Shown here in pieces: positions 1 to 55,455 of a DNA stretch of 55,455 nucleotides (within the stretch, counting starts at the first letter, position 1; every line of letters starts with the position of its first letter). The stretch is from positions 1-55,455 of the forward strand of contig JAPLCP010000158.1 of NCBI GenBank assembly GCA_026392155.1. The letters run 5' to 3'. The position numbers were made by a program, and so were the translations under genes. Origin of the DNA: Armatimonadota bacterium. GTDB taxonomy: Bacteria > Armatimonadota > Armatimonadia > Armatimonadales > Armatimonadaceae. The notes under the pieces were generated by a model that saw nothing but the letters and a program-made list of their open reading frames with translations, made no database searches and was not told where the DNA came from.

Positions 1-929
<929 letters not shown>

Positions 930-961
930 CCGGAGATTCTACCATATCTATCCACTTGAGA

Positions 962-982
962 CACCGCCGGTTGGAGGGGCGG
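962..982. repeat. Short copy of the CACCGCCGGTT-type palindromic repeat
   Basis: The 21 bp here match the left arm of the palindrome at 7228-7250 except at two positions (CACCGCCGGTT, then GGAG or AGAG, then a GGCGG arm). It lies in the divergent uvrA/cysteine desulfurase promoter region. Its function is unknown. Confidence 0.5.
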
Positions 983-1029
983 AAAAATAAGACTGTCTGC
1001 ATTTGTTTTCTCAGGGTATAATTTCTTCT

Positions 1030-2169
1030 ATGAGCCAAGCTGCACTGTACCTCGACTACGCCGCCACGACACCGACTGACCCTCTCGTCCGTGAGGCAAT
1101 GCTGCCCTTTCTTGGGGAGAGCTTTGGGAACCCGTCGTCGGTTCACCGCGTGGGCCAAGAGGTGCGACGCGCTCTTGACAATGCCCGCGATGTCCTCGCA
1201 GCGGCAATCGGGGCGGAGTCGGGGGAGATCTACTTTACATCAGGCGGCACCGAGGCCAATAACCTCGCCCTTTTTGGCGTGCTGATGGCCGCCAAAGAGC
1301 AGGGCCGCAACCATCTGATCACCAACCCCGCCGAGCACCATGCGGTTCTGGATGCCGCGCTCTTTGCCCGTGAGCTGGGCTTTGAGGTCACGATCGTTCC
1401 CGTGGACGAGTTTGGGATGCTGCACCCCGAAGCGCTCGCCGAGGCACTGACCGATAAAACGGCGCTGGTCTCGGTGATGCACGCCAACAACGAAGTGGGG
1501 ACGATCAACCCCATTGTGGAGCTGGCAAAGCTCACGCACGAGCGCGGGGCGCTCTTTCACACCGATGCGGTACAGACCCTCGGGGCGCTGCCGCTGGATG
1601 TCACGGCGCTTGGAGTGGACTTGATGAGTGTGTCGTCGCACAAGATCTATGGGCCCAAAGGGGTCGGAGCGCTCTATATTAAAAGTGGCGTCAAGTGCTC
1701 CCCGCTCTTTCATGGGGGAAGCCAAGAGCGCCAGAAACGCCCCGGCACGGAGAATGTCCCCGGGATTGTCGGCTTTGGGAAGGCAGTTTCTTTGCTCCCT
1801 GAGTGGCGCGAGGCAACGACGGCGCGGCTCCTGCCACTGCGAGACTCGTTTATCACCCGCTTCCCACAAGCTTTTCTCAATGGTCACCCAACGGAGCGGC
1901 TGGCCAGCAATATCAATCTTTCGTTTGTCAAGCCCGATGGCGAGACGATGCTCCTGGCGCTGGACCTCTGGGGAATCTGTGCGTCGTCGGGCTCGGCGTG
2001 CTCGTCGGGGAGTATTGATCCGTCGCACGTGCTTACCGCGATGGGTGTCCCCCGTGAGCGTGCTCTCGGTGCGGTGCGGTTCTCGTTAGGACGGCATACC
2101 ACTCCCGAGGAAATCGAGAAAGCGGTAGGAACCGTCCAGCGCCTGGTTGAGTCGGGACTTAGCCTGTAG
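1030..2169 (+). CDS. Cysteine desulfurase (NifS/IscS family)
   Basis: This PLP enzyme takes sulfur from L-cysteine, leaving alanine and an enzyme persulfide that feeds Fe-S cluster or tRNA thiolation pathways. It is a 379-residue class V aminotransferase-fold protein. The PLP lysine is in SSHKIYGPKG (about residue 205). The catalytic cysteine is in GSACSSGS (about residue 324), followed by PSHVLTAMG, the layout of the NifS/IscS group rather than SufS. The start is ATG 1030: a TATAAT box (1017-1022) ends 7 nt upstream, so a more upstream ATG at 1003 would lie before the predicted transcript start. No IscU, IscR or mnmA neighbour is visible, so the sulfur acceptor cannot be inferred. Confidence 0.95.
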   Translation: MSQAALYLDYAATTPTDPLVREAMLPFLGESFGNPSSVHRVGQEVRRALDNARDVLAAAIGAESGEIYFTSGGTEANNLALFGVLMAAKEQGRNHLITNPAEHHAVLDAALFARELGFEVTIVPVDEFGMLHPEALAEALTDKTALVSVMHANNEVGTINPIVELAKLTHERGALFHTDAVQTLGALPLDVTALGVDLMSVSSHKIYGPKGVGALYIKSGVKCSPLFHGGSQERQKRPGTENVPGIVGFGKAVSLLPEWREATTARLLPLRDSFITRFPQAFLNGHPTERLASNINLSFVKPDGETMLLALDLWGICASSGSACSSGSIDPSHVLTAMGVPRERALGAVRFSLGRHTTPEEIEKAVGTVQRLVESGLSL

Positions 2170-2195
2170 AGCTCTTTCCGATGGGGCAAGAGATC

Positions 2196-2220
2196 CTCCG
2201 CCCTAGCCCCCCAAGAATAG
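2196..2220. repeat. Degenerate copy of the CCCTAGCCCCC palindrome family
   Basis: This stretch has CCCTAGCCCCCCAAGA followed by a decayed right arm. It resembles the copy at 50526-50552 (GCCCCCCAAGATTGGGGG). It lies between the cysteine desulfurase stop and the TAGAAT box of the next gene. Confidence 0.5.
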
Positions 2221-2236
2221 AGGTAGAATTTTTCAC

Positions 2237-4789
2237 ATGACGGCTGAGCAACAACGCATTTCCGAGATGGCAGGCACACCAAAGACATGGCGACTCTGGG
2301 GGCCGTATCTGGCGGAGCGGCAGTGGGGCACGGTGCGCGAAGACTACAGCCCCAATGGAAGCGCCTGGGAGTACTTTCCCCACGATGATGCCCGCAGCCG
2401 TGCCTACCGGTGGGGCGAAGACGGCATCGCGGGGATCTCAGACATCCGCCAGCAGCTCTGTTTTGCCGTCGCACTCTGGAATGGGCAAGACCCGATCTTA
2501 AAAGAGCGCCTCTTTGGGCTGACCAACGGCGAGGGCAACCACGGCGAAGACGTGAAAGAGCTCTACTGGTACGCCGATGCCACACCGAGTCATAGCTACC
2601 TAAAATATGTCTATCGCTATCCGCAGCGGGCTTTCCCCTATTCGCAGCTGATCACGGAGAATGCCCGGCGCAAGAGTGATCCGCACTCCACGGAGTACGA
2701 GCTGACCGACACGGGGATCTTTGACGAGAGCCGCTACTTTGATGTAACCGTGGAGTATGCCAAGGCCGGGATAGACGACATCGTGATCTGTATCACGGCG
2801 CATAACGCCGGGCCGGAGCCAGCGCCACTCTGGATTCTGCCGACGCTCTGGTTTCGCAACACCTGGAGCTGGTCCCCTGAGACGCATCGCCCGACTCTCA
2901 CGCGCCTCAGTAGCTCTTTGCTACAAGCAGAGCACGAGAAGCTGGGGGTTTATACGCTTGAAGCAGAGCATGACTTGCCTCTCTGGTTGACCGAGAACGA
3001 GAGCAATAAGCATAGGCTCTGGAATAGCTTAGAGAGTCCACACAATAAGAAAGATGCCTTCAACGAGAAGCTTATCTCTCAGGCTTTGAATGGCTGTGAG
3101 ACCCAAGACACGGGAACAAAAGCGTGTTTTGTGGAGCAGCACATGGTTCCCGCAAACTCCAGTACATCGGTGTGGCTTCGCCTGAAGCAAGCCACCTCGG
3201 AGAGGGAGATCCCCATGCAGCGTGTGATGCAGTAGCGCAAGCAGGAGGCAGACGACTACTACGCCACGCTCGCGCCTCCTGAGGCAACGGAAACACTCAA
3301 GCAAGTGCAGCGTGAGGCGTTTGCCGGGCTGATCTGGACCAAGCAGTACTACCAGTTCGACGTCGACCTCTGGCTGGAGGGCGATCCGCTTCAGCCGCCA
3401 CCTCCCAAGGCGCGAGAGGCCCAGCGCAACAGTACTTGGCATACGCTTAATGCCGCTGACATTCTCTCGATGCCGGACAAGTGGGAGTACCCCTGGTTTG
3501 CTGCCTGGGACACCGCCTTTCACATGATCCCCTTCGCGCTCATAGATCCGGACTTTGCCAAGCACCAGCTGCTCTTGCTCTGCCGCGAGTGGTACATGCA
3601 CCCCAACGGCCAGCTCCCCGCCTACGAGTGGGCCTTCGGCGATGTGAACCCGCCAGTTCATGCCTGGGCCGCACTTCGTGTCTATCGGATCGAGCGCAAG
3701 CGCCAGGGCAAGCGCCGCGATGAGCCCGGCGACACGGCGTTCTTAGAGCGCATCTTTCACAAGCTTCTTTTGAACTTTACCTGGTGGGTGAACCGCAAAG
3801 ACACTCAGGGCAATAACTTATTCGAGGGCGGCTTTCTAGGGCTGGATAATATCGGGGTTTTTGATAGAAGTGCGCCACTCCCCACGGGCGGCTCGCTGGA
3901 GCAGTGCGATGGCACGGCGTGGATGGCGATGTTTAGCCTCAACATGCTCGCGATTGCTTTAGAGCTGTGCAAGACCAATCTGGCCTACGAAGACGTCGCG
4001 ATTAAGTTCGCGGAGCACTTTGTCTATATCGCCCACGCTCTCAACCACTCCGGCGTGCTCTGGGATGAGGCCGACGGCTGGTTCTACGATGCCCTGCGCC
4101 TGCCCGACGGCTCGACCCGCCGCCTGCCGGTGCGCTCGATTGTAGGCCTGATTCCGCTCTTTGCGGTAGAGGTGTTTGATAGCAAGACGCTGGAGGGCGT
4201 TCCGAACTTCACCAAGCGCATCAAGTGGTTTCTCCAGAACAAGCCCGAGCTCTGCGCCGAAGCCGCGCACCTTGCGTCGCCGGGCCAGAACGAGCGGGCG
4301 ATCTTCTCGCTGGTCGGCCCAGAGCGTCTGCGCCGCATCCTCACCCGCGCTCTTGATCCGGCAGAGTTCCTCTCGCCGCACGGCATCCGCTCGCTCTCGG
4401 CGTGGCACCGCTTCCACCCCTTCACCCTCACGGTGGGCCATCAGGAGTACCGAGTCGCCTACGACCCCGGCGACTCCACCAGCGGGATGTTTGGCGGCAA
4501 CTCCAACTGGCGCGGCCCGGTCTGGCTCCCGCTCAACTACCTGCTAATCGAATCGCTACAAAAGTTCGACTACGCCTACGGCACCAGCTTTCAGATCGGC
4601 GGCACCGATCTCTGGGGAGTCGCCACAGATATCTCCCAGAGGCTAGTCTCGCTCATCCAGTGCGAGCCGGATCATCCCCACTACCTCTTCCACGAGTACT
4701 TCCACGGCGACAGTGGCGCGGGCCTCGGTGCAAGCCACCAGACCGGCTGGACGGCGTTAGTGGCGAAGCTCATTGCCCAATCGAGTTGA
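2237..4789 (+). pseudogene. MGH1-like/GH63-type glucosidase gene interrupted by one in-frame TAG
   Basis: The two halves (2237-3235 and 3305-4789) are in the same frame. Joined, they give one protein of about 850 codons, separated only by a TAG at 3233-3235. Translation continues past it as [18 protein letters not shown], a well-formed bridge, so nothing else is lost. The N-terminal half carries EYELTDTGIFDESRYFDV and LPTLWFRNTWSW. The C-terminal half carries [30 protein letters not shown] and HQTGWTAL. These are features of the cytosolic glucosidase family related to GH63 (a six-hairpin alpha/alpha barrel acting on alpha-glucosides). The start ATG follows a TAGAAT box (2224-2229) by 7 nt. 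Either this is a recent nonsense mutation, or the stop is read through, or it is a sequence error. A GTG at 3305 could restart the C-terminal half. Confidence 0.85.
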
Positions 4790-4803
4790 GGTAAAATAGC
4801 CTC

Positions 4804-5373
4804 ATGGCGACGGCGGAAAAGTTACTGAGTCTTGAGGAGTTCCTGGCCTGGGAGAAGGCTCAAACCGAGCGCTATGAGTATGTCGCAGGGAGCATCTATG
4901 CCATGGCAGGGATGTCCGACGAGCACAATCAGCTCTCGACCAATCTTGTCACGGCTTGCGCGGCGCATCTGACCTCGCCCTGCCGTGTCCGAGCAGAAGG
5001 GCTGAAGGTTCAGATCGGGGCGACGTTTCTCTATCCCGATGCCATGATTCTCTGCTCTCCCCCACTTTTCTTTAATGCCCGTCGAGACACGATTCTCAAT
5101 CCGACGGTTATCTTTGAGGTTCTCTCCGAGTCCACGGAAGCCTTTGACCGGGGTGAAAAATTCCGGCGCTACCGTAGCTTGGCAAGCTTAAAAGCGATTG
5201 TCTTTGTTTCCCAAGATCGGATTTTAGTGGAGTGCTGGAGTCGCAAAGACGATGCCTGGCAAGCGCAAGAGTGGGAAACGATAAACGAGATTATGGAGAT
5301 CGAGGCACTTAGCCTACAAGTTCCCCTGACAAAAATCTACGACGGCCTGGAATTTCTGGACTTGGTACAATAG
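4804..5373 (+). CDS. Uma2 family (DUF820) putative endonuclease
   Basis: This is a 189-residue protein of the Uma2/DUF820 family, which has a PD-(D/E)XK nuclease-like fold and often occurs in many copies in Cyanobacteria, Chloroflexi and Armatimonadota. It opens with LLSLEEFLAWEKAQTERYEYV. It then shows the family core FLYPDAMI and VIFEVLSESTEAFDRGEKFRRYRSL, where the acidic residues and E-V-L-S-E-S-T motif would form the active site. Its biological role is unknown. A TAAAAT box (4792-4797) ends 6 nt before the ATG, and the gene ends 6 nt before uvrC. A second member lies at 24735-25298. Confidence 0.9.
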   Translation: MATAEKLLSLEEFLAWEKAQTERYEYVAGSIYAMAGMSDEHNQLSTNLVTACAAHLTSPCRVRAEGLKVQIGATFLYPDAMILCSPPLFFNARRDTILNPTVIFEVLSESTEAFDRGEKFRRYRSLASLKAIVFVSQDRILVECWSRKDDAWQAQEWETINEIMEIEALSLQVPLTKIYDGLEFLDLVQ

Positions 5374-5379
5374 TTCACC

Positions 5380-7227
5380 ATGTCTTCGTCTGTGCCGCTG
5401 ACGCTTGAGGAGAAGCTCAAGAACCTACCTACCAACCCTGGCTGCTACCTCTACAAAGATGTGGAGGGGCAGATTATCTATGTCGGGAAGGCGATTAATT
5501 TAAGAAACCGGGTGCGCTCGTACTTTCAGAAGTCGGCCAACCACACGCCCAAGACGCGGCGGCTGGTGTCGCATATCGTGGACATGGACTGGGTGCTCAC
5601 GGACACGGAGCTGGAGGCGCTGATTTTAGAGTGCAATCTGATCAAGAAGCACCAGCCGAAATATAACGTCCGGCTGAGGGACGACAAGCAGTACCCGTAT
5701 CTCATGCTCACCACCAGCGAACCGTTTCCCAGAGTTTTAATCACACGCCGCGTAAAGCAGGGCGATGGGAATAAGTACTTCGGGCCCTACACTAACGGCG
5801 CAGCAGTACGGGACTCCGTGGACCTGATCTACCGGGTCTTCCCGCTGGTGACGTGCAAGAAAGAGTGGACCAATAAGAAAGAGCAGAAGCCGTGTTTGTA
5901 TCACCACATGGGCCGCTGCCCCGAAGCGCCGTGTGCGGGCCTCGCGGATAAAGAGCGCTACGACCAGACCGTCAAAGACACGGAAGTCTTTCTGCAAGGC
6001 CGCCAAGACTCACTGGCAAAGGCGATTCACCTCAAGATGGAGACGGCGGCAGAGAACTTAGAGTTCGAGCGGGCGGCCAAGCTACGCGATCAATTGGTGG
6101 CGATCAACACGATTGTCGAGCGCCAGAAAGTGGTCAGCACCACGACGGGTGACCAAGATGTCATGGCTGTGGTCGCCGACGAAACCGGGGCGGCCGTTCA
6201 GATGTTCTTTATCCGAGGCGGCAAGCTCATTGGCCAAGAACACTTCTTACTCGACGGCGCAGAAGACGGCGTGGCGGAGGCGACCGGCGAGTTTCTCAAG
6301 CGCTACTACCAGGACGCCAGCTACGTCCCCAGTGAGATCCTCCTGCCCGCACATGTCGAGGAGCTAGAGATCATCGAGAGCTGGCTGCGGCAGAAACGTG
6401 GCACAAAAGTGACCCTCTCCGTGCCCGAGCGCGGCGAGAAAAAGCGCCTGATGGAGCTCGCCTCAGCCAATGCGGAGCAAGCATTAACGCAGCTACGGGC
6501 GGCCTCGGCGGCGGAGCAGAGCCGCATTGACAGTGCGCTCCGTGAGCTAGCTGTGGCGCTCGGGATGCCCGAAAACTCCCTTAACCGAATCGAGGCCTAC
6601 GACAACTCCAATATCCAGGGCCGCTTTGCCGTCGGCGGTATGGTGGTCTTTGAGCGGGGCAAGCCCAAGAAGAGCGAGTACCGGCGCTTTAAGATCCAGA
6701 GCCTCCCAGACAACACCCCCAACGACTTTGCCATGATGTTCGAGGTGCTCTCGCGGCGCTTCTCGCAGATGACCGAGGGCAATGTGAAGTTTACCCAGCG
6801 TCCGGACTTAATTATCGTGGATGGCGGCAAGGGTCAGCTCTCGGCGGCCCAAGACGCCATGAAGCAGTTTGGCTACGACTTCCCCATGATCGGCCTCGCC
6901 AAACAGTTCGAGCAGGTCTATCTCCCCGGTGCCCACGAGCCCATCGAGTTTCCACGCAACGCCCCCGCTCTCTTTCTCTTGCAGCGTGTCCGGGATGAAG
7001 TCCATCGGTGGGCCATCACCTACCATAGAAATGTCCGAGGCAGCGCCGCCAACATGAGCGTTTTAGACGAGATCCCTGGCATCGGCCCTCTGCGCCGCCG
7101 CAACCTCCTGAAGTTCTTTGGGAGTGTCGTCAAGATGAAAAAAGCCAGCGCGGAAGAGCTAGCCAAAGCCCCCGGAATGAGCGCCAAGCTCGCGCAAGAA
7201 GTGTTTGACTATCTGAAAGGGACGTAG
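5380..7227 (+). CDS. uvrC: Excinuclease ABC subunit C
   Basis: UvrC makes the dual incisions around damage handed over by UvrA/UvrB. At 615 residues it has the usual length. The N-terminal GIY-YIG nuclease domain (about residues 15-95) reads GCYLYKDVEGQIIYVGKA. Next comes a cysteine patch (CKKEW, KPCLYHHMGRCPEAPCAG), then a UVR motif with ENLEFERAAKLRDQL (about 215-245). The RNase H-like C-terminal nuclease has IEAYDNSNIQG and LIIVDGGKGQL, and the end has helix-hairpin-helix motifs (DEIPGIGPLRRRNLL). The -10 box TACAAT (5366-5371) overlaps the upstream Uma2 stop codon TAG and ends 8 nt before ATG 5380, so uvrC probably has its own leaderless promoter. Confidence 0.98.
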   Translation: MSSSVPLTLEEKLKNLPTNPGCYLYKDVEGQIIYVGKAINLRNRVRSYFQKSANHTPKTRRLVSHIVDMDWVLTDTELEALILECNLIKKHQPKYNVRLRDDKQYPYLMLTTSEPFPRVLITRRVKQGDGNKYFGPYTNGAAVRDSVDLIYRVFPLVTCKKEWTNKKEQKPCLYHHMGRCPEAPCAGLADKERYDQTVKDTEVFLQGRQDSLAKAIHLKMETAAENLEFERAAKLRDQLVAINTIVERQKVVSTTTGDQDVMAVVADETGAAVQMFFIRGGKLIGQEHFLLDGAEDGVAEATGEFLKRYYQDASYVPSEILLPAHVEELEIIESWLRQKRGTKVTLSVPERGEKKRLMELASANAEQALTQLRAASAAEQSRIDSALRELAVALGMPENSLNRIEAYDNSNIQGRFAVGGMVVFERGKPKKSEYRRFKIQSLPDNTPNDFAMMFEVLSRRFSQMTEGNVKFTQRPDLIIVDGGKGQLSAAQDAMKQFGYDFPMIGLAKQFEQVYLPGAHEPIEFPRNAPALFLLQRVRDEVHRWAITYHRNVRGSAANMSVLDEIPGIGPLRRRNLLKFFGSVVKMKKASAEELAKAPGMSAKLAQEVFDYLKGT

Positions 7228-7378
7228 CACCGCCGGTTAGAGCGGCGGTGCTGGAGAGCGCTACGCGCTACGAAGGCCATTCCGGCCATAATATTCGAAA
7301 TTTTGTATGGGCGGCACGCCCTTTGTAGCCGAAGGCTCTCCAGTCCCCTCGTTCCAATCGAGGGGACTCTAACCGGCG
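7228..7378. repeat. Large compound palindrome between convergent uvrC and glnD
   Basis: Nested complementary arms fill the gap. CGCCGGTTAGAG (7231-7242) pairs with CTCTAACCGGCG (7367-7378). CTGGAGAGC (7251-7259) pairs with GCTCTCCAG (7335-7343). GCTACGAAGG (7267-7276) pairs with CCTTTGTAGC (7320-7329) with one wobble. Two local hairpins are also possible: CACCGCCG/CGGCGGTG (7228-7250), and AGTCCCCTCG/CGAGGGGACT (7342-7368, 7-nt loop). The right arm supplies the glnD stop codon and the left arm starts directly after the uvrC stop. It probably terminates transcription in both directions. There is no long T-tract. Confidence 0.8.
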
Positions 7379-10002
7379 GGACTACTCAGCGCTGCCTTCA
7401 GATCACCGCCCGTTCCCGGTGTGGCTTCGGAGAGATAGAGGGCGCAGCGGATGAGGCCGGCCCAGGTGGAGAGGCGGGCGGCGTGGATGTTCCAGCCTTG
7501 CGCGGTGACGGTGCGGAGGAGCGCGTGGATAGCGCCAGGGCCGCGGGGGACGACCACATCCAGCAGCGTTAGCTCATCGTCGGCGGGCTCCAAGCGCAGG
7601 TTCTGGGTCGTCCCCAGCGAGGGCTCCGGGCGACGGCGGCGCGTGAGGAGGTCATCTACCGTTTCTTCGCCGCCGAGAACTTTCCCCAGTGCCGTTGCCA
7701 GCTCGCCACGCATCTGGCGGTCCAGAGGGTGGTCGCGCTGGTCAATCGTCAGCGTGTCTACCACGATCGCGCGGCCACTTGGCATCGGGCGAGTGAACAC
7801 TTGGGCAGCATGGAGGCGGATGTCGTAGGCATGGAGAACGCCGGTGATCTTGGCAAGCAAGCCCGGCTTGGGATCGTCGTAGGCCACCAGAGTGAGCTCC
7901 GTTTGCTGGGTGCCAGGAAGGGTTCGCAAATCGGTGACAACCCCACGCTCCGCCTCGCCACTCGTGAGCGCTCCGATCATTGCCAGGTGCAGGCTCATGG
8001 TCTCCAGTGGGATATTGAGCAAGTAGGCGGCAGGCATCGCGCTGGCATGCGCCTGCACGGCATCGGCCTCTTCGTGGGTCGCTTTGGAGGCGAGGCGACG
8101 ACGAACCCGATCCCGTAAGCCATCCAAGCGCCGGGCTTCCTCATCAGGGTCGGCTTGCAACGAGTCGCTCTCCAGCGCCCCCATCGTCCGCCCAAAAAGT
8201 TCTTCCAAAAGCCGCGCTGTCATGTCCGTCCAGACCCCAGAGCCAACCGCAGAGGTGTCTGCCCAGGTCAGTAAGTAGAGCATCTTCAGGTGCTCCGCAT
8301 CAGGAATTTGGCGCACGACTTCACGGATCGTCTCCGGGCGGCTTAGGTCACGCAGGCGGGAGATCTCCGCCAGCAGCAAGTGCCAGCGCACCAGAAAAAC
8401 CACGCTTGTCGTGCGCTGGGGATAGGCTCCTAGGCGCTCACTAATTGCTGCCGCACGCTCCGCCCCCGTCAGCTCATGGGGCGCACGCGTACCGTCTAGC
8501 ATCACGGGCCACTGCTTACCCAAGTCATGGAGTAGCGCTCCCAAATAGAGAGTCGCCGGAGACTCAAGCGAGGAAAAGACCTCACGATACGTCTCGGGAA
8601 GATCGGGATCCGGTGGAGCTTCGGGTCGGAGACGTACCAGATTGCGCAGCACTCGGAGCGTGTGCTCGCCCACGGTCCAGGCATGTGCAGGGTCGTAGGG
8701 CACCAATCCCATACAGGCTTCCAGCTCGGGCAAGAGTGCCTTCAGGAGCCCGGTGCGGTGCATTCGGCGCAGGGTCTGCTCCGCATCGCCGGGCTGCATC
8801 AGCAAGTTCAAAAAGCGTGTCCCTGCCTCGGTGGGGAGCCCTTCGCGTGCGACCAGCTCCTCGATGGCTTCAATCGTGGCGGGAGCTAGCTCTAGCTCGT
8901 AGCGCTGGCAGAACTCCAGCGCTGTGAGAGGCCAGTGTGGATCGGCGGCCACCCGGCGCGGCTCTGCGACGATCACCGTGCGGCGCAGAGACGCCAGCCC
9001 AGAGTCGGTGCCTAGGGCGAGAGGCGCTTCCAGGCAGCGCTGCATGATCTTATCCGAGAGAGCGAAGGCATCCTGTGCATGGCGGTAGTGCTGGCGCATG
9101 AACACCTCGACCGGAGGAACCTCTCCTAAGCCACGAATTCCCAGGTGCTCCGCAATCTCTTCCTGCCGTGTCGCGCTCAGTCGCTCTCGGCGCTCATTGG
9201 CAAGCAGGTGTAAAAGATTACGGACTTTATAGAGATGCTCCCGCGCCTCTTGAAGACGAGTTTTCTCACTCGCCGTCAGAATATGTCGCCGTACCAGCTC
9301 CCGCCAGAGCGAGTCGCCGGTCTTATCAAAGCGTGCTCGTGCCATCCAGAGCGCCGTCTGGATATCGCGTAGCCCCCCAGCTCCCTCTTTTAAATCGGGC
9401 TCCACTACAAACGGCGACTCCCCGACTCGCTGGCGAACTCTCTCACGCTCCGAAATTTTTCGAAAAAGAAAGTCCGCAATATGAAGGCCGGGGCTATAAA
9501 TGCGGTCGAACCTTGCAAAGAGCGCTCCATCGCCAGCGATCACGCGAGCCGAGAGAAGTGCAGTCTGGGTCTGATGATCCAGCCGATCTCCTCCGATCTC
9601 TGAGATATGGCGGTAGGCATAGCCCACTTTAATGCGGGCACCGGCCATCAGGACATCCATCACGAGGCGAAAAGCCTCACGAAGAAGCGATGGGTCATCG
9701 TCGCGGTCCACTAAGAAGGTCAGGTCCACATCCGAGTAGGGCGCGAGTGCTCTCTGGCCGTAGCCCCCCGTGGCGAGCAGGGCAATCCCTTGAGGACTCT
9801 GCCCCGAGCGCTCCGAGGCAAGCACGAGCAGGCGACGCAAGACGGCATCGAGCAGATCGCTATGGGCCTGTGCCCAGCTCCGCCCCCCGGTATCGGGGAG
9901 CCAGCGAGCACGCAGCTCGGCACGAGCTTGAACGAGATAGTCAGTAAGAGAGCGCTCGTCGCGAAGAGTTGTTAGGATAGTGGTGTGGAGAGAATTGGAC
10001 AC
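7369..10002 (-). CDS. glnD: [Protein-PII] uridylyltransferase / uridylyl-removing enzyme
   Basis: GlnD senses glutamine and uridylylates or de-uridylylates PII proteins, controlling nitrogen assimilation. The 877-residue protein has the full domain order. First is a nucleotidyltransferase domain with GGYGQRALAPYSDVDLTF (about residues 79-96). Then come the GlnD helical linker (KEGAGGLRDIQTALWMAR), an HD domain with GALLHDLGKQWP, and two C-terminal ACT regulatory segments (TLVAYDDPKPGLLAKITGVL; TLLDVVVPRGPGAIHALL). I place the start at GTG 10000-10002, because a TATAAA box (10013-10018, minus strand) ends 10 nt upstream. The in-frame ATG 14 codons earlier lies upstream of that box. Its stop codon is part of a long palindrome. 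No PII gene (glnB) is in the window. Confidence 0.95.
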   Translation of the reverse strand: MSNSLHTTILTTLRDERSLTDYLVQARAELRARWLPDTGGRSWAQAHSDLLDAVLRRLLVLASERSGQSPQGIALLATGGYGQRALAPYSDVDLTFLVDRDDDPSLLREAFRLVMDVLMAGARIKVGYAYRHISEIGGDRLDHQTQTALLSARVIAGDGALFARFDRIYSPGLHIADFLFRKISERERVRQRVGESPFVVEPDLKEGAGGLRDIQTALWMARARFDKTGDSLWRELVRRHILTASEKTRLQEAREHLYKVRNLLHLLANERRERLSATRQEEIAEHLGIRGLGEVPPVEVFMRQHYRHAQDAFALSDKIMQRCLEAPLALGTDSGLASLRRTVIVAEPRRVAADPHWPLTALEFCQRYELELAPATIEAIEELVAREGLPTEAGTRFLNLLMQPGDAEQTLRRMHRTGLLKALLPELEACMGLVPYDPAHAWTVGEHTLRVLRNLVRLRPEAPPDPDLPETYREVFSSLESPATLYLGALLHDLGKQWPVMLDGTRAPHELTGAERAAAISERLGAYPQRTTSVVFLVRWHLLLAEISRLRDLSRPETIREVVRQIPDAEHLKMLYLLTWADTSAVGSGVWTDMTARLLEELFGRTMGALESDSLQADPDEEARRLDGLRDRVRRRLASKATHEEADAVQAHASAMPAAYLLNIPLETMSLHLAMIGALTSGEAERGVVTDLRTLPGTQQTELTLVAYDDPKPGLLAKITGVLHAYDIRLHAAQVFTRPMPSGRAIVVDTLTIDQRDHPLDRQMRGELATALGKVLGGEETVDDLLTRRRRPEPSLGTTQNLRLEPADDELTLLDVVVPRGPGAIHALLRTVTAQGWNIHAARLSTWAGLIRCALYLSEATPGTGGDLKAALSSPAG

Positions 10003-10038
10003 GATTGAAAGTTTTATACCACTTTGTGCAAAATTCGG

Positions 10039-10044
10039 GTACAA
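10039..10044 (+). promoter_or_regulatory. -10 box TACAAT for the repeat-protein gene
   Basis: GGTACAAT matches the -10 consensus seen across the window, but here the start codon is about 68 nt away and is preceded by AGGAGG. This is therefore one of the few genes with a real 5' leader. It lies 20-25 bp from the opposed glnD -10 box. Confidence 0.6.
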
Positions 10045-10111
10045 TGCCCGGCAATACGTCCAAAGTGTGATGCTCCCTGAGGATCGGGGAGAATTTAGGA
10101 GGATGAGGTTA

Positions 10112-11188
10112 ATGAAGTTTCAGAAGGCACTATGCCTAAGTGGAGTGGCGCTGGTGGTGGCGGGAATGCACCCCGCTCAGGCGCAAAAAGATGGTATTGA
10201 GCGCAACCTTGCGGGCATTCGCATCAACTCTTCAGCGAAGAGCATCTTATCTATTTTCGGCAACCCGAACGACATTCAAATCGGCGATGTCGCGGTTCGT
10301 CCTCCCACACAAGCAGGCGGTCAAGGTCAGCAAGGCCAAGGTGGCATGATGGGTGGCGGCGGTATGGATGGTGGCATGATGGGTGGCCCCAGTGGGATGT
10401 CGGGTTCCATGGGCGGCATGATGGGCGGTAGTAAGATGGGCGGCCCCAGTGGAATGTCGGGTTCCATGGGTGGTCCCAGTGGAATGTCGGGTTCCATGGG
10501 CGGCCCCAGTGGGATGTCGGGTTCCATGGGCGGCCCCAGTGGGATGTCGGGTTCCATGGGTGGCCCCAGTGGGATGTCGGGTTCCATGGGTGGTCCCAGT
10601 GGAATGTCGGGTTCCATGGGCGGCATGATGGGCGGTAAGATGGGCGGCGGTCCCAGCATGGGCGGCTCCAGTGGAATGTCGGGTTCCATGGGCGGCATGA
10701 TGGGCGGTCGTGGTGGCATGATGGGCGGCGGTGATATGGAGGGCGGTGGTATGGGAGGCCCTGGGAGTATGGGTGGCGGCATTGGTGCCTTTGGCCAGAC
10801 TGTCTCTTCCTCCACACTTCAACAGGAAGTGACCTGGAGCTACTCTATGAAGGCGCTCGACGCGAAAAAGCAAAAGCAAGCTATTGGCTACGACTTCCTT
10901 GTCTCCCCCGAAGGAAAAGTCTCCCAGATTCGCATCACGGGCTATGTTCCCCGTACTCGCAATGACAAGAGTGCGAAGGGACTCACTCTTGGCTCGACCT
11001 ACAAGGACCTGATCCGAACCTACGGTTCGCCCAAGTCCGTGATGAAAAGTGGTGAGCTCCTCGTGTGCTCCTACCCTAAGCAGCACATTGAGTTCCAGCT
11101 CATGAACATGAAGTATGTCAACGGCTACACCGATCCCTATAACGGTATCTACAAAGTCGTGGCGATTCAGATCAACGCAACCGAGTAG
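10112..11188 (+). CDS. Secreted Gly/Met/Ser tandem-repeat protein
   Basis: The 358-residue protein starts with a signal peptide (MKFQKALCLSGVALVVAG, cleavage near AQA|QK). A short domain with RINSSAKSILSIFGNPNDI follows. Next is a low-complexity region of about 160 residues made of GPSGMSGSMG units mixed with GGMMGG. It ends in a folded C-terminal domain (about 130 residues) containing LTLGSTYKDLIRTYGSPKSV. The phrase G-x-P after a helix occurs before and after the repeat, reminiscent of SmpA/OmlA-like fold signatures, but I do not recognise the family. ATG 10112 is chosen because AGGAGG (10097-10102) sits 9 nt before it; an ATG at 10103 abuts the Shine-Dalgarno. The function is unknown, possibly an envelope protein with a flexible Met-rich linker. 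Confidence 0.85.
   Translation: MKFQKALCLSGVALVVAGMHPAQAQKDGIERNLAGIRINSSAKSILSIFGNPNDIQIGDVAVRPPTQAGGQGQQGQGGMMGGGGMDGGMMGGPSGMSGSMGGMMGGSKMGGPSGMSGSMGGPSGMSGSMGGPSGMSGSMGGPSGMSGSMGGPSGMSGSMGGPSGMSGSMGGMMGGKMGGGPSMGGSSGMSGSMGGMMGGRGGMMGGGDMEGGGMGGPGSMGGGIGAFGQTVSSSTLQQEVTWSYSMKALDAKKQKQAIGYDFLVSPEGKVSQIRITGYVPRTRNDKSAKGLTLGSTYKDLIRTYGSPKSVMKSGELLVCSYPKQHIEFQLMNMKYVNGYTDPYNGIYKVVAIQINATE
10442..10621 (+). repeat. Six tandem 30-bp coding repeats (GGPSGMSGSM unit)
   Basis: Six consecutive 30-bp units, near-identical apart from synonymous third-position changes, each encode ten residues. Related units flank them on both sides (10386 onward and to about 10700). The array keeps the frame and the differences are silent, so the peptide repeat seems to be under selection. 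Copy number could vary by slippage. Confidence 0.9.
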
Positions 11189-11198
11189 GAAAATCTCG

Positions 11199-11241
11199 AA
11201 AGCCCCCGGCGCGAAGTTTCGTGCCGGGGGCTTTGCTTTTT
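11199..11241 (+). terminator. Rho-independent terminator after the repeat-protein gene
   Basis: AAAGCCCCCGGC (11199-11210) pairs perfectly with GCCGGGGGCTTT (11223-11234) around a 12-nt loop, and GCTTTTT follows. The dnaG -10 box begins only a few bases later. Confidence 0.9.
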
Positions 11242-11260
11242 GGGGTATGATGAGTTCCCC

Positions 11261-13261
11261 ATGGAGCTAAGTGAAAAAGATGAAATCCGCCAGCGCGTTG
11301 ATCTGGTCGAGTTTATCTCGCGCTACACGGCTCTGAAGCGCTCCGGGCGGACGTTTAAGGGATTGTGCCCCTTTCATAATGAAAAAACGGCGTCGTTTAC
11401 CGTAGATCCCGATCGAGGCTCGTGGCACTGCTGGGGTGGTTGCTCAACGGGTGGCGATATCTTTGCCTTTGTGATGAAGGCCGAGAGCCTCACGTTTCCC
11501 GAGGCGGCGGAGCGCTTAGCCAGCATCGCTGGGGTAACTCTTACCTACAAAGGCGGCCAGGACCCTTCGGAGGCAGCTCGTCAGCGCGATGAAAAAGAGC
11601 GGCTCTATAGCGCCAATGCGGAAGCCACACGTTTTTTTCGCAACTTTCTCGGGAAAGCAAAGCTGGCACAAGACTATATCAAAGAGCGCGGTCTTGCCCA
11701 CGAGACTCTGGAGAACTTCCAGGTCGGCTATGCGCCCGACGAGTGGAGCGCCCTCTCTCGCTATCTTCAGGGGCGCGGTGTCTCTATGGACGATGCGGAG
11801 CAAGCGGGCCTCAACTTTCCCTCGCGGCGAATTCAGGGCGAGTTCACCGATAAGTTTCGCGGGCGACTGATCTTCCCGATAATTGATGTTCAGGAGCGCG
11901 TCGTGGCGTTTGGCGGGAGGATCATCCCCAACCCCGACCTCCCACCTGATACCAATGTCGGGCCTAAGTACTTAAACTCGCCCGAGACCCCTGTCTTCTC
12001 CAAGAGCCGGATTCTCTACGGCCTCAACCGTGCCCGAAAAGCGATTAGCGATGCAGACCGGGTGCTGGTGGTCGAGGGCTATATGGATGTCATCGCGGCG
12101 CACCAAGCCGGGATTGAGAATGTGGTTGCGACTCTGGGAACCTCGCTCACGGATGAGCATATTCGCATCCTGGGGCGCTACACCAAAAATATCCTACTTT
12201 CCTTTGACTCCGATGAAGCGGGCGTTCGGGCAGCGCTCCGGGCAGCGGAGCTGTTTACCGCGCATGGCCCCGAGTTTGCTCTCCGAATCTTGGCGATGCC
12301 GGAGGGGGACGACCCCGACTCCATGCTGAGACGGGGCAATATCGCAGGTTTTCGCAAAGCCATGGACAGTGCACGTGGCGTCCCCGAGTTTCGGATAGAT
12401 GGCCTCAAGCGCCACTTCGATCTCACTGATGAGCAGGGCCGGATGAACTACTTACGTGAGGCCGTTCCCATTCTGGCGGAGGTGCGCTCGTCACTGGAGC
12501 TGGACTTGCTGGTGCGACGGCTCGCACCACAGCACCCGTCGTTTGGCTCGGGGACGCGTGCGGAGGCCTCGATCTTGGCGGAGGTGCAGCGCTGGCGCTC
12601 ACAACGTCCTGGTAGCACGTCCCCCCAGAGCGAGGATGTCTTGACCCCCACCCCACCACGCCCTCGCTACGAGCGTGGCGCGGGAACTGGGAACGGAGGC
12701 GGCAGTAGTGGTGGCTGGCAAAAAAATAATAACAATAGCGGCTGGCAGCAGCGCTCGCGGTACAACCAGCCCCCCCCGCGCCCCGAAGCCCCTCTTGCCC
12801 CGCCAACCTCTGCGATTGAGAAGGCCGAACGTGCCGTGCTGCGCGGCCTGCTCACCGACGAGTGGCGGCCCTTGGTTCTGCGCGAGCTGGATCGGGCCGC
12901 ACAGGCGCTGGCTTGTCTTCCCAGCGAGCTTCTGGCGCACCCACAAGCACAGCGTCTGGTGGATGCCCTCTATCCCCTGCTCTCAGGCCGCGTCTCGCTC
13001 CAGCGTGCACTGGACCAGCTTGCCGACCAGGAGCTGGCCTTTTTCGCCTCGAATTACACCATCTCGACCTCAGGGGATGCCCCACTTTCCGAGCAGGCCC
13101 TCCGTGATTGTATCCATGAGCTGGTTCTCAAACACCCTCCACAGAATATTCGTCTGATTCAAGAAAAGCTGGCAGGAGGAATTAGCTTGACTAATGAAGA
13201 AATGATGGATCTAACCGCTTGGACACGTGCCAAGAAGCGGGTTGGTGAAGCAAGCCCTTGA
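11261..13261 (+). CDS. dnaG: DNA primase
   Basis: DnaG makes RNA primers at the replication fork. The 666-residue protein has an N-terminal zinc domain ([11 protein letters not shown] then [12 protein letters not shown]), a TOPRIM catalytic core ([33 protein letters not shown]) and, after a Gly/Asn/Pro-rich linker (about residues 440-530), a C-terminal helicase-binding domain. The zinc ligand spacing is C-x2-H-x17-C-x3-C, whereas the usual motif ends C-x2-C. The start is ATG 11261, with a TATGAT box (11246-11251) ending 9 nt before it. The sigma-70 gene follows and overlaps by 4 nt, the classic dnaG-rpoD pairing. Confidence 0.97.
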
Positions 13262-14148
13262 AAACACGAATGCCTTTTGTAAGCGACCTGTCCTTTTCCA
13301 ACGAGTCGTCCGACATGCCTGAGGATAGCCTGGGTGGCTGGCTCAACATGATCGGGCGTGGCCGCCTGCTGACTCTGGACCAAGAGATCCGGCTGGCACA
13401 GCGGATCGAGCGAGGAGATGAAGTCGCGCGTGCGCGTCTGACAGAGGCAAATCTTCGCCTCGTGGTCTCCATTGCACGCCGCTACCAAGCCCGTGGGCTG
13501 ACCCTGGCGGATCTGATTCAGGAAGGCTGTCTCGGGCTTATCCGTGCCGTCGAAAAGTACGACTGGCGCAAGGGCTACAAGTTCTCGACCTGTGCGACTT
13601 GGTGGATTCGCCAGGCGATCCTGCGCGCTCTGGCGGAGCAAGGTCGCACCATTCGGCTCCCGGTGCACGTTATTGAGTCTATCCAGCGTGTCCTGCGCAC
13701 CAGCCAGCTCCTGCGCCAGGAGCTAGGGCGCACTCCCACGGTAGAGGAGCTCTCTTTTCAGCTTCAGATGCCGGTTAACCGCGTTCAGGAGACCCTACGT
13801 GCGCTTCCCGAGACTCTCTCCTTAGATGGCTCCTCCGGCGAGGACTCGGAGCAGGCCTGCCCTCTTGATTTCTTAGCCGATCCCAATGCGCTGAACCCCA
13901 CCGATGCGGTGAGCCATCGGCTCCTGCGTGATCAGCTAGAGAGGGCACTAGCGCTCCTCACCGAGCGAGAGCGGGATGTTGTCGTGCTCCGTTTTGGCCT
14001 GCGCGGCGATGGCACTCCCCAGACCTTGGAAGAAGTAGGCCGCCACCTGCAAGTGACCCGCGAGCGTGTCCGACAGATCGAGAGCAAGGCAATGGGCAAG
14101 CTCCGTAGCCCCGACTGCCTGCATCTGCTGCGCGAGTTTACCGGGTAG
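13258..14148 (+). CDS. RNA polymerase sigma factor, sigma-70 family (RpoD/SigA-like)
   Basis: The protein has region 1.2 ([19 protein letters not shown]), region 2 with the core-binding and -10-recognition helices ([50 protein letters not shown]), region 3, and region 4 ([20 protein letters not shown]). Its place directly behind dnaG suggests the primary sigma factor. But about 293 residues is short for a group 1 factor: region 1.1 and the non-conserved insert are absent, so a group 2 role cannot be excluded. The TTG at 13258 overlaps the dnaG stop codon; an ATG at 13270 is an equally good start. The two genes should be translationally coupled. Confidence 0.9.
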
Positions 14149-14154
14149 CTCGCC

Positions 14155-14670
14155 ATGCCCTCCGGGAAAGTCCACGACAAAATCACCTTGGTGGGCGCTA
14201 TTATCGCTATCCCTGTTTGGTGGTACTTAACCCCGGCTCCGCAAAACGGGGCTATTGGAGGCACGCTGGTGGTCTCCACTCTGTTCTCAGGCTGGTTGCT
14301 CTCTCCCGATCTTGATCTAAACTCTTCGATCTACAAGCGCTGGGGACCGCTGCGCTTTTTATGGTACCCCTACCAGAAAATGATCCCCCATCGCTCGTGG
14401 ATCTCGCACTCGTGGTTTCTCTCTCCTTTGATGCGTGTGGGCTATCTGCTTGTCATGACATGGCTTATGTCCTGGGCGATGCTCTGGGGAATTCGCCAAG
14501 CATCAGGTCTAGGGCCAGGTGTGCCAGAAACCACTCCTTTAGACCTCGTTCAGTCACTTTATAGTCGCTATCCACAACATACACTGATGACTATACTTGG
14601 TCTAATCTTCGGCACCGCGCTTCATACAGGTGCAGATACCCTATATAGCTCTCTCAAAAGACGTCAATAA
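14155..14670 (+). CDS. DUF2227 family putative metal-binding membrane protein
   Basis: The 171-residue protein begins MPSGKVHDKITLVGAI and contains GWLLSPDLDLNSSIYKRWG, FLWYPYQKMIPHRSWISH and a C-terminal HTGADTLYS. This conserved His/Asp pattern belongs to the DUF2227 family of predicted metal-binding membrane proteins, distantly like LexA-regulated or YdjM-type membrane hydrolases. About three to four hydrophobic segments are visible (near residues 12-27, 34-50, 95-118 and 142-158). It starts 6 nt after the sigma factor stop, so it may be co-transcribed with it. The biochemical role is unknown. Confidence 0.85.
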   Translation: MPSGKVHDKITLVGAIIAIPVWWYLTPAPQNGAIGGTLVVSTLFSGWLLSPDLDLNSSIYKRWGPLRFLWYPYQKMIPHRSWISHSWFLSPLMRVGYLLVMTWLMSWAMLWGIRQASGLGPGVPETTPLDLVQSLYSRYPQHTLMTILGLIFGTALHTGADTLYSSLKRRQ

Positions 14671-14837
14671 CATCCGAACGATGTGGCAGGCAATGTGGTT
14701 GGAGCAGCGACCGACAAAGCGGATGATCTCGCAGGTGATGCCGTCTCAGGCACTCCCAAGTGGCTTATTCCCGGACTCATTGGTCTGGCTATCATAGCAC
14801 GTGCGGCGTTCATTGGGTTGCCATGCCCCACAAAAAA
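14671..14837 (+). other. Interval with a possible small-protein remnant
   Basis: A GTG-started frame from 14683 encodes MAGNVVGAATDKADDLAGD, then a plausible hydrophobic segment (WLIPGLIGLAIIA). After that it runs straight through the terminator stem at 14838-14863. Its end is therefore not credible as a gene end. It may be a frameshifted remnant of a short membrane protein. I see no clear gene. Confidence 0.3.
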
Positions 14838-14868
14838 CGCTGGAGCAGTTCTCTGCCCCAGCGCTTTC
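14832..14868 (-). terminator. Terminator of the BON/stalk-domain operon
   Basis: CGCTGGAGCAG (14838-14848) pairs with CTGCCCCAGCG (14853-14863), with one mismatch and a 4-nt loop. On the minus strand the stem is followed by TTTTTT (14837-14832). Confidence 0.85.
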
Positions 14869-14886
14869 CTAGGTTTCGCCTCGCGC

Positions 14887-15222
14887 CTAAGCGGCGTCTA
14901 GTGAGATCTGTGAGCCCTCTACCAACATTTTGTAGCCGAGCTTCTCAAAGAGACGCACCGGCACAAACATCATATCGGAGTCAATAAACGGCGCGGCCTG
15001 GAGTTCCAGAGGCATTCCGTTGATATCCACGATGGGATTATCAGCTTGAACCTGAAGATCGTACTCGCCTAGCTTGATCTTTGCCACTTTCAGGTCGTTG
15101 TCAAAGTCAGCATAGCCCCCAAGGGACTGCGCAACATTGGCAAGCGGCACAAAAGTAGTTCCCTCACCCAAAATGGGCTCCGTGATTCCATCGATATCAA
15201 AACCATCAATCTTGTAGGGCAT
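14887..15222 (-). CDS. Copper amine oxidase N-terminal-like (stalk domain) protein
   Basis: The 111-residue protein is built of a duplicated motif typical of the copper amine oxidase N-terminal or stalk domain: TTFVPLANVAQSLGGYADF in the first half, then VDINGMPLELQAAPFIDSD and MFVPVRLFEKLGYKM in the second. Such domains are usually secreted and may bind cell wall or polymers. No signal peptide is seen here, so this one may be cytoplasmic or exported another way. It follows the BON lipoprotein gene by 14 nt in the same direction and ends at a strong terminator, so the two form an operon. Confidence 0.75.
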   Translation of the reverse strand: MPYKIDGFDIDGITEPILGEGTTFVPLANVAQSLGGYADFDNDLKVAKIKLGEYDLQVQADNPIVDINGMPLELQAAPFIDSDMMFVPVRLFEKLGYKMLVEGSQISLDAA

Positions 15223-15236
15223 AGTTGCCTCCTAAT

Positions 15237-15644
15237 TTATTTGGTGATGATCTTGTTCATCAGTGTGGTGATACCTGCGGTTTTCGCAAGCTCTTCTGCC
15301 TTAACCTTGAGTTCCTGATTCGCAACGGTTCCCGTCAGAGCCAGCTCACCCTTGTCGTTCTTGACAACTTTGACACCTTCGAGACCAGGAACGGCATTGA
15401 TTGTCTTGGTAATGGCTTCCGTATCAATCGCGCCTGCAGCCATCTTGCTACCAGCATCTGCCATCTTATCGCCAGCAGCGGCCATCTTACCACCGGCATC
15501 TGCCATCTTGTCACCTGCGGCAGCCATCTTGTCACCTGCGGCAGCAGTCGTATCCGTAGCAGCTTCTTCCGCCTTGGGACAGCCCATGAGAACAACCGAG
15601 AACACGGACAACGTCACAGCAAACAGAGCAAATTTTCTATACAT
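15237..15644 (-). CDS. BON-domain lipoprotein with KMA repeat linker
   Basis: The 135-residue protein has a lipoprotein signal (MYRKFALFAVTLSVFSVVLMGC, lipobox VLMG|C). A linker of repeated AGDKMA(A/D)AG units follows (about residues 36-70), then a C-terminal BON domain (ITKTINAVPGLEGVKVV, GELALTGTVANQELK). BON domains bind phospholipid or interact with envelope proteins. The first part of the linker could form an amphipathic helix. It is the first gene of a two-gene operon. AGGAGG sits just before the ATG, and the promoter has both a -35 and a -10 box, unlike most genes here. Confidence 0.85.
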   Translation of the reverse strand: MYRKFALFAVTLSVFSVVLMGCPKAEEAATDTTAAAGDKMAAAGDKMADAGGKMAAAGDKMADAGSKMAAGAIDTEAITKTINAVPGLEGVKVVKNDKGELALTGTVANQELKVKAEELAKTAGITTLMNKIITK

Positions 15645-15667
15645 GGTGTATTCCTCCTACCCAACAC

Positions 15668-15696
15668 AGCCTAGCTGTTTTTTCTGTTTTTGTCAA
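15668..15696 (-). promoter_or_regulatory. Canonical sigma-70 promoter of the BON lipoprotein operon
   Basis: On the minus strand, TTGACA (15696-15691) and TAGGCT (15673-15668) are separated by exactly 17 nt. The start codon is 24 nt further on, after AGGAGG. Two copies of TTTTCTGTTT (plus-strand 15680-15689 and 15700-15709) lie 20 bp apart on either side of the -35 box and could be an operator. Confidence 0.8.
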
Positions 15697-15776
15697 GTAT
15701 TTTCTGTTTAAGTTTAGCAGTAATAACCAATTATCACCGCTTGCTACCAGCACTATTTTTTGGCATAATGTGCCCC

Positions 15777-17816
15777 ATGACACTCACTCCCGACTGGCTT
15801 GTCCAGCCCCCTGCGCTTCGTGCCGAAGTGCTGATAAAGGAAGAGGCAGGTAGCAAGACACTTCAGCTCCAAAATGGCCTTGTCCGGCGGGTCTTTCGCC
15901 TCTCCCCCGATGCCGCCACGGTGCGCTTAGACCACTTGCTAACAGGCGAGGCGTTTCTGCGCTCGGTTGGGCCCGAGGCACTGGTCACGATTGATGGGAA
16001 AGAGCTTGCGGTAGGTGGTCTGACAGGGCAGCCCAACCAAGCCTTCTTAAAGCCTGAGTGGCTTCCTCAGCTCAAGACCAGCCCTGAGGCGCTGCACTTT
16101 ACCAGCTTCTCCGTCGGTAAGCCCACTCCCCGCTTTGCGGCGGCAACAGCTCCCTCGGGTGTCTCTCTGGACTTGAGGTTTTCCGCCTCCCGCCTCGCCG
16201 TAACGGTTCACTACGAGCTCTACGATGGCCTCCCTGTTTTTGCCAAGTGGCTGACGATCACCAACACGGGCAGTCAGACTGTCCGACTGACGACGTTCAC
16301 CAGCGAGCGGCTTGCCTTTGTGGAGCCTGAGTCGGTGGTGGATAAGATCGAGCGCTGGGAGCAGCCGAATTTTTCAGTCTCGACGGACTACAGCTTCGGC
16401 GGGATGGGCCAGAGCAACTCCAATAAAACGGTTCATTTCGTGCCCGACCCCGCCTACCAGACTCAAGTCAACTACGAGCGCCAGACGCCATGTCTACTGG
16501 AGGTGCGCCCGCCCTATGGCCCCGACATTGACCTTGCCCCCGGAGCCAGCACCGATAGTTTTCGGACATTTCTGCTCCTCCACGACTCTACAGAGCGGGA
16601 GCGCAAGGGGCTGGCTCTGCGCAAGATGTACCGCTCACTGGCTCCCTGGGTTTTAGACAATCCACTTCTGCTCCACGTGACAACCACCAACCCGGAGACA
16701 GTCAAGACGGCGATTGACCAGTGCGCCGAAGTTGGCTTTGAGATGGTGATTCTGAGCTTTGGCAGTGGCCTGAACATGGAAGATACCTCGCCACAGAATA
16801 TCGCCAAGTTCAAAGCGCTGGCCGACTATGCCCACAGCAAGAAAATCCGTCTGGGCGGCTACTCGCTTCTGGCCTCACGGCGGATCTCCGATGAGCACGA
16901 TGTGAAAAATCCCAACGGGGCGATCTTTGGCAATAGCCCGTGTTTGGGGAGCAAGTGGGGAGTCGAGTACTTTGAGAAGCTCAAGAAATTTCTCAGCGAG
17001 ACAGGCTTTGATATTCTAGAGCACGATGGCAGCTACCCCGGCGATATCTGCTCCGCGACAAATCACCCCGGCCATAAAGGCCTCGCCGACTCGCAGTGGG
17101 CTCAGTTTATGCAGATTCGGGACTTCTACCACTGGTGCCGTAGCAAGAATATCTACCTCAATGTCCCGGACTTTTACTTCCTCAATGGCTCCAACAAGAC
17201 CGGCATGGGCTACCGCGAGACCAACTGGAGCTTGCCCCGCGCCGAGCAAGTGCTCCACGCGCGCCAGAATCTCTTTGATGGCACCTGGGAGAAGACCCCG
17301 AGCATGGGCTGGATGTTTGTGCCGCTGGTGCAGTACCAAGGCGGTGGCGCGGCAGCGACCATCGAGCCGCTCCGCGAACATCTCCCTGACTACGAGCGCC
17401 ACCTCCAGAACAATCTTGGGTACGGTGCACAAGCCTGCTACCGTGGCCCGCGCCTCTACGACTCGCCAGAGACCAAGGCTCTGGTCGCAACGTGGGTGAG
17501 CTGGTTCAAAACCCACCGTGAGATTCTTGAGAGTGATGTGCTCCACCTACGCCGCCCTGATGGCCAGGACTGGGACGGCGTGCTCCATGTCAACCCTAGC
17601 CTCAAAACCAAAGGTATGGCCGTGCTCTTCAACCCTACCGACCAGCCCCTCACCCGAGAGCTGCGCTTGCCACTCTACTACGCTGGGCTCACCAAAAGTG
17701 CCAAGCTGAAAATCGGAGCAGGGAAAGCAAGTACGATCCGCCTAGAGCGGGACTACTCGGTGACGATCACAGTAACCATTCCCGCCAGCGGCATGCAGTG
17801 GGTGACGGTAGAGTAG
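15777..17816 (+). CDS. Putative glycoside hydrolase (alpha-galactosidase-like barrel)
   Basis: The 679-residue protein has no signal peptide. An N-terminal beta-rich region of about 300 residues (LQNGLVRRVFRLSPDAATVR; VHYELYDGLPVFAKWLTITN) is followed by a barrel-like domain (PETVKTAIDQCAEVGFEMVI, FDILEHDGSYPGD near residue 414) and a C-terminal beta domain. This order is like GH36/GH27 clan enzymes, and the aspartate in EHDGSYPG is a candidate nucleophile. I cannot name the family with certainty. The start ATG 15777 is placed by a GGCATAAT box (15764-15769) 7 nt upstream. The gene stands alone, divergent from the BON operon. Confidence 0.6.
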   Translation: MTLTPDWLVQPPALRAEVLIKEEAGSKTLQLQNGLVRRVFRLSPDAATVRLDHLLTGEAFLRSVGPEALVTIDGKELAVGGLTGQPNQAFLKPEWLPQLKTSPEALHFTSFSVGKPTPRFAAATAPSGVSLDLRFSASRLAVTVHYELYDGLPVFAKWLTITNTGSQTVRLTTFTSERLAFVEPESVVDKIERWEQPNFSVSTDYSFGGMGQSNSNKTVHFVPDPAYQTQVNYERQTPCLLEVRPPYGPDIDLAPGASTDSFRTFLLLHDSTERERKGLALRKMYRSLAPWVLDNPLLLHVTTTNPETVKTAIDQCAEVGFEMVILSFGSGLNMEDTSPQNIAKFKALADYAHSKKIRLGGYSLLASRRISDEHDVKNPNGAIFGNSPCLGSKWGVEYFEKLKKFLSETGFDILEHDGSYPGDICSATNHPGHKGLADSQWAQFMQIRDFYHWCRSKNIYLNVPDFYFLNGSNKTGMGYRETNWSLPRAEQVLHARQNLFDGTWEKTPSMGWMFVPLVQYQGGGAAATIEPLREHLPDYERHLQNNLGYGAQACYRGPRLYDSPETKALVATWVSWFKTHREILESDVLHLRRPDGQDWDGVLHVNPSLKTKGMAVLFNPTDQPLTRELRLPLYYAGLTKSAKLKIGAGKASTIRLERDYSVTITVTIPASGMQWVTVE

Positions 17817-17826
17817 CCCGCTCCTC

Positions 17827-18183
17827 TTAGTTTGTGAGCTTTCGACGGTGCTGGCGGTACTCACGCTCTAGCTGGGAGACGAAGTTTCGCAGCCAGTCCT
17901 GTACCCAGTCGTTGGTTGCGCCCATCAGCGGCAAACTCTCCCGCTCACGGGCGATCCGTAAATTGGTGATACCCGCGTTGCGCAGTGCCTGGATATGGGC
18001 CTCCCGAATCCCACTCACCTCCATCATGCGCTCAATGGAGCACCGAGTAAGCTGCTCCTCAACCCATTCCTTCTGGGTCATTGCCAACACAGACTCCAGA
18101 ACTGGATTTCTCTCCAGCTCCTTTGGCATTGGCAGCACAGCGTTTGAGCACGACTGTCGAAAAAGCGATTTGAACCATTCCAT
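17827..18183 (-). CDS. Hypothetical protein with helix-hairpin-helix-like segment
   Basis: This 118-residue protein has no clear family. Residues 45-100 (MMEVSGIREAHIQALRNAG, then LRIARERESLPLMGA) look like a helix-hairpin-helix-type fold, and the C-terminus is strongly basic and helical (LEREYRQHRRKLTN). That suggests nucleic-acid or protein binding, but this is inference only. It is convergent with the glycoside hydrolase gene, with 10 bp between the stops. Confidence 0.6.
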   Translation of the reverse strand: MEWFKSLFRQSCSNAVLPMPKELERNPVLESVLAMTQKEWVEEQLTRCSIERMMEVSGIREAHIQALRNAGITNLRIARERESLPLMGATNDWVQDWLRNFVSQLEREYRQHRRKLTN

Positions 18184-18305
18184 ACTTTCAATATCAGTTC
18201 AACAACTTTTTATGTTCATAGTAATTTTATTTTTTCTTGCCTATCTCGTGCCCCGCTTTTGAGAACTGAGCGCACTTTTTCAAACCACGAACTCTCGCCG
18301 AGCTG

Positions 18306-18581
18306 ATGTCGCCTAATGGCTACCTAGAGGTTCAGATTCACGGTGGCATGACCGTGGATGGTATCGAGTACGTCGAGGTGCGCCACGATATAATTTCAGA
18401 AAGAGAAAACAGTGCAATGGTTATGCAAACGCAACCTGCTCAGATCGGCCCAGACATGAACCCGGATGCCCGGCTTGACGAAGTCCTGGCGCGTTTCCTC
18501 TGCGTGCACCTCATCACCGACAATGGCCTCAGTCTCTTCCGACTAATCCCAGCCGATCTACTCACCCCTTTGCCATCCTAA
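18306..18581 (+). CDS. Small hypothetical protein, start uncertain
   Basis: The frame from ATG 18306 gives 91 residues. However, a TATAAT (18389-18394) lies inside it, and a later ATG at 18417 would give a 54-residue protein (MVMQTQPAQIG to LTPLPS) after a short leader. No family is recognised. It ends one base before the next gene's ATG, so the two are probably co-transcribed. Confidence 0.4.
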   Translation: MSPNGYLEVQIHGGMTVDGIEYVEVRHDIISERENSAMVMQTQPAQIGPDMNPDARLDEVLARFLCVHLITDNGLSLFRLIPADLLTPLPS

Positions 18582-18582
18582 A

Positions 18583-19032
18583 ATGCCTAACATCTCCCCT
18601 CCTTTACCAACGATAAGTTTCTTACATCCTGCGCTTAAAGAGCTTCTTGATGAGCACCTCACAGAAAATGGTGAGCTACTGCCTCCCTGGAAAGCCTACC
18701 CAACCTACGAACGCTATAGCCTTGGTTGGCGCATGGGGGAAGGACAAGATTTTATCCATTTATGGCACGACCTTCTCCAATTGTGGAACATAGAAACCCG
18801 CTTGGAGTACTTCCGTTGTCACCTACCGCTTCCACTCCCGTGGCTTGACTACGTAGCCCTTACCTTTGGCTATGAGGACAAAGATTCTTCGCTCCTCCGA
18901 ATTGAATCTGCAGAGCACGCCCAACAGATAACTAGCGATCCTACGCATTTCTCAGGCATCCGCTGGCTCGCCAGCCAAGGGCTGTGTGATTTCGACGAAT
19001 TTGTGGCCTGGCTTCGCTCAGAATTTTCTTGA
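18583..19032 (+). CDS. Hypothetical acidic/aromatic-rich protein
   Basis: This 149-residue soluble protein is rich in Trp, Leu and acidic residues (LLDEHLTENGELLPPW, FIHLWHDLLQLWNIETR, WLASQGLCDFDEFVAWL). I recognise no domain. The composition and size resemble immunity or SUKH-like accessory proteins, but nothing in the neighbourhood supports that. It directly follows the preceding small gene. Confidence 0.55.
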   Translation: MPNISPPLPTISFLHPALKELLDEHLTENGELLPPWKAYPTYERYSLGWRMGEGQDFIHLWHDLLQLWNIETRLEYFRCHLPLPLPWLDYVALTFGYEDKDSSLLRIESAEHAQQITSDPTHFSGIRWLASQGLCDFDEFVAWLRSEFS

Positions 19033-19132
19033 GCCTGGAGGCCCATTTATGGGTCTTGCCGCGCCAGCGGGCCGCTTCAGCCGCCCGTTTACGCGCCCGT
19101 TTCCCGTGCGGTGAAATCGCCGTGTCGCCCGG

Positions 19133-19138
19133 TATAAT
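19133..19138 (+). promoter_or_regulatory. TATAAT box of dnaE (leaderless promoter)
   Basis: GGTATAAT ends 6 nt before ATG 19145, with no Shine-Dalgarno and no recognisable -35 box. It is the cleanest example of the promoter type that recurs across the window. Confidence 0.75.
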
Positions 19139-19144
19139 GGCCGC

Positions 19145-22100
19145 ATGTCCACCCCGTTTGTCCACCTCCACAACCACTCCGAGTTTTCGCTTCTTGATGG
19201 CGCTTCCAAGATCAAAGACATGATCAAGTATGCCGTGGAGATGGAGATGCCCGCGCTAGCCCTCACCGACCATGGCGTGATGTACGGTGCGTTTGAGTTC
19301 TACCAGGCAGCCCGTGCGGCGGGGATAAAGCCGCTGGTGGGAACCGAGCTGTATGTGGCGACACGGGGGAGAAAAGACCGCGATCCCAAGAGAGACGGCA
19401 ACCATCACTTAGTCGCGATTGCCAAGAATGAGACGGGCTATAAAAATCTTATGAAGCTGGTGACGTTGGCGTCGCTGGAGGGGTTTTACTACAAGCCGCG
19501 TGTGGACAAAGAGCTGCTGGCGGAGTACTCCGAGGGCCTGATTATTAGCTCCGCATGTCTGGGCGGCGAGCTGGCGCAGGCAGTGATGAAGCAGGGCTAC
19601 GAGGAGGCCAAGAGTGTCGCGGCGTGGTATCGGGAGGTCTTCAAAGACGATTTCTATCTCGAAGTGCAGGGCCACCACGCCTCGGGGCAGTGGGACGTCA
19701 ATGAGACCGTCAAGCGTATCAGCCGCGAGATGGGCATTAAGATGGTCGCCACCAACGACAGTCACTATTTAAAGGCCGAGGACGCCGACCCACACGACGT
19801 GCTGATCTGTATCCAGACGGGCACCACGGTCAATGACCCCAAGCGCATGCGCTACGAGCCGCGTGAGTTCTACCTCAAAACCTATGCCGAGATGATGGGC
19901 TCGTTTGAAAACTTCGCGCCCGATGCGATCGAGAACACGCTAGAAGTCGCGGAGAAAGTGAATCTAGAGATCGAAGTGGGACGTGCCCCCATGCCCGTGA
20001 TGGGCGTGGATCCTGGCAGTGATGCCCAGACCACGATGATCCGGATGTGCTGGGAAGGACTAGAGCGCCGCCTGCCCAAGCACGAGCTGGAGCATAAAGA
20101 GCGTCTGAGCTATGAGCTGGATATTATCGAGAAGACGGGCTTCGCACAGTACTTTCTGATTGTCCGCGATATCGCCCAGCACGCGCGACAGAGTGGGATT
20201 TTCTTTGGCGTTCGCGGCTCGGCGGCGGGCTCGCTGGCGTCGTATTGTCTGGGCATTACGGATCTTGATCCCATCGAGTACAACTTGACGTTTGAGCGCT
20301 TCTTGAACCCTGAGCGCGTGACCATGCCCGATATTGACATGGACTTCGAGGACACGCGCCGCGCCGAAGTGATCGAGCACGTGACCAAGCAGTACGGGAA
20401 AGACAACGTCAGCTACATCACGACTTTTGGGACGCTAGGCGCAAAAGCGGCGCTCCGCGATGCAGGTCGGGCGCTGGCCATGCCCCTGCCCGATGTCGAT
20501 AGGATCGCCCGCATGATCCCCGCCCTGCCGCTGGGGATCTCAATCAAGCGCGCGATGCACGGCTGGGAGGAGAAAGACTACCCCGGCAACCCCGAGATGG
20601 TCGCGGCCTATGAGAACGAAGAGCTAGCTCGAAAGCTCATTGACACGGCCCAGCGCATCGAGGGAATCACCCGCAATGAGTCCGTCCACGCCGCCGGTGT
20701 CATGATCGCGGATAGGCCCTTGGTCGAGTACACGCCGCTCCGAAAGCTCAACGACGGCTCCCTGGCAACGCAGTACCCACACAGCTCACTGGAGGCAATT
20801 GGGCTACTGAAGATGGACTTTCTCGGGCTCATCAACCTCTCGATTCTGGGACGCGCGGTCAAGCTCATTAAAGAAACGCGCGGCGAGACGATAGATGTCT
20901 GGGACATCCCCCTGGACTATAGCCACCCCAACGCACAGAAAGCCTACGACATGCTCGGGCGCGGCGAGACGACCGGCGTCTTTCAGCTAGAGTCGGCGGG
21001 GATGCGTAAGTACGTTGTCGAGCTCAAGCCCAACTCAGTCAAAGAGCTCTCGGCGATGGTGGCGCTGTACCGTCCGGGGCCACTCGCCCACATCCCGCGC
21101 TTTATCCAGTCTAAGTTCGATCCCGCCAAGATCGAGTATGAGCATGCCTTGCTAGAGCCAATTCTCAAAGAAACCTATGGGGTGATTGTCTACCAGGATC
21201 AGGTATTGAAGATCGTCCAGGCTGTGGGAGGACTCACGCTGGGCCAAGCCGACTTGCTGCGCCGCGCGATGGGTAAAAAACAAAAATCCTACATGGACAA
21301 GCAAAAAGGCATCTTCATGGAGGGAGCAAAAGAGCGCGGGGTAAGCACCAAGTCTGCGGAGAAGATCTTCGCCGATATCGAGCCCTTCGCCGGCTACGCT
21401 TTCAATGGTGCCCACGCCGCGTGTTATGCGATGGTGGCCTATCAGACGGCGTACCTAAAAGCCAACTACACGGCGGAGTATCTTGCGGCGCTGATGGCGG
21501 CGTATGTGGAAAAGACCGAGAAAGTGGTCAATACACTGGAGGAGTGCGAGCGCCTCAGCATCCAGATCCTCCCGCCCGATGTCAACGACTCTGAGGCGGA
21601 CTTTACGGTGAGCCAGCCGACAGAGAAGAAATATGAGGGGGCGGTGCGCTTTGGGCTGCTGGCGATTAAGAATGTCGGGAAAGCGCCCATCGAGACCATT
21701 CTCCAGGCACGCAACAAAGGCGGCAGGTTCCACAGCCTCCCGGACTTCTGCACGCGGGTCTTTGCGGAGGGACTGACCTCCAAGTCCGTGATCGAGATGC
21801 TGATCAAGGCTGGGACGTTTAAGAGCATTCACCCCAACCGAAGAGCACTGCTGGAGACGCTCGATGATGCCGTGGCTGCCGCCGCACGTGGGGCCAAAGA
21901 CGCCAAGGCCGGGCTGATTAGCCTCTGGGGCGATGATGCGGGAGAAGATGCCGCGTCGGTGGACTCCGTGCAGGCGCTGCCCAATGTCCCCGATCACCCG
22001 CGCGGGATCTGGCTGGGCTGGGAGAAAGAGCTACTCGGGCTGTACTTAACGGAGCACCCGGTAAAACCCTTCGAGCCAGAGCTGCGCCGCAAGTGGCGGG

Positions 22101-22696
22101 CCTGGCGGGCCGACCAGATCAGTGAGAGCACGCCCAACCAGCAAGTGACCGTCGGGGGAATGATCACCGAGGTGCGCACCAAGTACACCAAGACCGGTAG
22201 CGCGATGCTCTTTGTGACCCTGGAGGACACCACCGGCGCGATCAGCGTGACGCTCTTTCCCAAGTGCGCCGCCGAGTACGGCAAGTACGCCATCGTCAAC
22301 TCTGTCGTCGCGATCGTTGGCCGCGCCCAGCACCGGGAGCGCATCTTAAAGTCCGAGGTCGCGGAAGAAGGCGCAGAGCCTGCCAGCGCGGATAAGAGTG
22401 TCCAGATCGAGCTGATCGCCGATAAGATCGAGCGTGTCGTGGAGAACGCCATGGCCGCCGACGCCCGCCCACGCTCCGTCCATGTCCGCATTGACCCCAA
22501 CAACCGGACGCTCCTGCACATGGTGAAAGAGATGTTCACCAGCAAAGAAGGCGGCTCCCCCCTCTTCGTCCACGCCGAGACCCCCAGCGGCGAGTATCTC
22601 ATCAAAACCCCGATCTTAGTAGACCCCGACGAGGGCCTGATCGAACAAATCCGGCGCATGCTAGGCGGCGGCCACCAGAAAGCCTGGGTGGAGTAA
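19145..22696 (+). CDS. dnaE: DNA polymerase III subunit alpha
   Basis: This is the replicative polymerase, at 1183 residues the usual DnaE1 size. An N-terminal PHP domain (FVHLHNHSEFSLLDGASKIK, later LTDHGVMYGA) is followed by the polymerase palm with PDIDMDFEDTRR (about residues 394-405). After the fingers come the tandem helix-hairpin-helix region and a C-terminal OB fold (VTVGGMITEVRTKYTKTGSA). It lacks a proofreading exonuclease insertion, as expected for DnaE rather than PolC. ATG 19145 is fixed by the TATAAT box. Its stop codon TAA forms part of the next gene's -10 box. Confidence 0.98.
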   Translation: MSTPFVHLHNHSEFSLLDGASKIKDMIKYAVEMEMPALALTDHGVMYGAFEFYQAARAAGIKPLVGTELYVATRGRKDRDPKRDGNHHLVAIAKNETGYKNLMKLVTLASLEGFYYKPRVDKELLAEYSEGLIISSACLGGELAQAVMKQGYEEAKSVAAWYREVFKDDFYLEVQGHHASGQWDVNETVKRISREMGIKMVATNDSHYLKAEDADPHDVLICIQTGTTVNDPKRMRYEPREFYLKTYAEMMGSFENFAPDAIENTLEVAEKVNLEIEVGRAPMPVMGVDPGSDAQTTMIRMCWEGLERRLPKHELEHKERLSYELDIIEKTGFAQYFLIVRDIAQHARQSGIFFGVRGSAAGSLASYCLGITDLDPIEYNLTFERFLNPERVTMPDIDMDFEDTRRAEVIEHVTKQYGKDNVSYITTFGTLGAKAALRDAGRALAMPLPDVDRIARMIPALPLGISIKRAMHGWEEKDYPGNPEMVAAYENEELARKLIDTAQRIEGITRNESVHAAGVMIADRPLVEYTPLRKLNDGSLATQYPHSSLEAIGLLKMDFLGLINLSILGRAVKLIKETRGETIDVWDIPLDYSHPNAQKAYDMLGRGETTGVFQLESAGMRKYVVELKPNSVKELSAMVALYRPGPLAHIPRFIQSKFDPAKIEYEHALLEPILKETYGVIVYQDQVLKIVQAVGGLTLGQADLLRRAMGKKQKSYMDKQKGIFMEGAKERGVSTKSAEKIFADIEPFAGYAFNGAHAACYAMVAYQTAYLKANYTAEYLAALMAAYVEKTEKVVNTLEECERLSIQILPPDVNDSEADFTVSQPTEKKYEGAVRFGLLAIKNVGKAPIETILQARNKGGRFHSLPDFCTRVFAEGLTSKSVIEMLIKAGTFKSIHPNRRALLETLDDAVAAAARGAKDAKAGLISLWGDDAGEDAASVDSVQALPNVPDHPRGIWLGWEKELLGLYLTEHPVKPFEPELRRKWRAWRADQISESTPNQQVTVGGMITEVRTKYTKTGSAMLFVTLEDTTGAISVTLFPKCAAEYGKYAIVNSVVAIVGRAQHRERILKSEVAEEGAEPASADKSVQIELIADKIERVVENAMAADARPRSVHVRIDPNNRTLLHMVKEMFTSKEGGSPLFVHAETPSGEYLIKTPILVDPDEGLIEQIRRMLGGGHQKAWVE

Positions 22697-22705
22697 AATA
22701 CAACT

Positions 22706-23614
22706 ATGCCTGTCCCCGATTACCAGACGTTCATGTTGCCGCTCTTGAAGTGCGTCGCAAGTGCGCCAAAGCCGTTCAAGATAGTCTGTGATGAGCTGGC
22801 ACAGGAATTTAATCTCACGGATTCAGATAAGGCAGAGATGATTCCTAGCGGCCTTGCAACTTACATCAGCAGGATTGGCTGGGCTAAGTCCTACTTGAAG
22901 CAAGCCGGACTAATCGAGTCACCGAGCAAGGGAATAGTCAAAATCACCATGCAGGGCCAAAAAGTCCTTGCGAATCCGCCCACCAAAATTGACGGTAAAT
23001 TTCTTGATCAGTTCCCCGAATTTGTCGCTTTCAAAAACAAAACCAAGGCGAAGACAATTGTCTCCACAGTTGCTCCAACCATTCCATTAGAAACTCCAGA
23101 AGAAACCCTCCAGCGCATCTGGCTGGAGGTAAATGAGAAGCTAGCTTTAGATATTCTCGATACAGTCAAACAAATGCCTCCCGCCTTTTTCGAGCGTCTC
23201 GTCGTGGATTTGATGCTAGCGATGGGCTACGGTGGCTCCCGCGAAGATGCTGGGAAAACAGTAGGTAAAAGCGGAGACGGTGGGATTGATGGGATCATCA
23301 ACGAAGATCGTCTGGGATTGGACATTATCTACCTTCAAGCAAAACGCTGGAAAGAGAATGTTGGGAGTCCAGCGGTTCAAGGATTCATTGGAAGCCTAGT
23401 CAACAACGGGGCCAATAAAGGCGTTCTTCTCACAACTTCGGCATTCACAGAGGATGCACAAAAAGCAGCAAAGAAGAATCCTCAGTACAAAGTCATCCTG
23501 ATTGACGGTAAGCGCCTCGCATCACTGATGATCGAGTACAACCTTGGTGTGGGAGTTCAAGACACCTACATCGTTAAACGAATCGACCAAGACTACTTTG
23601 AGCAACCTGAGTAA
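22706..23614 (+). CDS. mrr: Mrr-type restriction endonuclease
   Basis: The 302-residue protein has an N-terminal winged-helix Mrr_N domain (about residues 1-95: VPDYQTFMLPLLKCV, SRIGWAKSYLKQAGLIE) and a C-terminal Mrr catalytic domain. The nuclease core reads VGKSGDGGIDGIINEDRLG, then IYLQAKRW (the D...QxK active site), then GSLVNNGANKGVLLTTSAF. Mrr enzymes are type IV modification-dependent nucleases that cut DNA with foreign methylation. No DNA methyltransferase is adjacent; the methyltransferase at 23929 looks like a small-molecule enzyme. The -10 box TAAAAT (22694-22699) overlaps the dnaE stop and ends 6 nt before the ATG. Confidence 0.9.
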   Translation: MPVPDYQTFMLPLLKCVASAPKPFKIVCDELAQEFNLTDSDKAEMIPSGLATYISRIGWAKSYLKQAGLIESPSKGIVKITMQGQKVLANPPTKIDGKFLDQFPEFVAFKNKTKAKTIVSTVAPTIPLETPEETLQRIWLEVNEKLALDILDTVKQMPPAFFERLVVDLMLAMGYGGSREDAGKTVGKSGDGGIDGIINEDRLGLDIIYLQAKRWKENVGSPAVQGFIGSLVNNGANKGVLLTTSAFTEDAQKAAKKNPQYKVILIDGKRLASLMIEYNLGVGVQDTYIVKRIDQDYFEQPE

Positions 23615-23646
23615 GCACAGCGATAAAATAGAGGAGGTGTCACAAC

Positions 23647-23922
23647 ATGGTCAATATTGTCGAGCGCTACGGTAACGAAATTAAACAGCTCTCTCACGAG
23701 GAGCGGCTGGAGCTTGCCACGCTGATCTTGAACAGCCTAAAGGACGAGGCACCAGCAACTCTTCCCCGCCCCGCAAAGCGCCCCATCGGCTTGGCAGAGG
23801 GCCAGTTTGTCGTTCCCGCAGACTTCAACGATCCCCTCCCCGATGAGCTTCTGGATGCATTTGAGGGCAAAGGATCGGCCCAAGCTTCTGACGGTTCTGG
23901 GTATTTGATGTGCACGTTATAA
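23647..23922 (+). CDS. Orphan antitoxin-like protein (DUF2281/VapB-like)
   Basis: The 91-residue protein opens with IVERYGNEIKQLSHEERLEL and then has GLAEGQFVVPADFNDPLPDE. This pattern is typical of small antitoxins that normally precede a PIN-domain toxin. No PIN gene follows; after LLDAFEGKG the frame turns into a low-complexity tail, and a methyltransferase gene begins at 23929. The toxin therefore appears to have been lost, perhaps with the true C-terminus. It has a real leader with GAGGAGGTG (23631-23639) 7 nt before the ATG, behind a TAAAAT box (23624-23629). Confidence 0.6.
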   Translation: MVNIVERYGNEIKQLSHEERLELATLILNSLKDEAPATLPRPAKRPIGLAEGQFVVPADFNDPLPDELLDAFEGKGSAQASDGSGYLMCTL

Positions 23923-23928
23923 TACGCT

Positions 23929-24717
23929 GTGTCTAATCCAACGTCGCCTCTTAAAGAAGCCAACCAATACGACTCTCTACCTGCAATCTACGATGCCTTA
24001 ATGGGCGGTGTCCCCTACTCCGTGTGGCTGGCACGGATGGAGCGGGCGGTTCGGGAGCGCGATAAGTCCCCCCGCTCGGTGCTGGATGTGGCCTGTGGAA
24101 CGGGCAGCCTCTCGGAGATTCTTTGGCGGCGCGGGTACCGGCCTGTGGTGGGCTTTGATATCGCCCCCAAGATGATCCAGCTTGCCCAGACCAAGGCGCA
24201 GGCAAGGTCCTATGGCATTTCGTACTCCGTGATGGATATCGCGGAGCTGGAGCTGGGCGGGCAGCAGTTCGACTGGCTGGTGAGTGTCTTCGACTCGCTC
24301 AACTATGTCACCGATCCCATCAAGCTGCGCGAGGGGCTGCGGCGGCTCTTTGCCCACGCGGCTCCGGGAGCGGTCTTTACGTTTGACATGAACGGGGTCT
24401 ATGCCCTGCGCCACGGGCTCTTCACCCAGCACGAGAAAAACGGCCCGATTGAGCACGACTGGAAAGCGCACTGGGACGAAGAGACGCGGCTCTGTCGGGT
24501 GGAGATGGACTTCTGGGTGACCGATCCGCACACCAGCACCCGCCGCTACTTCCACGAGACCCACCTTCAGCGTGGTTACACCCTAGCCGAGATGAAAACC
24601 TGGCTCACCGAGGCAGGCTGGACCCAGATCGAGGTCTTTGGCAACTACGGCGACCGTGCGCCCAACTCCCGCTCCGACCGCTGGCTCTTTGTCTGTGAAA
24701 AGCCCGAAGGCCTTTAG
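23929..24717 (+). CDS. Class I SAM-dependent methyltransferase
   Basis: The 262-residue protein has the Rossmann-fold motif I VLDVACGTGSLSEIL (about residues 50-64), followed by VVGFDIAPKMIQLAQ and DWLVSVFDSLNYV (motif IV region). The C-terminal half (GYTLAEMKTWLTEAGW) is typical of small-molecule methyltransferases rather than DNA or rRNA enzymes. The substrate is unknown. The start is GTG 23929: TATAAT (23918-23923) overlaps the upstream stop codon TAA and ends 5 nt before it. Confidence 0.9.
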   Translation: MSNPTSPLKEANQYDSLPAIYDALMGGVPYSVWLARMERAVRERDKSPRSVLDVACGTGSLSEILWRRGYRPVVGFDIAPKMIQLAQTKAQARSYGISYSVMDIAELELGGQQFDWLVSVFDSLNYVTDPIKLREGLRRLFAHAAPGAVFTFDMNGVYALRHGLFTQHEKNGPIEHDWKAHWDEETRLCRVEMDFWVTDPHTSTRRYFHETHLQRGYTLAEMKTWLTEAGWTQIEVFGNYGDRAPNSRSDRWLFVCEKPEGL

Positions 24718-24734
24718 TTACGCTACAATAGAGC

Positions 24735-25298
24735 ATGGCCGCACAGAAAATCCCGCTTCTCCAGCCCGACGAATATCTTGCCTGGGAAGCCTCCCAAAAA
24801 GAAAAGCACGAGTATATCTCCGGTGAGATACTTGCCATGGCAGGTGCCTCGCCCACACATAACCGCCTCTGTGTTCGGGCACTCACGATTCTGGAACAGG
24901 TGCTGGAAGGCAGAGACTGCCTGCCCTTCCCTTCGGATCAAAAAGTGCGGATTCGCGAGGCGGGGCCGTTTTTCTACCCCGATGTGAGTGTGGCGTGCGA
25001 GCCGTTTGTCGACGACGAGAGCTGCCTGCGTAACCCGGTAGTGATTATCGAGGTGCTCTCGGAGAGCACGGATCACTACGATCGGGGTGAGAAATGGAGC
25101 CACTACCGCCAGCTTCCCTCGCTACGCCACTATGTTTTGCTCTCCCAGACCGAGCCGCTCGCCGAGCACTACAGCCGCGCTTCCGGGGAGCAAGCCATCT
25201 GGCAGTTTGTCGAGCTACGCGGCCCCGAGGCGCTTCTTGACCTATCCGCTCTCCCTCTTCAGATTCCCCTGAGCGAAATTTATCGTCGCCTGGCCTAA
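24735..25298 (+). CDS. Uma2 family (DUF820) putative endonuclease
   Basis: This is a second Uma2 protein (187 residues). It has LLQPDEYLAWEASQKEKHEY, PFFYPDVSVAC and VIIEVLSESTDHYDRGEKW, the same acidic motif order as the copy at 4804-5373. A TACAAT box (24724-24729) ends 5 nt before the ATG. The two copies are clearly divergent in sequence, so this is not a recent duplication. Confidence 0.9.
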   Translation: MAAQKIPLLQPDEYLAWEASQKEKHEYISGEILAMAGASPTHNRLCVRALTILEQVLEGRDCLPFPSDQKVRIREAGPFFYPDVSVACEPFVDDESCLRNPVVIIEVLSESTDHYDRGEKWSHYRQLPSLRHYVLLSQTEPLAEHYSRASGEQAIWQFVELRGPEALLDLSALPLQIPLSEIYRRLA

Positions 25299-25323
25299 AT
25301 TTTCCGATACTCTACGAAGGACT

Positions 25324-25911
25324 ATGCGGAGAGACTCGACGATAGAACAGGTGCGTGTGATTTCCCGCCCGTGGTGGCGACGAAAAGCCTCCGCGGTTGC
25401 TTGGACTCCCACCGAGCTACAAGAGCGCTACACCGACGCGGTGTACGGCTATGTGGCGCTTCGGTTGGGCGTGGGAGCCGAGGCGGAGGATGCGACGGCA
25501 GAGACATTTGTGGCTGCTTTTACCCGCCTGCACGCCTGCCCCACCCGCGAGAAAATCACCGAAAACGACGACCCGATGCGGGCGTATCTGATTGGAATTG
25601 CAAGGCGAAAAGTGGCCGATATTCTTCGCCTGCACCAGCGCCGGCAAGAGACACCACTCTCGGAGACTCTGACCAGTGACGCGACTCAGGAGCACGGGGT
25701 GCTGGCGGCGGAGGCAAGTGCCCGGCTCACCGAGATTCTCGCGGCACTACGCCCAGACTACCGTGAGGTGCTGCTCTTAAAGTACGTGGAGGGCCATAGC
25801 CTTGCCGAGATTGGGCATGTGTTGAAGCGCTCCCCGACGCAAGTCGGGAGTCTGTTGCAACAAGCACGGGAAGCGGCACGCAGAGAAGGAAACGATTACT
25901 TTGGACACTGA
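25324..25911 (+). CDS. ECF-type RNA polymerase sigma factor
   Basis: The 195-residue protein has sigma region 2 (AVYGYVALRLGVGAEAEDAT then AETFVAAFTRLHA, about residues 38-70; RRKVADILRLHQRR about 100-113) and region 4 (LTEILAALRPDYREVLLLKY, HSLAEIGHVLKRSPTQVGSL). There is no region 1 or 3, as in ECF factors. The N-terminal 28 residues are extra and basic, so a later start is possible. The downstream gene overlaps it by 11 nt and encodes a membrane protein that is probably its regulator. Confidence 0.9.
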   Translation: MRRDSTIEQVRVISRPWWRRKASAVAWTPTELQERYTDAVYGYVALRLGVGAEAEDATAETFVAAFTRLHACPTREKITENDDPMRAYLIGIARRKVADILRLHQRRQETPLSETLTSDATQEHGVLAAEASARLTEILAALRPDYREVLLLKYVEGHSLAEIGHVLKRSPTQVGSLLQQAREAARREGNDYFGH

Positions 25912-26284
25912 AGAGAGTGTTTTTGCGCAGAAGATGCAGGAGGGGCTGCGTGCGCCCGCCGCGCCGGAGCATCTACACCGTCGGCTTCAGGTGCTGGTGG
26001 GAGAGGCGACGCCACGTCCACGCCGCGCTCTTCGCAACGCCAGCCTCGCCCTCGCTCCTGCGCTGGTGCTAGCCGGAGCCTTCTATGTTCGGGCCAAGAT
26101 TCAGCCGCCTCCACCAGCGCCTCTCCCTGTCGCCAGTGCGCCGTCGCCCGATCCCAACGCCGCTGTTGACCTGAAGCATCCCCTGCCAGCGAGCACGGAG
26201 TCTATCCCGGAGCCCGGCACACTCTGCCTTCTTGCGCCGGGCTTACTACTCCTGCGCTATCGCCGCTCCCAGATCATTAACTGA
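25901..26284 (+). CDS. Membrane protein with PEP-CTERM-like tail, probable anti-sigma partner
   Basis: The 127-residue protein has an N-terminal soluble part of about 45 residues (EESVFAQKMQEGLRAPAAPE; typical of short anti-sigma N-termini). A hydrophobic segment follows (about residues 48-63), then a Pro-rich extracytoplasmic linker. The last 25 residues are SIPEPGTLCLLAPGLLLLR then a basic YRR. That end has the three parts of a PEP-CTERM sorting signal (Pro-Glu-Pro, hydrophobic stretch, basic cluster). The start is TTG 25901, overlapping the sigma gene by 11 nt. Its 3' end overlaps the convergent WD40 gene by 28 nt. A role as anti-sigma factor is inferred from order and topology only. Confidence 0.65.
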   Translation: MDTEESVFAQKMQEGLRAPAAPEHLHRRLQVLVGEATPRPRRALRNASLALAPALVLAGAFYVRAKIQPPPPAPLPVASAPSPDPNAAVDLKHPLPASTESIPEPGTLCLLAPGLLLLRYRRSQIIN

Positions 26285-28116
26285 CCGTGCTCACCGCCTG
26301 CGATCAGCTTGCGACCATCAGGGGTGATGGTAAGCGAGGTGATCTCGCCAAAGGGAAAGGGAAGCTCAGCGACGACCTGGCGCTGCGCCACATTGTAGAG
26401 ACAGACCTTCCCCTTCACTCCCAGAGCCACGTGTTTTCCATCCGGGAGGGCAACGAGCGCCGTGAGGATACCTGGGCTTGCCAGTAGCTCACTCTGTCCC
26501 GTCATCAGATCGTAGAGAGCGAGGCCCTCGTAGCAAAAATCAGCAAACACAAACTGTGTTGTGCCGGGCAAGAACGCCACAAAGACCGGACTGCCTCCCA
26601 GCTCAGCGACAGCAAAGAAGTGCTTCCCACTCTCCACATCCACCAGGTCAACCCGCAGATCGGACATACGGCGAACCGCCAGGAGCGGCGTTCCTGGCCA
26701 CCAGTCTATGGCGACAATATCGTTGTCGTCGTCCAATGGGCTAGCGACCTGGCTCTCTTTGGCGCTGAAGAGCGAGACCTCCAGGACTTTCTCGCCTGTT
26801 GCCAAGTTCCAGAGGCGCACCGCCTGGTCGTTGCCTCCCCCCGCCAAAAAGTTGCCATCTGGCGAGAGCGCCAGCACGGGCTGCCAGACCTTCTCGGGGA
26901 GCTCCAGCGCGTAGTCACGCGCCGCAAGAGGCTCGCCCGTTGCTTTCCAGGTCTGAACCGTGACCCGATCTTGCTGGTTCTCCACCACGACGTTAGGGTC
27001 CGTCCGCCGTATACCAACCACCCGCCCCGCCTGAGCACCGTAGACCAGCGACTCCAAGCCCACAGCCTCGTCGCTCCAGACCAGCTCCGCCCCAAGATCC
27101 AGTGCCAGAAGCCGTAGTTCCGGGTCGCTGCTACAGCACAAGACGCACTCATCGTTGAGTGGGAGCAGCTGAACAATACCGCTCTGGTGTCCTCCCGATC
27201 TAGCGGAAATACCCACGTCCCAGCTGGGGAGATCCCAGAAGCGCAGCCGTCCGTCGGTGCCGCCCACGATTAACTGATCGCCTGCGGGAGAGAGTGCCAA
27301 GCACGTGCTCTCAGGAGCGACGATCACCTGCTCCACTTCGCCTGTGGCCAGGTGATGAACCTCCAGGTTTTCGTCACCGGCCACGACAAGCTGCGCCCCC
27401 TCCGACGTGAAGGCCCAAGCCATTGCCCACTCTCCCGCGACGGAAATCTCTTGCACGGCTGCGCCATCGCGGGTCTGCCAGATGCGAACCGTGTTGTGCC
27501 CCGCAACCCGAGAGGCGAAGCGCTCCCGATCTGCGGAGAGAACAAACTCATGTGCCATATCTGCTTCCGCAGGAACCGTCCAGAGCGCCTTCCCTGTCGC
27601 GATCTCCCAGAGTACAAACTGCACAAAACCGCGCTCTTTTACAGCCTCCGCGCAGAGGAGGCGCTCATCGTCCAAAAAGGCAACCCGCACCGACCAGACG
27701 CTCGCCGAGGAGACAGGGATGCGCTGGAGGAGCTTGCCGGTCTGCCACTCGCCGACGAAGACATCGCTGCCTGCCGCTAGTGCCATGAGCTGGCCCGAGG
27801 GCGAGAGGGCAAAGTGTTGCAGCCCTTCCACGGGGCCGATCTTACGGACGCTCTGGCCACTTTTCAGCGCGATTACCTCGATGTGGTCGTCCTGCTGCCA
27901 GAAAAGCGACTGGCTGTCGTGGGAGAAACCAAGATGTTTGCCTCCCGTAAGCGCAAAGTGTTTTCGAGCCTCCGCACGCTCCCAGACAGTCCCCTGCCCG
28001 TCGCGTAAGAGACACGACAGCCAGCGGTTATCGGGGGAGCAAACCACCTCCGCGATCGCTGTCGGGTGCGCCCACTTGTCGGGGCTAAGCTGATGGAGAA
28101 CAATCCAGTCCGTCAT
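26257..28116 (-). CDS. WD40-repeat beta-propeller protein
   Basis: The 619-residue cytoplasmic protein has no signal peptide and many WD40-type blades. Recurring phrases include LALSPDGNFLAGGGNDQAVR, LTITPDGRKLIAGG, LSPAGDQLIVGGTDGRLRFW and FSHDSQSLFW. The number and spacing suggest about 12-14 repeats, that is two propellers. Such proteins are usually scaffolds. No kinase or caspase domain is fused to it. The start ATG is 8 nt after a TAAAAT box (28130-28125, minus strand). It is divergent from the xylulokinase gene. Confidence 0.85.
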   Translation of the reverse strand: MTDWIVLHQLSPDKWAHPTAIAEVVCSPDNRWLSCLLRDGQGTVWERAEARKHFALTGGKHLGFSHDSQSLFWQQDDHIEVIALKSGQSVRKIGPVEGLQHFALSPSGQLMALAAGSDVFVGEWQTGKLLQRIPVSSASVWSVRVAFLDDERLLCAEAVKERGFVQFVLWEIATGKALWTVPAEADMAHEFVLSADRERFASRVAGHNTVRIWQTRDGAAVQEISVAGEWAMAWAFTSEGAQLVVAGDENLEVHHLATGEVEQVIVAPESTCLALSPAGDQLIVGGTDGRLRFWDLPSWDVGISARSGGHQSGIVQLLPLNDECVLCCSSDPELRLLALDLGAELVWSDEAVGLESLVYGAQAGRVVGIRRTDPNVVVENQQDRVTVQTWKATGEPLAARDYALELPEKVWQPVLALSPDGNFLAGGGNDQAVRLWNLATGEKVLEVSLFSAKESQVASPLDDDNDIVAIDWWPGTPLLAVRRMSDLRVDLVDVESGKHFFAVAELGGSPVFVAFLPGTTQFVFADFCYEGLALYDLMTGQSELLASPGILTALVALPDGKHVALGVKGKVCLYNVAQRQVVAELPFPFGEITSLTITPDGRKLIAGGEHGQLMIWERR

Positions 28117-28177
28117 AGACTGCTATTTTACACCGGGAAGGATTTTTGTGTGCTCTTTGCGAATTACTAAAGGTAGT

Positions 28178-29683
28178 ATGGCTATTTTTCTTGGCATTGA
28201 CACCGGCACCAGCGGCACGAAAGCCGTCTTGATTGACCAGAGCGGCAAGCTGCTCGCCTCGGAGCTGATCGAGTACGCACTCTCGACCCCGCGCCCCCAG
28301 TGGGCGGAGCAGCACCCGGATACGGACTGGTGGCAGGCGGCGATTAAAGCCATTCAGGGCGTGCTAGCAAAAGCGGGTGTGAGCGGCTCTGATGTCGTAG
28401 GCGTGGGGCTGACGGGCCAGATGCATGGCTCGGTGTTTTTAGATAAAAGCCATCAGGTTCTTCGCCCCGCGCTGCTCTGGTGCGATGCTCGCACAGGAGC
28501 TGAGTGCGCGGAGATCACGGAGCTTCTCGGAGGCGCGCAGGGCTGCTACGATATTCTTGGTCAGCCGGTCTTTACCAGCTTCACGGCTCCGAAAGTGCTC
28601 TGGGTGCGCAAGAACGAGCCTGCGGTCTACGAAAAAATCGCGCAGATCTTGCTCCCTAAAGACTACATACGCTTCAAGCTCACCGGCGAGTTTGCCGCCG
28701 AAGTCAGCGATGCCTCGGGAACGTCGCTCTTTGATGTCCGTCAGCGCACGTGGTCAAAAGCGGCTTTGGACAAGCTAGGAATCCCCCGCGAGTGGCTTCC
28801 CCGTGTGGTGGAGTCGCCGGAGCAGACGGGGGTGATCTCTGCCGAAGCGGCGGCACTGACAGGGCTTAGGGCGGGGACGCCCGTGGTGGGCGGTGGCGGC
28901 GATCAGGCGGCAGGTGCGGTGGGCTGTGGCGTGGTGAGCACCGGGCAAGTGGTCTCGTCACTGGGCACGAGTGGCGTGGTCTTTGCCCACTCCGACACGG
29001 CGGCCATTGACCCCCAGATGCGTGTCCAGACCTTCTGCCACGCCGTTCCCGGAACGTGGGGGCAGATGGGCTGTGTGATCTCGGCAGGAGGCTCACTGCG
29101 CTGGTACCGCGACACCTTTGCGGAAGGCTTGGGCTACGATGCCATTACCAAAGGTGCGATGACAGCCCCTGCAGGCTGTGAGGGCTTGCTCTATCTTCCC
29201 TATCTTGCCGGAGAGCGCAACCCCTACTTCGACCCCGATGCCCGTGGCGTCTTCTTTGGCGCGACTTTGCGCAGTACAAAAGACTATTTTGCTCGTGCGG
29301 TTCTCGAAGGGGTCAGCTATGCGTTTAAAGACCTCTTCACGCTCTTTGCCGAGATGGGCGTCCCTGTTAGTGAGATTCGGGCCTCGGGTGGCGGCGCAAG
29401 ATCGCCCTTCTGGCTTCAGATGATGGCCGATGTGATCGAGAAGCAGCACGTCTTACTCAACATAGACGAAGGCCCGGCACTTGGGGCAGCGTTGCTGGCT
29501 GCTGTGGGTACAGGAGCCTATACCAGCGTCCCCGAGGCGTGCGCCGCTACCGTCTCCACTCGTCCTGGGGCGTTGCCCAATACCACGGCCTCGGCAGTCT
29601 ACAGCCGCTACTATCCCACCTACCGCGCCCTCTATCCGGCGCTCAAGTCGTCGTTTTCGGAGGTCGCTCGCCTCCCTGTCTAA
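28178..29683 (+). CDS. xylB: Xylulokinase (FGGY family)
   Basis: XylB phosphorylates D-xylulose to xylulose 5-phosphate. The 501-residue protein has the phosphate-binding loop DTGTSGTKAVLID, the substrate motif GQMHGSV, PKDYIRFKLTGEFAAEVSDA in the first domain, and GGGDQAAGAVGCGVV plus RASGGGARSPFW in the second. The start is ATG 28178: the likely -10 box TACTAA (28165-28170) ends 7 nt before it, and an upstream ATG at 28148 would precede the promoter. No xylose isomerase or transporter gene is adjacent. Confidence 0.93.
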   Translation: MAIFLGIDTGTSGTKAVLIDQSGKLLASELIEYALSTPRPQWAEQHPDTDWWQAAIKAIQGVLAKAGVSGSDVVGVGLTGQMHGSVFLDKSHQVLRPALLWCDARTGAECAEITELLGGAQGCYDILGQPVFTSFTAPKVLWVRKNEPAVYEKIAQILLPKDYIRFKLTGEFAAEVSDASGTSLFDVRQRTWSKAALDKLGIPREWLPRVVESPEQTGVISAEAAALTGLRAGTPVVGGGGDQAAGAVGCGVVSTGQVVSSLGTSGVVFAHSDTAAIDPQMRVQTFCHAVPGTWGQMGCVISAGGSLRWYRDTFAEGLGYDAITKGAMTAPAGCEGLLYLPYLAGERNPYFDPDARGVFFGATLRSTKDYFARAVLEGVSYAFKDLFTLFAEMGVPVSEIRASGGGARSPFWLQMMADVIEKQHVLLNIDEGPALGAALLAAVGTGAYTSVPEACAATVSTRPGALPNTTASAVYSRYYPTYRALYPALKSSFSEVARLPV

Positions 29684-29979
29684 TCTCTCCTAAGGAGTCA
29701 TCCCGTGATGCCCGTGTCCGCGACGTGACCGAGCGTTTGCGGCCCACGATGCCACGGCGTACTTTATGCCACGGCGTACTTTTTTATCTCAGGTGAGACG
29801 GAGATCTCACTCTGGAGGTCGAGCAGGCGACGCGCTATACGATTACCCTCCCCAACCAAGCCCCGGAGCTGGTACATCAAGCGCTGGGAGCGCTTCACGG
29901 CGGAAGGCTTTGAGAACGATAAACGCGTGGATTTCATTCAAAAAGAAAAAAATAAGAAGAAATAGCCGATAAGAATACT
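29684..29979. other. Gene-poor interval with tandem duplication and gene debris
   Basis: A perfect 17-bp tandem duplication (29749-29765 and 29766-29782, ATGCCACGGCGTACTTT) is followed by coding-like fragments in two different frames. One reads EVEQATRYTITLPNQAPELV and stops at 29913. Another ends WERFTAEGFENDKRV then a Lys-rich tail and stop at 29964. Neither has a credible start. This looks like the frameshifted end of a lost gene. Confidence 0.4.
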
Positions 29980-30453
29980 ATGCAAAAAACATTACTTGCT
30001 CTTGTCGCCTTTGCGGCACTCACGCCATCGGTACTGGCTCAGGATGCACAGAAAGCCATCCAGGCACAGTACGACAAGCGCTCTGCAGCAGCCCTCAAAA
30101 AAGACGTGGCGGCGGCTCTGGCGATCAACACCCCGGAGTTTGTCAGCGTCACCATGAAAGGCAAGAAGCAGACACTCGCGCAGATCAAGCCCTTGCTCGT
30201 GCAGGTCTTTGCCAAGTCCAAGTCCTACACTGTCACGAGTAAGATCACCCGCTGTAAGGTCACCGGGGACACGGCCACCGCGACGGTCGCTGATAGCGTC
30301 AAGATCCTCTTACTCACCAGCACAATCCCTCAGGAGATTGAGACGACGTGTGAGGATAGCTGGGTCAAGAAAAACAACCAGTGGCTCCGCACCCAGACCA
30401 AGCGCCTCTCGGAGAAGCTTAAACAGACGAAGCCTGTTAAGTCGGCAAAGTAA
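29980..30453 (+). CDS. Secreted NTF2/SnoaL-like (DUF4440-type) protein
   Basis: The 157-residue protein starts with a signal peptide (MQKTLLALVAFAALTPSVLA|QD). A helix (AIQAQYDKRSAAALKKDV) and beta strands follow in the order of NTF2-like domains (INTPEFVSVTMKGKK, SYTVTSKITRCKVTGDTATA, DSWVKKNNQWLRTQTKRL). These small cone-fold proteins bind ligands or are scaffolds; no catalytic residues can be assigned. The Lys-rich tail is short. It is convergent with the DUF1501 gene. Confidence 0.75.
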   Translation: MQKTLLALVAFAALTPSVLAQDAQKAIQAQYDKRSAAALKKDVAAALAINTPEFVSVTMKGKKQTLAQIKPLLVQVFAKSKSYTVTSKITRCKVTGDTATATVADSVKILLLTSTIPQEIETTCEDSWVKKNNQWLRTQTKRLSEKLKQTKPVKSAK

Positions 30454-30460
30454 GTCCTCC

Positions 30461-31855
30461 TCAGGCGAGGATCTTCTTCACCACTTCCCCATGCACATCG
30501 GTGAGGCGAAAGTCGCGGCCTGAGTAACGGTACGTGAGTTTTTCGTGGTCGAGGCCGAGGCAGTGTAGGATCGTGGCCTGGAGGTCATGCACATGGACCT
30601 TGTTCTCCGCGACGTGAAAGCCTAAATCATCGGTCGCACCATACGTCAAGCCGCCCTTGATGCCGCCGCCCGCCAGCCACATTGTGTAGGCTTGCGGGTG
30701 GTGGTCGCGGCCTTGCGAGCGGCCCAGCGCGGGGTTGTTCTCCACCATGGGCGTGCGCCCAAACTCACCCCCCCAGACCACCAGAGTCTCGTCGAGTAAG
30801 CCGCGCTGCTTTAAATCTTTGACCAGCGCCGCCGATGCCTGATCGGTCTCACGGCACTTATTTCGGCTCGTCCCCGCCACGTCGGAGTGGGCATCCCAGC
30901 CCTCGTGGTAGATATTGACAAAGCGCACGCCACGCTCGATCATCCGCCGCGCCAGCAGACAAGCACGGGCGAAGCTGGGCTTGTCGGGGTCGCAGCCATA
31001 CATTGCCAGAGTTTCTTTGCTCTCGGATTTTAAGTCCATCAGCTCCGGGGCTGAGGTCTGGAGCTGGAAAGCAAGCTCATAGCTGGCAATGCGCGAGGCG
31101 ATCTCTGGGTCGGAGTCACGTCGGTTTAAGTTTCCCACTAAGTCCAGCGTCTCGCGCTGTAGCTTGGCGTCTACACCCGCCGGGTTGCTGACATCTAAAA
31201 TCGGGTCGCCGGAGTTACGCAGGCGCACGCCCGAGTATTTCGTCGGGAGAAAGCCGCTCGACCAGTTAGCCGCGCCGCCCGAGATTCCCGCTCCCGTGCT
31301 CATCACCACAAAGTCCGGTAGGTTCTTTGCCCCCGTTCCCAGTCCATAGACCACCCACGAGCCCAGCGCGGGCCGCCCTGGCTGGCCGTTTCCGGTGTTC
31401 CAGAAGATCTGCGCGGGGGCATGGTTGAACTGATCGGTGCTCACCGACTGTACCAAGCAAATATCATCGGCGATGCTTCCGAGATGCGGTAGGAGCTCCG
31501 AGAGCTCCATCTGGCACTGTCCGTGCTTTGCGAACTTGAAGCGCGGTCCCAGCACGGCGGCATCGGCGCGAATAAAGGCGTAGCGCTGGTCTTTGTACAC
31601 GGAGGGCGGCAGGGGCTTGCCCTCTAGTTTGACCAGCTCGGGTTTGTAGGTAAAGAGATCGAGCTGCGAGGGAGCACCCGCCATGAAGAGATGGATGACA
31701 TGCTTGGCTTTCGGGCGAGCCAGCCCCCTAGCCCCCGCCGAGCGGGGGAACTCGCTCGTTAGTAGCCCCGCCAGGGCGAGCTTGCCCACCCCAACACCGC
31801 ACTCCTCGAAGAAGTGCCGCCGTGTGAGGCTTAAGTTCCGATTTCGTTCGTTCAT
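30461..31855 (-). CDS. DUF1501 protein, Tat-exported, with in-frame palindrome insert
   Basis: The 464-residue protein begins with a twin-arginine leader (SLTRRHFFEECGVGVGKLAL). It then has the DUF1501 pattern: HVIHLFMAGAPSQLDLF, RFVNIYHEGWDAHSD and VVWGGEFGRTPM. DUF1501 proteins (alkaline-phosphatase-like fold) are the usual partner of the DUF1549/1553 cytochrome-like protein encoded upstream in the same operon (ATGA overlap at 31852-31855). Such pairs are abundant in Planctomycetes, Verrucomicrobia and Armatimonadota and are thought to act on polysaccharide-rich material. The segment around FPRSAGARGLARPK is encoded by a copy of the CCCCCTAGCCCCCG palindrome (31724-31752) inserted just after the leader peptide. 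Confidence 0.93.
   Translation of the reverse strand: MNERNRNLSLTRRHFFEECGVGVGKLALAGLLTSEFPRSAGARGLARPKAKHVIHLFMAGAPSQLDLFTYKPELVKLEGKPLPPSVYKDQRYAFIRADAAVLGPRFKFAKHGQCQMELSELLPHLGSIADDICLVQSVSTDQFNHAPAQIFWNTGNGQPGRPALGSWVVYGLGTGAKNLPDFVVMSTGAGISGGAANWSSGFLPTKYSGVRLRNSGDPILDVSNPAGVDAKLQRETLDLVGNLNRRDSDPEIASRIASYELAFQLQTSAPELMDLKSESKETLAMYGCDPDKPSFARACLLARRMIERGVRFVNIYHEGWDAHSDVAGTSRNKCRETDQASAALVKDLKQRGLLDETLVVWGGEFGRTPMVENNPALGRSQGRDHHPQAYTMWLAGGGIKGGLTYGATDDLGFHVAENKVHVHDLQATILHCLGLDHEKLTYRYSGRDFRLTDVHGEVVKKILA
31724..31752. repeat. Palindrome family copy, in frame inside the DUF1501 gene
   Basis: CCCCCTAGCCCCCGC (to 31738), a CGA loop and GCGGGGG (31742-31748) form a 7-bp hairpin preceded by the family CTAG core. 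On the coding strand it is read in frame and lies in the region between the Tat signal and the folded domain. Confidence 0.75.
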
Positions 31856-34800
31856 CTTTTTACAATCGCCTCGTCGAGGTTCAGAATCGCGCGGGCAAGG
31901 GCAGTCCAGGCGGCTTGCTCGGGCGTTGCGGTATCACTGCCGCAGAGGGCTTTGGGGTTGAGCTCACCGGCGGCGAACCGTGCTTGTTGTTTTTCGTAAA
32001 ATCCCTCTAGTGCCGCAAGCTCGTCCCAGTCCGGTGGGCGGGTGACGACTCGGCGGAAGAGGCGTGAGAGGCGTGTGGCACTCAGGCCCGGCTCTTGATT
32101 GATTTGTTTGCCCAGTGCCTGCGCCGCCTCCATAAAGACCGTGTCGTTGAGAAGCGCGAGGGCTTGCAGGGGCGTGTTGCTCATCTCACGGCGGGGGCAA
32201 GTGGCCTCGCCGCTGGGGGCATCGAAGGTCTGAGAGAGGGCGTAGGGAGCCGTGCGCTTGGCAAAAGTATAGAGGCCCCGCCGGTAGCGGTCTTCTCCTG
32301 TGCTGACATTCCAAGCCAAGGCTCCGTAGGCTCCCTCGGTGGTGACACTGGGCGGCTGCGGCGGGAAGACGCTAGGGCCACCTATCTTGGAGGAGAGCAG
32401 GCCACTGGCGGTGAGCGCATGATCGCGCGCCTGCTCAGCATCGAGGCGCACGCGGGGGCCACGTGAGAGCAGCTTGTTCTCCGGGTCTTTCGCGAGTGCT
32501 TGGGGCGTGATTTTTGATGACTGCCGGTAGGTCGCTGCCATCACGATGCGCTTGTGGAGCTTCTTCTGGCTCCAGCCACTTTGTATAAACTCCACCGCGA
32601 GGTTATCCAGTAGCTCGGGATGGGTGGGAGGCGTGCCTTGATAGCCAAAGTCCTCGGTGGTCTTGACGATCCCCTTGCCAAAGAACGCCGCCCAGGCCCG
32701 GTTGACAATCACCCGCGCCGTGAGCGGGTTCTGGGAACTCACCAGCCAGCGGGCAAAGGCCAACCGATCCCCTCCTCCCCTTCCCTTCTCCCAAGCTTGG
32801 GAGGAGGGACTGAGGGAGGAGGGGATTCCCACGGTTACTCTCTCGGTGGGCTGGAGGAACTCGCCGCGGTTGTGGATGAACGTGGCGCGGGGGTTCTCCT
32901 TGGGGCGCTCGATAAAGACAAGAGTCGTCGGGGGTTGCGGGAGGGATCTACGGAGGGCCTCCAGCTCAGTGCGGGCACTGGCGAGCTCGGGGGCGACGCG
33001 GACAAACTGAGTACGGAGCGCCGCCTCGTCGTTGCGTGCCAGCGCGTCTTCCAGCGTGGGAAGCAGTGCAAGAAAAGCTCCCCCACCGCCGAAGGCGGAT
33101 TGGAGTCCCGCTTCGCGGGTGGGGGCGGGGGGGGCATCCGTGGTTACCGAGAGGCGGAACTTGCCCAGTCCGGCAGTGTAGTACTGCTCAAAGACCATCG
33201 AGAGTGCGAGTGCGTTTGTTTCGAGCGGCTTGTCGAATGCAAAGACGGCCACGCTGGGCTTGCCTTGGGAGCCATTGATACTCCAGCCCGTCTGCGGGTT
33301 GGTATCGAGCGCATTTTGTGCATTGCCGACATTGGAGACTCCTTTAACGAGCTTTCCCGCACTAGTGGTCAGAGTGCTCAGATGGAAGTCCCCGTGCGGG
33401 CCTTCGTAGGCAACACGCCCAGGTCCATGATTCGGCAGACGGTCGTCGGGGAGGGCTTCGAGGCGCACCGCAGTAACTCCCTGAGGCAGGTTAGCCAAAG
33501 AAACCTCGTAGACATCGCGCTTGGTGCCATCGCCGCTCACATAGACAACGCCATCGGGCTGGATCGTGAGCAGCGGCAGGTTTGAGCTTGCCTTGATGGG
33601 CTTGACCACCGCCCAGCGCACGGCGGCGGCTTGCTGCGCGGTCTTCCAGGTCACAAAGGCGCGCTCAAAGGCCTCTTTCCGGCGCGACTCGATGGGTCGT
33701 GGATCTGAGTCGGTGCCAGCGGTACCCAGGCTCAGGCGGAACTTCCCCAGCGTGTGCTGGCCGCCATAGTCCTGCTTGAGGGTGACCGTCCACTTCTTCG
33801 CCGCGAGTGGCTTGGCTAGATGAAACGTCGCGGTCCGGTTCACATTCCAGTTGCCCTCGGCATGGATCGCCCAGCCGGTATTGGGCTTGCCATCGAGTGC
33901 CGCCTGCGCCGAGAAGCCCTCTTGTGCGAAGTCGTGCTCGCCGCGTACTAGCTTTACCGGCTTGCCATCTGCCTTGACCTCGAACTCGGTGAGCACAAAG
34001 TTCCCATGCGCCGTGCGTCCCGGCCCCGTTGCCCCAAGTGTCGGATCGGTGAGGGCTTCCAGGCGAAGTGCAGAGACAGGCTCGGCACTACCCACCAGAG
34101 TAAGCGTGTAGGTATCCTTGTCCGGGTTGGTGCCCGAGATAAAGACCGCGCCATCGGGTCGGACTTCCGCCTTGGCCCCCGAGGTAACTTTGGCATCCTC
34201 CATAGGCGTCTTCTCCCAGCGAAGCGGCACAGCAATCGGCCATTTTTCGGCGAGCGTGGCCTCACGCTCCGTGATCGTCTTCTCAACCTCGGCACGTTTT
34301 TTGGCCAGCTCAGGCGTCACCACATCCAGCTCAGGCTCCTCGGTGTTGTCTAAGAACGCCATGAGCTGGTAGTACTCTTTGTGGGTGATAGGGTCGTACT
34401 TGTGGGTGTGGCACTGCGCACACTGGATCGTCAGCCCCAGCCAAGTTGCCCCCGTTGTGCCCATGCGGTCCACCATGGCGTAGTAGCGGTACTCTAGCGG
34501 GTCAATGCCCCCCTCTTCGTTGAGCATCGTGTTGCGGTGAAAGCCCGTCGCGATCTTGTCGTCAAGCGTCGCATTGGGCAGTAAGTCCCCCGCGAGCTGC
34601 TTGATCGTGAACTGATCAAAAGGCATGTCGTCGTTGAGAGCTTTTATCACCCAGTCCCGCCACGGCCAGACCGTCCGCGGCTTGTCTTTTTCGTAGCCAT
34701 TCGTGTCGGCATAGCGCGCCAGATCCAGCCACTTACGCGCCCAGCGCTCACCATAGCGCGGGCTTGCCAGCAATCTGTCCACCAATTTTTCGTAGGCATC

Positions 34801-35367
34801 GGGCCGCGTGTCTTTAACAAAGGCCTCAGTCTCTTCTAGCGTCGGTGGCAGCCCAATTAGATCCAAGCTCACCCGACGGATCAGTGTGTACTTATCGGCT
34901 TCCGGCTGGAGCGCCAGCCCTAGCGGCTTGAGGCGAGCAGAAACGAGTGTGTCAATAGTATTCCCCCCCCTGCCCCCGCCCGGCGGGGGGGTTAGGGGGG
35001 GCACGAACGCCCAGTGCTTCTCGTACTTAGCACCGCTGGCCACCCAGCGCTGAAGAATGCTCTTTTGCGTGGCACTCAGCGGCTTGTTGGTGTGCGCGGG
35101 TGGCATCTGAAGCGCATTGCCGCTGGGTTTGGCAATCCGAGCCAGCATCTCTTTGAGCTTCGCAGTGCCCGGCGACTGATCCAGCCGCAAGCCTGCCTCG
35201 CGCTTTTTATCGTCGGGGCCGTGACACTTGAGGCAGTGATCGGCCAAGATCGGCCGCACCTCGCGGTTGAAGTCGGGTGCCGCCATCAGCTTAGGCTTGG
35301 TCTGTGCCAGCGCCGCTGCGGCGACAAGTCCGGTCAGGGCGAGGATTCCCGCCAGCTTTCGTTTCAT
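31852..35367 (-). CDS. DUF1549/DUF1553 (PSD1-type) c-type cytochrome-like protein
   Basis: The 1171-residue secreted protein has a signal peptide (MKRKLAGILALTGLVAAAAL) and a cytochrome c-like heme motif CLKCHG (C-x2-C-H) near residue 45. A DUF1549 domain follows (RRVSLDLIGLPPTLEE, ARYADTNGYEKDKPR, DQFTIKQLAGDLLPNATLDD). Two beta-rich segments come next (LRLEALTDPTLGATGPGRTA; LRLEALPDDRLPNHGPGRVA). A DUF1553 domain ends it (NPLTARVIVNRAWAAFFGKG, GEATCPRREMSNTPLQALAL). It is translationally coupled to the DUF1501 gene downstream. Three palindromic repeats (32767-32826, 33080-33125, 34963-35001) are translated in frame as low-complexity linkers. Confidence 0.93.
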   Translation of the reverse strand: MKRKLAGILALTGLVAAAALAQTKPKLMAAPDFNREVRPILADHCLKCHGPDDKKREAGLRLDQSPGTAKLKEMLARIAKPSGNALQMPPAHTNKPLSATQKSILQRWVASGAKYEKHWAFVPPLTPPPGGGRGGNTIDTLVSARLKPLGLALQPEADKYTLIRRVSLDLIGLPPTLEETEAFVKDTRPDAYEKLVDRLLASPRYGERWARKWLDLARYADTNGYEKDKPRTVWPWRDWVIKALNDDMPFDQFTIKQLAGDLLPNATLDDKIATGFHRNTMLNEEGGIDPLEYRYYAMVDRMGTTGATWLGLTIQCAQCHTHKYDPITHKEYYQLMAFLDNTEEPELDVVTPELAKKRAEVEKTITEREATLAEKWPIAVPLRWEKTPMEDAKVTSGAKAEVRPDGAVFISGTNPDKDTYTLTLVGSAEPVSALRLEALTDPTLGATGPGRTAHGNFVLTEFEVKADGKPVKLVRGEHDFAQEGFSAQAALDGKPNTGWAIHAEGNWNVNRTATFHLAKPLAAKKWTVTLKQDYGGQHTLGKFRLSLGTAGTDSDPRPIESRRKEAFERAFVTWKTAQQAAAVRWAVVKPIKASSNLPLLTIQPDGVVYVSGDGTKRDVYEVSLANLPQGVTAVRLEALPDDRLPNHGPGRVAYEGPHGDFHLSTLTTSAGKLVKGVSNVGNAQNALDTNPQTGWSINGSQGKPSVAVFAFDKPLETNALALSMVFEQYYTAGLGKFRLSVTTDAPPAPTREAGLQSAFGGGGAFLALLPTLEDALARNDEAALRTQFVRVAPELASARTELEALRRSLPQPPTTLVFIERPKENPRATFIHNRGEFLQPTERVTVGIPSSLSPSSQAWEKGRGGGDRLAFARWLVSSQNPLTARVIVNRAWAAFFGKGIVKTTEDFGYQGTPPTHPELLDNLAVEFIQSGWSQKKLHKRIVMAATYRQSSKITPQALAKDPENKLLSRGPRVRLDAEQARDHALTASGLLSSKIGGPSVFPPQPPSVTTEGAYGALAWNVSTGEDRYRRGLYTFAKRTAPYALSQTFDAPSGEATCPRREMSNTPLQALALLNDTVFMEAAQALGKQINQEPGLSATRLSRLFRRVVTRPPDWDELAALEGFYEKQQARFAAGELNPKALCGSDTATPEQAAWTALARAILNLDEAIVKR
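32767..32826. repeat. Palindrome family copy, in frame inside the DUF1549/1553 gene
   Basis: ATCCCCTCCTCCC (32767-32779) is perfectly complementary to 32814-32826, and the centre (32788-32803) is itself a 16-bp perfect palindrome around AAGCTT. It encodes IPSSLSPSSQAWEKGRGGGD just before the conserved DUF1553 segment LAFARWLVSSQNPLTARV. Confidence 0.85.
33080..33125. repeat. Two-hairpin palindrome, in frame inside the DUF1549/1553 gene
   Basis: An outer stem CCCCCA/TGGGGG (33080-33085, 33120-33125) encloses two hairpins, CCGCC-GAA-GGCGG (33086-33098) and CCCGC-TTC-GCGGG (33107-33119), joined by ATTGGAGT. It is translated as APTREAGLQSAFGGGG. The layout matches the intergenic copy at 48695-48733. 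Confidence 0.8.
34963..35001. repeat. Palindrome family copy, in frame near the N-terminus of the DUF1549/1553 gene
   Basis: A C7 tract, TGCCCCCGCC and CGGCGGGGG, then GTTAGGGGGGG, form a nearly continuous inverted repeat. It is read in frame as LTPPPGGGRGGNT between the cytochrome-like segment and the DUF1549 domain. Confidence 0.8.
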
Positions 35368-35396
35368 CTTGACTGTAGGGGTTCGACAACAAAAGC

Positions 35397-35434
35397 AAAA
35401 AGCCCTCTCGCAAAAATCGCGAGAGGGCTTTTTA
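35397..35434 (-). terminator. Bidirectional-looking terminator after the DUF255 gene
   Basis: AGCCCTCTCGC (35401-35411) pairs perfectly with GCGAGAGGGCT (35419-35429) around a 7-nt loop. Flanking A- and T-tracts give a T-run on both strands. On the minus strand it ends the gene at 35452-37290. Confidence 0.9.
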
Positions 35435-35451
35435 TTTTGGGGACGCGTCGG

Positions 35452-37290
35452 TTACGCTTCTTCGTCGCCTTCTCCCATCAAGGCGCTGAGATCGGGCATT
35501 CCGGCCATGGTTGGGGCAGCGTTCTGGATTGTCTCAATGAGAATTTCCGCATCCACGGTGGGCGCAAGCGCATCGGTGGCGACCATGATGTGCGCGGTCG
35601 GTTGCTCCGGGGTTGGGTAGCCTAGGTTCTCGATATGGGTTGCATCATCCTCGTTCGACGGATCGAGGGGCTGGATGAACTTCTCATACCGGTAGGTTTT
35701 GTGCGCCGCCTGAAGCAGTGCCTGCGTCCGAGGATCGCTCACGGCACCGACGATATGCACCAGAACGGGGGGAAGCACCGCACGCTCAATAGCAAGTGCC
35801 ATGCTGGCTCCGAAGAAGCCCATGTTGGGAGCGGCAGGCTGAAAGGCTTGCAAGATCCGCTGTGCGAGCTGCGCGTGCTCGGTCTCACCCGTGGCGAGAA
35901 ACAAGCGCAGGAGCGAATCGGCAAAAAGCATGTTGTCGGCGACATCGCGGCTTCCCACTTTGAGGTTGCCTAAGGAGCTAGGACGAACCGGTGCATCGTA
36001 GAGGCCCCCTGTCTCGGGCGACTCCAGGTGTCCACGGCTCCAGTTGGCGATCTCTTCGGCGCGGTCTAAGTACTTCACACCCTGGCCTGCCTCGTAGAGA
36101 TCGAGCCCCGCCGCCACTAAATCAGCGGCATCGGAGAGCATGCCCGTAGGAATCTCGCCGACGTCTTCGCCCTCAGCGGCTTGGAAGTGGGTCGGGCAGC
36201 CGTTCTCGTCCACCAAGTGCTCCAGCACGTAGTCCAACACGCGACAGGCCTGGGTCAGTGCCTCGGCCTCGCCCGTGACCTGCCACCAGGCCACCAGAGC
36301 GCGAACGGCCACCGCATTGGCTCCCACGAGAATGGTCTCGTCCACGGCGGGCGGGTTCCACTCCGCGCGCTCTTCGAGTGGCTGGGAGTAGTACTCCCCA
36401 TCGGCAAACTGCGAGCCGCCAAAGACTCCCAGATCCTCAAACCAGAGCTGAGCGCGAAGATAGTCAAGGCCCTTCTTCGCTGCCGTCTTGAGCGACTCGT
36501 CCCCCAGCAGGCTGTAGCCACGGCAGAAGAGACGCACCAGCGCGGCGTTGTCTTCGAGCAGCTTCTCGACCTGCGGGTTGCGCCAGTCGGGGGTCTGGGC
36601 GTAGCGGAAGAAGCCACCACTGCCCTCATCCACCAAGCCCCCCTCCGCGATTCCCTTAAACGTGCGGTCTAAGATCAGCTTCAGGTCGGCATCGGGATGT
36701 CCCATACGAACGGTGCGGGAGTACTGCTCCATCACCAGCTCGGTCACTTCGTTCTGCGGGAACTTCTGGCCGTTGTGGCCAAAGCCCCCAAAGGCAAAGT
36801 CAAACTCGAACTTTGCGCCTAAAAGAACGCCAAAGGGGATATTGGGGTCAATGGGCAGGTTGCGATCCAGGGGCGGCGCGGCGTGCTGCTGCTGGAGCTG
36901 CTCACGGAGCCCGGCGACGTGCTGCGCGATCCCAGCTTTCTCGTGGCGGTAGGAGTTGAGCACCTGAGGCAAGAGCTGCGCCATGCCATCGGGTGGCACA
37001 CTGGTTCCGCCCCAGAGGACATCGCCCTCACCCGTCAGCACACAGGTCGTGGGCCAGCCGCCTTGGGTGTAGCGGGCATTGACATCGGGGCGCTTATCTG
37101 AGTCCACACGAACGGGGATCACATTGTCATTGATATACTGGGCGAGGGCTTCGTTGCCGTAGGTATTCTCGTCCATTGCCGCGCAGTACTGACACCAGGT
37201 TGCGGTGATCGAAAGCAATATTGGCTTATCCTGCGCACGGGCCTCCGCAAACGCCTCTTCACCCCAGGTACGCCACTCCACTTGACTCAT
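35452..37290 (-). CDS. DUF255 thioredoxin-fold protein (YyaL/SPATA20-like)
   Basis: The 612-residue protein has an N-terminal thioredoxin-like DUF255 domain with ATWCQYCAAMDENTYGNEAL (redox motif CQYC, about residues 33-36) and QGGWPTTCVLTGEGDVLWGG (cis-proline loop). A long alpha/alpha-barrel-like domain follows (GGLVDEGSGGFFRYAQTPDW; EILIETIQNAAPTM near the end). This is the layout of the YyaL/SPATA20 family. No signal peptide is present, so a cytoplasmic redox role is likely. The family is usually longer (about 680 residues), so this member is short. A TAAAAT lies almost touching the ATG, too close to be a normal leaderless box. Confidence 0.9.
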   Translation of the reverse strand: MSQVEWRTWGEEAFAEARAQDKPILLSITATWCQYCAAMDENTYGNEALAQYINDNVIPVRVDSDKRPDVNARYTQGGWPTTCVLTGEGDVLWGGTSVPPDGMAQLLPQVLNSYRHEKAGIAQHVAGLREQLQQQHAAPPLDRNLPIDPNIPFGVLLGAKFEFDFAFGGFGHNGQKFPQNEVTELVMEQYSRTVRMGHPDADLKLILDRTFKGIAEGGLVDEGSGGFFRYAQTPDWRNPQVEKLLEDNAALVRLFCRGYSLLGDESLKTAAKKGLDYLRAQLWFEDLGVFGGSQFADGEYYSQPLEERAEWNPPAVDETILVGANAVAVRALVAWWQVTGEAEALTQACRVLDYVLEHLVDENGCPTHFQAAEGEDVGEIPTGMLSDAADLVAAGLDLYEAGQGVKYLDRAEEIANWSRGHLESPETGGLYDAPVRPSSLGNLKVGSRDVADNMLFADSLLRLFLATGETEHAQLAQRILQAFQPAAPNMGFFGASMALAIERAVLPPVLVHIVGAVSDPRTQALLQAAHKTYRYEKFIQPLDPSNEDDATHIENLGYPTPEQPTAHIMVATDALAPTVDAEILIETIQNAAPTMAGMPDLSALMGEGDEEA

Positions 37291-37392
37291 AATTTTAATT
37301 CCGTTTGGTCAAAATTTTAGGGAGCACGTCCACAAGACAAACGCTCCCCCAACGAGTGAGTATACCATGCAGAATCGGGTATTCTCTGCAAG

Positions 37393-37842
37393 ATGAATAT
37401 TGCCGATCTCAACGAAATCGCCGGTCGTCGCTACCCGGCGCAGCGCTGGACCCGTAACCTCGTGGGCGGGGCCTCTCCCATTCAGTGCGAGAACTTTGCC
37501 CTAGGCTACGTGATGCTAGAGCCAAATGGCGGCCAAGTGCCCTGGCACAACCAGGAGCAAGAAGAAGTGTATTTTATCGTCGAGGGCGAGGGCGAGATGT
37601 GCCTGGGCGAGGAGCGACAGGCCGTTTCGTCAGGCCAGTGCGTCTACATCCCCCCCACCGTGTTTCATCAGCTCACCAACACCGGCAGCACTCCGATGGT
37701 GATGATCTACGCTTATGGCCCTTCAGGCGATGTCGCGCACTGGAAGCAAGAGCTAGAGGGCACGCTCCCCCGCGCCGGAGTGGATGTCCCCGCCCTCCCC
37801 GAGGGCGCGGCCCCGCAGTGCACGGAGAAACCGACGTCGTAA
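37393..37842 (+). CDS. Single-domain cupin protein
   Basis: The 149-residue protein has both cupin motifs: PWHNQEQEEVYFIVEGEGEM (motif 1, with one His and Glu ligands) and GQCVYIPPTVFHQLTNTG (motif 2). The metal site would use H-x-E-x5-type residues. The function is unspecified, probably sugar binding or isomerisation. TATTCT (37380-37385) ends 7 nt before the ATG. It is divergent from the DUF255 gene. Confidence 0.88.
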   Translation: MNIADLNEIAGRRYPAQRWTRNLVGGASPIQCENFALGYVMLEPNGGQVPWHNQEQEEVYFIVEGEGEMCLGEERQAVSSGQCVYIPPTVFHQLTNTGSTPMVMIYAYGPSGDVAHWKQELEGTLPRAGVDVPALPEGAAPQCTEKPTS

Positions 37843-37945
37843 CTTAAAGCGTGGACGGAGATCGTCACGCTTTGGGGCCTTTGGCCGCCTCCTCGTGCCT
37901 CGTCGGTAAATTTCCGCCGAAGGCGCGGCGACTTGCTCGCCCCAC

Positions 37946-37970
37946 AGCCTGCACGTTTACCGTGCAGGCT
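37946..37970. repeat. Perfect 10-bp hairpin in the promoter region of the propeller gene
   Basis: AGCCTGCACG (37946-37955) and CGTGCAGGCT (37961-37970) flank a TTTAC loop. It ends 5 nt before the TAAAAT box at 37976. It lacks a T-tract, so it may be an operator or a terminator of the cupin transcript. Confidence 0.6.
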
Positions 37971-37986
37971 TGTGTTAAAATGCCAT

Positions 37987-38856
37987 ATGCGACAAGAACC
38001 AATCACGCACGCCTTCTTTGCTGCAGGTGGTGCGACCTACATCCGCTCTGGCAGCGGGCAGATTCTCTGGGAGTTTCCTCACGCGACCCGCGATGGCTGG
38101 GTGCTTCCCAACGGCAATGTTATTCTCGCTCTCAATAAAAGCGCCAAGTACCCCGGTGGCGGGATCGCGGAGGTGGACAAGAAGGGCAACGTGCTCTTTG
38201 ACTGGAAGGGCACACAGTCCGAGGTGAACACGGTGCAGGACATCGGCAAGGGCCGCCTGCTCTGCACCGAGGCGGGCAACAAGCCGCGTATCTTGGAGAT
38301 TGATAAGAAGTCCGGCGAGATCAAGCTAGAAGTCCCGATCCAGGCGCAGACCAAAGACCACCACCTCCAGACCCGTATGACCCGCAAGCTGAAAAACGGC
38401 AACTACCTAGTGCCCCAGCTTCTGGACAAGATGGTGCGCGAGTACACGCCCAAGGGCGAGATTGTCTGGGAGGCCAAGACCCCCAACTGGGAGAACTCTG
38501 CCTTCCTGAGCTGGGCTTTCACAGCGATTCGCCTCGACAATGGCAACACGCTCACGGGCTGCACGATAGCAAACCTGACAGTAGAGTTCGATAAGGCAGG
38601 AAAAATCATCTGGTCGGTGAGCAACGACGAGCTGGAAGGTCGCCCCTTCAACGACTGCTGCGGTGTCCAGCGCCTGCCCAATGGCAACACGGTAGTCACC
38701 GCGCACCACGCGCAGGGCAACGAGGTCAAGCTGGTAGAGATCACTCCGGATAAGAAAGTGGTCTGGACACACCGCGATACCACCAAACCAGGGATTCACC
38801 ACTTCCAGATCCTCGACACGAATGGTAAGCCGATCAAGGGCCGCCCGCTGAAGTAG
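37987..38856 (+). CDS. Beta-propeller protein (PQQ/arylsulfotransferase-like)
   Basis: The 289-residue protein is made of repeated blades with a common pattern, such as HATRDGWVLPNGNVILALNK, RKLKNGNYLVPQLLDKMVRE, IRLDNGNTLTGCTIANLT and VQRLPNGNTVVTAHHAQGN. The LxNGNxLV phrase is typical of PQQ-like or arylsulfotransferase-like propellers. Tryptophan-containing turns (ILWEFP, IVWEA, IIWSVS, VVWTH) end the blades. No signal peptide is seen from ATG 37987, which is set by TAAAAT (37976-37981) 5 nt upstream. No substrate is known. Confidence 0.82.
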   Translation: MRQEPITHAFFAAGGATYIRSGSGQILWEFPHATRDGWVLPNGNVILALNKSAKYPGGGIAEVDKKGNVLFDWKGTQSEVNTVQDIGKGRLLCTEAGNKPRILEIDKKSGEIKLEVPIQAQTKDHHLQTRMTRKLKNGNYLVPQLLDKMVREYTPKGEIVWEAKTPNWENSAFLSWAFTAIRLDNGNTLTGCTIANLTVEFDKAGKIIWSVSNDELEGRPFNDCCGVQRLPNGNTVVTAHHAQGNEVKLVEITPDKKVVWTHRDTTKPGIHHFQILDTNGKPIKGRPLK

Positions 38857-38877
38857 CGAGGAGTTTTAAACTCCTCG
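38857..38877. repeat. Perfect inverted repeat between the propeller and esterase genes
   Basis: CGAGGAGTTT and AAACTCCTCG are separated by a single T. It could fold as an 8-bp hairpin. It directly follows the propeller stop and has no T-tract. Confidence 0.6.
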
Positions 38878-38894
38878 TGTGAAAAAGCAAATCT

Positions 38895-39911
38895 ATGAAC
38901 AACGTACTTTTAACCGGCCTTTTGGCCTTTGGCCTGCTGGGCCAACAACAACCTGCAAGCGCTCCGTGGTCGATGGACCTGAGCCAGTTCCAACCCTACG
39001 GCTACAACAAAGGCGAGGGAAACTATGTGATCGCCCCGATGTATAGCAATGCGCCGGAGCTGACGGCGCAAGACAATGTGCCCAAGGGCAAGGTCTCCGA
39101 CTTTATTGTCAAGTCCACTGATAGCCCGCTCTTTCCGGGGATCGCGAAGAATAAGCCCGGTGAGGTCGTGCCCTACGAGCGGCGCTGCTGGGTCTACATC
39201 CCCGCGCAGTACCAGCCCGGCAAGCCTGCCCCGCTACTCGTGACCCATGATGCCATGGGCCGCGGCGAGCTTCCGACGATCTTAGACAACATGATCGCGG
39301 CGAAGCGGCTCCCGGCGATGGTGGTGGTCTTTATCAGCTCCGGCGGCGGCGATGCGCAGGGCAGTGAGCGCGGCCTGGAGTACGACACCGTCTCCGGCAA
39401 GTACGCGGAGTACATTGAGAGTGTGATCCTGCCGCGCGTGACCCGCGACTACGGCGTGACGTTTAGCAAAGACCCGGATGCCCGCGCCACGATGGGCTGT
39501 AGCTCGGGCGCGGCGGCGGCGTTCTCGATGGCCTGGTTCCACCCGGAGCTCTACCACCGCGTGATTAGCTACTCGGGGACGTATGTGGATCAGCAGTCGC
39601 CCAAGAACCCCGAGTCGCCGCGTGGTGCCTGGGAGTACCATGCGAGCATTCTTCCGAAAGAGAAGCGTAAGCCGCTGCGTATCTGGATGCACGTGAGTGA
39701 GAACGACCTGCGCTTCCGTGACCCGGAGGAGACGCTCCATAACTGGGTGATGGCCAACGACCGCTTCGCCAGGGTGCTGAAGGCGAAGAAATACCCCTAC
39801 CAGTTTGTCTTCTCCAAAGAGTCCGGCCACTGCGATGGCCGCGTCGAGCGCCAGACCCTCGCCCAGGCGCTGGAGTTTGCCTGGAAGGGCTACAAAGACC
39901 GGGGGCGGTAG
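38895..39911 (+). CDS. Secreted enterochelin-esterase-like alpha/beta hydrolase
   Basis: The 338-residue protein has a signal peptide (MNNVLLTGLLAFGLLG) and an esterase-D/Fes-type alpha/beta hydrolase domain: RRCWVYIPAQYQPGKPAPLL, the nucleophile elbow MGCSSGAAAAFSMAW (serine in G-x-S-x-G), then WMHVSENDLRF (Asp region) and ESGHCDGRVERQTL (His). It may cleave acyl or feruloyl esters on plant-derived material, but the substrate is not evident. It probably shares a transcript with the upstream propeller gene (38 bp apart). Confidence 0.9.
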   Translation: MNNVLLTGLLAFGLLGQQQPASAPWSMDLSQFQPYGYNKGEGNYVIAPMYSNAPELTAQDNVPKGKVSDFIVKSTDSPLFPGIAKNKPGEVVPYERRCWVYIPAQYQPGKPAPLLVTHDAMGRGELPTILDNMIAAKRLPAMVVVFISSGGGDAQGSERGLEYDTVSGKYAEYIESVILPRVTRDYGVTFSKDPDARATMGCSSGAAAAFSMAWFHPELYHRVISYSGTYVDQQSPKNPESPRGAWEYHASILPKEKRKPLRIWMHVSENDLRFRDPEETLHNWVMANDRFARVLKAKKYPYQFVFSKESGHCDGRVERQTLAQALEFAWKGYKDRGR

Positions 39912-39913
39912 CG

Positions 39914-39967
39914 TTCCCTCCTCCCCCAGCCCCTCCTCCCAAGAGCCGTGGGAGGAGGGGAGTTTTT
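39914..39967 (+). terminator. Palindrome family copy acting as a terminator after the esterase gene
   Basis: CCCCTCCTCCC (39930-39940) pairs perfectly with GGGAGGAGGGG (39950-39960) around a 9-nt loop, followed by AGTTTTTG. The CCCTCCTCCCC half-motif is also repeated in tandem on its left side. Confidence 0.85.
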
Positions 39968-39985
39968 GTTTGTAGGTGACCTGCC

Positions 39986-41035
39986 ATGGCAAAGATCACG
40001 ATTGAGCTTTCCGATGAAGCCTTAGCTCTGCTGAGGGAGCGTGGTCTCCGGCGTGGTGAAAAGGTGGAGAATTACGGAGCTGTGATGTTACAATACGCTC
40101 TGCTCTGCTCCAACCACGACTCCATCCCCGATGTCATCAATCTACGCAGTCACTTCAACATCATCGATTTTGTTCAACAGGAGATCGAGAGTCTCCCACC
40201 GAATACCCCGGCTTCCCAACTTCGTCGCCATACCCAGGATATGCAGTTCTCGGTTCAGCACATTCGTAAGAGCATTGAGTACCTCCTGGCCATTCAGATC
40301 GAAGATAGGACGCTTCAGCACTCTCCCTTTTCGCCGGTTTCGGTGAGTATCTTCTCTCTCCGTGCCCTGCTGGAAAAAATCGTAGATATAGATCGAAGGT
40401 CAACCTACTTCAAACCTAACCATGCGCTTTACCTTGAGCTTGTGGACGATGTTCCAGATGCGTTTCCTTGCGATGAGGACAAGCTGGAGCAGATTCTCCA
40501 TAACCTGATTGGCAATGCCCTCAAGTTCTCACCTGAGGGAGGAACGGTCACGCTGAGAGTGCAACGCGAATCTTCCAACACCATTCTCTTTTCCATCCAC
40601 GATCAGGGCATCGGAATGAGTCGAGAGTTCCTTCCTCTTTTCGGGGAAAAGTTTAGCCGCCCCCCGGAGTCAGAAACGCGCGGTTTGAAAGGAGCAGGGA
40701 TTGGAGCGTTTTTGTGCCAGATGTTTGTCAAGCTGATGGCAGGGCAGCTCTGGGCGCACTCCGATGGGCTGGGTAAAGGCTCTACAGTCTTCGTCAGGCT
40801 TCCCTACGATCCCCTGCTCGACGATACCCAGCTCAGGGATAACATCACCCAGCTACGGCACTGGCGCATCAAGCTCTCTGCGCTCCTCGCCGAACTGGAC
40901 GCTTTTCCCACCAAGCACTACCGCTTTGATGCTCGCACCCACGCCGACTTTGCCCAGCTTGTCCACACCGAGCTAGAGCAGATGCAGGCGTTTCTAGTGC
41001 AACTGGAGAAAGACCATGCCGCAGATCACGATTGA
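39986..41035 (+). CDS. RHH-like/HATPase fusion protein A (histidine-kinase-like ATPase)
   Basis: The 349-residue soluble protein has three parts. Residues 1-40 (KITIELSDEALALLRERGLR then a helix) match the beta-helix-helix layout of a ribbon-helix-helix DNA-binding domain. Residues 50-130 are helical, with no H-E-L-R-T-P phospho-acceptor box. Residues 150-272 form a HATPase domain with an intact N box (ILHNLIGNALKFSPEGG, Asn177), DQGIGM (206-211), GLKGAGIGAFL (233-243) and GLGKGSTVFV. A helical C-terminal extension of about 75 residues follows. No membrane segment, sensor or receiver domain is present. It overlaps the next gene by 20 nt, and that gene has the same layout. Confidence 0.8.
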   Translation: MAKITIELSDEALALLRERGLRRGEKVENYGAVMLQYALLCSNHDSIPDVINLRSHFNIIDFVQQEIESLPPNTPASQLRRHTQDMQFSVQHIRKSIEYLLAIQIEDRTLQHSPFSPVSVSIFSLRALLEKIVDIDRRSTYFKPNHALYLELVDDVPDAFPCDEDKLEQILHNLIGNALKFSPEGGTVTLRVQRESSNTILFSIHDQGIGMSREFLPLFGEKFSRPPESETRGLKGAGIGAFLCQMFVKLMAGQLWAHSDGLGKGSTVFVRLPYDPLLDDTQLRDNITQLRHWRIKLSALLAELDAFPTKHYRFDARTHADFAQLVHTELEQMQAFLVQLEKDHAADHD

Positions 41036-42071
41036 CCTTTCCGACGAAGCCCACTTTTTGCTCCAGCGGTGGGCGGAGCACGAGAAGCTCGTGCTAGAGG
41101 ACGAGGCCGCGCAGATGATGAACCGGGCACTGGCGGCGAGCCTACCAGAAGGGCTGGCGCAGTGGCTGGAGCTTCGTACCCCGGTGACCGCGATCAAGGG
41201 CTTTGTCTCCACGTTGCTTATGGACGAAGATGAGACGATGTTTGCACACTCCGACCGCATGGAGTTTTTGGAGATCATGGACAAAGAATGTGACAAGATC
41301 CTGAACTTTCTACGGGTTATTAGACTTGAGCGGTTCCCAGAGCGCTTTCATGCCGAACCAACATCGCTTCAAGCGGTTGTGGAAGCCGTTCGCGACCGTG
41401 CCTTGCGCTCCCGCTACCTGAAACCAACCCATCGTTTTGCTCTAGAGCTCGGCGATAATCTCCCAGAGACCTTTCTCACCGACGAGGAAGGACTGGTAGA
41501 TGTACTCGGAGAGTTTATGGATAGGGCGATAGAGTACTCGCCTGAGGGTGGTGAGGTGCGCCTGATAGTCGTCACCACGGTGGGGGGAGGACTCGCGTTT
41601 ACCATCCAGGATCAGGGGCTGGGAATGACATCTGAGTTCCTCCTAAAAATCTCCCAACGCCTGAACGCCCACCAGGCTCCCGAGCAAAGAGACAACCGTG
41701 ATGAGCGGATTATCGGGCGAGCCGAGCCGAGTTTCTACGAGGAGTGGGCTTTTGCTCGCTGGCACGGGGGGCAGTTCATGGTTGATTCGGCGGGACTAGG
41801 CAAAGGCACCACGGTGACGCTTACTCTCCCGTCGCTTGGTGCCCCTTCCCGAAAGCTGGCCGACGATCCCTCGTACCGCAAGCTTGTCTCGTCACTTCGA
41901 GAAAGGTGCATAGCAATCCTGGCAGATGTCGAGCGTCTGACTCTCCAACACGCTCAATTCGATGATGAGGCACGCAAGACGCTCGCCAAGGCGATACAAA
42001 CGGAGTGCGATGCACTTACGGCACTCGCACAGTCTCTGTCGCGGAGCGACATTTCAGCCGCAGGCGCTTAG
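41016..42071 (+). CDS. RHH-like/HATPase fusion protein B with degenerate kinase motifs
   Basis: The 351-residue paralogue of protein A has the same order. It has an N-terminal RHH-like segment (QITIDLSDEAHFLLQRWAEH), a DHp-like helix with LELRTPVTAIKGF (residues 51-63), a HATPase domain (about 140-272) and a C-terminal helical extension. The phospho-acceptor His of the H-E-L-R-T-P box is Leu51, and the N-box Asn is replaced by Arg170 (EFMDRAIEYSPEGG). DQGLGM (199-204) is kept, but the G1 glycine-rich lid is not recognisable. Catalytic activity is therefore unlikely. It probably pairs with protein A as a non-catalytic partner (inference). Confidence 0.8.
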   Translation: MPQITIDLSDEAHFLLQRWAEHEKLVLEDEAAQMMNRALAASLPEGLAQWLELRTPVTAIKGFVSTLLMDEDETMFAHSDRMEFLEIMDKECDKILNFLRVIRLERFPERFHAEPTSLQAVVEAVRDRALRSRYLKPTHRFALELGDNLPETFLTDEEGLVDVLGEFMDRAIEYSPEGGEVRLIVVTTVGGGLAFTIQDQGLGMTSEFLLKISQRLNAHQAPEQRDNRDERIIGRAEPSFYEEWAFARWHGGQFMVDSAGLGKGTTVTLTLPSLGAPSRKLADDPSYRKLVSSLRERCIAILADVERLTLQHAQFDDEARKTLAKAIQTECDALTALAQSLSRSDISAAGA

Positions 42072-42080
42072 ACGCCGTTT

Positions 42081-43436
42081 TCAACCGGCGGCTTTTCCGA
42101 CGGGGCGGACGCCTTTCCCGATGCGGTTAGGGCCGTCGCCGAGGTCTTCGCGGACTTTTTCGGCGAGGGCAAGGAGGCGCTTGAGGATCTCGGGGTGTTG
42201 GGCAGCAAGGTCGGTGGTCTCTCCCGGATCGGCGACCAGATCAAAGAGCAGCGGGCGGGTGATCTTGGCCATTTTATAGCTCACGGGCTTGCCGCCCCGC
42301 GCGGTCTCGGGGTAGGGGCCGAGGCTGCGATAGTTTTGCGGGAGCATGACCTTCCACTTCCCAGAGCGCACGGCCTGGAGCTCGTTGGTGTTGTAGTAGA
42401 AAAAGTACGCCTCCTGCGGGCTCTTGGCGCGCGTGTCGCCTGAGAGCAGAGGCCCGATGTCCTTCCCGTCTAGCTTGTTTTTCGGCAGCGGTGCTCCCGT
42501 CAGCTTGGCAATTGTGGGCAGGAGATCAATGGTCATCGCGGGCTCAGAAATCACGCTCCCCTTCTGAATCTTGCCCGGATGGCGTGCCACAAACGGGACG
42601 CGGATGCCGCCGTCCCAGCACGTGCCCTTGCCCTCGCGCAGGGGCCCCGCGCTCCCGGCGTGCTCGCCGTAGCTGAGCCAGGGGCCGTTGTCCGACGTGA
42701 AGATCACGAGCGTGTCGCGCTCTGCGCCCGTTCGTTTCAGCGCCGCCAAGAGCTGCCCCACAGAGTCGTCGAGCTCCTCGATCACATCGCCAAACGTGCC
42801 GCGCTTGGAACGGCCAATCCACTTCTTGCCGGGAGCCAGCGGGACGTGCGGCATGGCGTGGGCGAAGTAGAGAAAGAACGGCGTCTTCTGTTTTGCGTGC
42901 TTCTCGATAAAGCCCACGGCGCGATCTGTGTAGCGCTGCATGAGCGTGCCCATCTGCTCGATATTCTCGATGGTCTGCACGGGCTTTTCACCGTCCATAA
43001 GAGGCAGTGGCGGGTAGGCACGGGGCGTGTCCGGGTGATTGGGCCACATGTCGTTGGAGTACGGCAGTCCCAGCCACTCGTCGAAGCCGTGGCGGGTCGG
43101 GTTGAACTCCGGCAGGTGCCCCAAGTGCCACTTGCCCACCATCGCCGTCGCAAAGCCCTTCGCCTTCAGCACCTGCGGCAGGAGCGTCTCTTTGTCGCTA
43201 ATCCCGATCTTCGCACCCGGTCCCAGCGCCCCCTGGATCCCCACTCGCCCCGAGTAGCACCCTGAGAGCAAGGCCGCCCGGCTCGCTGAGCACACCGGCT
43301 GCGCGACATAGAAGTCCGTAAAGCGCACGCCGTCGCGCGCCAGAGAGTCAATGTGGGGCGTCCGAATGTCTTTGGCCCCAAAGCAGCCCACATCGGCATA
43401 CGCGAGATCGTCGGCGAAGATCAGAACGATATTCAT
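42081..43436 (-). CDS. Sulfatase (arylsulfatase family), no signal peptide
   Basis: The 451-residue protein starts directly in the sulfatase core (MNIVLIFADDLAYADVGCFG; Asp9 and Asp10 as metal ligands). The formylglycine site is CSASR (Cys49), a C-x-A-x-R type. It continues with MVGKWHLGHL, HAMPHVPLAP and VIFTSDNGPW. No signal peptide is present: a TAAAAT box ends 6 nt before the ATG and a TAA stop lies in frame four codons upstream. A cytoplasmic location is thus predicted, unless another start is used. A formylglycine-generating enzyme would be needed and is not in the window. Confidence 0.93.
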   Translation of the reverse strand: MNIVLIFADDLAYADVGCFGAKDIRTPHIDSLARDGVRFTDFYVAQPVCSASRAALLSGCYSGRVGIQGALGPGAKIGISDKETLLPQVLKAKGFATAMVGKWHLGHLPEFNPTRHGFDEWLGLPYSNDMWPNHPDTPRAYPPLPLMDGEKPVQTIENIEQMGTLMQRYTDRAVGFIEKHAKQKTPFFLYFAHAMPHVPLAPGKKWIGRSKRGTFGDVIEELDDSVGQLLAALKRTGAERDTLVIFTSDNGPWLSYGEHAGSAGPLREGKGTCWDGGIRVPFVARHPGKIQKGSVISEPAMTIDLLPTIAKLTGAPLPKNKLDGKDIGPLLSGDTRAKSPQEAYFFYYNTNELQAVRSGKWKVMLPQNYRSLGPYPETARGGKPVSYKMAKITRPLLFDLVADPGETTDLAAQHPEILKRLLALAEKVREDLGDGPNRIGKGVRPVGKAAG

Positions 43437-43458
43437 GGGCGCATTTTACCTGAGGCCG

Positions 43459-46400
43459 CTACTCCACAGAGTGCGTGTTGTCGTCGTGCTCCCGGTCTAG
43501 TAGGTGGTAGGCGGGATCGACGGTGATATGACGGGGGGAGAACTCCGTTTCAAAGACAAGGGTCTGACGGGGCTGCTGGAGCGTGGCACGGAGCGTGACG
43601 GCATCCTCACCGGTCCAGAGTGTCGCAAAGACGATGTCATGAAGGGGGGCAGGAGTCTCGTTGCCCTGACCGTCGGAGAAGACTTTCTTGGCCGTCACGA
43701 CTACCTCGGTGCGCCAGCGCTTCTTGCTGAGCTGCTTTTTCTTGACCGAGACGACTTTCAGATCACAGAGCGTGATCTTCTCAAAAAGCTCCGTGATCCG
43801 TGTTTTATGGGCGGGCAAGTTTACCTTGAGGTTCTCGACCAAGTTAGCTGCCGTGGGGTACGGCGGCTCTTTGAACGCCAGCACTTTTAAGTAGCTGCTG
43901 AGCACCTTGTCAAAGTGCTCCCCGGCGAGCCAGTGTAGCTCGTGGAAGGCGAGGCCACCTTTCTGGTAGCAGATATAGGGCTGACGGCGCGTGGAGATGA
44001 GGGGCTGCTCCTCCGTACGGTCCTGGCCACGGCCCTTCAAGTAGGCATCGGCGGCACGCTTATTGACTTCGCCGGCCTCGTTGCCCGCCTCGACCGCCAC
44101 TCGGAGCGCGGTGTACTCGGCAAGCGACTCGGAGAGCACCTCGGAGCCGGGCAGGTTCGCTCCCGTGAGCTGGTGCGCCCACCACTGGTGCGCCACTTCA
44201 TGCGCCGTGACATAGAACGGGGTGTCGAAGTCGTCTTTACCGACACTCAGCGTAAAGCCCCCCGCCTCAGAAAACGGGATTGTTCCCGCAAAAGCCTGGG
44301 CAGCGATACTTGCCCCCCGCGCGGGAAACTCGACAATCCGTAGCTCGGAGAAGGGATAGGGCGCGTACGTCTGGGAGCAGAACGCCAGCGCGTCCTTGGC
44401 ACCGCTCAGCATGCGCTTGACATTCCAGGGGTGCCCGGCGTGGTAGTAGACCGTGATAGGCGTGCCTTTGTAAGTCGTTTTCTGTGTCGCGTACTTGCCC
44501 GAGACCACGGCCCAGAAGTAGCGGACAACATGGTTTGACTCGTAGCGGAAGCAGCGCCGTCCGTTTTCTTGCCACTCCCGAGTCAGCCTACCCGGCGCGA
44601 GTGCAAGCTGATCCGGCGCGGTTCGTACGGTCATCGCCAGCTGCACCCAGTCCGAGTCACCGCCGATATAGGTCTGGTAGCAGCCAATGCGCTCGGGAAG
44701 CTCTTTCCATGCGCCCAAGTTCTGCTTCTTACGCTCCGCCGCATCCGTCAGCTCCATCACGGACTGGTAGCCGATCCGAGGCGCAAGATTGGAGAGAAAG
44801 CTCCCATTGGCGGCGATATCGGTGCGCGGGCCACGGGCGGCAAAACCCGGTTTGTCCCAGGCGACCGTAAAGTCTAGGGTCATGGTCTGGCCGGGTGCAA
44901 GCGGCGTGGCGAGCTTCCAGACCTGCATCCCAAGGCGAGTGTCTTCTTGGATGCGAGTTGCAGGAGCCCCGAAGGTAATTTTCTGAGGGTCGAGCTCGTT
45001 GTCGTAGCTCAGGAGTAGCTCGGGGATGGGCTTGTCCGATTTATTTTTGAGCGTGTAGCGCCCCGAAATGCGAAACGTGCGCCGCTCCGGCCAGAGAGTC
45101 ACATCCAGATCGGCAGCCGTCATCTTGGGCTGGGGCAGCTCTAGCCACTTCGCTCGATACGTCCGCTCGTAGTCCGCCCGCGCTTGACTCTGGCTATTCT
45201 CGTTCTGGAACCGATGAATGCCGTGGAAGTTATAGAGCAGCAGCCCCGTGCTCAGCGCACAAAGTACGGTCAGCAGTGCAACTCCGCCACGGTTCTGCGG
45301 GCGCTTGGGGAGGGCAAGGGCGAGCATCCAAAACGCCACCAAGAGCCAGTGCGCTCCCATCCCCAAAAGCTGCGTCTGGTAGGCGCTAAAGCCATCCAGA
45401 TCGGAGTAGTAGGCATCGCCCAGTGTCCCTAAATCCAGCAGCGGGTGCTCCCAGCCCAGCGCGGTAAAGGCGGTGGGAACCAGCACGATCAGCACCACCA
45501 CGAGGTGCCCGACAAACTTATTGGGGACGCGGTTGTGCACCAGAAACGCCAGCGCCGAGAAGCTAAAGAGCGAGACTCCCGTGATCCCAAAAATCCCCAT
45601 CAGGTAGGCACTGCCCTCGGGAGCCACGCCTCCGGCGCGCTGCTGGAGCATCCCGATAACGGAGTAGAAAATCCCTGCCAAGATCAAGGAAAACTGGAGC
45701 GCCACAAAGCGCGCCAGCAGCGCTGCGGTGCGCGAGAGGGGCAGCGCCTCGACAATCGGGGCGACCCGCAGAATCCGATCCTGCCAGCAGAGCTCCCCCG
45801 CATAGATCGCCGCCACAAAGACAAAGAGCGCCCCGTACATGTCGCTCACTTCTTTGAGCACATGGCTATTGGTAGGCAGAAGGGGCGTCCCCGTGAAGCC
45901 CTCTTCTTTCGAGGCCAGCATCGCAAAGGCGATCAGCCCGAAGGCAAGAAAGAGCCAGTAAGGCCAGGCACAGAGGATGAAGCGGGTGTGGAAGCGCACC
46001 AAGTGCAGAAAGCTACGCCACGCCTGAGGCTGAGCATGGGGCTTAGGCACGACTCCCTGCGGCGGCGGCGTTCTATCCCCAGCGCTTCGGCGAGGAAGCT
46101 GCGGCGCGAGGGCGCGGAACCGAAACAGAAGCCCTCCCAGAGCCACCACTCCCAGCCCAATCCCCGACCAGAGGGCGCGGTTGAGAAGCAGCAAGCCATC
46201 GAGCGAGGGCAGCGAGGTGTTGGTCTGCGCCGGTGACCAGTAGCGTGTTTCCGTGGTTAAAAGCGCCATGCCATAGGGGTCGAGAATCGCCGCCGCCCCC
46301 CGGCTCCCGATGGCGGTGGCAAGCCCCGCCCCGATCAGATAGAGCACAAAGAGCCCCACTCCCATAGAGTACACGGCAAAGAGATTTCGAGTGAGTGCCC

Positions 46401-46848
46401 CGGCGACAAAGAAAAGCGCACTGGTGAGCAGTAGGTTGGGCAAGAGAAAAACGAAGTAGGAAAACGCATAGGGCGCGAGGCGAAACGGGCCGAGGTGGGT
46501 CGAGTCGCCCGGAATCACGGTTCCGATCCAGAACCCCAGAGGCAGTGCCAAAAACAGCACCCCGGTCAGGATAAAGCTGCCCAGATAGCGTCCGAAGAAA
46601 TACTGCCAGGCTTTTAGGCGCGACGTGAAGAAGAACTCGTGCACTCGAAGTTCAAAGTCGCGCAGAATCCCGGTGCCCGCAATGGCGGCCACAATCGGCC
46701 CGGCGATCAGGCAGAACCCAGCGGCAAACTGCACCCCGCGCTGGCTGCTCATCACAGCGGCGGCCACGAAGAGGATGAAGAGAAACTGTCCCCAGGTGGC
46801 TCCCTGCCGTAGCCGTAGCATCAATTCCTGCTTTATAACGGTGAACAT
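43459..46848 (-). CDS. ABC-2-type permease fused to M1 aminopeptidase
   Basis: The 1129-residue protein has an N-terminal half of about 540 residues with roughly twelve hydrophobic helices in the style of ABC-2 permeases (WGQFLFILFVAAAVM, LGSFILTGVLFLALPLGFWI, FALAFLVHNRVPNKFVGH-type loops). The C-terminal half carries an extracytoplasmic M1 metallopeptidase domain with the zinc motif HEVAHQWW (about residues 882-889), the distal glutamate in LSESLAEY, and the propeptide-like beta domain (LDVTLWPERRTFRISGRYTL). Fusions of this kind are known in several phyla. The matching ABC ATPase gene is not adjacent. A 22-bp perfect palindrome separates it from the kinase gene. Confidence 0.9.
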   Translation of the reverse strand: MFTVIKQELMLRLRQGATWGQFLFILFVAAAVMSSQRGVQFAAGFCLIAGPIVAAIAGTGILRDFELRVHEFFFTSRLKAWQYFFGRYLGSFILTGVLFLALPLGFWIGTVIPGDSTHLGPFRLAPYAFSYFVFLLPNLLLTSALFFVAGALTRNLFAVYSMGVGLFVLYLIGAGLATAIGSRGAAAILDPYGMALLTTETRYWSPAQTNTSLPSLDGLLLLNRALWSGIGLGVVALGGLLFRFRALAPQLPRRSAGDRTPPPQGVVPKPHAQPQAWRSFLHLVRFHTRFILCAWPYWLFLAFGLIAFAMLASKEEGFTGTPLLPTNSHVLKEVSDMYGALFVFVAAIYAGELCWQDRILRVAPIVEALPLSRTAALLARFVALQFSLILAGIFYSVIGMLQQRAGGVAPEGSAYLMGIFGITGVSLFSFSALAFLVHNRVPNKFVGHLVVVLIVLVPTAFTALGWEHPLLDLGTLGDAYYSDLDGFSAYQTQLLGMGAHWLLVAFWMLALALPKRPQNRGGVALLTVLCALSTGLLLYNFHGIHRFQNENSQSQARADYERTYRAKWLELPQPKMTAADLDVTLWPERRTFRISGRYTLKNKSDKPIPELLLSYDNELDPQKITFGAPATRIQEDTRLGMQVWKLATPLAPGQTMTLDFTVAWDKPGFAARGPRTDIAANGSFLSNLAPRIGYQSVMELTDAAERKKQNLGAWKELPERIGCYQTYIGGDSDWVQLAMTVRTAPDQLALAPGRLTREWQENGRRCFRYESNHVVRYFWAVVSGKYATQKTTYKGTPITVYYHAGHPWNVKRMLSGAKDALAFCSQTYAPYPFSELRIVEFPARGASIAAQAFAGTIPFSEAGGFTLSVGKDDFDTPFYVTAHEVAHQWWAHQLTGANLPGSEVLSESLAEYTALRVAVEAGNEAGEVNKRAADAYLKGRGQDRTEEQPLISTRRQPYICYQKGGLAFHELHWLAGEHFDKVLSSYLKVLAFKEPPYPTAANLVENLKVNLPAHKTRITELFEKITLCDLKVVSVKKKQLSKKRWRTEVVVTAKKVFSDGQGNETPAPLHDIVFATLWTGEDAVTLRATLQQPRQTLVFETEFSPRHITVDPAYHLLDREHDDNTHSVE

Positions 46849-46856
46849 AGATTCCC

Positions 46857-46925
46857 TCCTCCCTCAGTCCCTCCTCCCCTAGCCCCCGGGTACCCTCTGG
46901 GTGCCCGGGGGCTAGGGGAGGAGGG
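46857..46925. repeat. Perfect 22-bp inverted repeat, supplies the kinase stop codon
   Basis: A 22-nt arm (46869-46890: CCCTCCTCCCCTAG, then CCCCCGGG) is exactly complementary to 46904-46925 around a 13-nt loop. A second CCCTCCTCCC half-copy lies to the left. On the minus strand, its CTAG core provides the TAG stop codon of the ribulokinase gene, which then ends in ...ALLP. Confidence 0.92.
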
Positions 46926-48525
46926 CAGCCATCATTCCACGGTGACGTTTTTGCGCCTCGTAGAGCTCGCGCCAGATGTTGTATTTCGCGTCGTGGTAGG
47001 CGCGGGTGGCCGGGTTGGGCATGATCGTCTCGCCCGCGCGGCCCATCGCCGTCATCGCGTCGGTGACGCTGGCGTAGTCGCCTGAGGCGTGCGCGGCGAG
47101 AATGGCGGAGCCGAGCAGCACAGACTCGGGCTCTTTGCCCAGCGTGATGGACATTCCGCAGGCATCGGCGTGCTGCTGGAGCCAGAGCGAGTTTTTCGTG
47201 CCACCACCGGTCGCCACAATCTGCGAGATCGTAAAGCCTTGGACGTTGGCGGCCTCGATAATCGCGCGAGTACCGTAGGCCAGGGCCTGCACCGTGGCAA
47301 CATAGAGCCGCGTGTCCTGCGCCAGAGATTTATCCAGCGAGAGTCCCTCGACCACGCCCCGCGCATGAGGATCGGCAAACGGTGAGCGATTGCCTAGGTG
47401 AAAGTCGAGGACATGAAGATGGCGCGTGAGATACGCAACATCCGCCAGCCCCTCGCTCGCGGCGAGCTTTAGGGCTTCTTGGTTAAGGAGGGCGTAGACC
47501 GTCGTGTCTTCGGACTCGGCTTGCGCCGCGAGGTTGCGAAAGGCGCTGGAGTCCTCGATGGTGTAGTCAATCAGCGCCCCCGCCGCGCTCTGTCCGCCCT
47601 CGGTGAGCCAGTAGCCGGGCACCATGGCGCCAAAGTACGGCCCCCAGACGCCTGGCACAAAGATCGGGTCTTTGGATGCCGCCATGTGGCAGTTGCTCGT
47701 CCCGCCGATCAGCGCAATCGAGCTTTCGAGGTCTGCGGCACCGAGCAAGCCCAGCCCGCCCGCGTGGGCATCTATAATTCCGACGGCAACAAAGCAGCTT
47801 GTGGTCAGGCCAAAGTGCGTGGCGGCTTCTGGAGTCAGCGGCCCGATGCGCTCCCCAATAGGCCGGATGGGGTTCTGCGTGATCCGTGGATCGTCGAGGC
47901 CCAGCGTGGCCAGAAAGCCCGTGTCCCAACGGCCTTCGTGGCCCAAGTACGTCCACTTGCAGACATTGGTGCAGAGCGAGCGCACGTCTTGGCCCGAGGC
48001 TTTGTAGGTCAGGAAGTCCGCTAGATCCAGAAACTTAGTCGCCGCAGCCCAAGTCTCGGGCAGGTTTTTCTTGAGCCACTGCAACTTCGGCGGCTCCATC
48101 TCGGGCGAGATCGCGCCACCGACGTACTTCAAGACCTCATGGCTCCCCGCGTTGATGGCATCGGTCTCCACAATCGCGCGGTGGTCCATCCAGACGATAA
48201 TATTCTGCTCTGCACTGCCACTGGGGCTCACGGTCAGCGGCACATCGCCCTCGCCCAGCACGACCAGCGAGCAAGTCGCGTCAAAGCCGATCCCGACCAC
48301 GCTCTCAGGAGCCACTTTGGCCTGCGCCAGCGCCCCCCGCACCGCAATTCCTACCGCACTCCAGATGTCGCCGCTGCTCTGCTCGACAAACTCGGGCTGG
48401 GGCCGCCACAGTTTGATCGGGTGGGTTGCCATGCCCTTTCGCGCTCCATCCACGACGGAGAAAACCCCCGCCCGCGCCGAGCCCGTCCCCACGTCCACCC
48501 CGACAACAAATCTTTCCTCAGTCAT
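46912..48525 (-). CDS. FGGY-family D-ribulokinase/pentulose kinase
   Basis: The 537-residue kinase phosphorylates a pentulose, probably D-ribulose or L-ribulose. It has the phosphate motif VGVDVGTGSARAGVF, VEQSSGDIWSAVGIAVRGAL, WMDHRAIVETDAIN, and, in the second half, GGTSNCHMAASKDP and VATGGGTKNSLWLQQHADAC. The cysteine-rich EQSSxDIW opening is typical of the D-ribulokinase-like (YDCD/5C-CHO) group of FGGY proteins. The ATG at 48523-48525 is set by TAAAAT (48538-48533) 7 nt upstream; the longer frame upstream runs into the divergent riboswitch and is not coding. The stop codon is supplied by the palindrome. Confidence 0.9.
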   Translation of the reverse strand: MTEERFVVGVDVGTGSARAGVFSVVDGARKGMATHPIKLWRPQPEFVEQSSGDIWSAVGIAVRGALAQAKVAPESVVGIGFDATCSLVVLGEGDVPLTVSPSGSAEQNIIVWMDHRAIVETDAINAGSHEVLKYVGGAISPEMEPPKLQWLKKNLPETWAAATKFLDLADFLTYKASGQDVRSLCTNVCKWTYLGHEGRWDTGFLATLGLDDPRITQNPIRPIGERIGPLTPEAATHFGLTTSCFVAVGIIDAHAGGLGLLGAADLESSIALIGGTSNCHMAASKDPIFVPGVWGPYFGAMVPGYWLTEGGQSAAGALIDYTIEDSSAFRNLAAQAESEDTTVYALLNQEALKLAASEGLADVAYLTRHLHVLDFHLGNRSPFADPHARGVVEGLSLDKSLAQDTRLYVATVQALAYGTRAIIEAANVQGFTISQIVATGGGTKNSLWLQQHADACGMSITLGKEPESVLLGSAILAAHASGDYASVTDAMTAMGRAGETIMPNPATRAYHDAKYNIWRELYEAQKRHRGMMAALLP

Positions 48526-48554
48526 GGTAAGGATTTTACCCGGATTTTGTGATA

Positions 48555-48652
48555 CGCTGACGCCGCTCCCGCCCTCTGGGGAAGTCCGGTGTGATTCCGG
48601 CACTGTCGCGCAACGGTAATTGAGCTTTATGCTCCGAGTCCGATCGCCAGCG
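48555..48652 (+). promoter_or_regulatory. Cobalamin (adenosylcobalamin) riboswitch
   Basis: The sequence shows the conserved core: GGGGAAGTCCGGTGTGATTC (48578-48597), then CCGGCACTGTCGCGCAACGG (48598-48616) and the B12 box GAGTCCGATCGCC. The outer helix pairs CGCTG (48555-48559) with CAGCG (48648-48652). It is on the plus strand and the first gene downstream is the pseudopilin gene at 48812, with about 160 nt between. No terminator-like hairpin with a T-tract is obvious in that spacer, so translational or mRNA-level control is as likely as attenuation. A possible -10 box TACGCT overlaps the start of P1. Confidence 0.9.
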
Positions 48653-48694
48653 GGGGCAAAGCGCCGTGGATTGAAATCCCGGCTCGTGAGGAAA

Positions 48695-48733
48695 AACCCA
48701 CCTTCGTGGGTTGCAGTCCGCGCAGGCGGACTT
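48695..48733. repeat. Two-hairpin repeat downstream of the riboswitch
   Basis: Two adjacent hairpins, CCCAC-CTTC-GTGGG (48697-48710) and AGTCCGC-GCAG-GCGGACT (48715-48732), are joined by TTGC. The arrangement matches the copy inside the DUF1549/1553 gene at 33080-33125. It sits in the leader between the riboswitch and the pseudopilin gene. Confidence 0.75.
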
Positions 48734-48811
48734 ATCTTCTCTAGCCGCGAATTCATTCGACGGTAACAAAATCCCTCGGCCTGCGCGAAACAGGCTAGAA
48801 AGAATACGTTT

Positions 48812-49582
48812 GTGACCTCGAATTCTCGTCGGTCAGCCTTTACGCTGATCGAGCTTCTTGTCGTCATCGCGATTATCGCGATTCTGGCGGCGATCCTCTT
48901 CCCCGTCTTTGCTCAGGCACGCAGCAAGGCCCGCCAGACCTCCTGCCTCTCCAATACCAAGCAGCTTGGCCTAGCGGCACTGATGTACTCCCAAGACTAC
49001 GACTCGACCTTCCCGTTGTTTAGCTACGGCGACTCCAAGACCTACTGGGTCGGGGCGCGGGCAGGCTTCTCTGGGCCACTGGATAAAAAGCTCGGGCTGA
49101 TCTTCCCGTATCTCAAGAGCGGTGAGATCCAGCGCTGCTCGGAGTACGCGGGCCTATCCAATCTAGGCGGCACGGGCTATGGCTACAGCGCAGTGCTCGC
49201 CAATGAGCAGTGGGTTAACACCGGCGGAAGCTGGGTGATGCAGCCTCAGCCCGCCACGGATGCGGCGATCACACGCCCTGCTGAGTGTCTGCTCTTTGCG
49301 GATTCAGGCAACCGCACGGATCCCGCCGCAACAGGCCCGGACACGATGAAAACCATCGCTACGGTGGCCGAGACCATCACGATTCAGCCGCCCAGCTCCT
49401 GGTGCTTCCCCGGCTACGGCTGTACGTCGTCGCTGGACTTTCGGCACCAAGGCTTTGGCAATATCGTCTTCTGTGACGGCCACGCAAAAGCCATTGCCCG
49501 CGCCGTGTTTGCCGCCAAGCTACCCGTCAGCGAGCAGCAGCCCGGCATCGTCTACCGTGGCGACTGGCTGATGGCGAAATAA
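48812..49582 (+). CDS. Type II secretion-like pseudopilin (DUF1559)
   Basis: The 256-residue protein has a prepilin leader and hydrophobic helix ([20 protein letters not shown]), followed by [18 protein letters not shown]. The DUF1559 region has [20 protein letters not shown] and, near the C-terminus, [15 protein letters not shown], the family's D-G-H signature. Members are exported by a type II/IV-like system and processed by prepilin peptidase. The start is GTG 48812. No Shine-Dalgarno is obvious. The 260-nt leader contains a cobalamin riboswitch and a two-hairpin repeat, an unusual context for this family. Confidence 0.9.
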
Positions 49583-49620
49583 GCTTCCCCCCTAGCCCCC
49601 GTTGGACGGGGGTTAGGGGG
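49583..49620. repeat. CCCCCTAGCCCCCG palindrome, terminator and ftsY promoter edge
   Basis: CCCCCTAGCCCCCG (49588-49601) and CGGGGGTTAGGGGG (49607-49620) pair over 14 bp with one G-T wobble; the loop is TTGGA. Its last Gs run directly into TAAAAT (49621-49626), so the palindrome forms the left part of the ftsY promoter's GGTAAAAT. Confidence 0.9.
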
Positions 49621-49632
49621 TAAAATGCCCTC

Positions 49633-50526
49633 ATGCTCAAACGTGGCGTGTTCAAGACGCTCTTTCAATCTGTCGATGCTCTGGTGACTGGCAAGGGCCG
49701 CATTGATGACGAACTCTTTGATGAGTTCGAGGAGGCGCTCCTCGCGGCGGATCTCTCGCTTCGTACCACCGACCAGGTTCTGGAGCGCCTCAAGGGCATG
49801 GTGCGCGACCAGCGGATGTCCACGGCGCAAGAAGTCCAAGACGGTCTCAAGCTCGCGCTCACCGAGGCGCTCGGCGATCCAGGGGACACGAAGCTCAGAG
49901 TCGCGGAGAGCGGCCCGACACTCTATTTGATGGTGGGAGTGAACGGCGTCGGCAAGACCACGAGCCTCGGGAAGCTGGCCTATCGCGCGTCGAAAAAAGA
50001 GGGCAAGAAAGTGATTCTCGCGGCGGGCGACACGTTTCGCGCCGCCGCCGCCGAGCAGCTCGGGATCTGGGCGGAGCGCTCGGGAGCGGAGCTGATCCGC
50101 CAGAAAGAGAACGCCGACCCTGCCGCCGTGGTGCACGATGCGATTATCGCGGCCAAGGCGCGTGGAGCCGATCTGATTCTGGTAGACACCGCAGGGCGCT
50201 TGCACACAAAGCTCAATCTGATGGAGGAGCTACGCAAGATCGGGCGTATCTGCGAGAAAGAGCTGGGAAGAAAACCCGATGAAGTGCTACTGGCGCTGGA
50301 CGCCACCACGGGTCAGAACGCGATTCCCCAGGCCAAGCAGTTCACCGAGGCCGTGGGCGTGACCGGGATTGTGCTGGCAAAACTCGATGGCACAGCGCGT
50401 GGAGGAATCGTGATTACGCTCCGACAAGAGCTAGGCGTCCCCGTGAAAATGGTCGGTGTCGGCGAGGGCGCAGAAGACATGCTCCCCTTCAACCCCGAGG
50501 TCTTTGTGGAGGCGATGCTGGGGTAG
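49633..50526 (+). CDS. ftsY: Signal recognition particle receptor FtsY
   Basis: FtsY docks the SRP-ribosome complex at the membrane. The 297-residue protein has the N domain (LFDEFEEALLAADLSLRTTD) and the SRP-type GTPase G domain: GVNGVGKTTSLGKLA (P loop), ILAAGDTFRAAAAEQL, ILVDTAGRLHTKLNLM and AKLDGTARGG. The acidic A domain is missing, as in many bacteria with short FtsY. ATG 49633 follows TAAAAT by 6 nt (leaderless). A CCCCCCAAGATTGGGGG palindrome follows the stop codon. Confidence 0.96.
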   Translation: MLKRGVFKTLFQSVDALVTGKGRIDDELFDEFEEALLAADLSLRTTDQVLERLKGMVRDQRMSTAQEVQDGLKLALTEALGDPGDTKLRVAESGPTLYLMVGVNGVGKTTSLGKLAYRASKKEGKKVILAAGDTFRAAAAEQLGIWAERSGAELIRQKENADPAAVVHDAIIAAKARGADLILVDTAGRLHTKLNLMEELRKIGRICEKELGRKPDEVLLALDATTGQNAIPQAKQFTEAVGVTGIVLAKLDGTARGGIVITLRQELGVPVKMVGVGEGAEDMLPFNPEVFVEAMLG

Positions 50527-50552
50527 CCCCCCGCCCCCCAAGATTGGGGGAA
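50526..50552. repeat. Palindrome family copy after ftsY
   Basis: CCCCCCGCCCCCC and TTGGGGG are separated by a short AAGA segment, giving a 5-7-bp hairpin with a tight loop. It begins at the base after the ftsY stop and lies 11 bp before the TATCCT box of the next gene. Confidence 0.65.
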
Positions 50553-50576
50553 TATTTCATGGTATCCTAAAAGCCT

Positions 50577-51086
<510 letters not shown>

Positions 51087-51092
51087 AAAAAC

Positions 51093-52676
51093 TTGGCAAA
51101 AGTTCTGGTCAGTGACCCGGTTGCGGCGGAGGGTGTTGCCATCCTCCGCCGTGCGGGGCTCGAAGTTGACGTTAAAACCGGCCTCTCCAGCGACGAGCTC
51201 AAAGAGATCATTGGGGAGTACGAGGGCCTTGCGGTTCGCTCGGAAACCAAGGTGACGGCGGAGATTCTCGAAGCCGCGCATAAGCTCAAGATCATTGGAC
51301 GTGCGGGGGTCGGGGTGGACAATATTGATGTCGCTCGGGCAACAGAGAAAGGCGTCCTGGTCGTGAACTCGCCCGAGGGCAATACCATTGCCGCCGCTGA
51401 GCTCACCGTGGCGCTGTTTTTTGCCCTCTCGCGCAATGTCCCCCAAGCGCACGCCAGCATGAAAGCAGGCGAGTGGAAACGCAGCAAGTTTGTGGGAGTC
51501 GAGCTCTACGGCAAGACCGCAGGCGTGATCGGGCTGGGCAAGATCGGACGGGAAGTCGCCAAGCGGCTCAAAGCGCTGGAGATGCCGATTCTGGCCTACG
51601 ACCCGTTTCTGGGCAAAGAGCAGGCCGATGCACTGGGCGTCCAGCTCGTGGACCTCGACACGCTCTACCGCAACGCGGACTTCATCACGGTGCATGTCCC
51701 CAAGACCAAAGAGACCACCGGCCTCATCTCCGATGCGCAGCTTGCGGTCATGAAAGACGGCGTCCGGCTGATCAATGTCGCCCGTGGCGGTATCTACGAC
51801 GAAGCGGCGCTCTTGCGCGGGCTAGAGTCGGGCAAGCTCGGTGGCGCGGCGCTGGATGTCTGGAGCAACGAGCCCATCGCTCCCGACTATCCCCTCGCGC
51901 TACATCCTAAAGTGGTCGCCACACCGCACCTCGGCGCCTCAACCGAAGAGGCACAAGTGGGGGTTGCCGTGGACATCGCCGAGCAGATCGTCACCGTGCT
52001 CCAGGGGGGCAGTGCCCGCGCCGCCGTGAACATGCCGAGCCTTCCCGCCGAGATTCTACACCGCACCGCGCCGTATCTGACACTTGCGGAGAAGATGGGC
52101 AGCCTCAAGGCACAGCTCGCCCGTGGCTCCGTCACGGCAGTTGAAGTGCGCTACGAGGGCGAGTTCGACACGGCCCAGACGGTTCATCTGACACGCGCCG
52201 TGCTCAAGGGCCTGCTCACACCCGCGCTTGGGGAGTCGGTGAACTATGTCAATGCCCCAGCTCTCGCGGCCTCGCGTGGCGTCAAAGTCACCGAGTCGCG
52301 TGGCCCACGCGGCGATGAGTACGAGCGCCAGCTCACCGTGCTTGCCACGGATGACCGGGGCACGCATGGCGTCACCGGAACGATCTTTGGCAAGAGCGAC
52401 CCGCACATTGTCTTTCTGGACACCTACCCCGTGGACTTCCGCGCCGACGGCCACCACATCATGGTTCGCAACCATGATAGGCCCGGTATGATCGGCAAGA
52501 TCGGCACGATTCTAGGCGAGGGCGGGGTCAATATCGCCGGGATGTACGTGGGCCGCGATGAAAAAGACGGCACCGCCGTGATGGCACTCTCGGTAGACTC
52601 CGCTGCCTCCAACGAAGTCGCGGAGACCATCCGTAGCCTGGATGGGATTCTCTCGGTTCGCCAAGTGGTGCTGTAA
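51093..52676 (+). CDS. serA: D-3-phosphoglycerate dehydrogenase
   Basis: SerA oxidises 3-phosphoglycerate, the first step of serine synthesis. The 527-residue protein is of the long type: catalytic domain (RSETKVTAEILEAAHKLKII, RAGVGVDNID), NAD-binding domain (GLGKIG, HVPKTKETTGLI, NVARGGIYDE, and the catalytic His in TPHLGASTEEAQ), the intervening ASB-like domain and a C-terminal ACT domain (HIMVRNHDRPGMIGKIGTIL). The start is TTG 51093, 6 nt downstream of the cyclophilin stop. Confidence 0.96.
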   Translation: MAKVLVSDPVAAEGVAILRRAGLEVDVKTGLSSDELKEIIGEYEGLAVRSETKVTAEILEAAHKLKIIGRAGVGVDNIDVARATEKGVLVVNSPEGNTIAAAELTVALFFALSRNVPQAHASMKAGEWKRSKFVGVELYGKTAGVIGLGKIGREVAKRLKALEMPILAYDPFLGKEQADALGVQLVDLDTLYRNADFITVHVPKTKETTGLISDAQLAVMKDGVRLINVARGGIYDEAALLRGLESGKLGGAALDVWSNEPIAPDYPLALHPKVVATPHLGASTEEAQVGVAVDIAEQIVTVLQGGSARAAVNMPSLPAEILHRTAPYLTLAEKMGSLKAQLARGSVTAVEVRYEGEFDTAQTVHLTRAVLKGLLTPALGESVNYVNAPALAASRGVKVTESRGPRGDEYERQLTVLATDDRGTHGVTGTIFGKSDPHIVFLDTYPVDFRADGHHIMVRNHDRPGMIGKIGTILGEGGVNIAGMYVGRDEKDGTAVMALSVDSAASNEVAETIRSLDGILSVRQVVL

Positions 52677-52678
52677 GA

Positions 52679-52722
52679 CCCTCCTCCCCTAACCCCTCCT
52701 CCCGATAACGGAAAGGAGGGGA
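52679..52722. repeat. Palindrome family copy between convergent genes
   Basis: CCCTCCTCCCCTAACCCCTC and the following CTCCC are followed by a right arm AGGAGGGG (52714-52721) that pairs with CCCCTCCT (52693-52700). It separates serA from the oppositely oriented unknown gene and probably terminates both. Confidence 0.75.
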
Positions 52723-52726
52723 ACGC

Positions 52727-54139
52727 TCATGAAGGCTCGTAGCCGAAGAAGCCGCGCTCTTTGATGAGCTGAGCGACAGCGACAGGTACCATGCTCTCCC
52801 AGCTTGTGTCGCTCTCTCGAATACGCATCAAAACATCCCGTGAGAAGATAGGCAAGTACTCTTTGTTGTAGAAGTCAAGGCTCTGGACATGGTCATTTTC
52901 CACCATGTGCTCATAGAGGCTCTGTAGATGCGGGGCCACTTTCAGCTTCTCGACCGTGATTAAGTGGCGGCTGGACTTATCCATCAAGGGATAGATATAG
53001 AGCTTGAGGTCGTTTTTGAAGAGCCGCCCAAACGACTCCAGAATCCCACCTTCGAGATCCTCGTAGAACCGCTCATCAAAGAGATCCCGTAAGCTGGGCA
53101 CGCCCATGGTAATGCCAATCGGCTGCTTGGTGTAGCGTCGCAGGTAGGTCGCGAGGCGGTGGTACTCGAAGTAGTTGGAGATAAGCACGGTGGCTCCCGT
53201 AGCCGCTAAGACATCAGCACGGGCCAGAAAGTCCGCGTGGTCGATCTCGCCGCTGGCCAGTAGGTTTTTCATGGTGATCTCAAAGAGAGTCACCACCTCG
53301 CTATCATCAGCGGCATTGTCCATAAACTGCTGGCGAGCGCACTGAATCATGTCCACGTTTACATGCGTCACCGGACGGAACGAGCCACGCTCTAGGAGAA
53401 TACGCTTTTTGCGCAGAACCTCCGACGGCTGGAGCACCTCGCCGCTGGCAGAGAACAGCGCGGCATTGGAGAGCCCAAGCTGGACGAGTTTTAGGGCTAT
53501 TAAGCGATGATCAACTCCCTCGAACGACGAACCACTGAACTTAACCATGTCCACTTCGATACGCGACACGGTCAGGCTATCTAAAAGCGAGCTCAGAATC
53601 GTGTCGGGGTCTGCGGTGCGCAGAAGTGCCGCGTGAATGAGATTGACCCCTACAATGCCAAGTGCCTCTTGCTGGCTCACGTGGTCTTTATCCAGCATAC
53701 GGACATGAATGACAACCTGGCTGGGCTCACTCTGCCCCTCCGACTGAAACTTGATCCCCAGCCAGCCATGACACTCATTGGTACCGTGAAAGTTACGAGT
53801 CGCTACGGTATCCGAGAAAACAAAGAAATCCGTGTTCTCCCCACGTGCCAAGCCAAGACGCTCTAGGAGCAAGTTGTACTCGTAGTCGAGCATTGTCTGG
53901 AGTCGCTCGCGGGAAACGTAGCGCGGCGAGGGACCGTAGATCGCATCGCTGACCGTCATGTCGTAGGCAGAGATCGACTTGGCAATTGTCCCCGCAGCGC
54001 CACCCGCCTGGAAGAACCACCGAACCACTTCCTGACCCGCACCGATCTCCGCGAAAGTTCCATAGAGACGGGGGTTTAAGTTAACGGTCAGTGCCTTCTG
54101 CTGTGTATCGGCGGTGCGGCGGTCTATTTTTGACTCCAT
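52727..54139 (-). CDS. Conserved protein of unknown function, paralogue 1
   Basis: The 470-residue soluble protein contains no domain I can name with confidence. Its most conserved-looking segments are YGTFAEIGAGQEVVRWFFQA, AYDMTVSDAIYGPSPRYVSR, SQQEALGIVGVNLIHAALL, ERGSFRPVTHVNVDMIQCA and DLEGGILESFGRLFKNDLKL. I recall similar proteins in Cyanobacteria and other phyla, often with misleading automatic names such as TonB-dependent receptor; no signal peptide or barrel signature is seen here, so that name would be wrong. A Shine-Dalgarno TAGGAG lies just before the ATG. A second copy follows at 54238-55455. Confidence 0.8.
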   Translation of the reverse strand: MESKIDRRTADTQQKALTVNLNPRLYGTFAEIGAGQEVVRWFFQAGGAAGTIAKSISAYDMTVSDAIYGPSPRYVSRERLQTMLDYEYNLLLERLGLARGENTDFFVFSDTVATRNFHGTNECHGWLGIKFQSEGQSEPSQVVIHVRMLDKDHVSQQEALGIVGVNLIHAALLRTADPDTILSSLLDSLTVSRIEVDMVKFSGSSFEGVDHRLIALKLVQLGLSNAALFSASGEVLQPSEVLRKKRILLERGSFRPVTHVNVDMIQCARQQFMDNAADDSEVVTLFEITMKNLLASGEIDHADFLARADVLAATGATVLISNYFEYHRLATYLRRYTKQPIGITMGVPSLRDLFDERFYEDLEGGILESFGRLFKNDLKLYIYPLMDKSSRHLITVEKLKVAPHLQSLYEHMVENDHVQSLDFYNKEYLPIFSRDVLMRIRESDTSWESMVPVAVAQLIKERGFFGYEPS

Positions 54140-54237
54140 ACAGATCTCCTAAGCAGGGGCAGTAGCTCCCTGGGTTCACGTGTATAGTGTCGGAGTTAAG
54201 TTTTGCCGCCTTGAGGGATTTGGAGAAGTCTAGTATT

Positions 54238-55455
54238 TCATGCAGGCGGCTCTGGCACGGAAACGGAGGAACAGCCAAAAAAACCACGCTCTTTAATCAG
54301 TGCCGCGACAGCCGTAGGAACCGCACTCTCCCAGCTAGAGTCTCCCTGCTCAATCTTACGGAGTACATCGCGGGAGAAGATATGCAAGAACTCGCGGTTG
54401 TAGAAGTCGAGGCTCTGGATATGGCCATTCTCCACTAAGTGCTCGTAGAGGCTCTGTAGATGCGGAGAGACTTTGAGCTTTGGCACCGTAATGAGCTGAC
54501 GGCTGGACTTGTCCATGAGAGGATAGACAAAGAGCCGCAGATCGTTCTTGAAGAGCCGCCCAAACGACTCCAGAATCCCGCCCTCTAAGTCTTCGTAAAA
54601 GCGCTCCTCAAACAAATCTTTCAAGCTGGGAATCCCCATCGTGATCCCAATGGCGAGCTTGGTGTAGCGCCGCAAGTACGCTGCCAAGCGGTAGTACTCG
54701 AAGTAGTCGGAGATAAGCACGGTAGCTCCCGTAGCCGCTAAGACATCGGCGCGGGCCAGAAAGTCCGCGTAGTCAATCTCGCCGCTGGCCAGTAAGTTCT
54801 TCATGGTGATCTCAAAGAGCACCACCGTTTCTTCGTCGCCGCCCACGCTATCGTTAAACTGCTGCTTGGCACAGTGAATCATGTCGAGATTGACATGGGT
54901 CACGGGCCGGAACGAGCCACGCTCCACCAAGATACGCTTCTTGCGGAGCACCTCCGATGGCTGGAGCACCTCGCCATCGGCGGAGAAGAGCGCCGCGTTG
55001 GAGAGCTCTAGCTGCACGAGCTTTAGGGCCATCAGGCGGTGGTCAATTCCCTCGAACGCGGGACCACTGAACTTGACCATGTCCACTTCAATGCGCTCCG
55101 CGGTCAGGCTGTCGAGAAGTGCGCTGAGGATCAGATCGGGGTTATCAAAGTGGAGAAGCGCCCCATGGATCAGATTGACCCCCACAATGCCCAGTGCCTC
55201 TTGTTGGCTGATATTGTCCGTATCCAACATCCGAACGTGAATCACGACTTGGCTGGCCTCTAGCTCAAAGGGACGCTGGAACTTGACTCCTAGCCAGCCG
55301 TGGCAGTCGTTGGTGCCGGAGAAGTTTCTCGCCGCCACGGTATCAGCGAAGACAAAGAAGTCGGTGGTCGGGCCACGGAGTGGGCTGAGACGCTCGCGAA
55401 GAAGCGAGAACTCGTAGTCGAGCATTGTCTGGAGTCGCTCGCGGGAAACATAGCG
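54238..55455 (-). CDS. Conserved protein of unknown function, paralogue 2 (N-terminus cut off)
   Basis: This tandem paralogue of the gene at 52727-54139 is cut by the right edge. The frame continues upstream beyond 55425 through RYVSRERLQ in the same register, so its real start is outside the window. About 405 residues are visible and align along their length with paralogue 1. Conserved segments include SQQEALGIVGVNLIHGALL, ERGSFRPVTHVNLDMIHCA and DLEGGILESFGRLFKNDLRL. The last residues differ (EPPA against EPS). The 98-bp gap between the copies contains the promoter and Shine-Dalgarno of paralogue 1. Confidence 0.8.
   Translation of the reverse strand, partial: RYVSRERLQTMLDYEFSLLRERLSPLRGPTTDFFVFADTVAARNFSGTNDCHGWLGVKFQRPFELEASQVVIHVRMLDTDNISQQEALGIVGVNLIHGALLHFDNPDLILSALLDSLTAERIEVDMVKFSGPAFEGIDHRLMALKLVQLELSNAALFSADGEVLQPSEVLRKKRILVERGSFRPVTHVNLDMIHCAKQQFNDSVGGDEETVVLFEITMKNLLASGEIDYADFLARADVLAATGATVLISDYFEYYRLAAYLRRYTKLAIGITMGIPSLKDLFEERFYEDLEGGILESFGRLFKNDLRLFVYPLMDKSSRQLITVPKLKVSPHLQSLYEHLVENGHIQSLDFYNREFLHIFSRDVLRKIEQGDSSWESAVPTAVAALIKERGFFGCSSVSVPEPPA

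Follow-up and report, generated by a model that had tools for sequence, protein, structure and literature searches.

The window, a stretch of 55,455 nucleotides spanning positions 1 to 55,455 of contig JAPLCP010000158.1 (assembly GCA_026392155.1) from an Armatimonadota bacterium, carries a pair of overlapping genes, here called A and B, between an esterase gene and a convergent sulfatase gene (Table 1). Neither reading frame contains an internal stop, and the two ORFs, their 20-nt overlap and the ITIELSDEA and ITIDLSDEA motifs of the A and B N-termini are all present as an earlier, sequence-only reading of this DNA had described them. The TGA stop of A falls within the Ile-Asp codons of the predicted ribbon-helix-helix (RHH) strand of B. 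Equal synthesis of the two proteins, which had been read from the overlap, does not follow, as B is preceded by its own GGAG roughly 8 nt upstream. Pfam recognises a HATPase_c domain (PF02518) above the cut-off in both proteins (E 1.2e-24 for A and 8.7e-10 for B) and a HisKA domain in B (E 4.4e-6) and not in A. Domain searches, Pfam included, returned no sensor (PAS, GAF), transmembrane or receiver domain in A or B, bearing out the earlier reading on this point. GC3 is 0.62–0.64 for A and B, compared to 0.76–0.82 for the neighbouring genes. A terminator-like hairpin separates the esterase gene from A, with the start codon of A positioned ~16 nt beyond it; the hairpin scan that located it is no proof of function, the chance mean being 3.3 sites in the stretch.

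Other genes in the window also drew our attention. Two tandem genes on the minus strand (52727-54139 and 54238-55425) encode products 79% identical over 384 aa that have no Pfam match, nor does a 402-aa protein encoded on the plus strand (9980-11188) that contains a long Gly/Ser/Met repeat stretch (GGPSGMSGSM...). On the minus strand, a DUF1501 gene adjoins a PSCyt1/PSCyt2/PSD1 (DUF1549/DUF1553) gene (30461-35367), a gene pair better known from Planctomycetes, and positions 43459-46848 encode a 1129-aa protein which combines ABC-2 type membrane parts with an M1-type peptidase domain.

Table 1. Positions of the A/B gene pair, its domains and neighbours in the window, and of the paralogues in the sister genome (L055 and L054).
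Feature	Position	Strand	Description
Esterase gene	38895-39911		upstream neighbour of A
Terminator-like hairpin	39930-39970	+	12-bp stem, T-rich tail; between esterase gene and A
Gene A	39986-41035	+	349 aa; head RHH-like, DHp1 not recognisable, CA (ATPase) intact, hairpin resembling a DHp at the C-terminus
A residues 1-44	39986-40117	+	predicted RHH (antitoxin)-type N-terminus
A residues 163-275	40472-40810	+	HATPase_c; N, G1, G2 and G3 boxes intact
A residues 279-345	40820-41020	+	helical hairpin, DHp-like, without His
A/B overlap	41016-41035	+	20 nt, ATGCCGCAGATCACGATTGA; same length and pattern at both sister-array junctions
Gene B	41016-42071	+	351 aa; head RHH-like, Leu for His in DHp1, CA degenerate, hairpin resembling a DHp at the C-terminus
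B residues 1-44	41016-41147	+	predicted RHH (antitoxin)-type N-terminus
B codon 51	41166-41168	+	CTG (Leu) where the phospho-acceptor His is expected
B residues 58-96	41187-41303	+	DHp alpha1-loop-alpha2 segment, 39 residues
B residues 156-272	41481-41831	+	degenerate HATPase_c; N170 = Arg and loss of G2; G1 and G3 retained
B residues 281-342	41856-42041	+	DHp-like hairpin, without His
Sulfatase gene	42081-43436	-	convergent neighbour of B
P1	L055:8413-9399	-
P2	L055:7368-8432		same tandem array as P1
P3	L055:6590-7387		265 aa; lacks C-terminal part; same tandem array as P1
P4	L054:5568-6551		directly behind resident kinase HK1 in the sister genome

The sequence-only reading had proposed a search for RHH and HATPase architectures in other genomes, and homologues were found in a sister genome (G001) of the same genus. 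There, three tandem paralogues, P1–P3, occupy the syntenic place, flanked by the orthologous esterase and sulfatase genes, and a fourth, P4, stands apart from the array. The P1/P2 and P2/P3 overlaps are exactly 20 nt each, and at all three junctions in the family the upstream gene ends in a TGA embedded in the ATT-GA codons (Ile-Asp/Glu) of the following head. Because the architecture and the 20-nt overlaps recur in the sister genome, the A/B pair is more than a chance arrangement. Strong hairpins recur as well: the first family gene begins ~16–20 nt past one at all three places (upstream of A, and at L055 9400-9564 and L054 5480-5567), although the hairpin upstream of P1 lacks a T-run. Hairpins this close before the first genes make the promoter and expression level of the family puzzling.

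All six family members are intact ORFs of 265–354 aa in which stops are absent. Among 291 genomes of the phylum, a family profile found full-length matches only in the two genomes of this genus, with E ≤ 2.3e-106 for the members versus 1e-64 for the next matches, which are ordinary kinases aligned over the core only. A copy of P4 was not found in the genome that carries A and B; a contig scan with A matched only two unrelated kinases; viral contigs yielded no relative; and plasmids yielded only distant kinases, none of which covered 80% of B. The neighbouring genes are 90–95% identical between the two genomes, in comparison to 45% for B and P3, the most similar two family members, which demonstrates that the family evolves fast. 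In every family pair tested, differences are more frequent at third codon positions than at the first two, which favours coding constraint. The family is small, fast-evolving and, so far, confined to one bacterial genus; with two genomes only, its conservation over time is poorly sampled.

The assignment of the N-terminal head relies on profile comparisons. A 46-residue profile constructed from the N-termini of all six members matched, as the top hit in the PDB, ParD of RK2 (2an7, E 0.019, residues 1–31 on 1–31) and, as the third, the RHH protein HP0222 (E 0.14). Pfam ParD was detected on P1 below the curated cut-off (E 0.0015); no Pfam RHH domain matched A or B themselves, so that the RHH assignment depends on the profiles and the paralogues. 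Elsewhere in the phylum, the head profile matched mainly short antitoxin-like ORFs of ~90–170 aa and a few longer frames. A PIN-like toxin ORF was present directly downstream of the head match in 7 of the 20 neighbourhoods read, one of these toxin calls being confirmed by Pfam (5e-10) and the others judged from sequence. Because the collected antitoxins were picked by this very profile, the hhalign score that the head obtains against them is inflated and is not independent proof. In the AlphaFold model of A, residues 1–9 are coil and residues 10–23 and 27–41 are helical, with low confidence at the N-terminus (pLDDT ~30–46), and the isolated N-terminal fragment of B was modelled as coil followed by one long helix. 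An RHH-like start, as noted in the sequence-only reading, is backed by the sequence profiles, the ParD match of P1 and the PIN-adjoining relatives, although structure prediction did not settle the fold. Taken together, the profile evidence offers good support for an RHH antitoxin-type head, and this head is retained in every copy (6/6). The sister genome also encodes a 300-aa protein (L105:4142-5044, G001:C8) in which the same antitoxin-type head is followed by HEAT-like repeats; this would represent a second reuse of the head in the genus.

Inspection of the kinase motifs revealed what each protein has kept. In A, Ile51 occupies the position of the phospho-acceptor His, and the ATP site is assembled from N177, D206/G208/G210, G236/G238/G240 and G265; the claim that A lacks a phospho-acceptor and has intact N, D and G boxes is confirmed, with N, G1, G2 and G3 all present. 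For B, Leu51 and Arg170 had been read correctly, but the supposed absence of a clear G1 lid had not: G1 (DQGLGM, D199/G201/G203) and G3 are intact, and it is the G2 lid motif that is lost (R235/E237/S239). A complete ATP site (N, G1 and G2) is present in A and absent in B, and A is the only one of the six family members to possess one; P1 is without G1 and G2, and P2, P3 and P4 are without the N-box Asn and G2. Five of the six members have lost the phospho-acceptor. The exception is P2, which keeps the His (HSLHTAVTSIKGF) followed by Ser, not Glu, and bears Ser in place of the N-box Asn. P3, the closest paralogue of B, carries Lys at the His position and Asp at the N-box Asn position, and the first DHp (DHp1) is unrecognisable in A, P1 and P4. 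No homologue with both the His and the Asn was found; such a homologue is what the sequence-only reading had named beforehand as the observation that would speak against B being a pseudokinase. By its motifs, B is supported as a kinase core without catalysis, as in a pseudo-histidine kinase.

The retained ATP site of A bears on one explanation that the earlier reading had raised, that of a DNA-binding, ATP-dependent switch that does not phosphorylate. Here, an A–B heterodimer would sit on an operator through its RHH heads, and ATP binding at the CA domain of A would alter affinity, with no phosphotransfer. Besides the RHH-type head and the intact ATP site, structure prediction fits this idea: the AlphaFold model of A, built from a two-row alignment, is confident for the CA domain only, and this domain resembles ATP-bound kinase structures. 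However, no member of the sister array possesses a complete ATP site, and no operator-like word of at least 8 nt common to the regions upstream of A, P1 and P4 was found. We consider such a switch unlikely. With the ATP site complete in A alone, the family is not ATP-dependent, and the ATP switch fails as a general mechanism (complete ATP sites in 1/6 members) even as it may apply to A.

Progressing further from the CA domain, the helical C-terminus that had been described as common to A and B is indeed there; in the model of A, helices are predicted at residues 281–306 and 316–347, and a DHp-like C-terminal hairpin is present in all family members except P3. In a single hhalign comparison, a profile of the five family C-termini aligned to a DHp profile of 40 kinases with a score of 27.6 (E 9e-5). 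None of 200 column shuffles reached this score (maximum 19.3), the reversed profile scored 8.9, and other domains scored 8.7–13.9 (coiled coil 13.9, PAS 12.0, GAF 9.2, with CA also within this range). When the C-terminal profile was used in an independent genome scan, several of the weak matches outside the family fell in kinase DHps. The C-terminus of the family is likely a second DHp that has no His; the five-sequence profile is thin, which leaves this assignment likely and not certain.

The closest relative of the family core is a resident GAF-PAS-HisKA-HATPase histidine kinase, WalK/PhoR-like and encoded behind pilT-pilC, with copies HK0 in this genome (G000:C91) and HK1 in the sister genome (G001:C1) that are 86% identical. 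Core identity to the resident kinase is 48–50% for A and 40% for B. In a maximum likelihood tree, the family is positioned close to kinases from this genus and from the related genus g5, on very long branches, which render its exact placement unsure. These comparisons assign the kinase core of the family to the lineage of the resident PilT/PilC-linked kinase. The DHp loop DEDGTMFAH is shared with this kinase; the GAF and PAS domains of the kinase have no counterpart in the family, which instead possesses the RHH head, the second DHp-like hairpin and the loss of catalysis.

An OmpR-type regulator is encoded behind the kinase and P4 in the sister genome (L054:6609-7313, plus strand); it is 89% conserved in this genome, but at another place, where it stands alone (G000:C61:2432-3136, L117). 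Pfam recognises only its DNA-binding part and not the N-terminal receiver part, making it possibly a pseudo-receiver protein. A conserved operon of P4, the regulator and the kinase was rejected, given that the regulator lies elsewhere in this genome and a P4 copy was not found here.

Identity to the resident kinase is not evenly spread along the B-type proteins. The 39-residue segment corresponding to B residues 58–96, which, as established for HK853, carries the dimer and regulator-docking surface of the kinase, is 90% identical to the resident kinase in P2, 79% in P3 and 74% in B, as opposed to 22%, 22% and 34%, respectively, for the rest of the core (Fisher test, 2e-15, 5e-11 and 9e-6). Orthologues of the kinase retain 84% identity in the same segment in genus g5 and 53–66% in more distant genera. 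Of the five HK853 specificity sites, P2 shares 5/5 with the resident kinase, B 4/5 and P3 3/5, which is weak evidence for specificity as these sites are largely conserved across the kinases of the phylum. Gene A displays the reverse pattern, with 15% identity in the DHp segment and 47% in the rest of the core. Taken together, a pattern of complementary decay emerges from the sequence comparisons: B, P2 and P3 keep the DHp surface while their CA domains decay, and A keeps a CA domain predicted to be ATP-competent while its DHp1 decays.

Synonymous codons within the segment are close to a random choice (for P2 against HK1, 21 of 34 codons are identical where 15.8 are expected), which indicates constraint at the protein level or, at most, that the segment was converted long ago. 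A fresh gene conversion was rejected on these synonymous sites; an older one may have taken place. Such an older conversion is part of the explanation by which the family consists of decaying duplicates, kinase copies drifting to loss in which it would have preserved the DHp segment. The very long branches, the loss of different motifs in each copy, the lower GC3 of A and B and the start of both arrays just past hairpins would all fit with decay. Yet the six ORFs have remained free of stops, third positions are the most changed, the head is found in all copies, and the overlap and synteny have been maintained between species; together with the near-random synonymous sites of the DHp segment, these observations make simple decay improbable.

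Another explanation holds that the proteins are autoregulatory remnants, with the head repressing its own operon in the manner of an antitoxin and the kinase parts surviving as a scaffold for stability or dimerisation, any two-component link being absent. The head is most closely related to antitoxins that adjoin PIN toxins, and the array encodes no toxin; no toxin gene adjoins A/B or the sister array, the neighbours in both genomes being the esterase and sulfatase genes. The CA parts are also strongly diverged. Left unexplained is why the DHp segment alone stays 74–90% identical to the resident kinase, and we give this explanation little weight. The same segment, together with the retained His of P2 (HSLHTAVTSIKGF), could alternatively be taken to mean that phosphotransfer persists: the resident kinase of some species would phosphorylate P2-like members, which would serve as an RHH-tethered phosphotransfer step. 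We find this highly improbable, in that Ser and not Glu follows the P2 His and the His is absent in B, P3, A, P1 and P4; with the His absent in both A and B, a phosphotransfer reading cannot apply to the pair in the window.

We tentatively favour a model in which A and B are RHH-headed pseudo-histidine kinases, the sensor having been replaced by the head, whose binding to the parent kinase, or to the regulator of that kinase, would involve no phosphorylation. The RHH head and the DHp helices would dimerise the family proteins. The B-type proteins would then pair with the resident kinase as DHp–DHp heterodimers, or dock the response regulator of this kinase, with no phosphate passed, and would damp or redirect the resident kinase pathway much as RetS does with GacS or DivL with DivK. 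The RHH head would anchor the complex on DNA, its own operon at the least, and A would provide nucleotide-dependent control, in this species only. With DHp1 unrecognisable in A, P1 and P4, the heterodimer idea extends to these three only if the DHp-like part at the C-terminus substitutes, and is otherwise limited to B, P2 and P3. A more elaborate form of this model, which we regard as conceivable but doubtful, is that of a DNA-tethered decoy pair that would intercept the parent kinase or regulator, with degeneration split between the partners and a second DHp-like part added.

There are precedents for the favoured model. RetS pairs with GacS via a DHp–DHp heterodimer (PMC12148439), and DivL, a kinase-like protein that acts without phosphorylating, docks DivK~P (PMC4211667). 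Structures of both were recovered when A was matched by sequence and by fold, and both are kinase-like, as is the family; unlike the family, they possess sensor domains and neither an RHH head nor a second DHp, and the partner binding demonstrated for them is inferred for the family. In Corynebacterium glutamicum, a ChrS pseudokinase variant with an inactivated CA domain still affects a paralogous two-component pathway, for which the DHp is needed (PMC9491836); this variant is a full-length sensor kinase mutated in the laboratory and, unlike the family, has no DNA-binding head. With RHH antitoxins such as ParD of RK2 and the FitA/VapB-like proteins, the likeness is restricted to the N-terminal 40–46 aa, in profile and in predicted strand-helix-helix order; the antitoxins continue into a short toxin-binding tail, whereas the family continues into a 300-aa kinase core and the toxin is absent. 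Arc-type RHH-HisKA-REC proteins have been reported in Lokiarchaeum (PMC5847659). These also join an RHH to a histidine-kinase module, a likeness of architecture only; they are archaeal and combine HisKA with a receiver, whereas the bacterial family combines a degenerate HisKA with HATPase and has no receiver.

No RHH-HATPase protein was found in the literature searched, nor was a genus-restricted tandem family with an RHH, a degenerate HisKA, a HATPase and a second DHp-like part found in the sequence libraries or literature searched. Pseudo-histidine kinases and RHH proteins are each known kinds. As judged from the predicted domains, then, the combination of RHH, degenerate HisKA, HATPase and second DHp-like part appears to be new, and its components are of kinds already known. 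The pseudo-histidine kinases compared here (RetS, DivL, ChrS) are sensor proteins, while the family is cytoplasmic with a predicted antitoxin-type DNA-binding head. If the favoured model is true, the family would also exemplify an uncommon bacterial reuse of an antitoxin head as the DNA-binding part of a regulator, with its only parallel in the literature being the archaeal RHH-HisKA-REC proteins. As the parent, the copies and the synteny are all visible, a decoy solution to paralogue interference is directly testable in this genus. The locus would then offer a snapshot of a two-component enzyme turning into a one-component, non-phosphorylating regulator; the family may have converted an enzyme that passes phosphate into a regulator that acts on the parent kinase and does not phosphorylate.
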